Shown: positions 1-64,000 of the stretch, in pieces
Layout: each line of letters begins with the position of its first letter
Position numbering within the stretch: position 1 is the stretch's first letter
Source of the DNA: Geovibrio ferrireducens
GTDB taxonomy: Bacteria; Chrysiogenota; Deferribacteres; Deferribacterales; Geovibrionaceae
Assembly: GCF_026226615.1 (NCBI RefSeq)
Contig: NZ_JAJAPB010000005.1
Location: 62,001-126,000, forward strand
DNA: 64,000 bases
Direction of reading: 5' to 3'
The notes under the pieces: model-generated
Told to the model about the DNA's origin: nothing
Database searches by the model: none
What the model saw: the letters and a program-made list of their open reading frames with translations, nothing else
Position numbers and translations under genes: made by a program

Positions 1-1610
1 GCTCTGGATGCCACATAGCCCACGCTCGACTTATATGCGCTTCTGCTGCGGTTGAACATGCGGTTGAACCAGCCGAAGAAGCCTGTCATATGCTCCTTGT
101 GCCCTTTTTCCACAGGTTTGAGCATTGATGCGCAAAGTGAAGGAGTAAGCACAAGGGCAACCACAACTGAAAGCACCATCGCGGAAACTATCGTAATGGA
201 GAACTGGCGGTAGATTGCGCCTGTGGAGCCTTTGAAGAACGCCATGGGAACAAAAACCGCTGAAAGAACAAGGGCTATACCCACAAGGGCGCCGGTGATC
301 TGGTTCATGGATTTTCTTGTGGCTTCCTTAGGGGGCAGACCTTCTTCGCTCATCACCCTTTCAACGTTTTCCACAACCACAATCGCATCATCCACAAGAA
401 GACCGATGGCGAGAATCATTGCAAACATGGTAAGAACGTTGATGGTGAAGCCGAATGCCGAAAGTATGCCGAATGTGCCCAGAAGAACGACAGGAACAGC
501 GATTGTGGGGATCAGCGTCGCCCTGAAATTCTGGAGAAACAGGTACATAATAAGGAATACGAGAACCACAGCCTCAAAAAGGGTTTTCACAACCTCTTTG
601 ATTGATATTTTAACGAACGGTGTGGTGTCATAAGGGTAAATCACTTCAAGCCCTTCGGGCATGAACTCCTCAAGCTCCGCAACTTTTGCCTTAAGCAGAT
701 TAGCGGTTTTAAGGGCGTTTGCCCCCGTTGCAAGGCTCACAGCCATACCTGCGGCCGGTTTACCCATATAACGGGATACAAAGTCATAGTTCTGAACACC
801 GAGTTCAACTCTTGCCACATCCTTAAGACGCACCTGAGAACCGTCTGTATTTACTTTGAGGAAGATATTCTCAAAGTCGTCAACAGTTTTCAGCCTTGAC
901 TGCGCGGTAACAGTTGCATTTATCTGCTGTCCGTGCACAGCGGGGTTACCGCCGAGCTGACCTGCGGAAACGTCTGCGTTCTGTGCGCTTACTGCATTTA
1001 TAACATCCTGAGTGGTGAGCTTGTAGCTGTGAAGCTGGTCAGGGTTAAGCCATATACGCATTGAGAACGGCTGGCCGAAAACCTGAAGCGAACCCACGCC
1101 CAGAACACGGCTGAGCGGGTCTGCCATTTTTGAGCTTATAAAGTCGCCGATCTGGTTCTGGGTCATGGAACCGTCTTCGGAGTAAAGACCGATAACCATG
1201 AGGAAGCTGCTGTTCGACTTGTTTACCGTAACACCGAGCTGCTGAACCTCCTGCGGCAGTGAGGACAGGGCGGACTGAATCTTGTTCTGTGTCTGCACCT
1301 GTGCCGTATCCGGGTCTGCCTCAGGCTCAAAGGTCAGTGTTATCTGAACATTACCTGTGGCATCACTTGTGGATGAAAAGTAACGCAGATAATCTATACC
1401 CACGAGCTTCTGCTCTATAACCTGAGTAACGCTGTTTTCCAGCGTTTCGGCGGAAGCACCTGGATAGCTTGCGTTGATCGTCACCGTAGGCGGGGCGATC
1501 TCCGGGTACTGCTCCACAGGCAGGGTATTGATGGCGAGCACACCTGCGAGCATTATTATGATAGCAATCACCCATGCGAAGATGGGACGATCTATAAAGA
1601 AATTTGACAT
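1..1610 (-). CDS. RND efflux pump inner-membrane permease (HAE1/AcrB type), 3' part beyond window
   Basis: Inner-membrane, proton-driven drug exporter. About 536 N-terminal residues are visible; the rest lies before base 1. Translating the minus strand from the ATG at 1608-1610 gives [17 protein letters not shown], the typical HAE1 start and first membrane segment. Near residue 400 comes [18 protein letters not shown], the TM4 motif with the paired Asp residues that relay protons in AcrB. Family members are about 1040 aa, so roughly half is present. It lies 24 bases downstream of the adaptor gene on the same strand, forming an operon under the TetR gene. An outer-membrane TolC partner is not seen and may lie outside. 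Confidence 0.95.
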
Positions 1611-1634
1611 ATTATTATCCTGATCGTTTTATGC

Positions 1635-2783
1635 CTATTCGGCTTTGTGTTCTACAGGGTTAACCTTTGCGCCGGGGCGTATTTTCTGGAGGCCTTCGAC
1701 AACAATTCTGTCACCGGGCTGGAGGCCGGAGTTTACGAGCCATCTGTTGCCCACAGCATCCGAAACCTGAACAGGACGGGGGTTAACAGTGTTTTCAGCA
1801 TCAACCGCCCACACTATCACGCTGCCGTCTGCATTTCTCACCGCCGTCTGCTGAGGGATAAGCACTGCAGCATCATCCTTGGCCTGACCTATTCTGGCTT
1901 TAACAAAAAGACCGGGCAGAAGCTCCCTTTCAGGGTTGGGGAAAAGAACACGAAGCTGAACCATTCCTGTTGTTTCATCAACAGTCACATCAGAAAACTG
2001 CATAACCCCTTTGTGGGCATATGTTTTAGTATTGATGAGAAGCTCAACCTCCGCGCTGGAACCCAGAGTGCCGTCCTCCGTTACCATGCGGCGCAGTTTC
2101 ATAACCTCTTCCGCTGACTGGCTTACGTCAACATATATGCTGTCAAGCTGCTGAACAGTCGCCAGAGCCGAGGCCTGATTGGCGGTAACAAGGGCACCCT
2201 CTGTCACGCTTGACTTGCCTATATGGCCTGAAATAGGTGAAAAAACCTTAGTGTAATCGAGATTTATCTTAGCGGCGGTAACTGCTGCCTTAGCGGCCGC
2301 AACTGCTGCTTTAGCCTGCGCCAGAGCGGTAACTGCGTCATCATATTCCTGTCTGCTGACACCGCCCGCGTCCACAAGGCCTGCGTACCTCTCCGCCTTG
2401 GGAGCAGCGGACTGGAGATTCGCCTCAGCCCTCATAAGCTCTGCCTGAGCGCTGTCATAAGCTGCCTGAAAAGGTGCGGGGTCTATCTGATAAAGCTGCT
2501 GACCGGCACTTACATTGCCGCCTTCTTTAAAAAGTCTTTTAACTACTATGCCCGAAACCTGCGGGCGTATTTCAGCAACTCTTACCGCTGAAGTGCGTCC
2601 GGGCAGGTCTTTTGTAAATGTGAGCGGCTCTGTCTTTACCGTAAAAACAGTAACCTCGGCAGGCGGTCTCTCCCCTCCTCCCTGCGGCTGGGCTGCTGTA
2701 GCGCTGCTTCCGCTTTTCCATATAACCAAACCAACAATAACTGCCGCAGTCAAACCTGCGATAACCAATAACTTTGATTTCAT
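1635..2783 (-). CDS. RND efflux periplasmic adaptor (membrane fusion protein, AcrA/MexA type)
   Basis: A 382-residue adaptor that bridges the inner-membrane pump and an outer-membrane channel. The N-terminus has a hydrophobic segment (about residues 4-22) that could be a signal or an anchor. Then come a barrel-sandwich half (PQVSGIVVKRLFKEG), an Ala-rich alpha-hairpin (about residues 105-175, repeated AAVAAAKAAV), the second lipoyl half (FSPISGHIGKSSVTEGALV) and beta-barrel/membrane-proximal domains ending near GLQPGDRIVVEGLQKIRPG. There is no lipobox Cys. It is transcribed before the pump gene and 13 bases after the TetR gene, so the three probably form one transcript. Confidence 0.95.
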   Translation of the reverse strand: MKSKLLVIAGLTAAVIVGLVIWKSGSSATAAQPQGGGERPPAEVTVFTVKTEPLTFTKDLPGRTSAVRVAEIRPQVSGIVVKRLFKEGGNVSAGQQLYQIDPAPFQAAYDSAQAELMRAEANLQSAAPKAERYAGLVDAGGVSRQEYDDAVTALAQAKAAVAAAKAAVTAAKINLDYTKVFSPISGHIGKSSVTEGALVTANQASALATVQQLDSIYVDVSQSAEEVMKLRRMVTEDGTLGSSAEVELLINTKTYAHKGVMQFSDVTVDETTGMVQLRVLFPNPERELLPGLFVKARIGQAKDDAAVLIPQQTAVRNADGSVIVWAVDAENTVNPRPVQVSDAVGNRWLVNSGLQPGDRIVVEGLQKIRPGAKVNPVEHKAE

Positions 2784-2796
2784 ACAATATCCCTTC

Positions 2797-3378
2797 CTAT
2801 GTGATTATCAGCCTTTTTATCAGCTTCAACATTTCCTCTTTCGCGTTCAGAAAGTCGGTTTTCTCCGCATTTCTGAACCCGTAGGAACCAAATGTGCCTA
2901 TTACCATGCCTACAAACGTGTTCGCCAGAATATACGGGTCTATGTTTACAAACTCTCCTGTCTCAATACCTGCCCTGAAAATAACTGCCAGAGGCTCTAT
3001 CAGCAGGTAGTGAGTCTCTTTTGCATCCTCCTCAACTGTGCGGTGCGCATCCAGAAAACCAAAATACAGACACACCTCATCGCTGACATCGAAAAAGCCC
3101 TCAAAAAGATCAAGAAGCATTTCCGACGGTTTCTTACCGCTTTTAAATATTACCTCTATCCCATTTGTTATGGGTGAAACCATCTCCGCATGCACATATT
3201 CCATAAGGCTTTCTTTATTTTCGAAGTAGTTGTAAAGAGAGCCCTTGGACACACCGGACCTTTTAGCCACCTCATCCATGGTGATGCTGCTGTTCTCTTT
3301 AATCAGTTCTATAACTGTTTTGACAATCCGTTCCTTGAAAAGGTTGTCCAAAACCTCTTTTCTTTTTCTAAGGTTCAT
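2797..3378 (-). CDS. TetR/AcrR-family transcriptional repressor
   Basis: A 193-residue TetR-type regulator. The N-terminal helix-turn-helix is clear (ITMDEVAKRSGVSKGSLYNY, about residues 32-51), followed by an all-helical ligand-binding domain of ordinary length. First gene of the tetR-adaptor-pump operon, so by family precedent it should repress the operon and itself and be released by a pump substrate. Two perfect inverted repeats built on AGTCA/GTCAGAC lie 22-72 bases upstream of its ATG and are likely its operators. The inducer is unknown. Confidence 0.9.
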   Translation of the reverse strand: MNLRKRKEVLDNLFKERIVKTVIELIKENSSITMDEVAKRSGVSKGSLYNYFENKESLMEYVHAEMVSPITNGIEVIFKSGKKPSEMLLDLFEGFFDVSDEVCLYFGFLDAHRTVEEDAKETHYLLIEPLAVIFRAGIETGEFVNIDPYILANTFVGMVIGTFGSYGFRNAEKTDFLNAKEEMLKLIKRLIIT

Positions 3379-3400
3379 TAATATGCCTCTGTGACCATTC

Positions 3401-3415
3401 AGTCAGATTGTGACT
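3401..3415. promoter_or_regulatory. Inverted repeat, candidate TetR operator 1
   Basis: AGTCA-N5-TGACT, a perfect 5-5-5 inverted repeat just upstream of the tetR start codon. It shares the word CAGTCA with the second site at 3436-3450 and with a half-site at 3418-3424. Position and symmetry suit autorepression; binding is inferred. Confidence 0.5.
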
Positions 3416-3435
3416 AAGCAGTCAAATTACGACCG

Positions 3436-3450
3436 GACAGTCAGACTGTC
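3436..3450. promoter_or_regulatory. Inverted repeat, candidate TetR operator 2
   Basis: GACAGTC-A-GACTGTC, a perfect 7-1-7 inverted repeat 58 bases upstream of the tetR ATG. Together with 3401-3415 it makes a tandem operator region of about 50 bases between the efflux operon and the divergent diguanylate cyclase gene. Confidence 0.55.
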
Positions 3451-3634
3451 AAGGCTTTTATGGACAATAATTGTAAATAAAAGTTAAGATTCGTTGCTGT
3501 TTTAATTTGACTGACCGAAAAGATACTCTTTTTCGAAAAAACTTTGATTTAATGCTGTTTACGTATTAAAATGTATAAATAAATCTATATTTCTGACCGT
3601 TTTGATACGGAAATCACCGGAGTAATTATATACA

Positions 3635-6541
3635 ATGATAAAATCACTGCACGGACTCATTTTTATTCTCCTGATCGTTCTCTTTTCCGCGCACGCCATT
3701 GCGGCTGATGCACTGTTTACGGAAGAAGAGAAAGCCTACATCAGCAAACAGAAAGTAATAACTGTGGGCGTTGTGGACAGCAACGAACCATACACCTATT
3801 TCCGCAACGGCAATATTAAAGGCTACTCTATCGACTTCATGAACATGATTCAGGAAGTCAGCGGGCTGAAAATCGAATACAGAATGGGGAACTGGACAAA
3901 CATTTACCACTCTTTCCTCAACGGGGAGCTGGATGCCATAAATGAAATATCCTTCACTCCGGAACGGGAGAAATTCATTGCTTTCAGCGATCCTTACCAC
4001 ATAAGAAGGACAGTAATCTTTGTCCGCAGCGACTCAGGAATAAAAGCGGCAGACAACATAACCAGCCTCAAGGGGCGCAGAATCGGCTATATAAAAGATA
4101 TTTTCTACGCTGATACACTCCGCAGACAAAACCTGCGGCTGACGGAGTTCAATAATAATGTAGATATGATAAAATCCCTCGCCTTCGGCTGGATAGATGC
4201 TGTTTTCGTCAGTGAACTGGGCGGCAGGTTCATAGCCAGAGAAAATACCTTCTCAAATATAGTCTCCGTGGGAACCCTTAAAATAGAGGGTCTCAAGGAG
4301 GAGGATCTCCGTATCGGGGTGCTTAAGCACAACACTCTTCTGGCGGGCATCATAAACAAATCGATCCGCGCACTGCCGGAACCGAGAAAGGAAGAACTGG
4401 AAAAACTGTGGTCTATCTACAACGGACAGGTTTTCAGCGCGGAGGAGAGCATCGAGCTCACCCCGGCGGAGGAAGCCTTCATACGCTCACGCCCTTCCGT
4501 ATCTGTCGGAATGCTGCCTGATTTCTATCCGTTCAGCTTTGCATCCAAAGACGAGATGCAGGGCTATACCGATTCTCTCCTGAAAATAATCAGCCGCCGC
4601 ACCGGGCTGGACTTCACCTACAGCGTGAAACCATGGTCAGCCATCCTCACCGATTTCAAAAACGGCGCCACGGACATGGTGGCGGACATTTCCCTCACCC
4701 CGGAGAGAAAGCAGTTCACCCTTTTTACTGATGAATATGCGCGTATCCCCAGCTATATCTTTGTGCGGGAAGACTTCGGCAAATATACTGACACAGCCTC
4801 TCTGACCGGAAAAAAGGTCGGCATAACCAAAGATATATTCTTTAAAGATCTGATAGACAAGAGCGTCCTGAAAGAGCTTAAGGAGTACACCTCAAGGGAC
4901 GACATGTTCAAGGATCTTTCCTTCGGAAATATTGATGCGGTGATAACTTCCCTTAACTCCGGCAGCAGCATGATAAAAAAATATGCGCTGTTCAACATCA
5001 CAATCGGCGGTGAGTTTAACCCGACCGGGAAAACAGTGGAGGATTTGCGGTTCGGAGTAAACCCATCGCTGCCGGAACTGCACTCCATACTCACAAAGGC
5101 GCTGGCAAGCATAGGTGAGGGTGAACGTATCCTACTTGAGAATCAGTGGCTTGTGCCTCAGCTTCATGAACTGACGAAACCCGCTCTTTCCTTCACAGAC
5201 GCAGAGAAGGAGTACCTTGATAATAAAAAAATAATCCGTGTATGCTCCGACCCTGACTGGATGCCCTTTGAAAAGCTTGAAGGCGGCAGGCACTCAGGCA
5301 TGGCGGCTGATTTCATAAATCTCATGCAGAAGAAGTCCGGCATACAGCTTCACATGGTTCAGGCAGACACATGGGCAGAGTCGCTGGCAATGGCGCAGAA
5401 CAGGGAGTGCGACATAATTTCGCTGGCCATGCGGACACCGGAAAGGCTTAAATATTTCAGTTTTACAACACCTTACATGGTTATACCCACTGTTATAGCC
5501 ACATCGATCAATGACCCGTTCATAGACAAGATAGATGATGTTCTCGATAAAAGCTTTGCCACGGTAAAAGGCTACGCCATCAATGAAATACTGAGAAACA
5601 GATACCCCGGAGTCAGGCTTATTGAGCTTGACAGTGATGCGGAGGGTATAGCTCTTCTCCAGAAAGGCGAGGTTTACGGCGTTATAGGAACCATGGCCGG
5701 AATAGGCTACCAGATTAAGCAGCAGAAAATTGTGGATATAAAAATCTCCGGCAGACTGGATCAGGACTGGGAACTGGGCATAGCTGCCAGAAATGACGAA
5801 CCTGAACTTGTCCGCATCTTCCAGAAGCTTGTGGATTCCATAAGCGAAGAGGAAAGAAACGGAATAACCGGAAAATGGATGAGCATAAGCTATGATCAGG
5901 GATTCGATTACAGGCTGTTCTGGAAGATAATAGGTGTGTTTGCCGTTCTCATAGCAATCATTGTCTACTGGTCGCACAAGCTTAAGAAGCTGAATAAGGA
6001 GCTCCACGCGGCAAATGTCCGCCTACAGGAACTCAGTGACAAGGACAGCCTCACGGGGCTTTATAACAGAAGGTTTTTTTCGGTCAGCAGCCAGCAGGCC
6101 TTCAACATATGCCAGCGAAGCGGCATACGCTTTTCCGTTGCCATCATAGATATTGACCACTTCAAAAAGGTGAACGACACCTTCGGACACCTCTTCGGAG
6201 ATAAGAGCCTACAGGAAATGGCAAATACCCTCATACGCCACTTCCAGAGACAGACAGACGCATGCTCACGCTTCGGCGGTGAGGAGTTCGCAGTTTTCAT
6301 CACCAACAGCGGTGAGGACACTCTCACTAACCGGATAGAGAACATACGCAGGGAGATGGAGAAAAAAGTCATAGAAATGGAAAATATGCGCACCACACTT
6401 ACAATCAGCGCCGGAATTTACTCTGCCATCCCCTCTCAGGAATCCACTCTGGACGATGCGCTGAAAAAAGCGGACGACGCACTCTATAAAGCAAAGAACG
6501 AAGGACGCAACAGAGTCGTTGTATGGAGGGAGGAAGCATAG
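3635..6541 (+). CDS. Diguanylate cyclase with three tandem periplasmic solute-binding (SBP3) sensor domains
   Basis: A 968-residue membrane sensor that should make cyclic-di-GMP. It has a signal peptide (about 1-23) and three successive bacterial solute-binding family 3 domains (about 39-268, 285-510, 530-755). Each opens with a strand such as ITVGVVDSNEPYTYF, SVSVGMLPDFYPF or IRVCSDPDWMPFE. A single transmembrane helix (about 761-780) and a short linker lead to a GGDEF domain: DSLTGLYNRRFF, then the active-site GGEEF at 881-885 and an inhibitory-site RxxD (RQTD) five residues before it. Catalysis and product inhibition therefore look intact. No transporter genes are adjacent, so the SBP domains act as sensors. 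Ligands are probably amino acids or similar small polar molecules; this is inferred from the family. Confidence 0.93.
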   Translation: MIKSLHGLIFILLIVLFSAHAIAADALFTEEEKAYISKQKVITVGVVDSNEPYTYFRNGNIKGYSIDFMNMIQEVSGLKIEYRMGNWTNIYHSFLNGELDAINEISFTPEREKFIAFSDPYHIRRTVIFVRSDSGIKAADNITSLKGRRIGYIKDIFYADTLRRQNLRLTEFNNNVDMIKSLAFGWIDAVFVSELGGRFIARENTFSNIVSVGTLKIEGLKEEDLRIGVLKHNTLLAGIINKSIRALPEPRKEELEKLWSIYNGQVFSAEESIELTPAEEAFIRSRPSVSVGMLPDFYPFSFASKDEMQGYTDSLLKIISRRTGLDFTYSVKPWSAILTDFKNGATDMVADISLTPERKQFTLFTDEYARIPSYIFVREDFGKYTDTASLTGKKVGITKDIFFKDLIDKSVLKELKEYTSRDDMFKDLSFGNIDAVITSLNSGSSMIKKYALFNITIGGEFNPTGKTVEDLRFGVNPSLPELHSILTKALASIGEGERILLENQWLVPQLHELTKPALSFTDAEKEYLDNKKIIRVCSDPDWMPFEKLEGGRHSGMAADFINLMQKKSGIQLHMVQADTWAESLAMAQNRECDIISLAMRTPERLKYFSFTTPYMVIPTVIATSINDPFIDKIDDVLDKSFATVKGYAINEILRNRYPGVRLIELDSDAEGIALLQKGEVYGVIGTMAGIGYQIKQQKIVDIKISGRLDQDWELGIAARNDEPELVRIFQKLVDSISEEERNGITGKWMSISYDQGFDYRLFWKIIGVFAVLIAIIVYWSHKLKKLNKELHAANVRLQELSDKDSLTGLYNRRFFSVSSQQAFNICQRSGIRFSVAIIDIDHFKKVNDTFGHLFGDKSLQEMANTLIRHFQRQTDACSRFGGEEFAVFITNSGEDTLTNRIENIRREMEKKVIEMENMRTTLTISAGIYSAIPSQESTLDDALKKADDALYKAKNEGRNRVVVWREEA

Positions 6542-6550
6542 TCATTTGCA

Positions 6551-6590
6551 GAAATCCTCCCCTGCCCTCTTTTGAAAAAAGAGGGCGTTT
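6551..6590. terminator. Hairpin terminator, also a copy of an AAATCCTCCCC-type intergenic repeat
   Basis: GCCCTCTTTT-GAA-AAAAGAGGGC (6564-6586) followed by GTTTT, just after the diguanylate cyclase stop. The flanking GAAATCCTCCCC plus hairpin also recurs (reverse strand) at 34188-34220 and in a related form at 60101-60135, so this is both a plausible terminator and a dispersed repeat. Confidence 0.6.
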
Positions 6591-6642
6591 TAGCTTTAAC
6601 GGCAATAACTTCTCCTTTTTTTCACAAAAGCAGTCTCATTTC

Positions 6643-7518
6643 TCAGGCCAAAATATTAACCGATTTATGGAACAGGCTTCCGAAATCATTTATATTTTTC
6701 TCGAATGACTCATTATATAGCATCATATAATCTGCAATCTTGTCTTTATAACGCTCCGCCATGAGTTCATCTGTAAGTTCCGCATTCGCATCAGCAGAAC
6801 TATATAAAGAAACGGCGGAGTACAAATAAGAATCCACAGAATCTTCATTCAGCGCCCTCGTGAGATTCATAAGAGCCTCCGGTTTTATCTCTGAAAGCTT
6901 TTTAGGAGCAGAATCCGGCTGATTCACATAAGTTAACGCCTGAGACGAAGCATTAGATAAATCTAAGGAATATCCCTTAAGCATTTCCGCAAACGGATGG
7001 TTTGCTATAAGCTCCGCCCTGAACTCCTCATTGCGGGAGACGGAACCGTCTTCATTCTTTGTAAAATATTTGCTCCAGAACTCATCATCGGTCATGCTCC
7101 GGTCACGTGCCAGAAAATAAAGATCCACATCCTCGCTATTGACCTCCGCCAGAATATCAGTATCAGCGACTCCCACGGCACGCCCTGTGTTCACAAGCAT
7201 TCCCCAGCGGAAATCATCAAGCTCTTCCAGGCTGTCAGGCTTACGGACGGTCTTACCAAGCTCAGTCATTCGCTCAACAATCTGCTTTGCGGCATCAGCA
7301 TTGGGATGTTCAGCCTTCTCCCCGCTGCGTATCTCGTTCAGGGCAGCTTCTGAAATCTTCTGGATCTCCTTTGCCATCCTTTTCGCCAAGCCGGAAAACT
7401 GCACAGTGTCACCTTCCGCTGCTTTCTGCCCGGCCTCATCAGCCTTTACACCCGTAGGCTTCACCTGCGGAGCGCTGCCAGCCTGCCACAAATTTGTTTC
7501 GGACATTTTGATATACAT
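6643..7518 (-). CDS. Hypothetical protein, 291 aa, no recognised family
   Basis: A soluble, acidic, mostly helical protein with no signal peptide or membrane segment. It is preceded by AGGA eight bases before the ATG; a second in-frame ATG four codons in (MSETN) is also possible. The first 45 residues are low in structure (Gln/Lys/Ala/Gly), then DTVQFSGLAKRMAKEI recalls the N-terminal segment of secreted flagellar regulators such as FlgM, but the similarity is too short to rely on. The C-terminal half has alternating charged helices. It stands alone, converging on the diguanylate cyclase gene. I cannot assign a function. Confidence 0.7.
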   Translation of the reverse strand: MYIKMSETNLWQAGSAPQVKPTGVKADEAGQKAAEGDTVQFSGLAKRMAKEIQKISEAALNEIRSGEKAEHPNADAAKQIVERMTELGKTVRKPDSLEELDDFRWGMLVNTGRAVGVADTDILAEVNSEDVDLYFLARDRSMTDDEFWSKYFTKNEDGSVSRNEEFRAELIANHPFAEMLKGYSLDLSNASSQALTYVNQPDSAPKKLSEIKPEALMNLTRALNEDSVDSYLYSAVSLYSSADANAELTDELMAERYKDKIADYMMLYNESFEKNINDFGSLFHKSVNILA

Positions 7519-10085
<2,567 letters not shown>

Positions 10086-10115
10086 TAAACACCACAGGCG
10101 GAAATATATTCAGAG

Positions 10116-10147
10116 GCGGTGCTCCCACAGGGGGCACCGCTTTTTTT
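10116..10147 (+). terminator. Rho-independent terminator of icd
   Basis: An 11-base stem GCGGTGCTCCC / GGGGGCACCGC (one G-T pair, loop ACA) followed immediately by seven T residues, 31 bases after the icd stop. Confidence 0.9.
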
Positions 10148-10205
10148 GTTTTAAGTGCGGTGATTTTGTACTAAATTACAAAAAACATTACTCAAGGAGG
10201 ACTGC

Positions 10206-10706
10206 TTGCAGTTTTCAAAAGGCGTGGAATATGCCCTGCACTCCCTGCTCCAGATGCTTAATGCTCCTGCGGGCAAGTCGGTCGGCATCAGGGAGCTTGC
10301 CTCTTTTCAGGGTATATCCGAAACCTATCTCTCCAAGATCTTTACCAAGCTGCGCAAGGCGGGGGTGGTAAAGGCCGCACCCGGAGTAAACGGAGGCTAC
10401 GAGCTTGCCCGTGCCCCTGAGAATATAACTTTCTGGGATGTTATCGAAGCCGTGGAAGGCTCTTCCGATATGTTTCAGTGCATAGAGATAAGGCAGAACA
10501 CCGCCACGCTTGACAAGAACAACCTGCCCGATTCATACACCAAGTGCCCATGCCTCATAAAGACAGTTATGCTGGATGCGGAGGAACAGATGCGCAAGCA
10601 CCTGAGAGGAAAGAATATAGGCTGGCTGAGGGATGAAGTGCAGAAGAAAATTCCTTTCGAACAGCAGAAAGCGGCTGAGGAATGGTTCGGAATAAAAAAT
10701 AGATAA
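10206..10706 (+). CDS. Rrf2-family transcriptional regulator, putative Fe-S sensor
   Basis: A 166-residue winged-helix regulator. The TTG start at 10206 is chosen because AAGGAGG lies five bases before it and MQFSKGVEYALHSLLQML is the family opening. The recognition helix region reads SVGIRELASFQGISETYLSKI, and the wing GVNGGYELAR is typical. Three cysteines, C92 and the C114/C116 pair (KCPC), lie where IscR/NsrR-like members hold a cluster, but spacing is wider than in IscR, so cluster binding is inferred. Monocistronic between the icd terminator and a GC-rich hairpin; its targets are not evident. Confidence 0.9.
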   Translation: MQFSKGVEYALHSLLQMLNAPAGKSVGIRELASFQGISETYLSKIFTKLRKAGVVKAAPGVNGGYELARAPENITFWDVIEAVEGSSDMFQCIEIRQNTATLDKNNLPDSYTKCPCLIKTVMLDAEEQMRKHLRGKNIGWLRDEVQKKIPFEQQKAAEEWFGIKNR

Positions 10707-10707
10707 A

Positions 10708-10728
10708 CCGGGGCAGAACCCGCCCCGG
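10708..10728. terminator. Hairpin between convergent genes
   Basis: CCGGGGC-N7-GCCCCGG between the Rrf2 gene and the convergent FMN-binding gene. Read on the minus strand it is followed by a T-rich tract (TTTATCTATTTTTT), so it more likely ends the minus-strand gene. Confidence 0.6.
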
Positions 10729-10740
10729 CTGAGACAGGCA

Positions 10741-11112
10741 TCAGACTGTCTGCTTGAGCTCGTTTACAGTTATCTCCAGCACTCTGCTGAGAAAAGGGAA
10801 CTTCTCCTTCATCATATCAAACTCAGCACTATCTTCAAAAAAGCTTGCAGTGCCCTCAATGCGGAAGCCCGTTCCCATGGCATAAAGCCCCTGAACATTT
10901 TTACTGCCCAGAGTAAGCTTCACCCTGCTGTTTACAGCCAGATCCTTCTCAACGCTCTGCATTCCCGCCGCAGGAATCAGCAGTCTGCCGTCTTCGGTGA
11001 CATTAACATAAGAGTTCCATGTGTTTACTATGTGAGGCTCGCCGGAACCCCATGACACGATCGATACCACGCCTTCATTTTTAAGGACATTCATAAAAAC
11101 TTCATTCATCAT
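10741..11112 (-). CDS. FMN-binding protein (pyridoxamine-phosphate-oxidase-like split barrel)
   Basis: A 123-residue flavoprotein closely resembling, in length and motif order, the FMN-binding protein described from Desulfovibrio vulgaris: MNEVFMNVLKNEGVVSIVSW, PHIVNTWNSYV, IPAAGMQSVEKDL and VKLTLGSKNVQGL, ending QTV. These proteins bind one FMN per split-barrel subunit; their electron partner is not established. The region before its ATG carries a perfect 10-5-10 inverted repeat (11132-11156). It is codirectional with the HxlR regulator gene upstream, about 115 bases away, and near a flavodoxin-like reductase, suggesting a small redox-responsive group. Confidence 0.85.
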   Translation of the reverse strand: MMNEVFMNVLKNEGVVSIVSWGSGEPHIVNTWNSYVNVTEDGRLLIPAAGMQSVEKDLAVNSRVKLTLGSKNVQGLYAMGTGFRIEGTASFFEDSAEFDMMKEKFPFLSRVLEITVNELKQTV

Positions 11113-11131
11113 CTCAAACCCTCTAAAAGAT

Positions 11132-11156
11132 ATTACAGATACCTGTTATCTGTAAT
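11132..11156. promoter_or_regulatory. Perfect inverted repeat upstream of the FMN-binding gene
   Basis: ATTACAGATA-CCTGT-TATCTGTAAT, 10-5-10, centred 32 bases before the FMN-binding gene's start codon. A likely operator. The neighbouring HxlR protein is one candidate binder but this is not shown. Confidence 0.55.
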
Positions 11157-11226
11157 CAGAGTATGCTGATTATGAAGTAAGATCAAGCCTTATCTTAATC
11201 ATTCTCTTATCAGCTTGGTAGATTGG

Positions 11227-11631
11227 CTATTTTGAAACAAGACCGTCCTGCTGCTCGTACTCAGATGAGCAGAATAAACCCCGCCCGCCCAGATGCTCCT
11301 CATATTCAGCGCCCCAGTCCTTCATCATCATGAGGATAGGGACAAGCTTTGAGCCTATTTCCGTCAGGCGGTATTCAACCTTGGGCGGAATCTGGTTATA
11401 GACCTCGCGGCTTATGAGCCCGTCATCCTCAAGCTCTCTGAGCTGCTTACTGAGCATTCTTTCCGTTACTTCAGGCATGCTTTTGCGTATCTCGCCGAAG
11501 CGCATAACGGGCTCAATAGCGAGCCTGTACAGAATAAGCGCCTTCCACTTACCGGATAGCACCCTGACAGTAAGCTCAAAGTAACATCTGTACATTTTGC
11601 CGTTAAGCTCTTTTATTTTGCAGACCTGCAT
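11227..11631 (-). CDS. HxlR-family winged-helix transcriptional regulator
   Basis: A 134-residue regulator with the HxlR signature: LSGKWKALILYRL, MRFGEIRKSMPEVTERMLSK, LRELEDDGLISREVY and VEYRLTEIGSKLVPIL. A Cys near the N-terminus (MQVCKI) and C16 (YRC) precede the DNA-binding region; in several family members (YodB, HypR) an N-terminal Cys senses quinones or disulphide stress. It is divergent from the flavodoxin-like reductase gene, the usual arrangement for an HxlR regulator and its oxidoreductase target. A GTAC-centred repeat lies between them. Confidence 0.9.
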   Translation of the reverse strand: MQVCKIKELNGKMYRCYFELTVRVLSGKWKALILYRLAIEPVMRFGEIRKSMPEVTERMLSKQLRELEDDGLISREVYNQIPPKVEYRLTEIGSKLVPILMMMKDWGAEYEEHLGGRGLFCSSEYEQQDGLVSK

Positions 11632-11656
11632 AGAAATCTCCGACTATACTTTTTGT

Positions 11657-11683
11657 AAGTACATGAAAAAAAATACAGTACTT
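11657..11683. promoter_or_regulatory. Candidate HxlR operator (AAGTAC-N15-GTACTT)
   Basis: A perfect 6-base inverted repeat with a 15-base AT-rich spacer, placed between the divergent HxlR and reductase genes. GTAC-type half-sites are common for HxlR regulators such as YodB. Autoregulation and control of the reductase are inferred. Confidence 0.45.
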
Positions 11684-11757
11684 GTCAGAAACATATTACT
11701 CCTCTATTTTCTTTCATCAACAGGAAAGTTTAAATTATGAAAAAGGAGGAAACCATA

Positions 11758-12372
11758 ATGTACGCACTTGCAATATGCGGAAGCCCCCGCAAAAACGGCA
11801 ACACAACGCTTATCCTCAACACTGTCCTTGGCACTCTCAGGGAAAAAGGCTGGGAAACCGAGCTTGAAACTGTAGGCGGCAAAGACATAAAAGGCTGTAC
11901 AGCCTGCGGAGCCTGTTTCAAAAGGGGGGACGGCACATGCATCATAAATGATGCCTTTAACCCGGTATTCGCTAAAATGCTGAAGGCGGATGCAATAATA
12001 ATCGGTTCACCCACCTATTTCGCTGATGTAACAGCGGAGACCAAAGCGCTCATAGACCGTTCGGGCTTCGTGGCCATGGCAAACGGAAACGCCCTGAAAG
12101 GCAAAATCGGCGCGGGAGTTTCCGCAGTGAGACGCGGCGGCGCAACCCACACGGTTGATACCATAAACCACCTTTTCATGATCTCAAGGATGATAATCCC
12201 CGGTTCAACATACTGGAACATGGTTTACGGCCTTCACAAAGGGGATGCGGCAAACGATAAGGAAGGGCTGGCGAACATGACGCACATAGCCGAAGTCATC
12301 GACTGGCTGGGCAGAGCCGTAAAGCCGCACATGGACTCTTTCCCTGACGCTGTGACAGAAAAGGAAGGATAG
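11758..12372 (+). CDS. Flavodoxin-like NAD(P)H:FMN reductase / iron-sulfur flavoprotein family
   Basis: A 204-residue cytosolic flavoprotein. The start ATG 11758 follows AAAAGGAGGA by seven bases. The FMN phosphate loop GSPRKNGNT (about 8-16) and IIIGSPTYFADVTAETKALIDR (middle) are characteristic of the NADPH-dependent FMN reductase fold. A Cys cluster CTACGACFKRGDGTC sits after the second strand, as in archaeal and bacterial iron-sulfur flavoproteins (CxxCxxC plus one Cys), so it may carry a cluster. Divergent from an HxlR regulator. Substrate unknown; quinone or nitro-compound reduction is a common role in the family. Confidence 0.85.
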   Translation: MYALAICGSPRKNGNTTLILNTVLGTLREKGWETELETVGGKDIKGCTACGACFKRGDGTCIINDAFNPVFAKMLKADAIIIGSPTYFADVTAETKALIDRSGFVAMANGNALKGKIGAGVSAVRRGGATHTVDTINHLFMISRMIIPGSTYWNMVYGLHKGDAANDKEGLANMTHIAEVIDWLGRAVKPHMDSFPDAVTEKEG

Positions 12373-12593
12373 GATTAACTGATTATCCTGTGAGACTGCT
12401 GCGTCGCTCCTGCTCCCCGCCGTGACACCATATCACAGCAAAGCAGGGCTTCGCTGCACACTCCGCAGGAGCCTAAGCGTCCCTAAAAGCACTGCTGCCG
12501 ACGTTATACCCTGAACAGTAGCCTGCTAATTTACTGTTGATTTATTACAATTAATAAACCATTCTTTATCAGGTCAGCGGGAGGTCATTTGAT
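12373..12593. other. Intergenic region with GC-rich imperfect repeats
   Basis: A 221-base gap. Bases 12400-12480 contain opposed words (CTCCTGC and GCAGGAG) and GCTTCGCTGCAC, loosely like the CTTCGCTCGCACGGCGC part of the palindromic repeats at 34 kb and 60 kb. It may be a degenerate copy or a long terminator stem for the reductase gene. An AT-rich promoter-like stretch follows (12535-12570), then GGGAGG before the next start. Confidence 0.35.
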
Positions 12594-14246
12594 TTGAAAA
12601 ATCTCCTTGAGCACATACTAAAAGAAACGGAAACCTTTCTCACAAACTGGACTGAACGCATGAAAAGCGCCGGATATCTGGAGCATACCACCGCAAAGCG
12701 GGAGGACTGCATCCTCAGCCTGCACGGAATAATCATCCCTGTCCGTACATATATCAATCAGGGGCTTGCTCCGGATTTCACCGCTGTTCTCTCAAACGGG
12801 CGCAATGTAGCCGAATTTCTGCTCAAATCAGCACACAGACACTACGAACGAGGAATAGGCGAGGAATCATTCTTCGGCTGCTTCAAAACCCTTCTGCACG
12901 CCGTTGAGGATATAATTCTGGAGCAGGATGCCGACCCTGCGGAAAAACTCCTGAACTACATAGAGCTCCGCAGGATTCTTGATGCGATGGAAACCATCAC
13001 CGTTGCTGACTGGCATTCACGCAATGCAGCCGAAACCGCCACAATTCTCCAGAATAAAAACCGTGAACTCACTCTTCTTAAAAATAAATTTGAGAACATA
13101 CTGGAATCCGCATCGGATCTGTTCATTACGGTAAACGGCGAAGGGCAGATACTGGAAATGAACGCATCAGCCGGAAAAAGGTTCGGTGAAAGAACCGAAG
13201 GGCTAAACGTTCTTGATGTTTTCAGGCCGGGGTGCAGCTTTGCGGAATTTCTTGACCGCTATCCGTTTGATAAAACCCATGAAATCACCACACCGGACGG
13301 CAGCTCAATATATTCTCTTGTGATAATACCCCTTAAAAAAGTTTCCCTCGCCTCGGAAGGCTATGTGATTGTTCTCAATGATATAACATACATAGCCGAT
13401 CAGCGCATGAGGCTTGAACAGGAAGTGACCAAGCGCACACAGGAGCTTGCCGAATCGGAGAAGCTTTTCCGCTCACTCTTCTCCTCCGCCGGTGAGGGGA
13501 TAATCCTCGCAGACAGCAGCCTGAAAATTGTTCAGGCCAACCTCAAAGCCGCAGAGATATTCGGCCTGCCGGAAAAGGAGATCGAAGGCAAAAGCTGTGT
13601 CCGGTTCATTCATCCGGGCAGCATAGATGCCATGCGCTCCGCCATGCTCATGCCCGAAGGGGAGATATGGAACGGCGAGTTCAGCGGGGTGACCGCTCAG
13701 GGGGACTCCTTCCCCGCCAGCATAACCCTCAACAGGTTCCGGCTGGACAGCGGAGACTTTTTCCACATAATAATCCGCAACATAACCCGCCAGAAGGCAA
13801 TGGAGGAGCACCTCAAGGAGGAAAAAACCAAGGCGGAGGAGATGAACGTCACCCTGCGCAACGTGCTCAAAACAATAGACAGAGAGAAGGAAGAGCTGAT
13901 GCTCGGCATATCCCAGAAGGTGGTGACCAATATAATTCCCTCTGTTCAGAAGCTTGCCGCTGAAACCAGCCCGGAAATAAGAACTATGTACGCCGGAATA
14001 ATAAGAGATCTCCTTGCGGGGCTGACGGAAGGCACCGGCACACTCAACGCCGCAAACATGGCAAAGCTCACAAAGGCGGAGATACAGATCTGTCAGCTTA
14101 TTCAGTCCGGCTCTGACAGCAAGGAGATAGCCGAGAGCATGAATATCTCCTTCGACACAGTGCAGACCCACAGAAAAAACATCCGCAGGAAGCTGGGACT
14201 CAGCGGCAGGGATGTCAGCCTGTTCACTTATCTTAACAACAGATAA
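12594..14246 (+). CDS. PAS-domain transcriptional regulator with C-terminal LuxR-type HTH
   Basis: A 550-residue cytosolic one-component sensor. The TTG start at 12594 is nine bases after GGGAGG. The N-terminal about 120 residues are helical and resemble the RsbR-type N-terminal domain (LLEHILKETETFLTNWTERM). Two PAS domains follow (about 165-280 and 293-415, the second containing GEGIILADSSLKIVQANLKA). A coiled linker leads to a LuxR helix-turn-helix at the end: LTKAEIQICQLIQSGSDSKE, then IAESMNISFDTVQTHRKNIR. There is no kinase or receiver domain. It lies just upstream of the molybdoenzyme operon, on the same strand, and likely controls it. Confidence 0.88.
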   Translation: MKNLLEHILKETETFLTNWTERMKSAGYLEHTTAKREDCILSLHGIIIPVRTYINQGLAPDFTAVLSNGRNVAEFLLKSAHRHYERGIGEESFFGCFKTLLHAVEDIILEQDADPAEKLLNYIELRRILDAMETITVADWHSRNAAETATILQNKNRELTLLKNKFENILESASDLFITVNGEGQILEMNASAGKRFGERTEGLNVLDVFRPGCSFAEFLDRYPFDKTHEITTPDGSSIYSLVIIPLKKVSLASEGYVIVLNDITYIADQRMRLEQEVTKRTQELAESEKLFRSLFSSAGEGIILADSSLKIVQANLKAAEIFGLPEKEIEGKSCVRFIHPGSIDAMRSAMLMPEGEIWNGEFSGVTAQGDSFPASITLNRFRLDSGDFFHIIIRNITRQKAMEEHLKEEKTKAEEMNVTLRNVLKTIDREKEELMLGISQKVVTNIIPSVQKLAAETSPEIRTMYAGIIRDLLAGLTEGTGTLNAANMAKLTKAEIQICQLIQSGSDSKEIAESMNISFDTVQTHRKNIRRKLGLSGRDVSLFTYLNNR

Positions 14247-14256
14247 ACTCCGCACC

Positions 14257-14349
14257 ATCGGGTATGAACCCATACCCGATAAATACCCTTTTCCCCACAT
14301 TTATCCCCTATTCCTTAAGGACTAACATACCCTAAACAAAACGAGGGTA
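14257..14349. promoter_or_regulatory. Cluster of five TACCC heptamer-like sites before the molybdoenzyme operon
   Basis: A perfect inverted repeat ATCGGGTATG-AACC-CATACCCGAT (14257-14280) gives two opposed TACCCGA words. TACCCTT (14284), TACCCTA (14328) and, opposed, TACCCTC (14343-14349) follow. The last two form TACCCT-N10-AGGGTA. NarL/NarP-type LuxR regulators bind TACYYMT heptamers in similar arrays, so these may be sites for the PAS-LuxR protein encoded just upstream. The first palindrome could also serve as that gene's terminator. Confidence 0.5.
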
Positions 14350-14354
14350 CGGTT

Positions 14355-14906
14355 ATGGATTCAATTGGACTGATTGAGGCCTTCCGGGATTTTTTTCATT
14401 ACGGCACAAAAGAAAAAATGCAGGAAGCATACGCCCGCATCACACAGACAGAATGCGGAGCAAACAGCGAAATCAACTGGGATGAAGAGGAGTTCCTGTT
14501 CAACAGGCTTTTCATAGGTCCTATGCCGCCGAAGGCTCCTATGGCGGCTTCTGTTTATCTTGACCCGGAAGGGCGCATCAACGGCGAAACCACAGAAAAA
14601 GTCAAATCAATATATGCCGCAGCAGGTCTCAGCCTTGCTGCCAAAGGGAAAATGCCGGAAGATCTGCTTCCGGTTGAGCTTGACGCATGCTGCATAATCC
14701 GCCGCATCAAAGAGGCTGATGAAAACTTTGCGGAACTATATGAACAACTGACGGCAATGCATATGTATATGTGGGTTCCCGGATTCGTGGAACGCGCTAA
14801 GGAGCACGCTGATGAAACCGCGGCAGTTGTGCATGTGCTGAATCTGCTTAACGGGTGGATCAAAAATGAGGTGACATCCATAGTGATGTCAAAGGAGAAA
14901 GTATGA
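14355..14906 (+). CDS. TorD/DmsD-family molybdoenzyme maturation chaperone
   Basis: A 183-residue, helical, cytosolic chaperone of the TorD family, which binds the Tat leader and apo-form of a partner molybdoenzyme until the cofactor is inserted. Visible family features are the EEFLFNRLFIGPMPPKAPMA segment (the NRLFxGP motif) and the later YEQLTAMHMYMWVPGFVERA helix pair with the proline-containing WVPGF turn. Its stop codon overlaps the start of the molybdoenzyme gene (ATGA-type overlap at 14903-14906), pointing to the downstream reductase as its client. Confidence 0.85.
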   Translation: MDSIGLIEAFRDFFHYGTKEKMQEAYARITQTECGANSEINWDEEEFLFNRLFIGPMPPKAPMAASVYLDPEGRINGETTEKVKSIYAAAGLSLAAKGKMPEDLLPVELDACCIIRRIKEADENFAELYEQLTAMHMYMWVPGFVERAKEHADETAAVVHVLNLLNGWIKNEVTSIVMSKEKV

Positions 14907-17167
14907 AGACTGATTTATTGAAGGAAGCGGCGCTCTGTCCCCTGAGCAGACGTTCGTTTCTCAAGAGTGCGGCAGCGGCGGGTATACTCTCGTCACTCCC
15001 GTCGGGCATTCTTCAGGCGGCAGAATGGGAAAGAACGCATTATGAAGGCGGATACGAAACATTCCGCAATGCCTGTCCCAGAAACTGCTATGACACATGC
15101 AGCATAAAGTCATACGTCAAAGACGGCGTGCTCAGGTTCGTGGAGGGTGCGCAGGAGTCAACATTCACAGGCGGCGCGCTCTGCGTGAAGGGTTTCAGCT
15201 ATCCCAGAAGGGTCTACAGCCCGGACAGGATAAAATACCCCATGAAGCAGATAGGCAGAGGCACGGGCAACTGGAAAAGGATAAGCTGGGATGAGGCGCT
15301 GACAGAGATCTCAAACAAAATCCTTGAGATAAAAAAGAAGGACGGCTCACTCCTCGGAATGGCTCTGGACAAATACTCCGGCAACTTCGGCATAACCCAC
15401 TACGGAGTTGAGGGGATGATGAGCTCCCTCGGCTACACCACAAGGTTTGTGGGCACGCCCTGCTGGCCTGCGGGGATAGATGCCCAGAACTTTGACATGG
15501 GCAACATGTGGTGCAACGACCCCGAAGATATGGTCAAGGCGAAATATATTATAATCTGGGGCGGCAACCCCGCATGGAACTCCGTACACTCCATGAAGTT
15601 TGTCTATGAAGCTCAGGAGAGGGGCGCAAAGGTTGTGGTAATCGACCCCATAATGACCCAGACAGCCGCCAAGGCAGACCTTTACATAAGGGTGAAAACA
15701 TCCGAAGACGGCTCACTCGCCCTCGGAATGGCAAGGCATATTCTGGATAAAAAGCTTGTTAATAAAGAGTTTGTGGAAAAGCACAGCAAAGGCTTTGAAG
15801 AATTTGCCGCATACCTGAAAAAGAATGTGACAGTCGAGTGGGCTGCCAAAAAATCCGGCGTTCCCGCAAAAATAATCAGACAGGTGGCTGAGGAGTTCGC
15901 ATTAGCAAAACCCGCCACAATCTGGGCGGGCTACGGTCTCCAGCGCCACGCAAACGGCGGGGCGAATGTCCGTGCCATCGACGCAGTCGCCGCTATGACA
16001 GGCAACATAGGCGTTGAAGGGGGCGGAGCAAGATACGGCCACCTCCACACATGGGGCTTCAATTATAACGCCATGGTGCAGAAACAGCCGGAAGGCTCAG
16101 TGGGTTACCTTGGCAAGGATAAAATTAAGAGCGAGTTTGACAAAACAGAAGGCAAGCAGGCGGCCTATTCTGACAGAACGATAAACATCAACAAGATAGC
16201 AGAATCTATCCTCACCACCAACGAACCGCCGGTAAGGCTCCTCTGGGTTGCATGTAAAAACCCGTTTGCGCAGGACTTTGACCGCAATAAACTGAAAAAG
16301 GCGTTCGATAAGCTGGAGATGGTGGTAACCGTGGATCAGTTCTTCAACGAGACCGTGGAAAACTCCGACATTGTTCTCCCCTGCACCACTCTCTTTGAGG
16401 AATACACCGTGAATGTTTCCTACTGGCATTACTGGATAGGGCTTAATGAGAAAGCAATACCGGAGCAGTACGAGGCTAAGTCCGACCTACAGATAGCCGC
16501 CATGCTCTCCAAAAAAATGAATGAGCTTGAAGCCGGTTCCTGCACATTTCCGCAGATAACAGACACCAAAGTCTGGATGGAAAAGGAGTTTAACGACGGA
16601 ATCCATAAGCTGTTCGGAATCAAAAGCTGGGAAGACCTGAAAAAAGGCCCCCGCAAGGCTCAGCTCCCCTCCAGCGCATCATGGAACGAACTGAAATTCG
16701 GCACTCCGTCAGGTAAATACGAGTTCAGCTCTGACCTCGCCGCAGATTACGGACACACCAAACTACCAGAATACAAAGCGCCGAGAAAGGCATACGACAA
16801 GTTCCGTGTGCTCACCCCGCATACGCAGTTCGGACTGCACTCGCAGTTCAACAACCTTGACTACATGCGAGACTTCAACCCTGAGCCGTATGTGTACATC
16901 AACCCCAAAGCTGCGGCTAAGAAAGGGATAAAAGACGGCGAAACGGTAAAACTCACCAACAAAACAGGCAATGTAACCGTAAAGGCGAGAATCACAGACA
17001 TAATAGCAGAGGATGTCCTTGTGCTTTATGAGGCATGGTTCGGCGGCAAAACAGACTTCAATGTTCAGGAGCTGGTGGATGATGCCGAAGCGGACATGGG
17101 AACATTCAAAACAGGCGCACCGGGCGTTGCCATACACGACCAGTTCGCAGAAATAGCCAAGGCGTAA
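14903..17167 (+). CDS. Tat-exported Mo-bis-MGD oxidoreductase (DMSO reductase family), catalytic subunit
   Basis: A 754-residue periplasmic molybdoenzyme. It has a twin-arginine leader (SRRSFLKSAAAAGILSSLPS, about 16-35). A [4Fe-4S] site follows with C58, C62, C66 and C94 (CPRNCYDTC, then ALCVKG). The RISWDEAL motif, IIIWGGNPAWNS, ERGAKVVVIDP and a C-terminal MGD-binding domain (TPHTQFGLHSQFNN, IKDGETVKL) follow family order. At the position of the Mo ligand the sequence reads GTPCWPAG, suggesting Cys rather than the Ser of DMSO/TMAO reductases, so polysulfide-, thiosulfate-, arsenate- or other-type activity is as likely as DMSO reduction. It is paired with a chaperone upstream and an Fe-S subunit downstream. 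No membrane anchor gene is adjacent. Confidence 0.9.
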   Translation: MKTDLLKEAALCPLSRRSFLKSAAAAGILSSLPSGILQAAEWERTHYEGGYETFRNACPRNCYDTCSIKSYVKDGVLRFVEGAQESTFTGGALCVKGFSYPRRVYSPDRIKYPMKQIGRGTGNWKRISWDEALTEISNKILEIKKKDGSLLGMALDKYSGNFGITHYGVEGMMSSLGYTTRFVGTPCWPAGIDAQNFDMGNMWCNDPEDMVKAKYIIIWGGNPAWNSVHSMKFVYEAQERGAKVVVIDPIMTQTAAKADLYIRVKTSEDGSLALGMARHILDKKLVNKEFVEKHSKGFEEFAAYLKKNVTVEWAAKKSGVPAKIIRQVAEEFALAKPATIWAGYGLQRHANGGANVRAIDAVAAMTGNIGVEGGGARYGHLHTWGFNYNAMVQKQPEGSVGYLGKDKIKSEFDKTEGKQAAYSDRTININKIAESILTTNEPPVRLLWVACKNPFAQDFDRNKLKKAFDKLEMVVTVDQFFNETVENSDIVLPCTTLFEEYTVNVSYWHYWIGLNEKAIPEQYEAKSDLQIAAMLSKKMNELEAGSCTFPQITDTKVWMEKEFNDGIHKLFGIKSWEDLKKGPRKAQLPSSASWNELKFGTPSGKYEFSSDLAADYGHTKLPEYKAPRKAYDKFRVLTPHTQFGLHSQFNNLDYMRDFNPEPYVYINPKAAAKKGIKDGETVKLTNKTGNVTVKARITDIIAEDVLVLYEAWFGGKTDFNVQELVDDAEADMGTFKTGAPGVAIHDQFAEIAKA

Positions 17168-17179
17168 GGAGAAACGGAT

Positions 17180-17755
17180 ATGAAAAAACAGCTCGCATTC
17201 CTTGTAAATTCCAAAAAGTGCATCGGCTGCTACTCCTGCGCCATGGCATGTAAAAACCAGTACCATCAGGAAAAAGGCGTGGTATGGAGAAAGCTTCACC
17301 CCCTTGGGCAGAAGGATTACCCGCACAGGGACAGAGCCTTTTACTCTCTGGCGTGTAACCACTGTGCAGCACCCGTGTGTGTTGAAGTGTGCCCGGTCGG
17401 GGCGCATGTGAAGAGGGAGAAGGACGGTATAGTTGTCCACTCCGCCGACAAATGCGTGTACTGCCGCCAGTGTATAGAAGCCTGTTCATACGGAGCCCCG
17501 GCAGACAATACCTCACTGCAGCGCGCAGAAAAATGCAGCATGTGCGTCGAACGCATTGATGCGGGTCTTCTTCCCGCCTGTGTTCAGGGCTGCCCCGCAG
17601 GTGCGCTTACTCTGACAGAAATAACAGGTGAGGCTCTGCCGGATTATGTGAAACAGTACCCGGCGGGATTTGAAAAATTTGAGGAGCTGAACCCCTCCAC
17701 AAGGTTCGTGGAAGCGGTCAGACCCAAACTCGCCCTAAGCGAAAAAGATTTATAA
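17180..17755 (+). CDS. Four-cluster ferredoxin-type electron transfer subunit (DmsB-like)
   Basis: A 191-residue iron-sulfur subunit with four cysteine groups: CIGCYSCAMAC, CNHCAAPVCVEVC, CVYCRQCIEAC and CSMCVERIDAGLLPACVQGC, the DmsB/PsrB pattern for four [4Fe-4S] clusters. It has no Tat leader, so it probably crosses the membrane with the catalytic subunit encoded 13 bases upstream. It transfers electrons to the molybdenum subunit; the quinol-oxidising anchor is missing locally. A terminator follows at 17781-17810. Confidence 0.93.
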   Translation: MKKQLAFLVNSKKCIGCYSCAMACKNQYHQEKGVVWRKLHPLGQKDYPHRDRAFYSLACNHCAAPVCVEVCPVGAHVKREKDGIVVHSADKCVYCRQCIEACSYGAPADNTSLQRAEKCSMCVERIDAGLLPACVQGCPAGALTLTEITGEALPDYVKQYPAGFEKFEELNPSTRFVEAVRPKLALSEKDL

Positions 17756-17780
17756 TCCCATCTGAACAGCATATCTGAAA

Positions 17781-17810
17781 GCCGGGTGTGACAACCCGGC
17801 TTATCTCTTT
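17781..17810 (+). terminator. Terminator after the molybdoenzyme Fe-S subunit gene
   Basis: GCCGGGT-GTGACA-ACCCGGC with a T-rich tail TTATCTCTTTT. The next gene starts 15 bases beyond, so some read-through is possible. Confidence 0.75.
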
Positions 17811-17824
17811 TCTGGAGCCGCAGA

Positions 17825-18148
17825 ATGAAAGTATTTCTCATCCTTTTCTTTTCCATAGCCTCCCTCACTCTGTGCGCGGCGGATTTTGAGACAGCGGCGG
17901 GGACAGCAGTGAAAACACATGTGAAAATACCGAAGGCAAAGCCCGGAGGAGGCGAATTTTACACAGTGAGCGTAAAACCGGAGGACGGGGTGCACGCATC
18001 GGAGGATAACGGCAGCCTCACCCTGAGTTTTGACAGAGCCGGAGAGTACAGTCTGATAATCTCCGTCAACAGAATAACCAAATCAAGCTGCGGCGGTGTG
18101 GAAGTCATTGAAATACTTTCAAAAAATATTACCGTAAATGCACGTTAA
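17825..18148 (+). CDS. Small exported protein, 107 aa, unknown
   Basis: A clear signal peptide (MKVFLILFFSIASLTLCA, cleavage near residue 19) precedes about 88 residues predicted as beta-rich, with FYTVSVKPEDGVHASEDNGS and FDRAGEYSLIISVNRITKSSCGG. The alternation of strands and a Ser-Ser-Cys-Gly-Gly turn recalls small Ig-like or carrier proteins, but I do not recognise a family. It begins just after the preceding terminator and may be a separate periplasmic accessory of the molybdoenzyme operon. Confidence 0.65.
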   Translation: MKVFLILFFSIASLTLCAADFETAAGTAVKTHVKIPKAKPGGGEFYTVSVKPEDGVHASEDNGSLTLSFDRAGEYSLIISVNRITKSSCGGVEVIEILSKNITVNAR

Positions 18149-18175
18149 TCCGTAAGCCCGATAGCATGGATAAGA

Positions 18176-18237
18176 AAAATCTATAATTCTTTTATTGCCC
18201 CATTGCTCTGAAAACAAAACAATGCTATATAGATTTT
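18176..18237. promoter_or_regulatory. Long-spaced inverted repeat in the citrate lyase promoter region
   Basis: AAAATCTATA (18176-18185) and TATAGATTTT (18228-18237) form a perfect 10-base inverted repeat around a 42-base spacer that contains CATTG and CAATG. It lies 22 bases before citC. It may be paired regulator sites (citrate regulators such as CitB bind AT-rich sites) or a leader hairpin. Confidence 0.45.
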
Positions 18238-18259
18238 GGAAAATACCATAAGGTAGGAC

Positions 18260-19273
18260 ATGCACAGCTATATCACAGGCGAAGCACAGATCCGCGAAGC
18301 AGTCAGCCTTCTGAAAGACGCAGGGCTTGACTATGACCCCGCCCACGAAGTTTTTCTGGGCATCTATGAAGACGGCCGCCTCACTGCCGCAGGCGCAAGA
18401 GACCATAACATTCTGAAAATGGTCGCTGTGGATGAGGAATATCAGAGCACAGGCGCATTCTCCGAAATAATAAACGCACTCATAACAGACGCTTTTCAGG
18501 CCGGTTACGACCACCTTTTCGTATTCACAAAACCCATGTACACACTTCATTTTGAAAGCCTGAACTTCACCAGATTATGCACAACTGATAAGGTTGCAGT
18601 TCTCGAATTCGGCAAAAGCATAAAAAATTATCTGGCAAATATGAAAAACCTTGCCCGCCACGGCAGGAACTCAGGCCTTGTTATGAACTGCAACCCCTTC
18701 ACAAAGGGGCACAGATACCTCATAGAAACAGCCGCCGCTGAATCTGACTTTGTTTACGTTTTCGTGGTGCAGGAGGATAAGTCAGTCGTCCCCTATCAGG
18801 ACAGACTCGACCTTGTAAGGCGCGGCACTGCGGATCTTAAAAATGTCTACGTCATCCCCTCCGGCGACTATGCGGTAAGCCGCATAACCTTCCCCTCATA
18901 CTTCCTCAAAAACAAGGAACAGGTCACAAAACAGCAGATAGAAACCGATCTGCGCATTTTCGGACAGCATTTCGCCCCGGCATTTAATATAATAAAAAGA
19001 TACGTGGGGGAGGAACCTCTGTGTGAGTTCACCTCTCTTTACAATGAGGCTATGAAGCGCATCATGCCCGAATACGGCATTAAGCTGGTGGAAATACAGA
19101 GAAAAGCCTCCGGCGAAACCCTCATAAGCGCATCCACAGTGCGCAGGCTGCTCTTTGCCGGAAAAGATGATGAGATGAAAAACCTTGTACCCGAAACAAC
19201 ATATGCATACCTTGTGAAAAACAGGGATATGCTGCGGGCAAGAGCCGAAGAATTCTGCAAAAGCTCAAAATAA
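18260..19273 (+). CDS. citC: [Citrate (pro-3S)-lyase] ligase CitC
   Basis: A 337-residue ATP-dependent ligase that acetylates the prosthetic group of the citrate lyase acyl carrier, switching the enzyme on. The N-terminal third is a GNAT-like fold (MVAVDEEYQSTGAFSEIINA). A nucleotidyl-transferase-like domain follows with GLVMNCNPFTKGHRYLIETA (the (T/H)xGH-type motif GH at the nucleotide site) and the C-terminal ISASTVRRL. Length matches the family (about 340-350). It is the first gene of the cit operon, 13 bases before citD. Confidence 0.95.
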   Translation: MHSYITGEAQIREAVSLLKDAGLDYDPAHEVFLGIYEDGRLTAAGARDHNILKMVAVDEEYQSTGAFSEIINALITDAFQAGYDHLFVFTKPMYTLHFESLNFTRLCTTDKVAVLEFGKSIKNYLANMKNLARHGRNSGLVMNCNPFTKGHRYLIETAAAESDFVYVFVVQEDKSVVPYQDRLDLVRRGTADLKNVYVIPSGDYAVSRITFPSYFLKNKEQVTKQQIETDLRIFGQHFAPAFNIIKRYVGEEPLCEFTSLYNEAMKRIMPEYGIKLVEIQRKASGETLISASTVRRLLFAGKDDEMKNLVPETTYAYLVKNRDMLRARAEEFCKSSK

Positions 19274-19286
19274 AGGACGGTCGAAA

Positions 19287-19556
19287 ATGAAAATAGCCAG
19301 AAGAGCGCAGGCAGGGACAATGCAGTCCAGCGACATAATGGTTTTCACTGAGCCGGGGGAAGAACTCGTCATTGAGATTGATTCCACCGTGGCAAAACAG
19401 TACGAGCACCTCATCAGGGCGAAGATAACCGAGGTTATCAGCCGCATGGGGATCACGGCGGGAATTTTCCGCATTAAGGACAGAGGGGCTCTGGACTACG
19501 CCATAGCCGCACGTGTGGAAGCGGTGATAAACCGTGCAAAGGAGCAGAGTGCATGA
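19287..19556 (+). CDS. citD: Citrate lyase acyl carrier protein (gamma subunit) CitD
   Basis: An 89-residue carrier. The motif AGTMQSSDI places Ser14 as the attachment point for the phosphoribosyl-dephospho-CoA group, as in known CitD proteins. It carries the acetyl/citryl thioester between CitF and CitE. Slightly shorter than the enterobacterial protein (about 98 aa). Overlaps the next gene by four bases. Confidence 0.95.
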   Translation: MKIARRAQAGTMQSSDIMVFTEPGEELVIEIDSTVAKQYEHLIRAKITEVISRMGITAGIFRIKDRGALDYAIAARVEAVINRAKEQSA

Positions 19557-20029
19557 GATCCGTCTGGTACAAAGAAGCAAAACTGCTGCGCACCTTCATT
19601 ATCAAAATCCAGCCGGGCGAGGATCTGGTTGAAAAACTCGCCGCCACTGTGAGGGAGATAGGCATAGACCATGCCGTTGTCACCTCCGCTGTGGGCTCTG
19701 TTACGGATGTGAAGTTCAGGGGCATAAAAGCCGGAGCCAAGCTGCCCATAACTGTTCCCAGAATGACCGTGCACCAGATAGAAGGCCCCCTTGAACTGCT
19801 GGGGCTGAACGGAAACTTCTTCCCTGACGCATCGGGCAGAACCGACTGCCACCTGCACATACAGATGTCAAAATCATCCGGCGAGGTCATCGGCGGGCAC
19901 TTATTCTCCGCAAAGGTTTTCGCCTCATGCGAGATAATGATCTCCGAGCTCCACACAGAAGGCATAGAACGCCACTACTCCAAAACAGGCGGAACAGCCA
20001 CAATATTCATTGAGGAAGAACATGAGTAA
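19553..20029 (+). CDS. PPC-domain (DUF296) protein inside the citrate lyase operon
   Basis: A 158-residue cytosolic protein matching the PPC/DUF296 fold: FIIKIQPGEDLVEKLAATVR near the start and the hallmark CHLHIQMSKSSGEVIGGHLF, with HLH plus GGHLF. This fold forms trimers; in plants it accompanies AT-hooks, while bacterial stand-alone members are mostly uncharacterised. It starts at the end of citD and its end overlaps citE, so it is translated as part of the operon. No AT-hook is present. A role in CoA-thioester handling, regulation or metal binding is open; I do not recall it as a standard cit gene. Confidence 0.8.
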   Translation: MRSVWYKEAKLLRTFIIKIQPGEDLVEKLAATVREIGIDHAVVTSAVGSVTDVKFRGIKAGAKLPITVPRMTVHQIEGPLELLGLNGNFFPDASGRTDCHLHIQMSKSSGEVIGGHLFSAKVFASCEIMISELHTEGIERHYSKTGGTATIFIEEEHE

Positions 20030-20945
20030 CGCCGCAGCCTTAAGAAGAACACTGCTTTATGTTCCGGGCAACATGCCGTCCATGCTCCAGAACATCCCCA
20101 TTTTCAACTGCGACTGTGTTTTCATTGACCTTGAAGACGCTGTGCCCCTCAACGAAAAAGACGCTGCAAGGCTCCTTGTGCGCAGTTTTCTTGAAAATTA
20201 TAAAGACAGAAACAAAGAGATCTTCTACCGCATAAATCCTCTGGACACGGAATGGGGTTATGACGACCTCAGAACGGTTCTCCCAGCCCTGCCGGACGGT
20301 GTGCGCCTGCCGAAGGCGGACACGCCTGAGATTGTGGAAAGGCTCGACACCTTCCTCACCGAGTGCGAGGAGAACTTCGGCATAGAGCTTGGAACTTTCA
20401 AAATTATCCCCTCCATCGAAAGCGCGCAGGGTGTAATCAACTGCATAAAAATAGCCAAATGCTCCTCAAGGGTCATAGCCCTCGCCTTCGGCGCGGAGGA
20501 CTACACAGCGAGTATGGGCATAGAAAGAAGCAAAACAGGCGAGGAGCTCTTCCACGCCAGAACACGTGTTGTCTGGGCTGCGAAGGCGGCAGGCATTCAG
20601 GCCATAGACACCATTTTCCCCGATGTGAACGATGAGGAAAGCTTCGAGAAGGAAGTCCGCCTCAGCAAGAAACTGGGCTTCACGGGGAAATCCCTCGTCA
20701 ACCCCCGTCAGATAGATATAGTGCACAAGGTTTTCGCCCCCACAAAAGAGGAGATAGACTTCGCCCTTGAGGTGATAGACGCAATCCTCAAGGCAAGGGA
20801 GATGGGAACAGGCGTTATCTCGCTCAAAGGAAAAATGATAGACGCACCCATAGTGAAGCGTTCATCAAACGTGCTGAAGACCGCCGCGTCTTTGGGTCTT
20901 ATAGACTATGAAATTTCAGACGAGGTGATCTATGGCACTAAATAG
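20022..20945 (+). CDS. citE: Citrate lyase beta subunit (citryl-ACP lyase) CitE
   Basis: A 307-residue HpcH/HpaI-type TIM-barrel lyase that cleaves (3S)-citryl-ACP to acetyl-ACP and oxaloacetate. The ATG at 20022 is preferred over the TTG four codons earlier because GAGGAAG lies just before it and MSNAAALRRTLLYVPGNMPS fits the family start. Key motifs are CVFIDLEDAVPLNEKDAAR (metal-binding Asp/Glu), RINPLDTEWGYDDL and SRVIALAFGAEDYTASMG. It overlaps the PPC gene by 8 bases and citF by 14. Confidence 0.95.
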   Translation: MSNAAALRRTLLYVPGNMPSMLQNIPIFNCDCVFIDLEDAVPLNEKDAARLLVRSFLENYKDRNKEIFYRINPLDTEWGYDDLRTVLPALPDGVRLPKADTPEIVERLDTFLTECEENFGIELGTFKIIPSIESAQGVINCIKIAKCSSRVIALAFGAEDYTASMGIERSKTGEELFHARTRVVWAAKAAGIQAIDTIFPDVNDEESFEKEVRLSKKLGFTGKSLVNPRQIDIVHKVFAPTKEEIDFALEVIDAILKAREMGTGVISLKGKMIDAPIVKRSSNVLKTAASLGLIDYEISDEVIYGTK

Positions 20946-22470
20946 TCTCGGCAGATTTGTCCCGGAGGTTTTCAACGGGATAAAACGCACCCCCTACAAC
21001 TCCGCTGCCCTGCTCACCCCGCAGGGGTGTGAGTTCGCCCGTCCCGTTAAGATAGTCCGCCCCGGAGAAAAGAAACTTCTGGGCAGTCTGCGTGAGGCTA
21101 TAATCGCCTCCGGCCTTAAGGACGGAATGACAATAGCAACCCACCACCACCTGAGAAACGGGGACAGCATCCTCAATCAGGTGGTGAAAGAGATAGATGC
21201 CCTCGGCATACGCAATATAACAATCGCCTCAAGCTCGGTGCACCCTGTGCATGCGGAGATTATCCCCTACATAAAAAAAGGGGTGATAACAAGCCTTGAG
21301 TGCGGCGTGAACGGCCCTGTGGGCGAAGCCGCCTCCAGAGGTGAGCTGGAATGCCCCATAATAGTGCGCAGCCACGGCGGGCGCGCCAGATCCATGATGA
21401 CCGGAGAGGTTGTTGTGGATGTGGCTTTTGTAGGCGCACCCTGCTGCGATGAATACGGCAATATGAACGGCTATTCCGGCCCGTCCGCCTGCGGCAGCCT
21501 CGGTTATTCCCATGTTGACGCGCGCTATGCGAAAACTGTCATCGCCGTGACGGACAACCTCGTCCCTTACCCCGTATGTCCGGTGAGCATACCCCAGACA
21601 TGCGTTGACTTCGTGGTGCAGGTTGAAACACTGGGCGACCCCAAGAAGATTGTCTCCACCACAACAAGGGTAACCAAAGACCCCATAGGGCTCATGATAG
21701 CAAAATACGCGGCCGAGGTGATCAGAGCTTCCGGTCTGCTTAAAAACGGCTTCTCCTTCCAGACCGGTGCAGGGGGAACATCCCTCGCCGTTGCGGACAA
21801 TGTGCGCCGCATGATGCTTGAGGAGAAGATAAAAGGTTCCTTCGGCTCCGGCGGAATCACGGGATATTTCGTGGATATGCTTGAGGAAGGACTGTTTGAG
21901 ACCCTGCTTGATGTTCAGTGCTTTGACCTTAAAGCCGTGGAATCGATCAGCAGAAACATGTGCCATCAGGAGATAAGCGCAGACACCTACGCAAACCCGT
22001 TCAACTGCGGAGCAGTGGTGAACAGGCTGGATGCGGTTATCCTCGGCGCTACGGAAGTGGATGTCGACTTCAACGTAAACGTGAACACTGAGTCAAACGG
22101 CTATCTCCTCCACAACACGGGCGGGCACACAGACACTGCGGCGGGCGCAAAGCTTGCCATAATCGTTGCCCCCTCCATAAGAGGCCGCCTGCCCATCATC
22201 CTTGATAAGGTGACAACAGTCACCACCCCCGGTGAGAACATAGACGTGATAGTCACCGAACGGGGCATAGCGGTAAACAGCAAGCATGAAGACCTCAAAA
22301 AGGAACTGATAAAAGCGAAGATGCCTGTTAAGGATATAAACGACCTCCGCAGGGAGATAACCCAGATAACAGGCGTGCCCCGCCCTGTGGAATTTACTGA
22401 TGACATAATCGCCCTTGTGGAATACAGAGACGGAAGCATAATTGACACGGTCAGAAGAGTTAAGGAATAA
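20932..22470 (+). CDS. citF: Citrate lyase alpha subunit (citrate:ACP transferase) CitF
   Basis: A 512-residue CoA-transferase-type subunit swapping acetyl for citrate on the carrier. It starts LGRFVPEVFNGIKRTPYNSA; THHHLRNGD, SFQTGAGGTSLAVADNV, GSFGSGGITGYFVDML and LLHNTGGHTDTAAGAKLA follow the family order. Length agrees with the enterobacterial subunit (about 510). Overlaps citE by 14 bases and citX by 29, consistent with coupled translation. Confidence 0.97.
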   Translation: MALNSLGRFVPEVFNGIKRTPYNSAALLTPQGCEFARPVKIVRPGEKKLLGSLREAIIASGLKDGMTIATHHHLRNGDSILNQVVKEIDALGIRNITIASSSVHPVHAEIIPYIKKGVITSLECGVNGPVGEAASRGELECPIIVRSHGGRARSMMTGEVVVDVAFVGAPCCDEYGNMNGYSGPSACGSLGYSHVDARYAKTVIAVTDNLVPYPVCPVSIPQTCVDFVVQVETLGDPKKIVSTTTRVTKDPIGLMIAKYAAEVIRASGLLKNGFSFQTGAGGTSLAVADNVRRMMLEEKIKGSFGSGGITGYFVDMLEEGLFETLLDVQCFDLKAVESISRNMCHQEISADTYANPFNCGAVVNRLDAVILGATEVDVDFNVNVNTESNGYLLHNTGGHTDTAAGAKLAIIVAPSIRGRLPIILDKVTTVTTPGENIDVIVTERGIAVNSKHEDLKKELIKAKMPVKDINDLRREITQITGVPRPVEFTDDIIALVEYRDGSIIDTVRRVKE

Positions 22471-22942
22471 ACTGCTCGCAGCCCGCGATGCCAGATGGGG
22501 CCTGATTGCCGAGCTTGACTGCGGCGACGGCTCCCTGATTGTCATCTCCTCCAACATGCCGGGGGAGGACAAAACTAAAGCGGACGGGCTGGTTTCATGG
22601 GCTGAGAATGAGCTGAGAAAACTCACAGGCGCAGAAACCGTAAGAACAGTTCAGGATGCGGCAGGCAGAGCGGTTTTTATGAAAACCTCCCTTAACCCCT
22701 CTGAAATGAAAAAGGCAGGGGTGGCTATTGAGGAGCTTCACCCCTTCTGCCGTCTTCTGGACATAGACATATACAGCGGAACAAAGGCATTCGGGCGGGC
22801 GGAAGCAGGCATGGGCAGAAGAAAATGCCTCATTTGCGGCGAAAATGCCGCCGACTGCATCAGAACGGAGAAACACACCCATGCAGAAGCTGTCAGCGCC
22901 GCTGAAAAACTCCTCAGCGGCTTTCATAACAAAAATTTCTGA
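22442..22942 (+). CDS. citX: Apo-citrate lyase phosphoribosyl-dephospho-CoA transferase CitX
   Basis: A 166-residue transferase that loads the prosthetic group onto CitD. The TTG start at 22442 is inside the end of citF; MTRSEELRNKLLAARDARWG fits the family, whose early ARD/R segment is conserved, and ELHPFCRLLDIDIYSG plus GRRKCLICGENAADC are CitX hallmarks. Followed by citG with overlap. Confidence 0.92.
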   Translation: MTRSEELRNKLLAARDARWGLIAELDCGDGSLIVISSNMPGEDKTKADGLVSWAENELRKLTGAETVRTVQDAAGRAVFMKTSLNPSEMKKAGVAIEELHPFCRLLDIDIYSGTKAFGRAEAGMGRRKCLICGENAADCIRTEKHTHAEAVSAAEKLLSGFHNKNF

Positions 22943-23708
22943 CTGCCTCACTCTGGGCGCAAAGGCGGAGCTTGACCTCTCCCCCAAGCCCGGCCTTGTG
23001 GACAGGTCTGACAGCGGCTCCCATGAGGATCTCTCCTATGCGGGCATGCTCCTCTCAGTCTCTCTTCTTCCCCGCTATTATCATGAACTTGCCCAAGCCG
23101 CCCTGAGCGGTGCGGATGTTGCCGAACTGCGCTCTGCCGGACTTGCGGCGGAGAAACGAATGTATGAGATCTGCGGAAGCAACGCCCATAAGGGCTATAT
23201 TTTCCTCAGCGGCCTTGTGCTGCTCGCCTCGCTCAGAGGGGATGACCTCCGCAGGGAGATAAAAGAAATATCAGAAGGGTTCTTCACATCCGCCCTGCCG
23301 GAATCCAACGGCGAAACCGCACGGAGGAAATACGGCACAGGCGGCATAACAGGCGAATGTCTGAACGGTCTGCCGTCCGTATTTGACAGTGCCCTCCCCG
23401 CTATGGAAAAAGAATACGCAGGAAGCGGATGCACCGAACGGACAAGGTTTGCAGGGCTCGCCGCCCTTATGCGGACGGTGGAAGACACCACAGCTATGCA
23501 CAGATGCGGCCGGGAAGGACTCGAAATCATCAGAAGTGACGGGCATATGCTTCTGGAACTCCTTAAATCGGACTCCCACATCCCGTGGCTGGCAGAAAGA
23601 AACGAATACTACAAATCAATAAGACTCACAATGGGCGGCGCAGCCGACCTTCTTGCAATCAGCTGCGCGCTTATGCTTTTTAACGGCTCTGTTTCAGAGT
23701 TCCGGTGA
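22881..23708 (+). CDS. citG: Triphosphoribosyl-dephospho-CoA synthase CitG
   Basis: A 275-residue enzyme that builds the citrate lyase prosthetic-group precursor from ATP and dephospho-CoA. The ATG at 22881 is preferred (GGAG about ten bases before) over one at 22845. Motifs are AKAELDLSPKPGLVDRSDSG (near-N-terminal), GSNAHKGYIFLSGLVLLA and the C-terminal half with TGGITGECLNGLPSVFD and EDTTAMHRCG. Last gene of the operon. Its end overlaps the end of a convergent gene by 29 bases, with no terminator between them. Confidence 0.93.
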   Translation: MQKLSAPLKNSSAAFITKISDCLTLGAKAELDLSPKPGLVDRSDSGSHEDLSYAGMLLSVSLLPRYYHELAQAALSGADVAELRSAGLAAEKRMYEICGSNAHKGYIFLSGLVLLASLRGDDLRREIKEISEGFFTSALPESNGETARRKYGTGGITGECLNGLPSVFDSALPAMEKEYAGSGCTERTRFAGLAALMRTVEDTTAMHRCGREGLEIIRSDGHMLLELLKSDSHIPWLAERNEYYKSIRLTMGGAADLLAISCALMLFNGSVSEFR

Positions 23709-24147
23709 GCTTTTTAAGCAGCCCGAAGGTGTCCCTGCCCGTTGCCGCAAGCCAGTAGTTCCCCTTGCCGTCCAGAAAATAGTAGTTGTCCATTCCCATC
23801 CCTGTAACGTAGGCTACATCAAAACCATCGGTCTTCATTCTCATAAGGTTCCTGAACGCCTGACTGGCGGGCATTTTATCATCCATCAGCTTAAAAAGGC
23901 TCTTAGCCTCATCCTTTGTTTTTGAGAAGGAAGCCCAGATAATCACAGGGTCGTTCCCGCATTTGTATTCAGCAACATATGAGCTTTCAAACTCTATCTC
24001 CTTTCCGTGCAGACGGGAGATCTCCTTCGCGGAATCCTTTCCGGTTTTAACCGAGACTGTCTCACAGCCGGGAAGTGCGGGCGCTGCGGCAAATGCCCCT
24101 GTTGTGATAAACATGAAAACCGCTGCCAAAATAACACTTAATCTCAT
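23680..24147 (-). CDS. Exported protein, 155 aa, unknown
   Basis: A signal peptide (MRLSVILAAVFMFITTGAFA) precedes a mature domain of about 135 residues with two Cys (PGCETVSV and YKCGNDPV) that could pair. The C-terminal part reads VAYVTGMGMDNYYFLDGKGN and NYWLAATGRDTFGLLKKLTG. This looks like a small periplasmic domain; I do not recognise it. It has a good AAGGAGGAACAG ribosome site before the ATG. Monocistronic, converging on citG with overlapping 3' ends. Confidence 0.75.
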   Translation of the reverse strand: MRLSVILAAVFMFITTGAFAAAPALPGCETVSVKTGKDSAKEISRLHGKEIEFESSYVAEYKCGNDPVIIWASFSKTKDEAKSLFKLMDDKMPASQAFRNLMRMKTDGFDVAYVTGMGMDNYYFLDGKGNYWLAATGRDTFGLLKKLTGTLKQSR

Positions 24148-24321
24148 CCTGTTCCTCCTTGTTTAATCTATGTACGGCGTAAACGTGAAAAGTTCACAAA
24201 CCCTGTTATAAACCTGCTCTCATAACCTATTAATCTTGTAAAATAATGAAAATCCCATTTGATTTAACACCTTTTAAGTGTAGAATTAAAGCAGTACTTT
24301 CTTTTCATAAGAGGTGGAAAA

Positions 24322-24624
24322 ATGAAAAAAACACTTTTAGCATCCGCATTTATCGTAACAACTTTTGTAATTGCATTTGCAGCGTCCGACGGAGCGGCTC
24401 TTTACAATAAGTGTAAAGCGTGTCACGGGGCAGACGGCTCCAAAGTTCCCGCAGGGGCTAAGGCTGCGATAAAGGGGCAGAGTGCCGCCGACCTTGAGAA
24501 AAAGCTCGCCGGTTATAAAGACGGCTCCTTCGGCGGGGAAAAGAAAGCCATTATGCAGCGAACGGCCTCAGCGCTCTCTCCCGAAGATATGAAAGCCCTC
24601 GCGGACTATATATCCAAACTCTGA
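24322..24624 (+). CDS. Small class I cytochrome c (c553-like)
   Basis: A 100-residue periplasmic monohaem cytochrome with a signal peptide (about 1-21), a haem site CKACH at 31-35 and a distal Met in AIMQRTASALSPEDMKALADYI. Eleven bases before its ATG is AGAGGTGG. It precedes the SCO and oxidase genes by only a few bases, so it likely donates electrons to the oxidase encoded downstream. Confidence 0.92.
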   Translation: MKKTLLASAFIVTTFVIAFAASDGAALYNKCKACHGADGSKVPAGAKAAIKGQSAADLEKKLAGYKDGSFGGEKKAIMQRTASALSPEDMKALADYISKL

Positions 24625-24633
24625 TAGCTCCGC

Positions 24634-25458
24634 ATGAAAAAGCTTTTAATTGCATTAGCAGTATTTACGCTCTGCCTCCCTCTCTGGGGGGCGGAGCACG
24701 GTCACGGAAAGGACGGGGAAAAAGCTGAGGAACATGTCCACAAGGAGCCTGCTCCTGAGCCTCAGGGCGATGTGGGCGTAACCGAAAAACTAGGCGAAAC
24801 AATAGCGCTGGACATTCCGTTTACGGATTCCGAAGGCAGAACAGTTACCATGCGGGAGCTGATCGACAAGCCGACTATCATTGCGCCTGTTTACTTCAAC
24901 TGTCCGAATGTCTGCAACTTTCTGCAGTCTAACCTTTCTTCCATTATTCCGCAGATAAAGATGGAGGCGGGAAAAAGCTATCAGGTTATTTCATTCAGCT
25001 TTGATGAAAACGATACCCCGGAAATTGCCGCAGATAAGAAGCGCAACTACATGAAAGCGGCAGACGGAAAAATTGCCCCGGAAGGCTGGATTTTCCTCAC
25101 AGGAACACACGAAAACATAAAAGCATTCCTTGACTCGGCGGGATACAGATTCAAAAGGGTTGATAATGACTTCGCCCACCCTGTGGCTGTATTTGCCGTT
25201 TCGAAGTCAGGCAAAATAATACGCTATCTTTACGGAACAAAAATACTCCCCTTTGAGCTCACAATGGCAGCAGTTGAGGCGGAAAACGAAAAACCCGGCC
25301 TCTCTGTTAAAAAAATAGTCTCCTTCTGCTTCAGCTATGATCAGGAAGGAAAAAAATATGTCTTTGATATAATGAAGGTTTCCGGTGTGGTTATTATCCT
25401 CACCCTCGCCGCCTTCGCCGCCTTCCTTGTTTTCGGCGGCAAAAAGAAAAAAAAGTAA
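24634..25458 (+). CDS. SCO1/SenC-family copper chaperone for cytochrome oxidase
   Basis: A 274-residue membrane-tethered thioredoxin-fold protein that helps assemble the CuA centre. It has a signal peptide (1-19), a His/Glu-rich linker (EHGHGKDGEKAEEHVHKEP) that may bind metal, the copper site CPNVC (C90, C94) and the distal His in DFAHPVAVFAV (about 182). An unusual C-terminal transmembrane helix (about 248-266) ends in a run of Lys, giving a second anchor. Gene position directly before subunit I supports the assignment. Confidence 0.93.
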   Translation: MKKLLIALAVFTLCLPLWGAEHGHGKDGEKAEEHVHKEPAPEPQGDVGVTEKLGETIALDIPFTDSEGRTVTMRELIDKPTIIAPVYFNCPNVCNFLQSNLSSIIPQIKMEAGKSYQVISFSFDENDTPEIAADKKRNYMKAADGKIAPEGWIFLTGTHENIKAFLDSAGYRFKRVDNDFAHPVAVFAVSKSGKIIRYLYGTKILPFELTMAAVEAENEKPGLSVKKIVSFCFSYDQEGKKYVFDIMKVSGVVIILTLAAFAAFLVFGGKKKKK

Positions 25459-25480
25459 AAGGAACTCGGAGGGAAAATAC

Positions 25481-27106
25481 ATGAACAGTAGTACAAATAC
25501 TTTGCCGAGTTTTTTTGAAGACTCAGGCAGCCACAGAAAAGGAATCCTCAGCTGGCTCTTAACCACGGATCATAAGCGCATCGGGCTCATGTATCTGTAC
25601 ATGGTTCTGGGAATGTTCATTGTCGGCGTGTGCCTTGGTCTGCTCATAAGGCTTGAACTAATAGCACCGGGCAAGGATATAATGACTGCCCAGACATACA
25701 ACGCTGTTTTCACCCTCCACGGGGTGATCATGATATTCATAGTGGTGATACCCAGCATCCCCGCCGCCATAGGGAACCTTGTGCTCCCCATCCAGCTCGG
25801 AGCGGAGGATGTTGCTTTCCCCCGGCTTAACCTGTTTTCATGGTGGCTGTATCTCATCGGAACAGTTGCCGCTCTCTTCTCTCTCTTCACAGGGGGCGGA
25901 GCGCCGGATACCGGATGGACATTCTACGTGCCGTTCAGCGAGTTCACCACCACAAACGTAAACGTGGCGGTGCTGGCGGTCTTTATTTTGGGCTTTTCCT
26001 CCATCCTCACAGGGATAAACTTCATCACCACAATCCACCGCATGCGCGCACCCGGCCTCACATGGACAAAGATCCCCCTTTTCACATGGTCACTTTACGC
26101 CACAGGGTGGATTCAGGTTCTCGCCACCCCGATTCTGGGAATAACGGTTCTGCTTATCTTTGTGGAAAGGGTGCTCGGTGTCGGCCTGTTTGACCCCAAC
26201 AAAGGGGGCGACCCGATCCTTTACCAGCACCTTTTCTGGATATATTCACATCCGGCGGTGTATATCATGATCCTCCCCGCTATGGGAGTGGTGAGCGATA
26301 TTATCCCCGTTTTCGCCCGCAAGAGCATCTTCGGCTACAAGGCGATAGCGGTCTCAAGCCTTATGATAGCCTTCGCAGGCTCGCTGGTCTGGGCGCACCA
26401 TATGTTTACCTCCGGCATGAGTGATACGGCGGTGCTGATATTCTCACTGCTCACATTCATAGTCGCCATACCGTCAGCCATCAAGGTTTTCAACTGGGTG
26501 GCAACGCTATATAAAGGCTCCATAGTGATAGAACCTCCGCTGGTTTACGCACTGGGTTTCATATTCCTGTTCTCCATAGGAGGCCTCACAGGGCTTGTGC
26601 TCGGCTCCGCAGGGACAGATGTTCACGTGCATGACACCTACTTTGTCGTGAGCCACTTCCATTATGTAATCTTCGGCGGAACAGGCTTCGGTTTATTTGC
26701 CGCCCTGCACTTCTGGCTGCCCAAGTTCTACGGCAGAATGTACAATAAAAACATTGCCAACTGGGCATTCGGCATCCTCTTTGTCGGGTTCAACACTCTG
26801 TACCTCCCACTTTTCGTCATAGGGCTTCAGGGCATGCCCAGAAGATACTACGACTATCTGCCGCAGTATCAGACGGGGCATTTTATCTCCACCGTCGGCT
26901 CGTGGATACTGGCAGTGGGTATTGTGCTTATGTTCGTTAACCTCTACAGAGGAATAAGAAGCGGCGAAAAAGTCGGCCGTAACCCATGGGGTGCTGCAAC
27001 CCTCGAATGGCAGGTTCCCTCGCCTCCCCCTCTGCTCAACTTTGACAAGGAGCCGGATACATCAGGCAAACCCTACAGCTATAAGGGGGTAGCAAGAGAT
27101 GAGTAA
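25481..27106 (+). CDS. ctaD: Cytochrome c oxidase subunit I, A2-type haem-copper oxidase
   Basis: A 541-residue, 12-helix catalytic subunit with haem a, haem a3 and CuB. The ATG at 25481 follows CGGAGGG; an upstream extension overlapping the SCO gene is rejected. Ligand motifs are FTLHGVIMIF (low-spin haem His), YSHPAVYIMILPAMG (CuB His and the cross-linked Tyr) and HVHDTYFVVSHFHYV (haem a3 and haem a His). Helix VI reads YSHPAVY, lacking the Glu of GHPEVY, which places it in the A2 subfamily. Gene order I-III-IV-II differs from the usual II-I-III. Confidence 0.96.
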   Translation: MNSSTNTLPSFFEDSGSHRKGILSWLLTTDHKRIGLMYLYMVLGMFIVGVCLGLLIRLELIAPGKDIMTAQTYNAVFTLHGVIMIFIVVIPSIPAAIGNLVLPIQLGAEDVAFPRLNLFSWWLYLIGTVAALFSLFTGGGAPDTGWTFYVPFSEFTTTNVNVAVLAVFILGFSSILTGINFITTIHRMRAPGLTWTKIPLFTWSLYATGWIQVLATPILGITVLLIFVERVLGVGLFDPNKGGDPILYQHLFWIYSHPAVYIMILPAMGVVSDIIPVFARKSIFGYKAIAVSSLMIAFAGSLVWAHHMFTSGMSDTAVLIFSLLTFIVAIPSAIKVFNWVATLYKGSIVIEPPLVYALGFIFLFSIGGLTGLVLGSAGTDVHVHDTYFVVSHFHYVIFGGTGFGLFAALHFWLPKFYGRMYNKNIANWAFGILFVGFNTLYLPLFVIGLQGMPRRYYDYLPQYQTGHFISTVGSWILAVGIVLMFVNLYRGIRSGEKVGRNPWGAATLEWQVPSPPPLLNFDKEPDTSGKPYSYKGVARDE

Positions 27107-27704
27107 TACCCACGTTCATAAAGACTACCACGGCGCAAAGCTCGGCATGTGGCTCTTCCTTTTTACGGAAGTGCTGCTCTTCGGCGGGCTTTTTGTCCTT
27201 TACGCGGTTTTCCTCTCCAAGTACCCGCAGGAGTTTCATGACGGCGGGAAAGAGCTTGATGTGGTAATCGGCACTCTGAACACCGTTGTTCTGCTTGTGT
27301 CCAGCTATTTTGTGGCTCTTGCCATCTCCTTCATACAGCGAGGGGATAAAAAGAAGGCCATACTCTTCACATGGCTCACAATGGCTATGGCGCTCATGTT
27401 CCTTGTGAACAAGTTCTTTGAATGGAAAGCAAAATTCAGCCACGGAATATACCCCACCTCCCCGCATCTGGCGGAACTGCCCCACGGGGAGAACATATTC
27501 TTCGGGCTGTACTACATCATGACCGGGCTCCACGGAATACACGTAGTCATAGGCATGACAGTGCTTGGTTTCATGGTGAACTTCCTCAAAAGGGACATCA
27601 TCAACAGGGAAGATTTTGTTAAGCTGGAGAACGCCGGGCTTTACTGGCACATAGTGGATCTGGTGTGGATATTCCTCTTCCCGCTGTTTTATCTGGTTCT
27701 GTAG
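27099..27704 (+). CDS. ctaE: Cytochrome c oxidase subunit III
   Basis: A 201-residue five-helix subunit. It opens KLGMWLFLFTEVLLFGGLFV; the conserved ITGLHGIHVVIGM-type motif here reads MTGLHGIHVVIGM, and LYWHIVDLVWIFLFPLFYLV ends the protein. It overlaps subunit I by 8 bases. The short five-helix form is typical of bacterial caa3-type oxidases. Confidence 0.95.
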   Translation: MSNTHVHKDYHGAKLGMWLFLFTEVLLFGGLFVLYAVFLSKYPQEFHDGGKELDVVIGTLNTVVLLVSSYFVALAISFIQRGDKKKAILFTWLTMAMALMFLVNKFFEWKAKFSHGIYPTSPHLAELPHGENIFFGLYYIMTGLHGIHVVIGMTVLGFMVNFLKRDIINREDFVKLENAGLYWHIVDLVWIFLFPLFYLVL

Positions 27705-27717
27705 AAGGAGGTCTGAT

Positions 27718-28002
27718 ATGTCGGAACATAACGGTCACATTCTCAGCGTAAAGCTGCTCACAGCGGTTCTGGCTGTGCTTCTTCTGCTCACTTTTATCAC
27801 AGTGGCAGCCACAAGGGTGGATTTCGGCTATTTTAAAGTTGTGGTGGCGCTTGCGCTGGCGACTGCGAAATCGCTGTTTGTAATTCTGTTTTTCATGCAC
27901 CTGAAATACGAGGACAGATTCATAAAAATCATTGTATTCATGTGCTTTTTAATTCTCGCCATCTTCATAGGAATGACCTTCCTTGACGTGGCATACAGGT
28001 AA
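27718..28002 (+). CDS. Cytochrome c oxidase subunit IV (prokaryotic type)
   Basis: A 94-residue three-helix subunit (VKLLTAVLAVLLLLTFITVA, then VVVALALATAKSLFVILFFM with the conserved HLKYEDRF turn, then a final helix). AAGGAGG precedes its ATG. It stabilises the oxidase complex and has no cofactors. Confidence 0.9.
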   Translation: MSEHNGHILSVKLLTAVLAVLLLLTFITVAATRVDFGYFKVVVALALATAKSLFVILFFMHLKYEDRFIKIIVFMCFLILAIFIGMTFLDVAYR

Positions 28003-28013
28003 GGGGCGGTTCT

Positions 28014-29228
28014 ATGGAAAATAATCTCGTTGATGCCGTAAACAAGGTTGATCAGGCTTTTCTGTTCATCTTCGGCGTGTCATTCGCAATACTGTTTCTC
28101 ATAACCGCCGTTACAATATGGTTCCTCTTCCGCTACAGCAAAAAGAGAAACCCCGTTCCCAGCGACATAGAAGGGAACGTCATAGCCGAAACCCTGTGGA
28201 CGGTTATACCCACTATTCTGGTTTTCGCCATGTTCTGGTTCGGCTGGACAGGCTACAAGGCGCTGAGAGAGGCTCCCGCCGATTCAATGATCGTCAAGGT
28301 CGAGGCGCGCATGTGGTCATGGAAGTTTATCTATGAGGACGGCCGCACAAGCGACAAGCTCTATGTGCCGGAAAACACGCCCGTTAAGCTTGATATGACC
28401 TCTGTGGACGTTATCCACAGCTTTTATGTGCCAGCATTCAGAATCAAGATGGACACTGTTCCCGGAATGCAGACCTATGCATGGTTCAACAGCGGCGAGG
28501 CCTCACAGTATGACATTCTCTGCGCTGAATACTGCGGAACAAGGCATGCGTACATGCTTTCCAAGGTTGTTGTTGTTCCTAAAGAGGAATTCATAAAGTG
28601 GGTCGAAACAGGCGAAGCGGATTCTGAAAAGCCCGGCGGACTCCTTGTTCTCGAAAAACACGGATGCCTTGACTGCCACTCGATGGACGGAAGTGAGATT
28701 GTCGGTCCCAGTTTCAGGGATATGTACGGACGCAATGTGACTGTCCTTGAAAACGGCAGGGAACTGACTGTCAAAACCGACAGAGAGTACCTTAAAAAAG
28801 CCATAAAAGACCCGGCAGCCCAGATTGTGAAAGGCTATGAAGACATGATGCCCCCGGCGGATGAAATGACCGCTGAGGAGCTTGAAACCGTCATAGAGTT
28901 CTTCGAAGGCGGCATGGTCATGGAAAAGAAAGGGGCTAAGGGCGCTAAAATTGCCGAAAATGAAGGCTGCCTCGGCTGCCACTCAACCGACGGCAGCGAG
29001 ATAGTCGGCCCCAGCTTTAAGAACATGATAGACAGAAAGCTCACCGCTGAGCATATGGGCAAAAAGGTCGAAGTAACCGCAGACATAAGATATATCATTG
29101 ACTCAATTAAGAATCCGGATGATTATGTCGTGGACGGCTACGACGGCGGCATGATGCCCTCATATGACCTCAGCGATGAGGATATGAAGGCGCTCATCGA
29201 ATTTTTCAGCACACTGAAGGATGAATGA
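28014..29228 (+). CDS. ctaC: Cytochrome c oxidase subunit II with two tandem C-terminal cytochrome c domains
   Basis: A 404-residue subunit. Two N-terminal membrane helices are followed by the CuA cupredoxin domain: IHSFYVPAFRIKMD and CAEYCGTRHAYM provide the His, two Cys and Met ligands. Ordinary caa3 subunit II ends with one cytochrome c domain; here there are two similar ones, with CLDCHSMDGSEIVGPSF and CLGCHSTDGSEIVGPSF as haem sites, each closed by a Met region (MMPPADEM, MMPSYDLS). The near-identity of the two repeats points to a recent internal duplication. Cytochrome c docking would feed electrons through one or both haems to CuA. Confidence 0.95.
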   Translation: MENNLVDAVNKVDQAFLFIFGVSFAILFLITAVTIWFLFRYSKKRNPVPSDIEGNVIAETLWTVIPTILVFAMFWFGWTGYKALREAPADSMIVKVEARMWSWKFIYEDGRTSDKLYVPENTPVKLDMTSVDVIHSFYVPAFRIKMDTVPGMQTYAWFNSGEASQYDILCAEYCGTRHAYMLSKVVVVPKEEFIKWVETGEADSEKPGGLLVLEKHGCLDCHSMDGSEIVGPSFRDMYGRNVTVLENGRELTVKTDREYLKKAIKDPAAQIVKGYEDMMPPADEMTAEELETVIEFFEGGMVMEKKGAKGAKIAENEGCLGCHSTDGSEIVGPSFKNMIDRKLTAEHMGKKVEVTADIRYIIDSIKNPDDYVVDGYDGGMMPSYDLSDEDMKALIEFFSTLKDE

Positions 29229-30067
29229 ACACCGATTATCTGAAACTTATAAGAATTAAAGTTACTGTTCTGGTAGGCCTTTCCGCATTTGCGGGGGCCT
29301 GCCTTTTTTCTCCTCGTCTCAGCGAAAACCACCTCTACGGTGTTCTCGCGGCAGTTCTGCTCGCTGCGGGCTGCTCCGCACTTAATCAGTGGCAGGAACG
29401 CAGAGAGGACGCGCTCATGGAGCGCACACAAGACCGCCCTCTCCCCTCCGGCAGAATGAAACCGGAGGAAGCGCTGATGTTCGCCACGATCATCCTTGCT
29501 GTGGCGTTTACGCTCATTCTCCGAATGAAGAATATCCCTCTCTTCGCCTCAGGCGCCGCCGCGGTTTTTGTATATAACTTTCTGTACACCCCGATGAAGA
29601 AACAGACCCCGTTCGCTCTTATGACAGGCTCCGTCTCCGGCGCTCTGCCGCCCTTAATCGGCTTTTTTGCCGCAGGGGGCAGCCCTTTTGACATGCGGAT
29701 ATTTGTTGTGGCGGGCATACTCTACATCTGGCAGACACCGCATTTTGCGCTTTTATCCTTCAAATACGCCGAGGATTACGCAAAGGCGGGCTTCAAAACT
29801 CTCACGGGGACATTCGGGGAACTGAAAACACGGAAATTCATAAATGTATGGATGTCCGGTTACGCGACATCCCTCTTTTTTGCTATTCCCGCGGGGATTT
29901 ATCTGAACAAACCTGTTTACTTCATCCACGCCGCTTTCGCCGCAGCCACCTATATTCTCTTTTTAAGGTTCCGGGCAGATACTGATAAGGCATTTATGAT
30001 ACTGAACATATCAATTGCTTCATTTTTTCTGCTGCTCATAGCGGACAGGATGATTTCGCTTATCTGA
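29225..30067 (+). CDS. ctaB: Protohaem IX farnesyltransferase (haem O synthase) CtaB/CyoE
   Basis: A 280-residue UbiA-type membrane prenyltransferase making haem O for the oxidase. The Asp-rich allylic site NQWQERREDALMERTQDRPL and the second motif YAEDYAKAGF are present, with about eight membrane helices. It overlaps subunit II by four bases. A haem A synthase (CtaA) is not seen in the window. Its stop overlaps the stop of the convergent response regulator gene by eight bases. Confidence 0.95.
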   Translation: MNTDYLKLIRIKVTVLVGLSAFAGACLFSPRLSENHLYGVLAAVLLAAGCSALNQWQERREDALMERTQDRPLPSGRMKPEEALMFATIILAVAFTLILRMKNIPLFASGAAAVFVYNFLYTPMKKQTPFALMTGSVSGALPPLIGFFAAGGSPFDMRIFVVAGILYIWQTPHFALLSFKYAEDYAKAGFKTLTGTFGELKTRKFINVWMSGYATSLFFAIPAGIYLNKPVYFIHAAFAAATYILFLRFRADTDKAFMILNISIASFFLLLIADRMISLI

Positions 30068-31403
30068 AACTTTCGGGGTCTATGGAGTATTTCTTGAGGA
30101 GTTCGTACAGATCCGCCCTGTAGACATCTGCCATCCGTGAAGCCTTGCTGACATTCCCTTTGCTTATTTCCATAAGCTCTCTGGCGTAGCGCTGCTCAAA
30201 CTCCCTTTTGGCTTCCTTGTAGCTTTGCAGCGCAGTTGTGTCTGAGGAAAGACGCACAGCATCCGCGCTGATCTCCGTGCCTGTGGTAAGGACAACCGCA
30301 CTCTCCACTGTGTTTTCCAGTTCCCTCACATTCCCCGGCCAGTCATATGTCATCAGCTTCTCAAACGCCTGAGGTGACAGGTGCTCCGCCTTGCGGCCGT
30401 ATCTGCCCGAATACATTTTGATAAAATGCCCGGCAAGAAGGGGAATATCCTCCCTGCGCTCACGCAGCGGGGGTATGCGGAGGTGTATTACATGTATGCG
30501 GTAGAAGAGGTCCTCTCTGAATGTCCCCTTCTTTATCTCCTCGGTGAGGTCTTTGTTGGAGGCGGAAACCAGCCTTATATCAAGCTTGATCTTCTTTTCG
30601 CTCCCCAGAGGGTAAACCTCCCTGTTTTCAAGCACACGGAGCAGCTTTGCCTGCATGGAAAGGGGCATCTCCGATACCTCGTCCATAAACAGTGTGCCCT
30701 CCTGCGCCTGCTCAAAGAAACCCTTTTTTCTGCGGTTCGCCCCGGTGAACGCTCCCTTCTCATAGCCGAAAAGCTCACTTTCTATAAGGCTTTCGGGGAT
30801 GGCGGACGAGTTTATGGCGATAAAAGGCCTGTCTTTGCGCGCGCTGCTCAGGTGCAGCATCTTCGCCACAAGCTCCTTGCCTGTGCCAGATTCCCCCTGA
30901 ATATACACACTGGCATCACTGCCAGCGGCGAGGAGGATCTGCTCATTGAGTCTGCGGATTTTTTCGCTTCGGCCGATGATGTTTCCGGCTATAAGCGTTT
31001 CACGGAGCATGCTCCGCAGGCGGAGGTTTTCACGGGATAGATTGTTCTTCTCAACCGCTTTCTCCACCTGAATCACAAGCTCCCTGTGGTCAAAGGGTTT
31101 TGTCAGGTAGCCGAATGCGCCGCGGCGCATGGCTTCCACTGCTTCATCTATTGTTCCGTATGCTGTGAGAAAAATTACCGGAAGCTCGGAATCCGCCTTT
31201 TTTATATTCTCAAATATTTCAAGCCCGGTCTCACCTTCCAGCTTCATGTCCAGCACAGCCGCATCAAACACCTCTTTTTCCAGAAGCCTGAGCGCCGCAT
31301 CACCGCAGTCCGCCGTGGAAACCTCAAAGCCGGAGCTTTTGAGCCTCAGTCTTATTATTTCAAGCAGGTTGGGGTCATCGTCAACAGCCAGAACCCTATT
31401 CAC
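30060..31403 (-). CDS. Sigma-54-dependent response regulator (NtrC/GlrR type)
   Basis: A 447-residue activator. The receiver domain has Asp52 (AAVLDMKL) and the acidic pocket DDD at 8-10. The AAA+ domain has Walker A GESGTGKE, the sigma-54 contact loop GAFTGA and MDEVSEM (Walker B), plus the sensor motif WPGNVRELEN. A Fis-type helix-turn-helix ends the protein (NVSKASRMADVYRADLYELL). It is the last gene of a kinase-lipoprotein-regulator operon, in the same order as glrK-qseG-glrR of enterobacteria. A -24/-12 promoter lies upstream of the operon, in front of the divergent 40-residue peptide. Confidence 0.95.
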   Translation of the reverse strand: MNRVLAVDDDPNLLEIIRLRLKSSGFEVSTADCGDAALRLLEKEVFDAAVLDMKLEGETGLEIFENIKKADSELPVIFLTAYGTIDEAVEAMRRGAFGYLTKPFDHRELVIQVEKAVEKNNLSRENLRLRSMLRETLIAGNIIGRSEKIRRLNEQILLAAGSDASVYIQGESGTGKELVAKMLHLSSARKDRPFIAINSSAIPESLIESELFGYEKGAFTGANRRKKGFFEQAQEGTLFMDEVSEMPLSMQAKLLRVLENREVYPLGSEKKIKLDIRLVSASNKDLTEEIKKGTFREDLFYRIHVIHLRIPPLRERREDIPLLAGHFIKMYSGRYGRKAEHLSPQAFEKLMTYDWPGNVRELENTVESAVVLTTGTEISADAVRLSSDTTALQSYKEAKREFEQRYARELMEISKGNVSKASRMADVYRADLYELLKKYSIDPESFR

Positions 31404-32019
31404 GCCCGCCTTCCCTGCTCTGCTTGATTTTCAGGTCTATCTCCTTGATCGCCTCCAGCCTCGCCTTCATCTCATCAAGCTCATGCCTCAGCCTTCTTTC
31501 CTGAGCAAGCAGCCTTCCGTTCTCCCTGCGGAGCTCGGAGTTAATATGCTGGTACTCCTCAGCAGTCTCTTTCAGAGAGCTGTTTTCCATCTCCCTTTCG
31601 GTAATATTGTCGCTCAGTTCATGCAGCCGGATATTGAGATTTTCCGCCTCAGCAGCGGATCGGGCATACTTTCCCATCAGCCCCGCCACCACTGATGCCT
31701 GCACTGTGTACGGGCTCTCAGGAAAAAGGTTTGTGAGAGTGTCTGCATAAACCTTCACATCCTCAGCGCTGAAATACGGACTTCCGGGATCTGAAACCAC
31801 CAGAACCCGCATAAATAGTTTTTCATCTTCCTTTATATCTTCCGCTCTGTCGAGCATAGTCATAACTCCCTCATAATCACCGAGTTTCAAGAAAAGCATG
31901 CAGCTTTCTCCTACATTCTCCTTTGCTGCGGGCGAGCAGCCGAGCAGTGAAAAAATCAGAAAGAGAGCGGCAGAGTGAAAAGAAATTCGCTTCCTTTCCC
32001 CGGTCTGCTGTTTGCCCAT
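31396..32019 (-). CDS. Coiled-coil lipoprotein between kinase and sigma-54 regulator (QseG-like position)
   Basis: A 207-residue probable lipoprotein: the N-terminal hydrophobic stretch ends FSLLGC with the acceptor Cys at 28. A helical repeat region follows (about 35-110) and then a long charged coiled coil (about 110-200, ENLNIRLHELSDNITEREME). No catalytic motif. The gene overlaps the kinase gene by 64 bases and the regulator by 8, so translation is coupled. In E. coli the equivalent slot holds QseG, an outer-membrane lipoprotein that tunes the GlrK kinase; sequence identity with it is not claimed. Confidence 0.78.
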   Translation of the reverse strand: MGKQQTGERKRISFHSAALFLIFSLLGCSPAAKENVGESCMLFLKLGDYEGVMTMLDRAEDIKEDEKLFMRVLVVSDPGSPYFSAEDVKVYADTLTNLFPESPYTVQASVVAGLMGKYARSAAEAENLNIRLHELSDNITEREMENSSLKETAEEYQHINSELRRENGRLLAQERRLRHELDEMKARLEAIKEIDLKIKQSREGGRE

Positions 32020-33398
32020 ATTTCTCCTCCATGGCGGGAAATTATCTTTTTGGTGATGGCAAGCCCCAGCCCGGTTCCCTTGACATCGCCCTGCTGATTG
32101 CGCCCTCTTCTGTAGCGCTCAAATATGTGCGGGAGATCCGCCTCAGCTATTCCTCTTCCGTTATCCTTGACAGATACCAGAAGCAGGCGTTCATCCGTTT
32201 TTTTCACGCTGATATTTATTTCCCCGCTTTCCGCAGTATATTTCAGTGCATTGCCTATGAGGTTTTCCGCCGCACGGCCTATCATTTCAGCATCTGCGTA
32301 AACATCCGGCAGATCGTCCGGTATATCCAGTGTCACATTAATTTTTTTACCGGAAGCTATGGGTGCGGTCTTTCTGGCAATATCCCTCAGTATCAGGCCG
32401 ACTTTGCAGCGCTGCATCTCATAGGGGACATCGTTTATATCAAGCCTTGAGATCTCAATAATGCCGTTCACGGAGGCTATGAGGCGCTCTGATTCAGTAT
32501 CTATTATCTCAAGGAGCCTGCGTGAGCTTTCCGGGTCACTCTCAAACGCGCCCTCCCTGAGCATCTGCGCTGCTTCCTTAATGGATGAAAGCGGTGTTTT
32601 GAGCTCATGGGAAACATTGCTGACAAACTCCTCCTTCTGCTCTCTGCTCTCCTTAAGCCTTGCTATCATTATATTAAAGTCAGATGCGAGCCTCTCTATC
32701 TCATACGGAGCCTTGAGGGAGAACCTGTCGGGGAATCTGCCAGCTGCGACCTCATTGGTCTTTTCGCCGAGTCTTTGCAGCGGGCGCGCTATGGTGCGGG
32801 TATTAAAGAAGGCAACGGCAGCCGCGCCTAGAATACAGACAGCCATAAACAGAACCGACCTGTGCAGAACCCTCTCCACCATGCGGCTGGAGCGCTCAAG
32901 CTTACTGCGCCATTCGGAATCGGCAGTGTCTTTAAGCAGTTTTATCTGCTGGGTAAGTTTGGAGGAAATATCCTCAATTTCCCTGTTTGTTCCGGCGTAA
33001 TCACGTTCCCTGCCGCTTATCTGCGCCGCGGACATTTCGGCAAATGCGGTGTAGAGTTCGTTAACCCTGTCATAAATATCTGATTTTGATTTACCCATAA
33101 CAGTTTCGGCAAGGTGAGCGTTAACCTCGTCCGCCTCGCTTTTAAAACCGCTGAATCTGTCGAAGAAGTCTTTATCTGCCGTAACCTGATATTTCAGCCT
33201 GAACTCGTTCATTCTCAGCACAGATGCGGAAAGCTTATCCGCCGCTGCCATAACAGGAAGGTGAACGGCAGTAACCTCATGAAGAATCCTGTGAATCTGT
33301 TCGGTTTTATGAAATACGTAGATTATGAAATAAGAAATAAGCACCAGAAGGATGAGGTTTGTCAGGGCGAGCCTGCCGAATATGCCTGTCAGCTTCAT
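31956..33398 (-). CDS. Sensor histidine kinase (GlrK-like, HAMP-HisKA-HATPase)
   Basis: A 480-residue inner-membrane kinase. TM1 (about 9-29), a helical periplasmic sensor (about 30-180, four-helix-bundle type as in MCP-like sensors), TM2 (about 181-199), HAMP, the phosphoacceptor SHELKTPL (His264) and an ATPase domain with N-box ENLIGNALKY, DNGRGIAE and GTGLGLAI follow. All catalytic motifs are intact. First gene of the operon with the lipoprotein and sigma-54 regulator; divergent from the small peptide gene. Confidence 0.94.
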   Translation of the reverse strand: MKLTGIFGRLALTNLILLVLISYFIIYVFHKTEQIHRILHEVTAVHLPVMAAADKLSASVLRMNEFRLKYQVTADKDFFDRFSGFKSEADEVNAHLAETVMGKSKSDIYDRVNELYTAFAEMSAAQISGRERDYAGTNREIEDISSKLTQQIKLLKDTADSEWRSKLERSSRMVERVLHRSVLFMAVCILGAAAVAFFNTRTIARPLQRLGEKTNEVAAGRFPDRFSLKAPYEIERLASDFNIMIARLKESREQKEEFVSNVSHELKTPLSSIKEAAQMLREGAFESDPESSRRLLEIIDTESERLIASVNGIIEISRLDINDVPYEMQRCKVGLILRDIARKTAPIASGKKINVTLDIPDDLPDVYADAEMIGRAAENLIGNALKYTAESGEINISVKKTDERLLLVSVKDNGRGIAEADLPHIFERYRRGRNQQGDVKGTGLGLAITKKIISRHGGEIWANSRPGKGSEFLFTLPLSF

Positions 33399-33499
33399 GC
33401 CTTAATCTACCACAGTGTAAATGGACTCACAACAGGCAATTTAATTCTTCTGTTCTCATAATTATTTGCAGGTAAACGACTTTATCTGTTTAAGCTTAT

Positions 33500-33630
33500 G
33501 TATGGTTTTCCATACGCCGCAAATTGCCGTTAATACAGAACACACAGAAATATATGAAGGATAATCCATACACTTCATATGTTTGCTGAAAAAGACATTA
33601 ATACAATTAACGCTTTAATATCAAACATAT
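33500..33630. promoter_or_regulatory. Candidate enhancer region: three inverted repeats upstream of a sigma-54 promoter
   Basis: Between the kinase gene and the peptide promoter lie GTATGG-TTTT-CCATAC (33500-33515), ATATGAAG-N13-CTTCATAT (33552-33580) and ATATGTTTG-N36-CAAACATAT (33577-33630). They sit about 30-175 bases upstream of the -24/-12 element, the usual range for sigma-54 activator sites. The adjacent GlrR-like regulator is the natural candidate. Confidence 0.5.
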
Positions 33631-33647
33631 ATACAGCCTGATGGTAA

Positions 33648-33664
33648 TTGGCACATATCCTGCT
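33648..33664 (+). promoter_or_regulatory. Sigma-54 (-24/-12) promoter of the small peptide gene
   Basis: TTGGCAC-ATATC-CTGCT: the -24 GG at 33650-33651 and -12 GC at 33662-33663 have exact sigma-54 spacing, matching TTGGCACN5TTGCW at nearly every fixed position. Transcription should start near 33675, about 24 bases before the peptide ATG. Confidence 0.85.
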
Positions 33665-33698
33665 TTATATAATGCAACTAACTTATTCGGAGGAAGAA

Positions 33699-33821
33699 AT
33701 GAAAAAACTTATCACTGTACTTGTACTCGGCATGATGGTTGTAACAAGCGTAGCTGCTTTCGCAGGCGACAAAGAAGAAACAAAACCCGCTGACAACCAG
33801 ACTCAGACTGAAATGAAATAA
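33699..33821 (+). CDS. Small exported peptide, 40 aa, under a sigma-54 promoter
   Basis: A 40-codon gene starting five bases after GGAGG. It reads as a standard signal peptide (MKKLITVLVLGMMVVTSVAA, then FAG) followed by a short hydrophilic mature part of about 18 residues ending QTQTEMK. It is too small for a folded enzyme. A strong ribosome site, a consensus sigma-54 promoter and a divergent dedicated activator suggest it is a real, regulated product: a periplasmic signal, a ligand of the kinase or lipoprotein, or a stress peptide. The mRNA could also act as an RNA regulator, since GlrR in E. coli drives small RNA genes. Confidence 0.7.
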   Translation: MKKLITVLVLGMMVVTSVAAFAGDKEETKPADNQTQTEMK

Positions 33822-33914
33822 CTTTCAGAAACTTTCGGGGAAGCCTCCGGGCTTTCCCTTCATCATCATCCCGCAACCCGCACTCCTGTATGTAAGGGGA
33901 GTGACCCGAAGAAA

Positions 33915-33948
33915 GGGGGCAGACAGCAAATCTGCCCTCTTTTTTTTA
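33915..33948 (+). terminator. Terminator downstream of the small peptide gene
   Basis: GGGCAGA-CAGCAAA-TCTGCCC then C and eight T residues. About 95 bases after the peptide stop, so the transcript would be about 270 bases long. Confidence 0.8.
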
Positions 33949-33973
33949 TAGTATGAATCCGTGCGCTCTTTAT

Positions 33974-34075
33974 TACTGTATGAATCCGTGCATCCTGCCG
34001 GATTCATACACACGCTCGCGCCGTGATAAACACGGCTTCGCTCCGCACGGCGCGCTCCCATCCATGGGAGCGTAC
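33974..34075. repeat. Palindromic three-hairpin repeat, copy C
   Basis: Hairpin 1 is TGTATGAATCCG / CGGATTCATACA around loop TGCATCCTGC (33977-34010). It runs into CACGCTCGCGCCG, a spacer of about 24 bases ending CTTCGCTCCGCA, CGGCGC (pairing with GCGCCG) and hairpin 2 CGCTCCCAT-CC-ATGGGAGCG (34050-34069). The same frame recurs near 59.8 and 60.3 kb with different stem sequences. The first 50 bases recur exactly at 34107-34156. Confidence 0.8.
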
Positions 34076-34106
34076 TTTCCCCGCATCTCGTTTCTGCGCT
34101 CTGTTT

Positions 34107-34156
34107 TACTGTATGAATCCGTGCATCCTGCCGGATTCATACACACGCTCGCGCCG
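34107..34156. repeat. Palindromic repeat, truncated copy D
   Basis: Fifty bases identical to 33974-34023: hairpin 1 and CACGCTCGCGCCG, after which the copy stops. The central and second hairpins are missing. A partial echo (GTATGAATCCGTGC) also lies at 33951-33964. Confidence 0.8.
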
Positions 34157-34187
34157 CAGTAAAAGAAGCAATGGAAAATAGAAAGAA

Positions 34188-34222
34188 AACTCCCTCCTTT
34201 CGCAAAAGGAGGGTTGGGGAGG
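34188..34222. repeat. Intergenic hairpin repeat of the CCCTCNTTT family
   Basis: CCCTCCTTT-CGCA-AAAGGAGGG (34192-34213) followed by TTGGGGAGGATTT. The reverse complement matches the layout at 6551-6586 (AAATCCTCCCC then a CCCTC hairpin), and a third version is at 60101-60135. Confidence 0.65.
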
Positions 34223-34278
34223 ATTTCCCGGATTATTCAGCACTCCGAAGAGGTGAAGAATCCCTGAACTGATACTGA

Positions 34279-34311
34279 AAAAGCCCTCTGAAATTATTTC
34301 AGAGGGCTTTT
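34279..34311. terminator. Bidirectional terminator after the large cytochrome operon
   Basis: A perfect 15-base stem AAAAGCCCTCTGAAA / TTTCAGAGGGCTTTT with loop TTA, about 60 bases beyond the end of the last cytochrome gene on the minus strand. A- and T-rich flanks allow termination in both directions. Confidence 0.85.
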
Positions 34312-34372
34312 ATACAGATTTCATAAAATTGAAGTTAAGGTCATATCAATAAAAGAACAATCTGCTGACCAA

Positions 34373-35422
34373 TTAAAAAAGGTTTGTCTTATCCCCATAG
34401 CCTGCGCCGTGGTAGTGGCAGTTTGTGCAGTTGGAGTCATAGCCGCTGGGGTGTACAACCTCCTGAAGTCCGTTGCCGGTTACTGCTCCGTCAGGGCTCA
34501 TGTGGCAGAGGGCGCAGAGCTCAGTGAAGTTATTTCCCTGAACGCTCACAGGTGCGTTGAACGCATCAGAATCAGCGTCTTCCGCACTGTCGCCGGACTG
34601 GGTTATCAGGTATGAGTTGTCGGATGTATGCACATCATGGCAATGTGTGCAGCCAACTTCCATCGCTGATGTATAGGAAGCGCCGGGGCGGAACTGGCCG
34701 AATGTCTGTCCGAGGCCGTCCTTTACTCCGTGAATATCAGCAGTGAAGGTTTGCCCGGCTATGCCTCTGAATGTGTCGAATATATTTGTGAAATCACCGT
34801 CAAAAGCCAGTGAAGGCGGTGTAATGCCGAAGGCTCCGTTTCCGTCATGGCAGTTCAGGCAGAATTCCGTTTTTGTGCTGTATGCCGCCGCACCCTGTCT
34901 GAAATCTCTGGTGAGGCTGATTTTCCCATTCATATCAGTGTATTCGTGGCATATCACACAATCTGAGTTTCCTATTTTGCCGTCACTGTCAAGGTCGTGC
35001 ATAGTTGTGTGCCCCCCGAAAAGACCGGCAGAGGCAACTATGGACGGGTTGGAGTGGCAGAGAGTACACTGGTAGCTTTCCGCTGTAACATCTTTTATTC
35101 CGTTTGTTCCGTGGCAGTAGAGGCATGCGCCTATGTCACCCGCACCGACTTTTTTGAAGCTGGCAGGGAGCGCAGGGTTGTATTTGTGTATTTCATCAAG
35201 CTGCTTTGCAGGGTGGCAGAGGGAACAGTCCTTCCTTTCCCATCCGCTGTGGCTTTTGGAATCCACAAGCTGAGGTATCCCTATGGCATTTTTCTGGGCG
35301 GCAGAATTGCTGGAACTGTTGCTGCCGCAGGCTGAGGCTGAGGCCAGAATCATTAAAGAAACAATGCAGTAAATAAAAACTCTCACGGATTCACCCCGTT
35401 TTACTGTTATAGGTTTTGTCAT
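34373..35422 (-). CDS. Octahaem c-type cytochrome, probable lipoprotein
   Basis: A 349-residue cytochrome with eight CXXCH sites (CSLCH, CLYCH, CTLCH, CVICH, CLNCH, CTHCH, CALCH, CTNCH). The N-terminal signal ends ASASAC, so Cys32 may be lipidated, followed by a Ser/Asn-rich linker. A calcium-type loop HDLDSDGKIGNSD lies between haems 3 and 4. It is the last gene of the eleven-gene cytochrome operon, two bases after another cytochrome gene and close to the beta-barrel gene, so an outer-membrane or surface position is likely. Confidence 0.92.
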   Translation of the reverse strand: MTKPITVKRGESVRVFIYCIVSLMILASASACGSNSSSNSAAQKNAIGIPQLVDSKSHSGWERKDCSLCHPAKQLDEIHKYNPALPASFKKVGAGDIGACLYCHGTNGIKDVTAESYQCTLCHSNPSIVASAGLFGGHTTMHDLDSDGKIGNSDCVICHEYTDMNGKISLTRDFRQGAAAYSTKTEFCLNCHDGNGAFGITPPSLAFDGDFTNIFDTFRGIAGQTFTADIHGVKDGLGQTFGQFRPGASYTSAMEVGCTHCHDVHTSDNSYLITQSGDSAEDADSDAFNAPVSVQGNNFTELCALCHMSPDGAVTGNGLQEVVHPSGYDSNCTNCHYHGAGYGDKTNLF

Positions 35423-35424
35423 TT

Positions 35425-35994
35425 TCAGTTAGTCCTGTGGCAGTCGATGCAGAAAGATGCCTTATGGCAGCTGTCGCAGGATGCCGGATCCATCATAGCC
35501 TCAACAGAGTGCCTGAGTTTAAATGCCCTGGGGTGTCTGTAACTTTCGGCAGAATATTGTTTGCTGTGGCAGCTTTCGCAGTACCAGTCGGAGTGGCAGC
35601 TTTCGCAGCTTTTCTTATCCAGAGCAGCGGGCACGGCATGCATCTGCGTCCACTGTGTGAGGTGGTCTTCCGGCTTCATGGTTTTCAGGTTGTCATGGCA
35701 CACATAGCAGTTTTGCGGAGCGGAGACGACCTTGGTTATCTCCTCCTTGTGGCATGTGTGGCATGTGTTGTCTATCTTGAGCTCTGCGCCGATTTTGAAA
35801 TCGCTTCCTTTATTGATAAAAGTTTCTATATCGGGCAGCTTGTGGCAGTAGAAGCAGTCCTTTTTCTGTTCAAACAGAATGTTTACGTGCTGCTCATGGT
35901 TGAACTTCACATAAGGGGACTGGTAGTAAAACTTCGTACAGCCGAACAGAAGAACCGGCAGAACCAGTAAAAACCATGTCAATCGCTTATTCAT
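35425..35994 (-). CDS. Heptahaem c-type cytochrome, probable lipoprotein
   Basis: A 189-residue protein with seven CXXCH sites (CFYCH, CHTCH, CYVCH, CESCH, CESCH, CDSCH, CIDCH). Extra His residues (FNHEQHVN near the N-terminus, LRHSVEAMMD near the end) could be distal ligands, as in cytochrome c3/c7-like folds. The signal ends LLFGC (Cys19), consistent with a lipoprotein. Packed haem density (one per 27 residues) indicates a wire-like function. Lies directly after the beta-barrel gene. Confidence 0.92.
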   Translation of the reverse strand: MNKRLTWFLLVLPVLLFGCTKFYYQSPYVKFNHEQHVNILFEQKKDCFYCHKLPDIETFINKGSDFKIGAELKIDNTCHTCHKEEITKVVSAPQNCYVCHDNLKTMKPEDHLTQWTQMHAVPAALDKKSCESCHSDWYCESCHSKQYSAESYRHPRAFKLRHSVEAMMDPASCDSCHKASFCIDCHRTN

Positions 35995-36024
35995 CTATTT
36001 TCCTCAGTATATTTATATTACTTG

Positions 36025-37296
36025 TCAGAAGCTGTAAGTAGCTTTCACACCGTACCTGTTTTCGGGCAGGTAGCGGGTTTCCCTGTTGTTCTCAGCGTAA
36101 ACACCCAGAGTGAGGTCTTTTATAACGTCATACTCCAGTTCGCCGTATATGGAGTAGATAGACTCTTCCTTATCCATACCGACTGTTCCGTTTTTGATTT
36201 CAGAACGCCCCACATACTCCGCCTCAAAGGAGAATCTCAGTTCCCTGAGTATGCTCCAGTCAAGGGAGAAGCTTACGCCGTTTGCCTCTGAATCGCTGCC
36301 GTCATACAGGTACACCTCAATATTTGAGGTGAGGCCGTGGCTTTTGAAGTGGTTCACATTCGCGCCGAATTTATAGATGTCTCCCGTGACCCATTCGCCG
36401 AAATTGTTCAGGAGAACAACGTGAGTGGTTCCCTGATAAACGGTGTAGTGGTCGGTCAGGGCGTATTCCACAGTGTATGAATACCTGTCCTCCTTGCCGG
36501 AGGAGAAGTTAGATATAATAAGATTTCTATGTCTTTCTGCGCCGTCTTCAACTCTGATTCTCGTTGCGTCCGCTATGAGGCCGAGCTTTTTATGGCGGGC
36601 ATAAACCCTTGCCATACCCCTGTAAATATCGTTATCTTCCATGTCGTAGTCGATCTTGCCGTCAAGAGAAAGGAAAACCGTTTTGTCCCTGAGAGATACA
36701 AATCTCCTGCCGAGGCCGATTCCCGCAAGCTCCTGAATGGTTCTGTCGCCGTCCTCCTCCTTGGAGTAGGAAACATAGCCTGAGTAGTTTTTAACACCGT
36801 TGAGGAATATGCGTCCCCCGTAGAGCCTGTCACCAGTATCACGCAAAGTTTCATCAATATTGATTTTTCTGTCATCTGTATTGAAAAGCTGTGGTTTACC
36901 CCCGAAAGCCGTCACTCCGAAGCTCCAGTCTGTTCTGACTGTTGCTTCCGCACCGTCAAGGGTGAGAAATCTGTTTCCCATGAAGGAAAATCTGCCGAGC
37001 TTGATTTCAAGAGCCCTTTCAAAGCTGGTGAACTCAAGATAGGCCGAGTAGATGTCCGTGAAGCTTTCCCCCTCCTCCTCGGAATATGTTCCGTGGAAAT
37101 TAAAACCGAGGTAAGGATTGATAAGCTTAACATTATCAAGTATCAGCGTATTTTCCCATGTTCCTTCCGTCTTCCCCCCTTTTTCCTCGGAGCTTTCATA
37201 AGAAGTAGAGAAAGAGCCTTCAATGCCGAATGAGTGTGCACTCTGCACTGCTCCCGCTAAAAGAACAAAAATTAAAAATCCCCTTAAAAGTTTCAC
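36025..37296 (-). CDS. Outer-membrane beta-barrel, candidate porin of a porin-cytochrome complex
   Basis: A 423-residue protein with a signal peptide (about 1-22) and alternating aromatic/polar strands throughout (for example IFLNGVKNYSGYVSYSKEED), ending in a terminal Phe (GVKATYSF) as outer-membrane proteins do. No Cys or haem sites. It resembles MtrB/PioB-type barrels only in role and neighbourhood: it sits between lipoprotein cytochrome genes, as the barrel does in porin-cytochrome conduits. It is shorter than MtrB (about 670 aa). Around 18-20 strands seem likely from its length. Confidence 0.82.
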   Translation of the reverse strand: MKLLRGFLIFVLLAGAVQSAHSFGIEGSFSTSYESSEEKGGKTEGTWENTLILDNVKLINPYLGFNFHGTYSEEEGESFTDIYSAYLEFTSFERALEIKLGRFSFMGNRFLTLDGAEATVRTDWSFGVTAFGGKPQLFNTDDRKINIDETLRDTGDRLYGGRIFLNGVKNYSGYVSYSKEEDGDRTIQELAGIGLGRRFVSLRDKTVFLSLDGKIDYDMEDNDIYRGMARVYARHKKLGLIADATRIRVEDGAERHRNLIISNFSSGKEDRYSYTVEYALTDHYTVYQGTTHVVLLNNFGEWVTGDIYKFGANVNHFKSHGLTSNIEVYLYDGSDSEANGVSFSLDWSILRELRFSFEAEYVGRSEIKNGTVGMDKEESIYSIYGELEYDVIKDLTLGVYAENNRETRYLPENRYGVKATYSF

Positions 37297-37311
37297 TCTG
37301 TTCTCCTGAAA

Positions 37312-39495
37312 TTAAAATGAAGTAAGGTCGTTTATCGAGAGCTCCAGCAGTCTCGTTGCGTAACGGTAGTTATGCAGACCGAAGCTTTTATCCGAAATTA
37401 TAAAGTTGTAGTTATACGCGGCGCGGTTAAGCGCATCCGTAAGGGCAGTGTTGCCTGTTACGCTGTAAGATGCGGATATTTCACTGCCGGAAGCACGTCC
37501 CGCGAGGGTGTTTATACGCTCTTTAAGCGTGTTCATAAGTGTTCTGACACCCGCTGTTCTGCCCAGATAGTCGTATCTGCCGTCAGCATCAGCCGTGACT
37601 CCCGCATGGCATGAATCGTTGCAGTATGCGATCCTGTCGCTTCTGTTTTCGCTCATGGTCATGCTGTGGGTTTTGCCCGCATCCCTGTTCATGTGGCAGT
37701 CTGCGCAGTCAAGCAATGCTTTGTGAGCCGTGGTAAGGTTGGGAGTTTCGCCGTATGTCCAGCCGCCCTTGCCCTCAAACATCTCCGCCTGAGCGTTGTG
37801 GGGAACAGTGCCTATTCCGGCTCCGTTCGTGTTGTGGCACATGTAGCATATTTTACCGTCTCCCGCGCTGACAGTTACACTGCCGCTGTACAGCGTGAGC
37901 GTATGACTGCCGGAAACCCTAAGCTGTGCGTTGTGTCCGCCTTCCCCGTGGGGGTCATGGCAGACGTTGCAGGTGATTCCGCTGATTTTATCTGTCTTGT
38001 CGCGGGTTATATCCACGCCGAATATCATTCCGAGGGCTCCTTCTCCGCTGTGGCACTTGAAGCAGGCCTCATTTGTCACAACGATGGAGTTTGATACCGT
38101 ATGGGCATTTTCATGTGTGCTTTTGCCTGTTGAGTTATAAAACTCTGCGAAGTGGCCGCCGCTCTTGCCTGTGTCATGGCAGGTGAGGCACACACCGGAG
38201 GCGAAGGATGTTGTTTCCGGGTGTCCCATGAACCTGATAGTTCCGCTCAGGCCGCCTATATAGGTCGCTGTGGGTCCGTGGCATGCTTCACAGGTGACTC
38301 CTTTAAGATGCGCGGAGGCGGTGGAGGCATTTGTATTGACAGTCATTGTATCATCAAAACCGTAAACTGCGGGATAGTCGTCTGTTCCGTTGCCGCTTCT
38401 GTCAGCAAAGAAATTTCCTGTTCCGTGGCATACTGCGCATTCAGTGCTGTTGGCGTTGGTTACTGCGGTGTTGTATGCTCCGGCGTGGCCGCTTGCGCTC
38501 CAGACGGACTGGAGATCTCTCATTATCTCCCTGCCGTATCTGTCTTTGTACTCAGGTGCGGTTACGGAACCGTTGTGACAGAAAAGGAGGCAGTAGGACC
38601 TGTTGTTGTTTTTATCGTATGAATATCCGTAGACTTTTATTTCAAGGCTTTCGGATGCTGTTTTTATGCTTCCGGTCACTGTTGCGCTTACTGTGTAGCT
38701 GCCGAACGTGTCGGGGATGAACATGGCGCTGCTGCCTGAAATTGAGGGGGCAACCGATGAGCCGTCAGGTTTTTTCACTGTCCATACCACATTAAGTATG
38801 TCGTCCCCGAATGCGGCAGCATCTATATCCATCGCGACTTTCTCGCCGGGCTGAACATTCGAAGTTCCCCTTATTATGTCAGGGTTCTGTATATTGGAGG
38901 GATCTGTGAAGTATTCATTGTCTGCAAAAGCCTCTCTGTAGCTTTTGGAAAGGAGTTTAATGAATTTTTTTGACGATGGAATCTCAGCCGCATTCAGGTA
39001 GCCCGCAAAGAAGCTGAGCGGAATGTCGGTGGAGGCGCGTATAATCCCCGCCGCGGGTTTTGTTGAGGACTGAATAACGGCGCTGTTGTTCAGGATTGCA
39101 AGGAAAACTGTGTTGGCATCCGTAGCTGTGCCGGACAGAGTGTACGGTATGGTGACTACTGCATCATATATGGCAGCGGGGGCGGAAGAAGAGACTTCAT
39201 CTGTGAACCTGACTGAGAACACGGGTGAAAGAGCTGTATATCCGTCTTTCACATAGGCAGAATCAGTTCTTTCTATATATGCTGTTCTGCCCGCCATTGC
39301 AGGAACGCTGGCCGTAACGGAAAAGCCCTCGAAAAGCCCCGTGCCTGTATAGCTGAGCGTTCCGTCGGACGATACCGCGGCGGTGACGATTGTTCTTGTC
39401 TCTGTGTCAACGGAAGGTTTTATATGGTCACTTCCGCCGCATCCTCCGATATAAGCTGCGCTTAATATAATCAATAGGAGTCTAATAAATTTCAT
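37312..39495 (-). CDS. Large multihaem cytochrome lipoprotein (7 CXXCH plus 2 CXXXCH)
   Basis: A 727-residue lipoprotein (signal ending IGGC, Cys19). The first 300 residues are beta-rich and cytochrome-free, with Ig-like strands (GEKVAMDIDAAAFGDDILNV, YTVSATVTGSIKTASESLEI). The rest has CAVCH, CEACH, CLTCH, CFKCH, CNVCH, CYMCH and CADCH, flanked by two CXXXCH sites, CLLFCH at the start and CNDSCH at the end. Size, lipid anchor and N-terminal adhesive-like domains suggest an outer-surface terminal reductase. Precedes the barrel gene by 15 bases. Confidence 0.9.
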   Translation of the reverse strand: MKFIRLLLIILSAAYIGGCGGSDHIKPSVDTETRTIVTAAVSSDGTLSYTGTGLFEGFSVTASVPAMAGRTAYIERTDSAYVKDGYTALSPVFSVRFTDEVSSSAPAAIYDAVVTIPYTLSGTATDANTVFLAILNNSAVIQSSTKPAAGIIRASTDIPLSFFAGYLNAAEIPSSKKFIKLLSKSYREAFADNEYFTDPSNIQNPDIIRGTSNVQPGEKVAMDIDAAAFGDDILNVVWTVKKPDGSSVAPSISGSSAMFIPDTFGSYTVSATVTGSIKTASESLEIKVYGYSYDKNNNRSYCLLFCHNGSVTAPEYKDRYGREIMRDLQSVWSASGHAGAYNTAVTNANSTECAVCHGTGNFFADRSGNGTDDYPAVYGFDDTMTVNTNASTASAHLKGVTCEACHGPTATYIGGLSGTIRFMGHPETTSFASGVCLTCHDTGKSGGHFAEFYNSTGKSTHENAHTVSNSIVVTNEACFKCHSGEGALGMIFGVDITRDKTDKISGITCNVCHDPHGEGGHNAQLRVSGSHTLTLYSGSVTVSAGDGKICYMCHNTNGAGIGTVPHNAQAEMFEGKGGWTYGETPNLTTAHKALLDCADCHMNRDAGKTHSMTMSENRSDRIAYCNDSCHAGVTADADGRYDYLGRTAGVRTLMNTLKERINTLAGRASGSEISASYSVTGNTALTDALNRAAYNYNFIISDKSFGLHNYRYATRLLELSINDLTSF

Positions 39496-39514
39496 ATGTT
39501 ATCCTCGTCAATCT

Positions 39515-40507
39515 TCACTTGCCTTCTGCATTGTGCTTATCTGTAAGAACCTTAAGAAGTTCAGCCGTGTTTTCTTCGCTGTGGCATTTTGCGCATAGCT
39601 GCTCTTTGCTTACTTTATCCGTACTGAGCAGGAGCGGATCGTTTGAAAAGTGCGGTGTGTGGCAGTCCGCACAGTCCAGAGTTTTGTTGAACTTAGGCAT
39701 AAACACTTTATCCACAGGGTGAAACTTGATGTAGCTTTTCTGATGGTAGTTAAAGCCGAGTTCGCTTGAGGCGTGGCATCCGTCACAGAGTTCGTTCACG
39801 GGTTTCCTGAGATGGGTTTTATCCGTGGATTTGTGCGGTGAATGGCATATTGTGCAGAATCCTGCTGCGACGGGGCCGTGTACATACTGAGCGGGCTTCA
39901 TCTGTATGCTGAAATTGTTATGGCATTTGAGGCAGGTTTCGGAAAACGGCTCCTGCGGGATAAGGTTGTTGTCCTTTTCATGACACTCAAAGCATTTAGC
40001 CTGTTTAACAGGGGCGTGCACCCATGTGCCCATGAATTTGTCCCGGTGACAGTTTACACAGTCATTGAGATCCTGAAATCTGTGGCAGTTGAGACATATC
40101 TCTCTTCTGTCACTGCTGTGGAAGTTCATGTAGCCTTCGGTCCAGTCACTGATAGTGGTCGGGGAGTTAACCTTGTTTATCTGCACAGTGTTCACATCCT
40201 TTCCCTGCGAAATAACAATAGTGTTATCGCCCGGATTAAGCTTGAGAATGGTCATGAGCATATAAAAATTCTCGCCGTTCGCATTCTTCGACTCAATGAG
40301 CTTCTTGACACTTTTTACACCGTTTATCTCAATAGTTACCGGATCTTTAACCGATGACTTTCCGATGATATGTATGTCGCTGACAGACTTCACTTTATTA
40401 GTGATCGGGAAAATTATGTCCAGTTTAGCAAAAGCCTGCGGGGTGAGCAGGAAAAAGCTACTCAGAACCAATATTATAATTTTCCGGCAACCGAATCTCT
40501 TCAGCAT
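39515..40507 (-). CDS. Octahaem c-type cytochrome with N-terminal beta-domain
   Basis: About 330 residues from the ATG at 40507 (MLKRFGCRKIIILVLSSFFL), preferred over one eight codons earlier. A signal peptide is followed by an Ig-like domain of about 95 residues (LDIIFPITNKVKSVSDIHII, LKLNPGDNTIVISQG) and then eight CXXCH sites (CLNCH, CVNCH, CFECH, CLKCH, CTICH, CDGCH, CADCH, CAKCH). VHAPV/VHGPV segments before haem pairs recur and match those of the 15-haem protein at 61-62.7 kb. Overlaps the end of the upstream TPR protein gene. Probably periplasmic. Confidence 0.9.
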   Translation of the reverse strand: MLKRFGCRKIIILVLSSFFLLTPQAFAKLDIIFPITNKVKSVSDIHIIGKSSVKDPVTIEINGVKSVKKLIESKNANGENFYMLMTILKLNPGDNTIVISQGKDVNTVQINKVNSPTTISDWTEGYMNFHSSDRREICLNCHRFQDLNDCVNCHRDKFMGTWVHAPVKQAKCFECHEKDNNLIPQEPFSETCLKCHNNFSIQMKPAQYVHGPVAAGFCTICHSPHKSTDKTHLRKPVNELCDGCHASSELGFNYHQKSYIKFHPVDKVFMPKFNKTLDCADCHTPHFSNDPLLLSTDKVSKEQLCAKCHSEENTAELLKVLTDKHNAEGK

Positions 40508-41393
40508 GTGCACTGTCCCCTCGTGATTCATATATTTTTTTCAGGTAATAATTGACTTTGTTCTTATCCTCATAACGGTCTTTGACACCGTTCAGAATTT
40601 GCAGGGCTTTATCGCTGTCGCCTTTAAGGTAAGACGCTATTCCGCTGTAAAGGATACATTCTGTGCTGTCCGTGCAGGAGGAGAAAACCTCATAGGCGCG
40701 CTCAGCCGCTTTCAGACGCAGATAGGTCTGCCCCAGCAGAAGCTTGCCCTTGTCATCCAGTTCGGCGGCATTAACCTTGTCCATCTCGTGTACTGCTGCT
40801 CCAAGCTCGCCCTTTTTGGCAAGCATCAGCACCAGATTCATACGAGGAACGATTTTTTTATAGTTTTCAGCCTTTTCCGCAGCATCAATCATTTCTGCCA
40901 GTCTGGCTTCATCTGTTTTGCCTGCGAGGTAGGAGAGATACACCGGCGTAAGCGAGGCAAAACTGCCGTCCTTACCGATCACTCCGGCGGGCTTACCCTC
41001 TCTGGCAAAAACCATGTAGGGCGCATCCGCATCGGGAGCCGCCCTGTATATACAGGCCTTGCTGTCGGACTTTTCAAAAAATGAAGTGAGCGTTTTTTTA
41101 TCCGCACCGGAGACATCGGCGCAGAAGCACTTCACCCCTTCAAAACCTTTACAGTCCTTGAGGTATTCCGCAAGAATATTGAGATCGAATCTTTTGGTAT
41201 GATCAAAGAACAGCACCGCCTTTCCGCCATGGGGAGATTTAATCTCTGAAACGGCCGAAAAAACGGGCTCCGCAGCGGAAGCGGCCTGAAGCGCGCTTCC
41301 GGCATCCGCAGCATGGGCGCCGGCAGCTGAAAAAACAGCCGCTGAGAGCGCCGCAGCAAAAAAAGTGTTTCTCATAACTGAAAATGAAAGCAT
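40458..41393 (-). CDS. Periplasmic thioredoxin-like/TPR protein of the cytochrome operon
   Basis: A 311-residue exported protein (signal about 1-28). The first half has a thioredoxin-like strand order (GGKAVLFFDHTKRFDLNILA, APYMVFAREGKPAGVIGKDG) but no CXXC at the active position. The second half consists of TPR helices (MNLVLMLAKKGELGAAVHEM, LGQTYLRLKAAERAYEVFSS, ILYSGIASYLKGDSDKALQI). The same architecture recurs at 60434-61354 beside another multihaem gene. It may scaffold or assist assembly of the large cytochromes; that role is inferred. Confidence 0.8.
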   Translation of the reverse strand: MLSFSVMRNTFFAAALSAAVFSAAGAHAADAGSALQAASAAEPVFSAVSEIKSPHGGKAVLFFDHTKRFDLNILAEYLKDCKGFEGVKCFCADVSGADKKTLTSFFEKSDSKACIYRAAPDADAPYMVFAREGKPAGVIGKDGSFASLTPVYLSYLAGKTDEARLAEMIDAAEKAENYKKIVPRMNLVLMLAKKGELGAAVHEMDKVNAAELDDKGKLLLGQTYLRLKAAERAYEVFSSCTDSTECILYSGIASYLKGDSDKALQILNGVKDRYEDKNKVNYYLKKIYESRGDSAHAEEIRLPENYNIGSE

Positions 41394-44300
41394 TTACTTA
41401 CCCTGAAGTTTTTGCAGGTTCTGCTGTATAATGAACAGGTTCCTGAGCACTTCGGATTCGCCTATTTTTTTATTTCTGCCCTGTCTGTACGCCTTGTCAT
41501 GATATTTGGAGAAGAGTTCCTCCGTCAAATCGCCGTGGCATACCCTGCAGAATTTGTCTTTTACTTCAAGCTTCAGGAAACTGTCTTTATCAGTTCCGTC
41601 CACATTGTAGGCTGCCTCCGTGCTTCCCTTTTTCCAAACGTGCGGGTCGTGGCATGTCTGGCAGGTTATAGAACCTTCCGCAGATACCTTGCCGCCGTCA
41701 TCATACAGGAAAGCTTTGTACTGCTCCCTGTACGGGAATATTTTAAATATCCTGTCATGAGCGGTGACTTCCGGGATTTTTTTGTAGCCGTAGCCGTCCT
41801 TCTTATGGCAGTCGCCGCACATTTCAAACGCGAATACTGATTTTCTGCCCTGCTCAAAAGCCCACATAAGTCTGTTGTCCTTGTGGAAATTATGAGGCAT
41901 ATGGCAGACATAGCACGCGTTGGTTTCCGCTGTCTGTCTGACTTTTTCGGTCATGTAGTCCAGCTTAGCGAGGTTATGCTCCGAGTATACAACAGGTTTC
42001 TGATCCGCATGGCAGGCAAGGCACATATTGCTTTCGCCGGTGTCTCTCACCATACCCTTAACGGCCCCGTGTACATCGTGGCATGTAGAGCATACTATTT
42101 TTCCATCAAGAAGGTAAATATCAATTTCCTTTTTAAGTTTAACATTTGTCGGGTGGCTTGTTGTAATTTTTGTTTTTTCCGCCGCTTTTCCCTCACTGTG
42201 GCAGCTTTTGCAGATTTTCTCAAAATCTGTTCCCAAGGCTTTGTCAAAGAGGAAATATCCGCTGTTGTGCACCATGTGGCATGCACCGCAGGAGTTTCCT
42301 TCATCCTTTGCCTTGGCAAATTCAGATACGTGCTTCTCAAAGTTGGCAACATTGTGCTTGGACTTGGCAAAGTCCTTTTTATCGCTGTGGCAGCTCTGGC
42401 AGAAGTTGCCGTCCTTCATCAGCTCTTTGTTAAGGAAGCTGTTACGGAAGGTTCCTTCCTCGCCTTTTTTGGGGCCGTTCTGGTGAACAGTGTGGCAGCC
42501 TGAGCAGTACAGGTAATACCCGCCGTCCTTTTCTGTGAGGAACTTGCCGTATTTCTCATGTGCTTCTATCTTGCCGAGCTTGTGTCCGTCATGCACTGTT
42601 TTCTTGGACGCGGAGCCTTTTTCATTGTGGCAGACATAGCAGTAGTCGTCCTTGGTTTTGTATGCGTATTCGAGGGTCATAATATTGCCGTCGGTCTTGG
42701 CATTATGAACACTGTGGCACTGGGCGCATACGGGAGCTTCCGCCTTGTCCTTCTCCCTTATATCATGGTCTGTTCCTGCTATCTCTTTCTTGCCTTCGTG
42801 GCATGCTGAGCAGAAGTCATCGAAGTCACCGAAATCACCCCGCAGGAAATCTTTGTCTATTTTGCCTTTTTTGGAAGGCCTGTGCGGGTCGTGGCAGCTT
42901 GTGCATGTGAAGGTTTCATCGGTGAGCTTAAAGCGCTCGTCAACCTTACCCTTGGTTTTCATATTCACAGGGTGAGAGTGCGCTCCGATCACCTTCTTCT
43001 CCGCGCTTCCGCCGGGTTTGTGGCAGTCCGTGCAGCCGTCATCCTCTTTTTTGACAAGAAGACGCTTGTTGGTGCTGTTGTGCACCTTATGGCAGTCAAG
43101 GCAGCCGTTTTTCAGCTTCTCTTTACCGTGGAGAGTGTTTTCCACCATTTTCTTTTCATCATGGCAGACTATGCAGAGGGCGCCGTTTACAGCCTCCACT
43201 CTGAGGAAGTTTTTATCCTTGGAATGCACATCGTGGCAGGTGGCGCATGTTACCATTCTCTGTTTGGATTTATCGCCGCCTATTTCAGTGAAGAATTTTT
43301 TTACCTCGCCGAAAAGAGGGAGTTTTTCATATGATTTCATATCCGCCTTGATGTCCTTGCCCACCGGGTGGTTGAACATTGTGGAGGAAATGATTTTCTC
43401 CTTTGCGAACCCTTTTTCCTTATGGCAGCTCATGCATCCTTTGGTGATCATATCGTCATTAGTGTTAGGCAGAGCCAGCGACCATCCGTGGGGATCGTGG
43501 CAGCTTTCGCATGTACCTTTCTGCTGTGCGGTTTTGCCGTCCTTGGTGACGAACCCTTTCACTGTTTTCATGTCGTGCTTGGAATCAAGCACTGTTTTCT
43601 GCCTTTCGTGGCAGACAAAGCAAAGCGAGTTGTCGGTGTTGCTCCGCAGGAGCAGTGTCTCTGTCTTGGCTTTGTGGACGGAGTGGCACGTAAGGCATAT
43701 CACTTCGTTGCCTATGCCGTATGAGCCGCCCTCGGCCTTGATCTTGCTCACCTGAGTGGCATTGTCCTGCTTTATGTTAATCGGGTGGTTCAGCATGCCT
43801 TTAAGGTAGTTGTGATCCTTGTCGTCGCTTACCTTGTCAAGGTGGCATGTTGCACAGAGTTCCGAATGGTTTCTGTAGTTAATGAGGAGCTTCTCCTCTT
43901 TGGGTGAGTGCGGCGTGTGGCAGCTCTGGCAGATTACCTCGCCTTTTGCGCCGAGTTTGCCGTCAAGCTTATGTATCCTTGAAGCTATTTCATCCCTGTT
44001 TTCCTTAACAGGGCTCATGGGGTGGGTTATGCCCATTTTTGCGGAGCCTATATCCTTATGACAGGCTTTGCAAAGCTCTGAATTGGCATTTTCCATTCTT
44101 AAGAATACGCTTTTTTCAACACCCTCATCCCTTGGCGCGCCTGTTGAGTGTGCTGAGTGGCAGGTACGGCAGTCAATCTTGCCGTTGTTAAGCGGAAGAT
44201 TGCCGGGGATTGACATATGCGCGGGGATTTTATCGAGCTTGTGAACGTCACCTGTCCATATTTTAATGCGGCTGTCCCCCACTGTTCCGTTGTGGCAGGA

Positions 44301-44507
44301 GAAGCACATTCTTTCGGTGGCGACCACTTTTTCCTTCTGAAATTCGACCAGCGGCGTTCCTTTGAGGTCAAAGAGAAATTCAGGCATCCATTCATAGTGA
44401 CAAATGGAGCATTCCTTTGAGGAATCGGGGTTCAGTTTTTCTTTTTGAGCCTCTGCGCTGAAAGAGCAAAATATCAGGGCTGTGAGTAAAAACAACAGAC
44501 TTCTCAA
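41394..44507 (-). CDS. Giant 28-haem c-type cytochrome
   Basis: A 1037-residue exported protein (signal about 1-20) with 28 CXXCH sites by direct count, from CSICH to CRVCH. They come mostly in pairs with the pattern CxxCHxxHxxx..LCxxCH, e.g. CQSCHTPHSPKE then ELCATCH, and CATCHDVHSKDKNFLR then LCIVCH. The repeat HP(I/V/M)-type segments between pairs (NHPINI, NHPVGK, SHPVNM, SHPTNV) look like copies of a unit of about 75 residues. No membrane anchor or lipobox. Lys-rich. It would be a long periplasmic or exported electron wire. The final 60 residues form a haem-free helical tail. Confidence 0.95.
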   Translation of the reverse strand: MRSLLFLLTALIFCSFSAEAQKEKLNPDSSKECSICHYEWMPEFLFDLKGTPLVEFQKEKVVATERMCFSCHNGTVGDSRIKIWTGDVHKLDKIPAHMSIPGNLPLNNGKIDCRTCHSAHSTGAPRDEGVEKSVFLRMENANSELCKACHKDIGSAKMGITHPMSPVKENRDEIASRIHKLDGKLGAKGEVICQSCHTPHSPKEEKLLINYRNHSELCATCHLDKVSDDKDHNYLKGMLNHPINIKQDNATQVSKIKAEGGSYGIGNEVICLTCHSVHKAKTETLLLRSNTDNSLCFVCHERQKTVLDSKHDMKTVKGFVTKDGKTAQQKGTCESCHDPHGWSLALPNTNDDMITKGCMSCHKEKGFAKEKIISSTMFNHPVGKDIKADMKSYEKLPLFGEVKKFFTEIGGDKSKQRMVTCATCHDVHSKDKNFLRVEAVNGALCIVCHDEKKMVENTLHGKEKLKNGCLDCHKVHNSTNKRLLVKKEDDGCTDCHKPGGSAEKKVIGAHSHPVNMKTKGKVDERFKLTDETFTCTSCHDPHRPSKKGKIDKDFLRGDFGDFDDFCSACHEGKKEIAGTDHDIREKDKAEAPVCAQCHSVHNAKTDGNIMTLEYAYKTKDDYCYVCHNEKGSASKKTVHDGHKLGKIEAHEKYGKFLTEKDGGYYLYCSGCHTVHQNGPKKGEEGTFRNSFLNKELMKDGNFCQSCHSDKKDFAKSKHNVANFEKHVSEFAKAKDEGNSCGACHMVHNSGYFLFDKALGTDFEKICKSCHSEGKAAEKTKITTSHPTNVKLKKEIDIYLLDGKIVCSTCHDVHGAVKGMVRDTGESNMCLACHADQKPVVYSEHNLAKLDYMTEKVRQTAETNACYVCHMPHNFHKDNRLMWAFEQGRKSVFAFEMCGDCHKKDGYGYKKIPEVTAHDRIFKIFPYREQYKAFLYDDGGKVSAEGSITCQTCHDPHVWKKGSTEAAYNVDGTDKDSFLKLEVKDKFCRVCHGDLTEELFSKYHDKAYRQGRNKKIGESEVLRNLFIIQQNLQKLQGK

Positions 44508-45370
44508 TTTTTCTCCTTTAACTGAAAAATGAATACTGTTTTCTCAAAGGCATCCACCACGGCGAGTGTGCTTCCGGTTACCCTGATATGGGTCACGGAA
44601 CCGAATTTCAGCTTTTTGCCGTTTGTATCAGTGAGAACGCCCGCAAATTTTCCGTCTTTATCGAAATACTGTATGAGACCCGTATATCCGTCGGCAACGA
44701 GCAGCTTATCACCCTTGAGGGCTATGCCTGTGGGGCGGTAGAACTGCCCCTGATTGATACCCCAGCCGCCGATAAATTCGTAAAATTTCAGTTCCTTTGT
44801 GATTTTCTGTATTCTTGTGTTGAGAACTTCGGAAACAAGAAGATGACCTGCCTGATTGAAGGCAACGGCGTAGGGATACCAGAACTGGAGGCGCTCCTTG
44901 CCGTATTTTCCCGCACTTGCAGCTTCCTTTGCCTCAGCAAGGTCAATTTTGACTATTCTGTGGTTGTCATTATCCGCCACATAAGCATAGCCGCCGCTGA
45001 CCGCAACATCTGTCGGGTCGAAAACAGCCAGCTTTGCTGAGGAATAAACCTCAAACTTAGGGGAGAGCATGTCCAGAGAATTGCCTTTATTGTTGCAGTA
45101 AAGATAGTAGTTGCCGTTCTTGACAAAACAGTTGCCGCCTTTAAGGAATTCTTTTTTAACGGAGGAAACGGCACTGCCGTTTCTGTAGATGGTGTAGCTT
45201 CCGTTAAAGGCGTCGTATATTCCGGCTGTATCTGCTGATTCGATTACAACGTCAGCCGGAGTTGCCTGTTTTCCGGATGTGACTTTATACAGAAGGGACG
45301 CGCTGATCTCCAGCGCGTGCCCCTGTGTTATTGCCGAAAATATTATTACTACCGCAAGTAAGAGTCTCAC
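44504..45370 (-). CDS. Exported NHL-repeat beta-propeller protein
   Basis: A 288-residue protein with a signal peptide (about 1-19) and four to six NHL-like blades: FDPTDVAVSGGYAYVADNDN, HRIVKIDL, PYAVAFNQAGHLLVSEVLNT and RPTGIALKGDKLLVADGYTG. NHL proteins are common companions of multihaem cytochrome clusters in metal-reducing bacteria. No haem site. Overlaps the 28-haem gene by four bases and abuts the trihaem gene; likely a structural or docking partner. Confidence 0.88.
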   Translation of the reverse strand: MRLLLAVVIIFSAITQGHALEISASLLYKVTSGKQATPADVVIESADTAGIYDAFNGSYTIYRNGSAVSSVKKEFLKGGNCFVKNGNYYLYCNNKGNSLDMLSPKFEVYSSAKLAVFDPTDVAVSGGYAYVADNDNHRIVKIDLAEAKEAASAGKYGKERLQFWYPYAVAFNQAGHLLVSEVLNTRIQKITKELKFYEFIGGWGINQGQFYRPTGIALKGDKLLVADGYTGLIQYFDKDGKFAGVLTDTNGKKLKFGSVTHIRVTGSTLAVVDAFEKTVFIFQLKEKN

Positions 45371-46216
45371 TTAGTTTTCCTCGCTGGGTTTCAGGAAGTT
45401 CGGTATGTAAAATTCCTTATACCTGTCGATCATGCCTGCAACCTCGTTTCCGACTATCTGCGCCATCCTTCTGTCCGTGTAGCCGATCTCCCTAAGAGGA
45501 AGGTAAGCTTCGTTTACGTTGGGGTTGTGGCACTCGTTGCATTTAACTGAGTCCTCAAGCTTTGTCATGGGTCTGTGAATCACTTTCAGAGAAGCGCTCT
45601 TCGCAGCGGGAACCATTTCACCGACCTTGCTTTTGAACTCGCTGACATATTTTTTCATAGGCTCAGCGTCAAACACTCTGGGCTCTGTTCCGCCTCTTTT
45701 AAGGGGCATGAGTTTATACGGAGTGTCCTCAAGGAAGAAGCCGGGGTCTATGCTGGGCTTTTCATCTCCTGTAACCTTGTCATACCAGACATACTTATGG
45801 TCACCGGGAGTTTCGCTCTTAACGTGGCATGTTTCGCATGCCATGAAGTAAGCGTGCATATTGAGGAAAGCCCTGATCTCCTTTTTCTTGTCGTGGGGTA
45901 CGTCCCCGTGGCAGGAAACACAGAGGTTGCGGCTGTCTGTGACGCCTTTTGCCTCTGACTTGTGGAAATCATAAAGCTTGTGGATCTGGCTTATATCCTT
46001 GTACGCAAGGCCTGCGTTCTGGGCATCTACCCCTTTCAGCATTTCCTGATACAGCCTGTCCTCTTTGCTGAGGCTGTCCGCGTGGGCTTCACCGTGGGGG
46101 GTGTGATGCCATATGTGCATAACGAGTATGAACACTATATAAGTGGAGTATACAAGGAACGCTATCCCTGCCAGGCAGTATAAATATCTTACAAAAGCGG
46201 GTCTCTGCTTACTCAT
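45371..46216 (-). CDS. Membrane-anchored trihaem cytochrome c
   Basis: A 281-residue protein with one N-terminal transmembrane helix (about 11-33, YCLAGIAFLVYSTYIVFILV) and a periplasmic part with three CXXCH sites (CVSCH, CETCH, CNECH) plus several further His. It is not a typical NapC/NrfH (which have four haems). Overlaps the cytochrome b gene by eight bases, so it probably belongs to the same quinol-oxidising complex. Confidence 0.88.
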   Translation of the reverse strand: MSKQRPAFVRYLYCLAGIAFLVYSTYIVFILVMHIWHHTPHGEAHADSLSKEDRLYQEMLKGVDAQNAGLAYKDISQIHKLYDFHKSEAKGVTDSRNLCVSCHGDVPHDKKKEIRAFLNMHAYFMACETCHVKSETPGDHKYVWYDKVTGDEKPSIDPGFFLEDTPYKLMPLKRGGTEPRVFDAEPMKKYVSEFKSKVGEMVPAAKSASLKVIHRPMTKLEDSVKCNECHNPNVNEAYLPLREIGYTDRRMAQIVGNEVAGMIDRYKEFYIPNFLKPSEEN

Positions 46217-47135
46217 GGTGAGAACCTCCCCTGTTGTATTTGCCGCCGGTGGTGCTTTCCTTCATAAATTCGATCTGCTCTCTTATGAGCTCTATTTTTT
46301 CCTGATTGGTAAGCATTTCAGCTTCCCTCTCCTTATCAAGGTCAAGAAGACGTGAAGGGTCTTTCTCCACTATGCGGTTTATCCTCGCCCACTCCATGTA
46401 GTACTCATGCTTCATGAGATGCTCAGGCAGATAGCCTGTCATGAACAGAGGCGACATGGGGAACTTGTCGTAGTTAACGTGAGCGTTGTACATGTGCCAT
46501 ATGAAGATAACGCTGACGGCAAGCATAGCCTCGTCAGAGTGGGCAATGTAGCTGATGTTCACCGCCCAGCCGGGAAGGAATGTTGTAGCCCATACGGGGA
46601 ACCACAGGAAAAGACCCGTGAGGCCGAGAACGGGAATACCCCAGAACACCGCCCAGTAGTCAAACTTTTCTCTCCAGTGGAATCTCTCGTGCTTGGGCAT
46701 ATCATCGCTTATGAAGAGAGCGTATTTTATGAACGCCGCTATATCCTGCGCATCCTTCTTACGGGGGCACATGGGTGAGTAGTAGACAAAATTGCCGAAC
46801 TCGCCCCATGAGAAGGTTCCGGTTTTTTTAGCCGGTATGATGTAGTTTACTGCCATGTTCTTAAACAGGTAGTACCAGTGGTAGAAGAACTGAGCCACCA
46901 TGATAACACCGCACACCCTGTGGATGAGCCTTGTTACGTGGAGCCCGCCGAACATTTCTATCATGGGTTTTGCCCATGGGTAGAAGTGGAACTTAAGCGG
47001 GAAGCCCGTAGCCACGAGGAGTATGAACGTGACCATGATAAACAGGTGCTGAACTCTCTGGTTCTGAGTGAGTTTCAGGTAGTGTTTTTCGCCGTTTTTT
47101 ATTTTAACTAATGGTAATCCTTTCATTTCTGTCAC
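46209..47135 (-). CDS. Membrane dihaem cytochrome b, quinol-oxidising subunit
   Basis: A 308-residue integral protein of the HydC/FdnI/thiosulfate-reductase cytochrome b type. His-bearing helices include RVQHLFIMVTFILLVATGFP, LIHRVCGVIMVAQFFYHWYY and LAVSVIFIWHMYNAHVN. About five membrane helices, then a cytoplasmic tail rich in charged residues. Geobacter CbcL fuses a multihaem domain to such a b domain. Here the multihaem protein (next gene upstream) and the b protein are separate. Likely oxidises menaquinol. Confidence 0.88.
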   Translation of the reverse strand: MTEMKGLPLVKIKNGEKHYLKLTQNQRVQHLFIMVTFILLVATGFPLKFHFYPWAKPMIEMFGGLHVTRLIHRVCGVIMVAQFFYHWYYLFKNMAVNYIIPAKKTGTFSWGEFGNFVYYSPMCPRKKDAQDIAAFIKYALFISDDMPKHERFHWREKFDYWAVFWGIPVLGLTGLFLWFPVWATTFLPGWAVNISYIAHSDEAMLAVSVIFIWHMYNAHVNYDKFPMSPLFMTGYLPEHLMKHEYYMEWARINRIVEKDPSRLLDLDKEREAEMLTNQEKIELIREQIEFMKESTTGGKYNRGGSHHE

Positions 47136-47143
47136 CCCCGCTC

Positions 47144-48199
47144 TTAACCGTTTTTCTTACGTCTGAAACTCAGTTTCGGGAACATTATCCTGATGAGTTC
47201 GAGAATCATAAGACCCTGAAGCATGAAGAACACGCCGAGGGTAAGTACGGTGAAAGCAAGAGCCACCCAGAACTCAATGGGGTAGAGGTCTTTATCGATC
47301 ACAACGTGCATTCTGATCAGACCGAACTCCCTAGTGGTGTTCGCGTGGCATCCTTCACCCTCACAGGACTTGTACCTGTTTTCCACATAAGTGGCGCTGT
47401 CGGGGCTTTTATGGCTGAGTATCTTGTGAACGGACTGTCCGTCTCTCACGTGGCAGTCGATACAAGTGGGCGCATTTTCCATACCGAACTCAACCGCCTT
47501 TCCGTGGAAGGTGTCAAGATAGGTGCTGGCCGCGTTTTTCAGCTTGTGTTTTTCCGCCATGTCGTCCCTTGAGTGGCACTTGCTGCATGTTTTAACAACA
47601 TCTTCGCTGGCGGAGAGGTTTTTGATTCTGTGGGTTACGTGGTTGAAATAGTATTTGTAAGAAGGATCCTGATCGTGGCAGACACTGCATTTCTGGAAGA
47701 TTTTGTCCTGACTTCTGGCATCGTGCACATCCCTTACATCGTCAGTTATGAAACGGTAAGTGGGGTTGCTGTGACAGTCGGTACAGGTGGGAAAATCCTC
47801 TGCAATGCGGGCATTCACGTGTTCGTTATCAACATTGTGAATGCTGCCTTTGAGCTCTTCCACGATTTTTTTGTGAGAGAAGGGTTTGGCCGAATCACCC
47901 ATTGTTATGTGGCATTCGGTTGCACAGTCTACGATCTTGGCTTCTTTGTGAGGTATTTCCTTAATGTCCGTGTGACATCCCGTACACTTGACCTTTGTGT
48001 GTACGGAGTGGGCATACCTGTCGGAATCCACGTAGAACTGTCTTAAATATCCTTCGTCGCTGACCCTGCTGAGACCGGGATACTTGTGACACATCATGCA
48101 GTTTTCATCGTCCGGAACCATGGACGCAGCATGTGCGGAAAGCGTGCCGAACAGAATGCCGACAGCCATGATGGTAAATAAGAAAAATATTCTCATCAT
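47144..48199 (-). CDS. Membrane-anchored multihaem cytochrome c (6 CXXCH, 1 CX3CH, 1 CX4CH)
   Basis: A 351-residue exported protein, first gene of the operon. A signal peptide (about 1-24) is followed by CMMCH, CTGCH, CATECH, CTDCH, CSVCH, CSKCH, CIDCH and CEGEGCH, then a C-terminal transmembrane helix (about 310-335, WVALAFTVLTLGVFFMLQGL) and a short basic tail. Of the eight sites, two have three or four residues between the cysteines. Its end is nine bases before the cytochrome b gene. Best read as the haem-rich partner of the quinol-oxidising complex. Confidence 0.9.
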   Translation of the reverse strand: MMRIFFLFTIMAVGILFGTLSAHAASMVPDDENCMMCHKYPGLSRVSDEGYLRQFYVDSDRYAHSVHTKVKCTGCHTDIKEIPHKEAKIVDCATECHITMGDSAKPFSHKKIVEELKGSIHNVDNEHVNARIAEDFPTCTDCHSNPTYRFITDDVRDVHDARSQDKIFQKCSVCHDQDPSYKYYFNHVTHRIKNLSASEDVVKTCSKCHSRDDMAEKHKLKNAASTYLDTFHGKAVEFGMENAPTCIDCHVRDGQSVHKILSHKSPDSATYVENRYKSCEGEGCHANTTREFGLIRMHVVIDKDLYPIEFWVALAFTVLTLGVFFMLQGLMILELIRIMFPKLSFRRKKNG

Positions 48200-48588
48200 C
48201 CACTCCAGTTTTTTTAAATAAAAGAAATTAAAACAGAAGGTTATATTTCCTAGTTTCCATCTAGACTAAAAGATCTAATCTGTGTTGTCAATAAAGATAC
48301 TGCGTTTTGGAAATGATATGCCGAAATTATTGAAAATACAAAAATCCGCATATTCATAAGTATTTCAATGATTAGCAAACATATGTTATCACAGGGTTTG
48401 GAGCATAGGTCATTTTAGGGTAAAGGACAGGAACAGCGTTATAAAAAACACGGTTTTACTTGAGCTTTACCGCTGTTTCCGGGCACATTTCGATAGGCAT
48501 AGCTATATTATTGATGCAAAAGATAATAATAATATTTATTTACTAGGTTTTCTGTTTTGCTGAAAAGTCTTATTGAAAATCAGTAAGA
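48200..48588. promoter_or_regulatory. Promoter region of the large cytochrome operon
   Basis: 389 AT-rich bases between two minus-strand genes. No gene is seen. A long imperfect inverted repeat ATTGAAAATAC (48329-48339) / GTATTTCAAT (48360-48369) lies about 130-170 bases upstream of the first cytochrome start. I found no sigma-54 element here. The promoter is presumably in the AT-rich 48210-48340 stretch, but no clear -35/-10 pair stands out. Confidence 0.4.
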
Positions 48589-49269
48589 TTAAGAGCGGAG
48601 TAACTCACGGAAAATATTCCACGGATAAAAGGACGGTATATCCGCAGTGACCGAGATCTCACTTCCCAGTGTGGGGTGTATAAAACTCATCTCCCGGTGG
48701 TGGAGGGCTATTGATTCATTTTCAGGTTTCAGTCTGCTGCCGTATTTCGTATCGCAGGCTACCGGACAGCCTATAAAGCCTAGCTGAGCACGGATCTGGT
48801 GGTATCTTCCTGTTTCAAGGCGTATCCTGAGGAGTGAAAATCCGTTCATTTTTGCGATACGCTCATATTCAAGAACTGCGATCTTGGAACCCTTGTGCGG
48901 ATTCGGGGTTATCTTTGCCTTAAAATCACCGTGTGAATGGTGATGGACAAGGGTTCCGCTCTCCTGAGGAGGGTTGCCCTGAATAACGGCAAGATAAATC
49001 TTCTCCGCCTTTTTCTCCCTCAAGGAAGCATTCAGACGGGAAAGAGCCTTGTCGGTTCTGGCAAACAGAACAGCACCGCTCACAGGCCTGTCCAGCCTGT
49101 GGACAGTATGGAGAAACACATTACCCGGTTTGTTGAACTCCCTGCGCACCCACTCGCGGGCATGCTCCTCAAGACTGTCCTTATGCTCGTTTGACACCTG
49201 TGTGCTCAGCCCTGCCGGTTTATTAACCGCCAGAAGATGGTTGTCGCTGTATAAAATATCTAATTTCAT
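48589..49269 (-). CDS. RluA-family pseudouridine synthase
   Basis: A 226-residue RNA-modifying enzyme without an S4 domain. The catalytic motif HRLDRPVSG (about 58-66) with the active Asp is present, preceded by the YSDNHLLAVNKPAGLSTQV opening and followed by LETGRYHQIRAQLGFIGCPV. Target (rRNA or tRNA uridine) cannot be told from sequence. It is monocistronic. Confidence 0.92.
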   Translation of the reverse strand: MKLDILYSDNHLLAVNKPAGLSTQVSNEHKDSLEEHAREWVRREFNKPGNVFLHTVHRLDRPVSGAVLFARTDKALSRLNASLREKKAEKIYLAVIQGNPPQESGTLVHHHSHGDFKAKITPNPHKGSKIAVLEYERIAKMNGFSLLRIRLETGRYHQIRAQLGFIGCPVACDTKYGSRLKPENESIALHHREMSFIHPTLGSEISVTADIPSFYPWNIFRELLRS

Positions 49270-49390
49270 TTTTATGCCCTGTCCGTTTCTGTTATTTATA
49301 AATTGTTCTCAGGAGGATATTGTTCCCGCATATGGTTGGTAAATAATGTTTTTAGGTCATTCTGAACACAGTGCGGGCACAGCCGGAAGC

Positions 49391-50239
49391 TTATCCCCGC
49401 TTCCATGCGGCGAAATAGCCTGCCGGTATGGGCAGCGGGCTTTCGCCTCTGTCCAGAGTGAGCTCTCTTGTTTCGATCTCGCCGCCCTTGCCTTTCATCG
49501 CCTGAGTGAGGATATTCTTAAGCGTAAGCGGAGTGTAGCCCGGAGTATGGCATGTGAGTATTATAAACGAAGGATTATCGTTCATCACGCTGCGGCAGAG
49601 TTTTATTATTTCAGGCAGATGAGTGTCTATCTTGAATACTTCGCCCTTGCTGCCTCTGCCGAAGCTGGGGGGGTCGAGTATTATGCCGTCGTATCTTGAA
49701 CCGCGTTTTTCTTCACGCTTAAGGTACTTGATCACATCATCGGTGATCCATTTGACTTTTGCAGGGTCAAGCTCGTTGAGAATTATGTTCCTCTTCGCGA
49801 GGTCATTTATCTTCTGTGAAGCGTCAACATGGGTCACTTCCGCCCCGGCCTTGCATGCAGCGAGGGTCGCAGCGCCGGAGTAAGAGAAAAGGTTCAGCAC
49901 ACGGAGTTTCCTGTCCGCACTTTTTATAAGCTCGGCCATGAAGCCCCATGAATACCTGTGTTCGGGGAACACGCCGAGATGTCCGAAGTCTGTGGGGCTG
50001 ATGTAAAACTTCAGTCCGTCTACCTCTATCACCCACTCTCTGGGCAGTGTTTTTCTGTATGACCAGCTGTTCCCCCCTTCTCTGGAAAATATTGCGTGAA
50101 CGTTCTTCCATTCGTTTTCCGAAACGGATTTGTTCCACACTGCCTGAGCGCAGGGTCGGTCCAGTATAAAGCTGCCGACCTTTTCCAGCTTTCTTCCGCT
50201 TCCGCTGTCCAGAACTGAATAGGTTCCTGAGGGGTTCAT
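49391..50239 (-). CDS. SAM-dependent RNA methyltransferase (RlmI/RlmK-like)
   Basis: About 282 residues from the ATG at 50239, which follows AGGAGA; a 39-codon upstream extension is unlikely. The Rossmann methyltransferase core shows VLNLFSYSGAATLAACKAGA (SAM binding) and ILDPPSFGRGSKGEVF (the DPPSF motif of RNA cytosine/guanine methyltransferases). It lacks the N-terminal PUA domain of full-length RlmI (about 396 aa). Base target uncertain. Confidence 0.88.
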   Translation of the reverse strand: MNPSGTYSVLDSGSGRKLEKVGSFILDRPCAQAVWNKSVSENEWKNVHAIFSREGGNSWSYRKTLPREWVIEVDGLKFYISPTDFGHLGVFPEHRYSWGFMAELIKSADRKLRVLNLFSYSGAATLAACKAGAEVTHVDASQKINDLAKRNIILNELDPAKVKWITDDVIKYLKREEKRGSRYDGIILDPPSFGRGSKGEVFKIDTHLPEIIKLCRSVMNDNPSFIILTCHTPGYTPLTLKNILTQAMKGKGGEIETRELTLDRGESPLPIPAGYFAAWKRG

Positions 50240-50556
50240 AGACTGTCTCCTTTTGAAAATCCGGTGATCCGCTGAATCTACCAGAAACGGCAGGGAAGGC
50301 AACAGATAAAAAAGAAAAGCCTGAGCGCGGGAAGAGTTCATCTGAGCTTGATTCAATATTTATTTAAACTTTTACTTTTGCTTTACTCCAGGACTGTTAA
50401 TCTATGACAGTATGGGGTTTTATGCTCGAAAAAGAGCATGTCCGGGTGTGTGAACCAATGTAAAAATTGTTTAGGCATTATTTTTCTAGTGCAATTATTA
50501 CGCAAGTGCCTATATTCCCTATTGGTTTTATCTGAGATAAAAGAGGTCGCAATAAG
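50240..50556. other. Divergent intergenic region before the two-component genes
   Basis: 317 bases. It holds a small inverted repeat ATGCTC-N6-GAGCAT (50422-50439) and AT-rich stretches upstream of the response regulator start. No gene is seen. AAAAGAGGTCGCAATAAG precedes the ATG at 50557. Confidence 0.5.
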
Positions 50557-51252
50557 ATGAGATTGCTGTTGATTGAAGACGATTCGGATCTTGCGGAAAA
50601 CGTAATCGACTATTTTGAAATGCAGGGCTGGAGCGTGGACTACGCCATTACAGGTGAGGCGGGTCTGCAATTCGCACAGGAGAACCATTATGATGCTCTT
50701 GTGCTTGACATCAACCTTCCCGGCATTAACGGTTTTGAAGTATGCAGGCTGCTGAGACAGAAACTGAGGCTGAACATGCCCGTAATTATGCTGACTGCCA
50801 GAACCATGCTTAACGATAAGCTGGACGGTTTTGAATCAGGTACGGACGATTACCTGCCGAAGCCTTTTGAGCTTGCTGAGCTCAAGGTGCGTCTGGAAGC
50901 TGCGGTGAGAAGGACAAAGCACAGTGTCGCAGAGGTTTTTGAAGTGGGCGGGCTCAGCCTTGACCCTGAAAACGGCTGTGTTATGCGCAGCGGGAAAATA
51001 ATAGATCTTCCCGGAGTCTGTTTCACCATCCTTCGCGAACTGATGGAGGCTCACCCAGGTATAGTTTCCAAAGAGGAACTGGAGTACGCCATATGGAAGG
51101 ATCAGCCGCCGCAGACAAATGCCCTCAAAGCGCATTTTTACACACTGCGCCAGCTTGTGGATAAGCCTTTTGAGAAAGAACTTCTCCATACAGTGAGGGG
51201 AAGAGGATATAAAATAGCCGAAGAAGCTCCAGAGGAGCCTGATGCGGTTTAA
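50557..51252 (+). CDS. OmpR-family response regulator (TorR-like context)
   Basis: A 231-residue regulator. The receiver has DD at 8-9, the phosphoacceptor Asp51 (ALVLDINLPG), Thr near 80 (MLTART) and Lys in LPKPFELAE. The winged-helix domain ends HTVRGRGYKI, the OmpR signature. Overlaps the kinase gene by 11 bases. Placement before a TorA-type reductase suggests a TorR-like role in inducing it. Confidence 0.93.
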   Translation: MRLLLIEDDSDLAENVIDYFEMQGWSVDYAITGEAGLQFAQENHYDALVLDINLPGINGFEVCRLLRQKLRLNMPVIMLTARTMLNDKLDGFESGTDDYLPKPFELAELKVRLEAAVRRTKHSVAEVFEVGGLSLDPENGCVMRSGKIIDLPGVCFTILRELMEAHPGIVSKEELEYAIWKDQPPQTNALKAHFYTLRQLVDKPFEKELLHTVRGRGYKIAEEAPEEPDAV

Positions 51253-52594
51253 AACCGGCCTAAGAAGCAGAATAATTCTTGTCTTCATAGGCACAAGCCT
51301 TCTTCTTGGTTCGCTTATAGTTTTCGGGGTTATATTTTCGACCCAGCTAAGCGAAACAAGATCAAAGCAGAGGACGATAAAAATGGAGGCGGAGTATTAT
51401 CTCCGCAGCCATATGTCCACCTTTGCTGCCCCTACCTCCAACTCATTTTTTATGCCGAAGCCGTCTTCACCGTTCATAAATGTTTACTACGGTGAAGAGC
51501 TTCTGCCGGAGTGGGCAAAAAAGGATCTGACCAAACTGCCTGAGGGAGAATATTCAAGAACCAGCAACCAGCAGAAATATCACATTATCATAAGAAATCT
51601 GCCCGACGGCGAAAGATTCTACATGCTGTATAATGTTACCAGGCTGGATGCCAGCAGGGAATCACTGAGCTCTCTCCGGGTTACTATACTTGGTGTGCTC
51701 ATGCCCATCATGGTTTTCGGCTTTGTTATGGGGCTGATAACGGCGCACAAGGTCATCAACCCTGTGGTCACTCTGGCTGATTACATAAAAGAGCGCGGTA
51801 CGGGCTCCCCGCTGCCGGATGACTTCGTAAACAGTTACAGGGATGATGAGATAGGCTTTCTCGCTGCCACCCTGAAAAACACTCTGGACGATCTCCACGC
51901 TTCCGTAGCAAGGGAGGCAGCATTCGCAAGGGATGCATCACACGAACTGCGGACACCCGTGGCCACAATCAAAGGCGCTCTGGAACTGCTGGAACAGACC
52001 GGGGCTACTGAGGATGAAAAAATCGCCCGTATAGTGGGGCGCGTGGAACGTGCCACTGCCAAGATGGAGCATCTTATCAAATCCTTCCTCTGGCTTTCCA
52101 GATACGAAACCACAGGGGAGTTTGACTTTGAGGAAACAGACACCCTGACAGTCGTGAATGAGACTGTTCAGGAGCATATGTATCTTATAACAGGAAAACC
52201 TGTTAAAGTTGAAGTAGAGGAGCTTTACCCCCAGAAGCTTCCTGTCGCCCCGCAGGTGATGAACATACTTATCTCCAACCTGCTGCGAAACGCATTCACC
52301 TACACCCAGACAGGCAAGGTGACTGTGATTATAAGAGAAAAGTGTCTCTCAGTGAAGGATACCGGCATGGGCATAAGCAGCGCCCAGCTTAACCTGCTGA
52401 GAAAAAACTCAGGAAAATACCACGCGGAAGGCTTCGGCTTCGGTGTCGCCATAGTAAGGCGTCTCTGTTTCAGCCTCGGCTGGAGCTTCCTGATTGAATC
52501 TGAAAAGGACAAGGGTACAACCGTCACGCTTTGCTACAACTTAAAAGAAGACTGCGGCTGCGACACCAAGGTTGCCGCTGAAAATGAAGCGTGA
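51242..52594 (+). CDS. Sensor histidine kinase paired with the OmpR-type regulator
   Basis: A 450-residue membrane kinase: TM1 about 10-32, a periplasmic sensor of about 110 residues, TM2 about 147-168, HAMP, phosphoacceptor SHELRTP (His234), and ATPase motifs NLLRNAFTY, DTGMGIS and GFGFGVAIV. Catalytic residues are intact. The C-terminus ends in an unusual Cys pair (EDCGCDTK). It is not the multi-domain TorS hybrid type. The stimulus is unknown; the adjacent reductase suggests its substrate or anaerobiosis. Confidence 0.92.
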   Translation: MRFKTGLRSRIILVFIGTSLLLGSLIVFGVIFSTQLSETRSKQRTIKMEAEYYLRSHMSTFAAPTSNSFFMPKPSSPFINVYYGEELLPEWAKKDLTKLPEGEYSRTSNQQKYHIIIRNLPDGERFYMLYNVTRLDASRESLSSLRVTILGVLMPIMVFGFVMGLITAHKVINPVVTLADYIKERGTGSPLPDDFVNSYRDDEIGFLAATLKNTLDDLHASVAREAAFARDASHELRTPVATIKGALELLEQTGATEDEKIARIVGRVERATAKMEHLIKSFLWLSRYETTGEFDFEETDTLTVVNETVQEHMYLITGKPVKVEVEELYPQKLPVAPQVMNILISNLLRNAFTYTQTGKVTVIIREKCLSVKDTGMGISSAQLNLLRKNSGKYHAEGFGFGVAIVRRLCFSLGWSFLIESEKDKGTTVTLCYNLKEDCGCDTKVAAENEA

Positions 52595-52627
52595 CGCAAT
52601 GCGTTATTATTACGAGGTTATTGTTTT

Positions 52628-55021
52628 ATGAACGGTTTTGACGGAATAAGCAGAAGAGACCTTCTAAAAATGGGTCTTTTTTCTTCCGCCTTAATGCTGA
52701 GCGGATCTTACAATGAGCTGTTTGCAATGACAGATAAGTCCGCTGCCGTGAAAATTCCTCACGCCACACACTTCGGCGCGCTTAAGGCTGTTGTCTCAGG
52801 CGGCAGATTCATGGGGGCGGAACCTCATGAAAATGATTACGCGCCTACCTCCATGCTTTACAGCCTGCCGGAATACGTGCACTCGCAGAACAGAATAAAA
52901 TACCCCTGCGTCAGGAAAAGCTTTCTCGCCGGGCAAAGAAACACAGCACTGAGAGGCTGCGAGGAATTTGTCCGGGTCGACTGGAAAACTGCCCTCGATC
53001 TTGTGGCTAAAATACTGAAAGATGTAAAAAACAATAACGGTAACGAATCAATATACCGCCCTTCTTTCGCCGGATGGTCACACCCCGGAGTCATAGGCAG
53101 ACCGGACATACTTCAGGGAAGGTTTCTGGGGCTTTTCGGCGGATTTACCGATACAATAGGCGATTACTCTGCCGGAGCCGCAACCCATATCCTGCCCCAT
53201 GTCATGGGCGGGTTGGAAATATACAGCTATCAGACCACCTACGAAATGATAGCAAAACACACCAAAACCATGGTGCTCTGGGGCTCTGACCCGTTCAAGA
53301 CTTTCCGCATAAGCTATTCTGTGCCCGACCATTCCAGAATTGAGTGGTTCGTTAATATGAAAAACTCCGGAATGAAGTTCATAAGCATAGACCCTGTGTA
53401 CACCGAAACGGCTAAGTTTATGGATGCCGAGTGGATTCCCATAAAGCCGAACACCGATGTGGCGATGATAATGGCGATCTGCTTTGAACTGCTCCTTAAC
53501 GGCGAATATGACAGCTCGTTCATGGATAAATATACCGTGGGCTTCGATATTTTCAAAAACTACCTCACAGGCAGAAGCGACGGAGTGCGCAAAAGCCCTG
53601 AGTGGGCAGAAAAAATATGCGGCATAAGCTCCGGAACCATAAGAAGACTTGCTACCGAGTTCCGGAAAACAGGTACTCTGCTGAACAGCCACTACGGCTG
53701 CCAGCGCGCGGACAACGGCGAGCAGTTCCACTGGGCGCTCATCACCCTTGCCTGTATGCTGGGGCATGTGGGAACTCCCGGGGGCGGATACCACTTCGGA
53801 GACGGAGGACTTGCCTATTCCGGCAAGGCTATGCCCCGCAGGATGTCACAGGGGCGAAACCCCGCCAGAACCGTGATACCCGCGTCCAGAATAGGCGAGA
53901 TGCTTCTGAACCCGGGCAGAACCATTGACTTCAACGGAAACAAGATCACCTACCCCAAGATCTCCCTGCTGCATAATATGGGCTCAAATATCATCACCCA
54001 GCACCCCAATACCAATGAACTGCTGGAAGGGATGCGCGGAGTGGAGAACATAATCACTCACGAAATAGTATGGAACGCCACGGCTAAATATGCGGACATA
54101 GTTCTGCCCGTTACCTCCACTTTTGAAAGAAATGACATAACCTACGGAGACCTCTATTCCAATACACATATATGGGCAATGAAACAGGTTGTACCGCCTC
54201 TTTTTGAATCCAGAGACGACTACTGGATACTCACTGAGCTTTCCAAACGCCTCGGTTTTGAAAAGGATTTCACCGAAGGACGCAGCCAGATGGACTGGAT
54301 ACGCTGGAGCTATTCAAATGTGGAAACCAATGTTCCTTTTGAGCAGTTCTGGAGACAGGGTTCGATAGAATTCAAAGTGCCTTCAAAAAATAAAAACTTT
54401 GTCAGGCTTGCGGATTTCCGCAAAAACCCTCAGGCTTCGCCGCTGTTCACCCCATCGGGCAAGATAGAGATCTTCTCCGAAAAAGTTGCCAGCTTCGGCT
54501 ATGACGACTGTCCGGGGCATCCCACATGGATCGAACCCAAAGAGTGGCTTGGGGCTGATCTGGCAAAAAGGCATAAGTATCACCTTCTTTCCATACACCC
54601 CAAACACAGGCTGCATTCGCAGATGGATAACATTTCCCTTAAGGAGCAGTACAAAGTGAAGGGGCGTGAACCGATTGTCATTAACCCTGATGATGCCCGT
54701 GAGCTTGGAATAAGGGAGGGCGACCTCGTTGAGGTATACAATGACAGGGGCTCGATAATCTGCGGGGCACAGGTGAGCGCCACACTGAGAAGGTTCGTTG
54801 TCAGGGTTGACGAGGGGGCATGGTACTCCCCGGAGGAGCCCTGCGGTGTCGGAGCGCGATGTGTCAGCGGCAATGTGAACGTTCTCACACCATCCAGACC
54901 GACATCAAAACTGGCTCAGGCATGTGCCGCTCACAGCTGTCTTGTGTCATTAAGAAAATTTCAGGGAAAAATTAAAAATAACGAGGCGTACAAAAATCCG
55001 GTTGTAATAACGGAAGAATAA
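52628..55021 (+). CDS. Tat-exported TMAO/biotin-sulfoxide-type molybdenum reductase (TorA/BisC-like)
   Basis: A 797-residue periplasmic Mo-bis-MGD enzyme. The twin-arginine leader is SRRDLLKMG (8-16). It lacks the N-terminal CxxC/CxxxC cluster motif, so it carries no [4Fe-4S] cluster, as in TorA, DorA and BisC. The Mo-ligand Ser is in IGDYSAGAATH. Further family text includes VLWGSDPFKTFRI, NSHYGCQRADNGEQFHW and GTPGGGYHFGDGG, and the C-terminal MGD domain with HRLHSQMDN. TMAO, DMSO or other N- or S-oxide reduction is likely; the exact substrate is not determinable. The gene follows a two-component system and precedes a monohaem cytochrome. Confidence 0.92.
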   Translation: MNGFDGISRRDLLKMGLFSSALMLSGSYNELFAMTDKSAAVKIPHATHFGALKAVVSGGRFMGAEPHENDYAPTSMLYSLPEYVHSQNRIKYPCVRKSFLAGQRNTALRGCEEFVRVDWKTALDLVAKILKDVKNNNGNESIYRPSFAGWSHPGVIGRPDILQGRFLGLFGGFTDTIGDYSAGAATHILPHVMGGLEIYSYQTTYEMIAKHTKTMVLWGSDPFKTFRISYSVPDHSRIEWFVNMKNSGMKFISIDPVYTETAKFMDAEWIPIKPNTDVAMIMAICFELLLNGEYDSSFMDKYTVGFDIFKNYLTGRSDGVRKSPEWAEKICGISSGTIRRLATEFRKTGTLLNSHYGCQRADNGEQFHWALITLACMLGHVGTPGGGYHFGDGGLAYSGKAMPRRMSQGRNPARTVIPASRIGEMLLNPGRTIDFNGNKITYPKISLLHNMGSNIITQHPNTNELLEGMRGVENIITHEIVWNATAKYADIVLPVTSTFERNDITYGDLYSNTHIWAMKQVVPPLFESRDDYWILTELSKRLGFEKDFTEGRSQMDWIRWSYSNVETNVPFEQFWRQGSIEFKVPSKNKNFVRLADFRKNPQASPLFTPSGKIEIFSEKVASFGYDDCPGHPTWIEPKEWLGADLAKRHKYHLLSIHPKHRLHSQMDNISLKEQYKVKGREPIVINPDDARELGIREGDLVEVYNDRGSIICGAQVSATLRRFVVRVDEGAWYSPEEPCGVGARCVSGNVNVLTPSRPTSKLAQACAAHSCLVSLRKFQGKIKNNEAYKNPVVITEE

Positions 55022-55036
55022 TATTAAGTAATAAAG

Positions 55037-55570
55037 ATGAACAAAGCCATCACTATCAGTTATACATTTTTACTACTTCTCTTCTGTCTGCTGAGTGCCT
55101 CTGCCTCTGAAAAGGGCTGGCTCAATAAAAACATTGAACTCACTGATGATAAAGGAAGAAAAACCGTTCTCCTCCAGTTCGGTTCACCCATCGAAGACAG
55201 CAGGCTCACTGCGTGGATGAGAAAAGGGGATAAAACCCTGTACTCCGAAGACGGCAGGATGACCTACGGAATACTTTACGAATCCTCAGCGGCTGTTGAA
55301 ACAGGCAGCACAAGCCACGGAATGCGTGAAGTTATGATCAAGGGCTATATAAAAAGCGAGTACATATCCCCCAGCCTCGCCTCAGCTTTGAGAGAGTATG
55401 AGGATATGTACTACGAAATATGCAGTTCCTGCCACTCGGCCATTAACCACAGAAGGTTCAGTGTTGAGCAGTGGGCGGGTATAATGAGCTCAATGAAGAC
55501 CCATGCAAAAATATCTGACAATGATTCTGCAGGTCTTTACAGATACATAAAACTGATTATCACCGAATAA
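55037..55570 (+). CDS. Monohaem periplasmic protein, electron donor to the TorA-like enzyme
   Basis: A 177-residue protein with a signal peptide (about 1-24) and one haem site CSSCH near residue 134. The pattern YEICSSCHSAINHRRFSVEQ then WAGIMSSMKTHAKISDND resembles the C-terminal monohaem domain of TorC/DorC. The N-terminal domain (about 25-110) is unlike the tetrahaem part of TorC. It likely passes electrons to the adjacent reductase and needs another quinol oxidase partner. It follows torA by 15 bases. Confidence 0.82.
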   Translation: MNKAITISYTFLLLLFCLLSASASEKGWLNKNIELTDDKGRKTVLLQFGSPIEDSRLTAWMRKGDKTLYSEDGRMTYGILYESSAAVETGSTSHGMREVMIKGYIKSEYISPSLASALREYEDMYYEICSSCHSAINHRRFSVEQWAGIMSSMKTHAKISDNDSAGLYRYIKLIITE

Positions 55571-55761
55571 ACTTCATCTTTCTCCTATTTTTCTCTTTTT
55601 ATCGAATTATACAGCCGTCCTCTTTACCTACTGTTTACCCCTGTCATGTTAGAAATATCACAATTCATTCAGAACATGATCTGTTACAGCGGCGGCTCCC
55701 CGGCCGCCAGACGAGGAGGAAGATTATATCAGTTTTCCAACAGGAAAAATTTAAAGATTTA
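55571..55761. promoter_or_regulatory. Intergenic region before dmsA
   Basis: 191 bases with a T-rich tail after the monohaem gene, a hairpin GCGGC-N9-GCCGC (55689-55707) and GAGGAGGAAG (55714-55723), which is 39 bases before the dmsA ATG and thus too far to be its ribosome site. It may belong to a lost short leader. No clear FNR-type site is seen. Confidence 0.35.
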
Positions 55762-58356
55762 ATGAGTGTTACCAGACGTTCATTCCTTAAGTGGAGTGCC
55801 GTGCTCGGTACTGCTGCAACGCTCGGCTGCGGAAGCTCAAGCAGCAGCGATGACAAAAATGACGGCCCCAGTGCTCCGTCTTTCGACAAAGAAGTATGGA
55901 ACGGCTGCAACGTTAACTGCGGAAGCCACTGTCCCCTGAAACTTCACGTTAAAGACGGTGTTGTTGTGCGCGTAAGCACAGACAATGAAAATCCCGATGA
56001 ATACGGCGACTACGGCGCAGGATTCCAGTTCCGTGCCTGTGTACGCGGACGTTCAATCCGTCAGAGACTTTACAACCCTGACAGGGTGAAATACCCCATG
56101 AAAAGAGTTGCAGGTTCTGTAAGGGGCGAAGGCAAGTATGAAAGGATCTCATGGGAGCAGGCGATAAACGAAATATCCGCCAAAATGCTTCAGGTTAAAA
56201 GCAACTACGGTCCCGGTTCGTTCTATATTCAGTACGCAACAGGCACTATAGATGCTTCATTTGCCAAATCATGGACACCTGCAGCAAGCCCCCTCGCAAG
56301 GCTTCATAACCTCTGGGGCGGATGGCTCAACCATTACGGCAACTACTCAACACCCCAGATAGGGCCGTACCTTCCCATGCTGCTCGGCGGTTCCAGCCAG
56401 AACACCATTACGGATGCTGTAAACAGCAACCTTGTGGTTCTCTGGGGAAATAACCCCGCAAACACCCGCATGGGTTCAGGCGCACATTACACATATCACC
56501 TTCAGAAGGCTAAGGAGAAAAACCCTAACCTGAAATTCATCTCAATCGACCCGCACTACAACGATACGGCGATTGCGCTTGAAGCTGACTGGATAAGCAT
56601 AAGACCCGGAACAGACACTGCGCTTGTTGCCGGAATGGCTTACTATCTGCTTGATGAAGGTCTTCTGGACGAAGCATGGATCAATGCTCACTGCGTAGGC
56701 TGGAGCGAAGCTTCAATGGCCGGAATAGTCGAGGCAACAGGTTCTGCTGACGGAGCTCCCGAAGGAACTGAACCTGCTGTTCCCGCAAACAGTTCATACA
56801 AGTCATACCTGCTCGGACTGGGTGCTGATGCTACCCCCAAAACTCCTGAGTGGGCATCTGAAATAACAGGTATTCCTGTTGCCATTATCAAATCTTTCGC
56901 GAAAAGACTGATAAATGAAAAGCCCGCGATGATCATTCAGGGCTGGGGACCCCAGAGGCATTACCTCGGCGGAAACAACTGCCGTGCAATCAGCCTTATG
57001 GCAATCCTCACAAAAAACATCGGTATTCAGGGCGGCGGTTCCGGCGCACGTGAAAGCGGCGCATCAGTGAGCCTCAGCTTCAGGGCGTGGTCAACCACAT
57101 TCCCCTCAAACCCTGTTACTTACACTGTTTCACACTACACATGGTATCAGGCTATACTTGATCATACATCAATGACACGCAGAACATGGGGAGTAAAAGG
57201 TCTGGCAACTCCCGATACACCTCTGCCCCTCCCCATTAAGTTCATATGGAACTATGCGGGCAACTGTATGACCAACCAGCACGGCGATATTAATGAAACG
57301 ATGAAGATGTACAAAGATGAGTCCAAATGCGAATGCATCGTGACAATCGAAAACAGCTTCACTCCTTCTGCGCTTGTGTCAGACTACATTCTGCCCGACT
57401 GTACAAACTGGGAGCAGAACGACGTAACCACAAACTCCGGCGGTAACTCCGCTATCATGGTATTCGATACCAAAGCGGTTGAGCCTCTCTTTGAGTGCAA
57501 AACTATTTATGAAATGCTTACTCTTATCGCTGATAAAATCGGCATAAAAGAGCAGTTTACCGAAGACAGAACACAGGACGAATGGCTTGAGTTCCTCTTC
57601 AATGAAACTCTGAGAGTCAGCGGCGATCAGGGTGTGTTCACTGCTGAAAACGGTCTTGACACTTATGCCAAGGCAAAAGCTGCCGGTCTGGTAAGAAAGG
57701 TTGTTCCCACTGCCACTCCCACAGTTGCGTACAAGGCATTCGTTGATGACCCTATAACCAACAAGGTTTCCACACCTTCCGGCAAATTCGAGATCTTCTC
57801 AAAAAGGCTGTACAACCTCAGCCACCAGTGGGTTCTCCCCGGAGACGGTCTGGACAGAATATGTGCTATTCCTGAATTCCATGCCACTCAGGACGGATAT
57901 ACACACTCCAAAAGAGATGAATATCCCTTCCAGGTTGTAGGACACCACTATAAACAGAGAACACACTCGACCTACTACAACACTTCATGGAACAGGGAAG
58001 CCAACCCCCAGACTGCGTGGATCAACTCCGGCGATGCTTCTAATCTCGGAATCCGCCACGGAGACACTGTGGAGATCTGGAACGACAGAGGCAAGGTAAG
58101 AGTGAAAGCGAAAGTTACTCCGAGAATTATGCCCGGCGTTATAGCTCTTCCCCAGGGTGCATGGTACAACCCCGGCGGCAAGTGTTTTAACAGCAAGATC
58201 GAGCATACGGGCAGCATAACCGCTGCTGAAGTTGGCAACACAAGCGTTGTTGACCACGGCGGATGCAATAACGTTCTGACAAGCCTGCGTCCTGAAGCTT
58301 ACTCAAAAGGCAACTGTCAGCACAGCGTTCTCGCTAATGTCAGGAAAGTCGGCTAA
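55762..58356 (+). CDS. dmsA: Anaerobic DMSO reductase catalytic subunit (DmsA-like)
   Basis: An 864-residue Mo-bis-MGD enzyme. The Tat leader is TRRSFLKWS (4-12). It is followed by LGCGSSSSSDDKND: Cys23 with a Ser/Asp-rich linker could be lipidated, though the lipobox is imperfect. The [4Fe-4S] site uses C49, C53, C57 and C93 (GCNVNCGSHC). The Mo-ligand Ser is in NHYGNYSTPQIG, matching DMSO reductases. Typical motifs are LVVLWGNNPANTRM and IIQGWGPQRHYLGGNNCRAI. Subunit B follows 14 bases downstream; a DmsC-type anchor is not seen. Confidence 0.92.
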   Translation: MSVTRRSFLKWSAVLGTAATLGCGSSSSSDDKNDGPSAPSFDKEVWNGCNVNCGSHCPLKLHVKDGVVVRVSTDNENPDEYGDYGAGFQFRACVRGRSIRQRLYNPDRVKYPMKRVAGSVRGEGKYERISWEQAINEISAKMLQVKSNYGPGSFYIQYATGTIDASFAKSWTPAASPLARLHNLWGGWLNHYGNYSTPQIGPYLPMLLGGSSQNTITDAVNSNLVVLWGNNPANTRMGSGAHYTYHLQKAKEKNPNLKFISIDPHYNDTAIALEADWISIRPGTDTALVAGMAYYLLDEGLLDEAWINAHCVGWSEASMAGIVEATGSADGAPEGTEPAVPANSSYKSYLLGLGADATPKTPEWASEITGIPVAIIKSFAKRLINEKPAMIIQGWGPQRHYLGGNNCRAISLMAILTKNIGIQGGGSGARESGASVSLSFRAWSTTFPSNPVTYTVSHYTWYQAILDHTSMTRRTWGVKGLATPDTPLPLPIKFIWNYAGNCMTNQHGDINETMKMYKDESKCECIVTIENSFTPSALVSDYILPDCTNWEQNDVTTNSGGNSAIMVFDTKAVEPLFECKTIYEMLTLIADKIGIKEQFTEDRTQDEWLEFLFNETLRVSGDQGVFTAENGLDTYAKAKAAGLVRKVVPTATPTVAYKAFVDDPITNKVSTPSGKFEIFSKRLYNLSHQWVLPGDGLDRICAIPEFHATQDGYTHSKRDEYPFQVVGHHYKQRTHSTYYNTSWNREANPQTAWINSGDASNLGIRHGDTVEIWNDRGKVRVKAKVTPRIMPGVIALPQGAWYNPGGKCFNSKIEHTGSITAAEVGNTSVVDHGGCNNVLTSLRPEAYSKGNCQHSVLANVRKVG

Positions 58357-58370
58357 GAGGGAGGCTCAAA

Positions 58371-58982
58371 ATGGCTAAACAATATGGATTTTATGTAGAT
58401 ACAAAGCACTGTACAGGGTGCAAGGCATGTATGAACGCCTGTAAGGACAGACAAAATCTTCCTGAAGGAACAAAGTTCAGAAAGGTTTATGAATTTGCGG
58501 GCGGAAGCTGGCAGAATGCGGACACAGATGCTTACAAACCTGATGTGTTTGCTTTCTATTCTTCAATGGCCTGCAACCAGTGCGATGCTCCCGCATGCCT
58601 TGAAATCTGCCCCGGCAAGGTTTACAGCAAGCGTGAAAGCGACGGCGTGGTTACTTTTAACCCCTCCACATGTATTTCATGCTTCGCATGCAGAGAGGTA
58701 TGCCCCTACACCGCACCTTCATACAACTATGAAAAAGGGCATATGACAAAATGCGTTATGTGCACAGATGAAGGTTCGGCTGACGGAGTACCCGCTCCCG
58801 CCTGCGTTAAAGCATGCCCTTCAAGAGCTATAGATTTCGGTGAAATCGGCGCTCTTAAAGCGAAATACGGCAGCCTTCAGTCCATAAGCCCGTTCCCTGC
58901 AACCACAAAACCGAACATAGTGTTCAAAGCTCACAAAGACGCTGACGGCGGAGTAAAGGCCGTTAACATCGAAGAAGTTTAA
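58371..58982 (+). CDS. dmsB: DMSO reductase Fe-S subunit (DmsB-like)
   Basis: A 203-residue four-cluster ferredoxin subunit. Four Cys groups: CTGCKACMNAC, CNQCDAPACLEIC, CISCFACREVC and CVMC-then-CVKAC. It opens KQYGFYVDTKHCTGC, very like DmsB. No leader, so it is co-exported with the catalytic subunit. Separated from the chaperone gene by about 76 bases that hold a weak hairpin (GAGAGG and CCTCTC). Confidence 0.93.
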   Translation: MAKQYGFYVDTKHCTGCKACMNACKDRQNLPEGTKFRKVYEFAGGSWQNADTDAYKPDVFAFYSSMACNQCDAPACLEICPGKVYSKRESDGVVTFNPSTCISCFACREVCPYTAPSYNYEKGHMTKCVMCTDEGSADGVPAPACVKACPSRAIDFGEIGALKAKYGSLQSISPFPATTKPNIVFKAHKDADGGVKAVNIEEV

Positions 58983-59058
58983 ATAAACATACGGAGAGGG
59001 GGCAACCCCTCTCCTCTTTAAACCGCATAACGGTTTTTTCATTTGGAAGGAGAAGTTA

Positions 59059-59738
59059 ATGGATAAGCTGCTTAATAAAAACTGCGAAAAGGTTTATCAG
59101 GATCTCCTGGGGGTTACAATCGCTCACAGTTTTATGAATAAAGTGTTTGTAGAAGCACCCACAAAGGATTTCATCGAAAACCTTAAAGTTACGCACATTC
59201 TGGAAAATGACTGGCCCATGTGCGAAAGTCTTGAGTCTGTTACAGGGCTCGGTCTGATGAAAAAATATCTTTCAGGCTATACGGAAAGCAGCTTCGGAGA
59301 ACTCACAGACAATTACAATGTGCTATTTATAGGCCCCGGCCCGCTCCTTGCGGCTCCGTGGGAATCTGTTTACACTGAGCCTGACAAAACCCTTTTCGGT
59401 AAATCCACACTGAATGTAAGGGAAATGTACAGGAAAAACGGCTTACAGATAAACAAACTGCACAAAGAACCTGATGATCACATCGCATACGAATGTGCGT
59501 ATATGAATTTCCTTCTCTCAAAGCACTTGAAGCTTTTGAGAAAGATGAAAAAGAGAAATGCTGTGAGCTTGTGGAGGACATGCGTCTTTTCTATGGCCTG
59601 CATATGAAAAAGTGGGTTGTTGAGTTTGCCGACAAAGTGATCGAAAACTCTGTTACCGACTTCTATAAAGGAGCCGGATGGCTGCTTAAGGGCATGATCA
59701 AAGAAACCTCAGCCCTGCTTAATAACATGGATAATTAG
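59059..59738 (+). pseudogene. TorD-family chaperone, split by a frameshift
   Basis: The first reading frame runs from ATG 59059 through LFIGPGPLLAAPWESVY (the NRLFxGP-like TorD motif) and HIAYECAYMNFLLSK, then turns into a non-family tail and stops at 59607. The -1 frame from about 59510 continues ALEAFEKDEKEKCCELVEDM, RLFYGLHMKKWVVEFADKV and stops at 59738. Joined, the product is about 225 aa, normal for TorD. A one-base loss near 59510-59530 explains it. Either a damaged gene, a sequencing error, or (less likely) recoding. It follows dmsAB, its presumed client. Confidence 0.75.
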
Positions 59739-59781
59739 CCAAGACCCCTGTTGGTACCATTAACATATATTTCCAGGAAAC

Positions 59782-59815
59782 GGGCACGCCTGACCAGCGT
59801 GCCCTTTCTAATTTT
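59782..59815 (+). terminator. Terminator after the dms operon
   Basis: GGGCACGC-CTGACCA-GCGTGCCC then TTTCTAATTTT, 43 bases after the chaperone frame ends. Confidence 0.85.
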
Positions 59816-59819
59816 ATAA

Positions 59820-59916
59820 TAAAAATTTGTCATCCCTGAAAATTTTTACACACGCTCGCGCCGAACTGCGTTCGTCTTCGCTCGCACGGCGCAACTCCAT
59901 CCGTGGAGTTGTTCAG
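59820..59916. repeat. Palindromic three-hairpin repeat, copy A
   Basis: Hairpin 1 is TAAAAATTT / AAATTTTTA around GTCATCCCTGA (59820-59848). CACACGCTCGCGCCG, the spacer AACTGCGTTCGTCTTCGCTCGCA, CGGCGC and hairpin 2 AACTCCA-TCCG-TGGAGTT follow. The frame matches copies B and C while stem sequences differ but stay paired. Confidence 0.8.
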
Positions 59917-59998
59917 GCTGTCCTCACTGCTCTGGCTCCGCTTGCGTTCCTCGCATTCGCTGCGGTACGCGCTCCGCGGACACATCCATGTGTCTGGT
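59917..59998. repeat. Related repeat module adjoining copy A
   Basis: GC-rich stretch with GCTCCGCTTGCGTTCCTCGCA and CTGCGGTACGCGCTCCGC, ending in hairpin GACACAT-CC-ATGTGTC (59977-59992). The hairpin uses the same CATCC loop with yet another stem, so this looks like a diverged second unit. Confidence 0.6.
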
Positions 59999-60042
59999 TA
60001 ATAACAGCACACACAATAAATCTTCCCTGCATTGAGACTGAA

Positions 60043-60135
60043 AAATCCCCCTCCAGTCCCCCTTTACAAAGGGGGAAGTTATTGCTGATAAAGAAAAATA
60101 CCCCTCTTTAATAAAGAGGGGCTAGGGGAGATTTA
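60043..60135. repeat. Two hairpins of the CCCTC-type intergenic repeat
   Basis: CCCCCTTT-AC-AAAGGGGG (60058-60075) and CCCCTCTTTA-A-TAAAGAGGGG (60101-60121), the second followed by CTAGGGGAGATTTA. The layout matches repeats at 6551 and 34188. They may terminate transcription in both directions. Confidence 0.65.
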
Positions 60136-60257
60136 CAAAACAAACTGCATATGTCTTCCATAGGTTAGGGAGGAACAATAACTGCGGAACATCTTAAGAT
60201 ATTCCGAGGATTGAGATTCTTCATTCCCTTCAGAGTGACAGTGAATTGCGTTGCTGC

Positions 60258-60316
60258 AAGCGGCATATCAAAAGTCTATCACTATCTCACAGCAGCGGTT
60301 GAAGTAATCTGCCGCT
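60258..60316 (-). repeat. Duplicated 3' end of the downstream thioredoxin-like/TPR gene
   Basis: These bases match 60423-60484, the 3' end of the gene at 60434-61354, with only a single-base gap and one or two substitutions. On the minus strand the copy still encodes the last residues ADYFNRCCEIVIDF and stop; one change (GTG for GTC) is synonymous. The palindromic repeat copy B lies between the two copies, offset 165 bases. Confidence 0.85.
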
Positions 60317-60326
60317 CCGACTTAAC

Positions 60327-60421
60327 TGTAAAAAATTGCCATCCTTGAAATTTTTTACACACGCTCGCGCCGAACTGCGTTCGTCTCCGCTCGCACGGCG
60401 CGCTCCCACTCCTTGGGAGCG
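60327..60421. repeat. Palindromic three-hairpin repeat, copy B
   Basis: Hairpin 1 is TGTAAAAAATT / AATTTTTTACA around GCCATCCTTGA (60327-60359). CACGCTCGCGCCG, AACTGCGTTCGTCTCCGCTCGCA, CGGCGC and hairpin 2 GCTCCCA-CTCCT-TGGGAGC follow, ending 12 bases from the stop of the TPR gene. Flanked on both sides by copies of that gene's tail. Confidence 0.8.
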
Positions 60422-60433
60422 GAAGCGGCATGC

Positions 60434-61354
60434 TCAAAAGTCTATGACTATCTCACAGCAGCGGTTGAAGTAATCTGCCGCTTCCTTGTACATATCCTTT
60501 TCATAGTAGATTTTGGCGAGGGCGTAGTAGACGCGCTCCTTGCGCGGGTAAATATCTTTTACTGATTCAAGCTCCGTAAGGGCTGTATCATACTGCTTTG
60601 TCTGCATATAAGCATAACCGAGAAGGAATCTGACCTCCGGAACCGTGTTGCTGATCCCTTGCAGCACCTCAAGAGCCTGCGGGTATTGCTTAAGCATAAA
60701 GTAAGCTTCCGCCAGTCTGGTCTTTTCCGTATCACTCAAAGCAGCGGGGTCAATCTCAGCGAGGCGCTTGCGGGCATCCTCAGTCTGCCCGCTTTTTATC
60801 ATGTTTTTTGCGAAGTTTATCTCAGGCAGCCGACTGACGGTTTTATCAACCCCCTGAACATTGGTCATTTTCTGATAATCCGCCTCGGAGATTTTACCCT
60901 GTTTAAGCTCTATGAACTTCTCAAGCTTGGCTCTGTACTGCCCTTCAAAGCCTATTCCGTGGATAATTTTGTTATCCCCGTCAAGGACAAGAGTCACAGG
61001 CAGGGTAAATATCCCCCATGTGTCGGTCATTTTAGCTGTGTCTGCGGCGAATATAACGTTCTTTACCGGTTTCAGCGTTTCGTTAACGCCAAGTTCCACC
61101 GCAACGCATACAATATCGCTTTTTTCGCAGAACTGCTTAAACTCCTCAAAGGTGTTTTTGCTGAGCCTCTTATCCCCTTTCCAAAGGAGAAGAGCCTTGA
61201 GAGGCGCTTTATCCTCTTTATCGGTATAAGCTCCAGCGGAATAGGTGAATTTTTTCATTTCCACCCTGTCCCCCTCTTTCAGTTCTTTCAGAGGAAAGGC
61301 AAATGCGGCGAAGCTCATAAAAACTGCGGCAAGCGCAAGCGCGGTTTTCTTCAT
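60434..61354 (-). CDS. Periplasmic thioredoxin-like/TPR protein beside a 15-haem cytochrome
   Basis: A 306-residue exported protein (signal about 1-19). The first half is thioredoxin-like, with KALLLWKGDKRLSKNTFEEF, WGIFTLPVTLVLDGDNKIIH (a cis-Pro LPV) and GFEGQYRAKLEKF, but lacks a CXXC active site. The second half has TPR helices: TRLAEAYFMLKQYPQALEVL, LLGYAYMQTKQYDTALTELE and VYYALAKIYYEKDMYKEAAD. Same plan as the 40458-41393 protein. It follows the cytochrome gene by nine bases on the same strand. Likely a haem-protein assembly factor or scaffold; inferred. Confidence 0.82.
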   Translation of the reverse strand: MKKTALALAAVFMSFAAFAFPLKELKEGDRVEMKKFTYSAGAYTDKEDKAPLKALLLWKGDKRLSKNTFEEFKQFCEKSDIVCVAVELGVNETLKPVKNVIFAADTAKMTDTWGIFTLPVTLVLDGDNKIIHGIGFEGQYRAKLEKFIELKQGKISEADYQKMTNVQGVDKTVSRLPEINFAKNMIKSGQTEDARKRLAEIDPAALSDTEKTRLAEAYFMLKQYPQALEVLQGISNTVPEVRFLLGYAYMQTKQYDTALTELESVKDIYPRKERVYYALAKIYYEKDMYKEAADYFNRCCEIVIDF

Positions 61355-61363
61355 AAAATCTCC

Positions 61364-62668
61364 TTAGGGATTCTGAAACTCTTTAACCCTGTCGTATGTT
61401 TTAGGTTTATGGCAGCCGACCACGCAGGTTCCTCCGCCTGCGGTGCGGGTAAACTTAACAGGAAGCTCCCATCCGCCGGAACCGAAGGGTACAGTGTTTC
61501 TCACATGAAGCGGCTGGTTAGAGGCGTGAACCTCGTGGCATGCCTTGCAGCTTCTGCCTTTACCGGGGATCATCACATGCAGGTAATGCAGGTTCTGCTC
61601 GCCGTTGCGGAAGCCTGTTCCGTCTGTCGTGGCTGATTCGAGGTTGCCAGTATCGTGGCATTCGTAGCAGAGTTTATACATTCCGTCCGTGTACTGGTTG
61701 TAGAATGTTTTGGGGAAATGCTCATAGAGAATGAAAGGGTTGCCGGAGCCGTGCACATTATGGCAGGCGTTGCAGCCGTCAGACTCAACAGGAGCATGGA
61801 CATATTCGGAACCTGTTATAATTTTGCCCAGATTCTGGTGGCACTCAAAGCAGATCTGCTTGGTGTCCGAACGGAGAAGCTGACCGAAGTCCGATGCGTG
61901 GGGGTTGTGGCATTCGCCGCAGCTTCCTTCCTCCACAGGCTTATGTTTGAACTGCGCTGTGAGTATATTTTCTTTAAACGCAGGGTCCATATCGCCGTGG
62001 CAGGTGAGGCAGAGAGTCTTTTCGTCTGCCGCTTTCAGGTGGAATTTCGCATCAGAGTTATGCGGATCATGGCACTGGGTGCAGTCATCTGCAACAGGAG
62101 CGTGAACGCTCACTTTTGAGAGGTCTGCCTTCTTGTCCGAGTGGCACACGAAGCAGAGTTCATCCTTGGCTGCCTTAAGCTGATACTGGTGATCGGATGA
62201 GTGCGGATCGTGGCATGAGGCGCACTCCCCTGCCCCGACTGGGCCATGCAGGAACTTTTTGCTCATTTTATCATTTTCATGGCACTGAAAGCATGTCTCC
62301 GATTCAGTTGCCGTAATCAGCAGATATTTGTTAGTTCCGCCGTGGGGGTTGTGACAGGCTGTGCAGTCTCCGCCCTCGACCGGAGCATGAACAAACTTTT
62401 TCCCGCCCTTTTCATCGTGGCAGACAAGGCATACAGGGCCGTCCTCAGCGGGGGATGAAAACTCCTTAAACTGTGCCGGCTTGCTTATATGCTGCTCATA
62501 ATCGTCCATAATGTGGCATGTGGTGCATTCATCAGCCTCGACAGGGGCATGAAGAACCTCATATTTTTTGATGTCAGCGTGGCATTGGGCGGTGACGCAT
62601 GTTTCCGCATTTGCCTGAAAAACGGAAATACAGACAATCCCCGCAAGCAATAATAACTTTTTAATCAC
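61364..62668 (-). CDS. Fifteen-haem periplasmic cytochrome c (13 CXXCH, 1 CX4CH, 1 CX3CH)
   Basis: A 434-residue exported protein (signal about 1-21). Sites in order: CVTAQCH, CTTCH, CLVCH, CTACH, CFQCH, CASCH, CFVCH, CTQCH, CLTCH, CGECH, CFECH, CNACH, CYECH, CKACH and CVVGCH. A unit of about 50 residues repeats: VHAPVEGGDCTACHNPHG, then ...LCFxCH, with HAPV, HGPV, HAPV, HKPV, HAPV before each pair. The unusual first and last sites bracket the array. Strongly wire-like. No lipid anchor. Its promoter lies in the 344-base gap upstream. Confidence 0.93.
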   Translation of the reverse strand: MIKKLLLLAGIVCISVFQANAETCVTAQCHADIKKYEVLHAPVEADECTTCHIMDDYEQHISKPAQFKEFSSPAEDGPVCLVCHDEKGGKKFVHAPVEGGDCTACHNPHGGTNKYLLITATESETCFQCHENDKMSKKFLHGPVGAGECASCHDPHSSDHQYQLKAAKDELCFVCHSDKKADLSKVSVHAPVADDCTQCHDPHNSDAKFHLKAADEKTLCLTCHGDMDPAFKENILTAQFKHKPVEEGSCGECHNPHASDFGQLLRSDTKQICFECHQNLGKIITGSEYVHAPVESDGCNACHNVHGSGNPFILYEHFPKTFYNQYTDGMYKLCYECHDTGNLESATTDGTGFRNGEQNLHYLHVMIPGKGRSCKACHEVHASNQPLHVRNTVPFGSGGWELPVKFTRTAGGGTCVVGCHKPKTYDRVKEFQNP

Positions 62669-63012
62669 TGTTGACCTCCTGCTCGTCCCTCTTAAGCATA
62701 TAACTCTTCCTAAATTTCACCGAACATCATAATGTGATAACCATATAAAATCAACGTTCTAATTAAACAATACCCCATATTTGAACGGCCGTCTATATTA
62801 CTGGCGTTATGAGTGTTTGTCAGAAACAAACACTGAGCCCTTCTTGATTTATCCATTTAATGTTAAAGAGTTCCGCCCTCCCCTCTTATCGGGAAGATGA
62901 GTGGTCTCGTTTTTAAAAACAGTTTATGAACATGCTTTTTATTAAGCTTTATTCATTCAAGTTATTTCTGTTTATGGTTTTTCTGCTATAATTAAATTAC
63001 GGAGGGCAGGAC
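62669..63012. promoter_or_regulatory. Divergent promoter region with perfect inverted repeat
   Basis: 344 bases between the 15-haem cytochrome gene and the final gene. It holds AGTGTTTGT-CAGAA-ACAAACACT (62812-62834), a perfect 9-5-9 inverted repeat midway, and an extended -10 TGCTATAAT (62985-62992... starting TG) 20 bases before the plus-strand start. The repeat could control both genes. Confidence 0.5.
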
Positions 63013-64000
63013 ATGGCACATCTAACAGCAAGAAACGGCTTCCGGGAGCTGGCCGAACGGCTGAACCGCTTTCCTCAGGGAGCGCCTCTGAGCGAGAATC
63101 TTTTCAAAATCTTTTCAGTCCTCATGAGTGAAGAGGATGCACGCCATCTGGCACAGATACCCATTAAGCCGTTTACTGCGAAGCAGGCGGCAGAAATCTG
63201 GAAAATATCCGAAACCGAAGCCCGGAAAAAGCTGGATTCATATGCCGACAAAGTTCTCATACTCGATATGGAAACTGACGGGCAGACCCACTATGTTCTC
63301 CCTCCGCCCATGGCAGGTTTCTTCGAATTTTCCATGATGCGCACAAGGGGCGACATAGACCAGAAATACCTCAGTGAGCTTTTTTATCAGTATATTACAG
63401 TTGAAGAGGACTTCATAAAGGCACTGTTTGTCCGCGGCGAAACCCAGCTTGGGCGTGTATTTGTAAATGAAGGGGCACTGGCTGAAGAGAACAGCATGCA
63501 CATACTGGACTATGAAAAGGCCAGCGAAGTTATAAAAACCGCGGAGCATATGGGAATCAGCATGTGCTACTGCCGCCATAAGAAAGAGCATCTCGGCACG
63601 GCATGCGATGCACCGATGGACATCTGCATGACCTTCGGCACAGTCGCAGATTCCCTCATCCGCCACGGATATGCCCGCAGAGTGGATGACAGAGAGGGGC
63701 TTGATCTGCTCCGGCAGGCTTACGAAAGCAACCTTGTTCAGTTCGGGGAAAATGTAAAGAAAGAGGTCAGCTTCATCTGCAACTGCTGCGGGTGCTGCTG
63801 CGAAGCTATGGTAGCTGCCCGCAGGTTCGGCATAATGAACCCTGTGCACACCTCAAACTACATTCCTGAAATAAAGGAAGAAGCCTGTACAGGCTGCGGC
63901 AGATGCGCAGAGGTCTGTCCGGTGGAGGCTATAGGAATGGTCTCTGCGAATGACCCGCACAAACCTAGGAAAAAGAAAGCAAAGCTGGATAATGATCCCT
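63013..64000 (+). CDS. 4Fe-4S ferredoxin-type protein, truncated by the window end
   Basis: 329 codons visible, no stop. It starts at ATG 63013, three bases after GGAGGGCAGG. The N-terminal third is helical and winged-helix-like (PFTAKQAAEIWKISETEARK, YADKVLILDMETDGQTHYVL). Cys motifs follow: MCYCRHKKEHLGTACD, then FICNCCGCCCEAMVAARRFG, and finally a ferredoxin group CTGCGRCAEVCPVEAI. This order (regulatory-like N-terminus, Cys-rich CxCCxCC, ferredoxin) matches a family of uncharacterised Fe-S oxidoreductase-like proteins. Cytosolic; role unknown. Confidence 0.8.
   Translation, partial: MAHLTARNGFRELAERLNRFPQGAPLSENLFKIFSVLMSEEDARHLAQIPIKPFTAKQAAEIWKISETEARKKLDSYADKVLILDMETDGQTHYVLPPPMAGFFEFSMMRTRGDIDQKYLSELFYQYITVEEDFIKALFVRGETQLGRVFVNEGALAEENSMHILDYEKASEVIKTAEHMGISMCYCRHKKEHLGTACDAPMDICMTFGTVADSLIRHGYARRVDDREGLDLLRQAYESNLVQFGENVKKEVSFICNCCGCCCEAMVAARRFGIMNPVHTSNYIPEIKEEACTGCGRCAEVCPVEAIGMVSANDPHKPRKKKAKLDNDP

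What the first reader, a model, noticed from the sequence alone, without database searches (positions are those of the whole stretch)
34373..48199. Eleven-gene multihaem operon resembling a complete quinol-to-surface electron conduit
Seen: eleven minus-strand genes with overlaps or very short gaps encode a cytochrome b, seven multihaem cytochromes (8, 3, 28, 8, 9, 7 and 8 haem-type motifs, about 71 in total), an NHL propeller, a thioredoxin-like/TPR protein and a beta-barrel. Known: porin-cytochrome conduits combine a barrel with lipoprotein cytochromes, and CbcL-type complexes join a b-type domain with multihaem modules. Inference: this operon carries electrons from menaquinol to an extracellular acceptor in one transcription unit. 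The gene set and order do not match Mtr, Pcc, Ext or other conduits I know.
Basis: partly seen in the sequence, partly recalled or inferred. Interest (0 to 1): 0.88.

Follow-up and report, generated by a model that had tools for sequence, protein, structure and literature searches.

The report
Complete electron-export operon in Deferribacterota
Eleven adjacent bacterial genes encode what looks like a complete electrical wire from the inner membrane to the cell surface; its inner half is a rearranged form of a gene cluster already noticed in related iron-reducing bacteria, its outer half is different, and no part of it has been tested experimentally.

Summary
Genes A-K (48199 to 34373, minus strand) run with gaps of -74 to +30 bp and end at an intrinsic terminator. 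They carry 71 haem-binding motifs, conserved in aligned orthologues apart from one sequence at one motif. The 11-gene order is identical in 8 related genomes of one family (one is cut within A by a contig end).

The electron-conduit reading is well supported by homology, but the claim that it matches nothing known is only partly right. A+B is a split form of the CbcL type of menaquinol oxidoreductase. A-B-C-NHL-E, plus diverged F and G, is the front of the 19-gene Deferribacter cluster already published as a probable or remnant metal-reduction system. The outer half differs: barrel I (22 strands predicted) and 7-haem lipoprotein J belong to a two-gene unit found across many bacterial families.

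Inner (A-E) and outer (I-J) modules share one cluster in three lineages with three gene orders, the strongest evidence for a single quinol-to-surface path. Acceptor and direction of flow are unknown; the homologous Deferribacter cluster also occurs in a species in which Fe(III) reduction has not been demonstrated. Verdict: a new variant of a known kind.

The parts
47144..48199 (-). A: octahaem cytochrome, signal peptide and C-terminal TM helix (305-341); split-off multihaem half of a CbcL-type quinol oxidoreductase
   Evidence: matches the N-terminal multihaem half of fused cytochrome b proteins
46209..47135 (-). B: membrane cytochrome b (b561/FdnI type), 8 invariant histidines; menaquinol oxidation site (inferred)
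   Evidence: PF01292 3.5e-11
45371..46216 (-). C: trihaem cytochrome with N-terminal TM anchor
   Evidence: fused to B in L076
44504..45370 (-). D: secreted NHL beta-propeller, scaffold (inferred)
   Evidence: PF01436 1.3e-13
41394..44507 (-). E: secreted 28-haem cytochrome, periplasmic relay (inferred)
   Evidence: 28 CXXCH conserved in 14 of 14 sequences; PF09699, PF22113
40458..41393 (-). F: secreted thioredoxin-like/TPR protein without CXXC, assembly factor (inferred)
   Evidence: weak TPR match; sequence
39515..40531 (-). G: secreted octahaem cytochrome, periplasmic
   Evidence: PF09699 8e-24
37312..39495 (-). H: 9-haem lipoprotein with PKD-like N-terminal region, surface cytochrome (inferred); fastest-evolving gene
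   Evidence: lipobox, 9 conserved motifs; PF00801; identities
36025..37296 (-). I: outer-membrane beta-barrel, 22 strands predicted, no plug
   Evidence: AlphaFold2 pLDDT 80.9; Foldseek
35425..35994 (-). J: compact 7-haem lipoprotein, partner of the barrel
34373..35422 (-). K: octahaem lipoprotein, surface cytochrome (inferred)
   Evidence: lipobox, 8 conserved motifs; PF22113 7e-11
34277..34310 (-). intrinsic terminator ending the unit
48200..48588 (-). conserved intergenic region before A, presumed promoter region

Best explanation
The operon encodes one continuous electron path from the menaquinol pool to the cell surface. Step 1 (homology shown, activity inferred): B oxidises menaquinol and passes electrons to the c-haems of A and C; A+B is a split version of the CbcL type of inner-membrane quinol:cytochrome oxidoreductase. 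Step 2 (inferred): the secreted 28-haem E and 8-haem G carry electrons across the periplasm, with the NHL propeller D and the thioredoxin-like/TPR protein F as scaffold or assembly factors. Step 3 (gene pairing shown by conservation, structure inferred): barrel I, predicted with 22 strands and an empty lumen, holds the compact 7-haem lipoprotein J so that electrons cross the outer membrane. Step 4 (inferred): lipoproteins H (9 haems) and K (8 haems) take the electrons at the surface and reduce an extracellular acceptor; Fe(III), Mn(IV) or sulfur species are candidates, none demonstrated.
For: Eleven-gene order identical in 8 related genomes of four genera; terminator after K. Fused proteins elsewhere match A then B, including a 619-aa 9-haem CbcL-like protein (B 151 bits, A 98 bits) in G355, a genome with five PpcA-type cytochromes. 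A-B-C-NHL-E recurs in other phyla (L074 in part, L076, L079, L080, L091). Inner and outer modules sit together as A-K in the family, as A-B-C-D-E-I-J-K in G016, and as barrel-J-7haem-A-B-C-D-E in L079/L091. J-like cytochromes lie directly after a haem-free 380-485-aa protein in nearly all loci inspected. Barrel model with 22 strands, best TM-scores 0.54-0.57 to TonB receptors. Family-level identities B ~71, A ~67, J ~62 versus H ~40% fit the published rule that inner-membrane cytochromes evolve slowest and surface ones fastest (PMC12977616).
Against: No expression, localisation or phenotype data. J could not be modelled (pLDDT 43), so J inside I is unproven. Barrel homology across phyla is uneven: several barrels beside J-like genes do not match I. 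The homologous cluster exists in D. desulfuricans, where Fe(III) reduction has not been demonstrated (PMC13186404), and the full operon in Denitrovibrio- and Seleniivibrio-titled genomes that are not known to me as Fe(III) reducers.
Confidence: 0.72

Rival explanations
1. Same membrane path, reverse or bidirectional use: electrons enter from an extracellular donor (partner cell, reduced mineral, metallic iron) and reduce the quinone pool.
For: Sequence cannot give direction; multihaem conduits can run both ways (established for Mtr/Mto-type systems, own knowledge). The cluster is present in species without demonstrated Fe(III) reduction (PMC6896113, PMC13186404).
Against: A+B belongs to the CbcL type, whose characterised member is needed for reduction of low-potential extracellular acceptors (PMC9129911).
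Confidence: 0.12
2. Two functions in one operon: A-G form a periplasmic respiratory chain to a soluble acceptor, and the barrel I with J, H and K is a substrate channel or a surface enzyme system not wired to A-G.
For: A-E occurs without I-J-K in Deferribacter-type clusters and L074, L076, L080; I-J-K occurs without A-E in G032, L067-L069. In other operons barrel-J pairs go with molybdoenzymes.
Against: The two modules are joined in three lineages with different orders, and the Deferribacter form of A-E has its own large barrel-like protein.
Confidence: 0.1
3. A decaying or non-functional remnant, as proposed for the homologous cluster in D. desulfuricans.
For: Published proposal for Deferribacter (PMC6896113, PMC13186404). 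G011 carries a deletion of A-D and of residues 1-595 of E; G008 and G009 lack B and the A-K barrel I.
Against: All 71 motifs and all reading frames are intact in the window, the order is kept in 8 related genomes of four genera, and no motif is lost at family level down to 38-71% identity.
Confidence: 0.06

Closest known systems
Deferribacter 19-gene multihaem cluster (DEFDS_0741-0760; FHQ18_02900-02990)
   Same: A-B-C-D-E orthologous and collinear (39-66% identity over the aligned genes except D, ~37% over part), F and G as diverged counterparts; the 13-haem and F-like genes are elsewhere in the window.
   Different: H, I, J, K absent there; instead a 794-aa barrel-like protein unrelated to I, PpiC, NHL lipoproteins, three tetrahaem and two decahaem cytochromes and a two-component pair.
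CbcL (and CbcBA) quinol oxidoreductases of Geobacter
   Same: b-type membrane cytochrome joined to a multihaem c module; A+B matches a 9-haem CbcL-like protein in a Geobacter-like genome.
   Different: Split into two genes plus a third, trihaem subunit; octahaem rather than 9-haem; encoded with its outer-membrane conduit. CbcBA sequences not compared.
Ext-type porin-cytochrome conduits (ExtABCD, ExtEFG) of Geobacter sulfurreducens
   Same: Barrel + small multihaem lipoprotein + larger multihaem lipoprotein(s); a relative of I (profile probability 96% over ~150 residues) next to a pentahaem J-like lipoprotein and a 16-haem lipoprotein in G355. ExtB is predicted with 18 and ExtE with 21 membrane strands (PMC6148476).
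   Different: J has 7 haems; two large lipoproteins H and K; quinol oxidase and 28-haem relay in the same operon. Direct comparison with ExtB/C/E/F sequences not done.
MtrCAB
   Same: Design principle: barrel, cytochrome inside or under it, surface cytochrome.
   Different: Barrel of 423 aa/22 predicted strands against MtrB's 26; 7-haem J against decahaem MtrA.
Propeller + giant cytochrome operons of ANME-partner sulfate reducers
   Same: Giant multihaem cytochromes next to a beta-propeller protein (PMC5539420).
   Different: No PPIase here; that operon's four core genes include no cytochrome b or barrel.

Membership tests
Deferribacter 19-gene cluster | collinear A-B-C-NHL-28-haem core with cytochrome b561 | tested here: met
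Deferribacter 19-gene cluster | 13-haem, tetrahaem, decahaem genes, 794-aa barrel-like protein, PpiC, NHL lipoproteins and HK-RR inside the cluster | tested here: not met
   only a 13-haem and F-like pair and an RR homologue (40%) elsewhere in the window; homologue of the large barrel not found in the genome
CbcL-type quinol oxidoreductase | sequence homology of b domain and of the multihaem module preceding it | tested here: met
   (G355 identified as Geobacter-like by five PpcA-type genes)
CbcL-type quinol oxidoreductase | single fused polypeptide with nine c-haems | tested here: not met
   A and B are separate genes; A has 8 motifs
CbcL-type quinol oxidoreductase | menaquinol oxidation and need for low-potential extracellular acceptors | not testable with these tools
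   needs mutants
porin-cytochrome conduit (general) | outer-membrane barrel + periplasmic multihaem cytochrome + outer-membrane lipoprotein cytochrome in one cluster (criteria of PMC6148476) | tested here: met
   I, E/G, and H/J/K with lipoboxes; surface location predicted only
porin-cytochrome conduit (general) | physical complex that moves electrons across the outer membrane | not testable with these tools
   J model failed
ExtABCD / ExtEFG | sequence homology to ExtB/ExtC or ExtE/ExtF | tested here: inconclusive
   relatives of I and J with an ExtBCD-like layout in a Geobacter-like genome; named sequences not available
ExtHIJKLMNOPQS | rhodanese lipoprotein, ExtI porin, selenoprotein ExtKL, Rieske protein | tested here: not met
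   no such genes among A-K; no NCBIfam hit for I
MtrCAB | MtrA decahaem + MtrB 26-strand barrel + MtrC decahaem | tested here: not met
   423-aa barrel with 22 predicted strands; no PDB sequence hit for I and no MtrA hit for J; MtrC/MtrF-like domain in E, H, K only as a general multihaem domain

The most novel reading that the evidence does not exclude
A modular quinol-to-surface respiratory chain that several phyla assemble as one transcription unit: a split CbcL-type quinol oxidase plus NHL protein and a giant periplasmic cytochrome, plugged into a compact 22-strand barrel holding a 7-haem lipoprotein, an outer-membrane conduit smaller than MtrAB. In other operons the same barrel-cytochrome pair would feed DMSO/selenate-family molybdoenzymes anchored at the outer membrane.
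Probability: 0.35. Interest if true: 0.78.

Novelty: new variant of a known kind. Interest (0 to 1): 0.56.

Why it matters
Known conduits are usually encoded apart from their quinol oxidase, so which inner-membrane enzyme feeds which outer-membrane conduit has to be worked out with mutants. Here the genome ties both ends together, and the linkage recurs with different gene orders in this family, in another family of the order and in Desulfurobacterium-like genomes, which makes the pairing a direct, testable prediction. It also gives the Fe(III)-reduction system of Deferribacteres, described as unresolved in PMC6896113, a defined inner core (A-E) with two alternative outer-membrane modules. The compact barrel + 7-haem pair is a good structural target for the minimum size of a trans-outer-membrane wire.

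Tried and rejected
AlphaFold2 of J failed (pLDDT 43) and was not used. Solved-structure searches gave nothing for A, only FdnI at E 0.025 for B, weak generic multihaem hits for J and nothing meaningful for I. The HK-lipoprotein-RR genes at 30060-33398 were considered part of the unit and rejected: a terminator and ~970 bp separate them, and in congener G002 they lie on the other side of the cluster. A sigma-54 promoter scan found no site upstream of A and fewer matches than chance. No inverted repeats flank the inverted block. I as ExtI: no NCBIfam hit. I as a relative of the large Deferribacter barrel-like protein: rejected. G011's missing A-D as an assembly gap: unlikely, the 257-kb contig runs past the deletion and the E remnant is 93% identical to a relative's. 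Paper searches for Desulfurobacterium and for Geovibrio thiophilus gave no description of this operon.
Full report
OBSERVATION. The eleven ORFs exist at the stated coordinates on the minus strand. In transcription order: A (octahaem, C-terminal TM), B (cytochrome b561 family), C (trihaem, N-terminal TM), D (NHL), E (28 haems), F (thioredoxin-like/TPR), G (8 haems), H (9-haem lipoprotein), I (barrel), J (7-haem lipoprotein), K (8-haem lipoprotein). Gaps run from -74 to +30 bp. A perfect 14-bp stem with a U-rich tail ends the unit at 34310-34277. The 71 motifs (67 CXXCH, 3 CX3CH, 1 CX4CH) are not chance: residue shuffles give 0.0-0.2 CXXCH per protein, and the motifs are conserved in 9-16 aligned orthologues per gene with a single exception in one sequence.

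CONSERVATION. The window lies on contig C5 of a 2.97-Mb, 46-contig genome. A search with B found it in nine family genomes including this one, and strongly in nine genomes of other families of the order. In the 8 related family genomes the order A-K is identical (in G010 the contig end cuts A). G008 and G009 lack B and the A-K barrel I. In G011, A-D and residues 1-595 of E are gone while F-K are intact and the rest of E is 93% identical to a relative's, which looks like a recent deletion. The organism is probably a Geovibrio or close relative: a congener MAG is titled Deferribacterales, and other family members are titled Seleniivibrio and Denitrovibrio. Species identity is inference.

LINK TO THE PUBLISHED CLUSTER. 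G025 has a contig of exactly 2,234,389 bases, the D. desulfuricans SSM1 chromosome length (PMC6896113, Table 1). Its cluster reads 10-haem, A, B, C, NHL, 28-haem, 13-haem, F-like, G-like, NHL-type lipoprotein, HK, RR, three tetrahaem genes, a 794-aa barrel-like protein, a PpiC-like protein, an NHL-like lipoprotein, 10-haem: 19 genes, with the cytochrome b561 third. [quoted passage not shown]). A-E of the window are collinear with it; F and G are diverged counterparts (22% and 32%). H-K are absent from it, and the corresponding large barrel-like protein of G020 is unrelated to I and has no homologue found in this genome. In the window the 13-haem gene (61% identical) and an F-like gene (35%) sit at 62668-60434.

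INNER MODULE. Fused proteins in other bacteria match A over their N-terminal part and B over their C-terminal part. In G355, which carries five PpcA-type cytochromes and so behaves like a Geobacter, a 619-aa protein with nine CXXCH matches B at 151 bits and A at 98 bits; CbcL has nine c-haems and a two-haem b domain (PMC9129911). A+B is therefore a split CbcL-type quinol oxidoreductase by homology. B has eight invariant histidines in 16 orthologues. A-B-C-NHL-E recurs outside Deferribacterota: L080 (E with 34 haems), L076 (B fused to C; E with 38 haems), L079 and L091 (28 and 24 haems) and in part L074. E thus belongs to a family of giant cytochromes of variable length.

OUTER MODULE. AlphaFold2 on ten sequences gives I 22 strands and no plug (pLDDT 80.9). 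Foldseek's highest TM-scores (0.54-0.57) are to TonB-dependent receptors, which are 22-stranded (own knowledge), but overall superposition is poor. J-like cytochromes, including partial matches, were found in 80 of 385 genomes. In the loci inspected the gene directly upstream is a haem-free protein of about 380-485 aa, usually within 30 bp. Most exceptions are ORFs split by a stop, extended into the barrel gene or cut by a contig end; two are real differences (L088, where a 552-aa 4-haem protein precedes, and L078). Several of these barrels match I by profile comparison and others do not, so the pairing is conserved more clearly than the barrel sequence. Partners vary: multihaem lipoproteins, fused CbcL-like proteins (L081, L093, L094), or DMSO/selenate-family molybdoenzymes with Tat signal plus a ferredoxin-like protein (L085, L086, L095).

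WHY ONE PATH. A-E and I-J stand in one cluster in this family (A-K), in G016 (A-B-C-D-E-I-J-K) and in G060/G208 (barrel-J-7 haem-A-B-C-D-E). G060's contig length suggests Desulfurobacterium thermolithotrophum (from memory, not verified). Three arrangements of the same two modules argue for functional coupling rather than inheritance of a fixed block. Divergence by gene at family level (B ~71, A ~67, J ~62, E ~59, C ~57, D ~54, G ~53, K ~51, I ~50, F ~46, H ~40%) puts the inner-membrane proteins and J as slowest and H as fastest, matching the location rule reported for Geobacter and Shewanella cytochromes (PMC12977616). J's slowness fits a protein held inside or under the barrel (inference).

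LIMITS. Co-transcription, localisation, direction and acceptor are untested. J could not be modelled. PMC13186404 reports 'Omc system' genes in most genomes of the clade that includes this family; I could not tell whether those are genes of this operon.

VERDICT. Real, conserved, and best read as a quinol-to-surface electron conduit. Its inner half is already known as a cluster in Deferribacter; its outer half and the complete arrangement are a new variant.

Noticed in passing
window 60434-62668 (-): A 13-haem cytochrome (61% identical) and an F-like protein (35%) that are neighbours inside the Deferribacter 19-gene cluster lie about 12 kb upstream of gene A here; in congeners G001/G002 they lie just downstream of K in opposite orientation.
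   Followed up: partly
window 30060-33398 (-): Histidine kinase, small lipoprotein and sigma-54-type response regulator (40% identical to the Deferribacter cluster's regulator) lie downstream of the terminator; candidate regulator of the operon.
   Followed up: partly
window ~34-60 kb versus L026/L046/L070 (G002): Relative to congener G002, the block carrying A-K and the neighbouring molybdoenzyme genes appears inverted between the HK-RR genes and the 13-haem/F-like pair; no flanking inverted repeats were found.
   Followed up: partly
L085 6066-11214; L086 (three copies in 20 kb); L095 4655-8647: Multi-copy modules in Deferribacterota: ~380-480-aa barrel + 5-6-haem J-like cytochrome + DMSO/selenate-family molybdoenzyme with Tat signal and apparent lipobox + FeS protein, suggesting outer-membrane or surface molybdoenzymes fed by a barrel conduit.
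   Followed up: partly
window 55762-58982 (+): A Tat-signal protein with a lipobox-like motif (TLGCGSSSSS) followed by a ferredoxin-like gene resembles those molybdoenzyme pairs but has no barrel gene beside it; family not scanned.
   Followed up: no
window 33970-34160: Two near-identical copies of a ~55-bp element (cggcgcgagcgtgtgtatgaatccggcaggatgcacggattcatacagtaa) in the intergenic region after K.
   Followed up: no
L079 5685-15049 and L091 3717-12675: Small-genome bacteria (possibly Desulfurobacteriaceae) carry an 8-gene version, barrel-J-7haem-A-B-C-NHL-E, apparently the minimal form of the conduit.
   Followed up: partly
L017-L024: Chloroflexi/Dehalococcoidia MAGs have an A(7-haem)-B pair, in several followed by a 5-haem gene, with no barrel module seen nearby: a related quinol oxidase.
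   Followed up: partly
L064 (G011): Family member with A-D and the first 595 residues of E deleted but F-K intact: a natural deletion strain for testing the outer half.
   Followed up: partly
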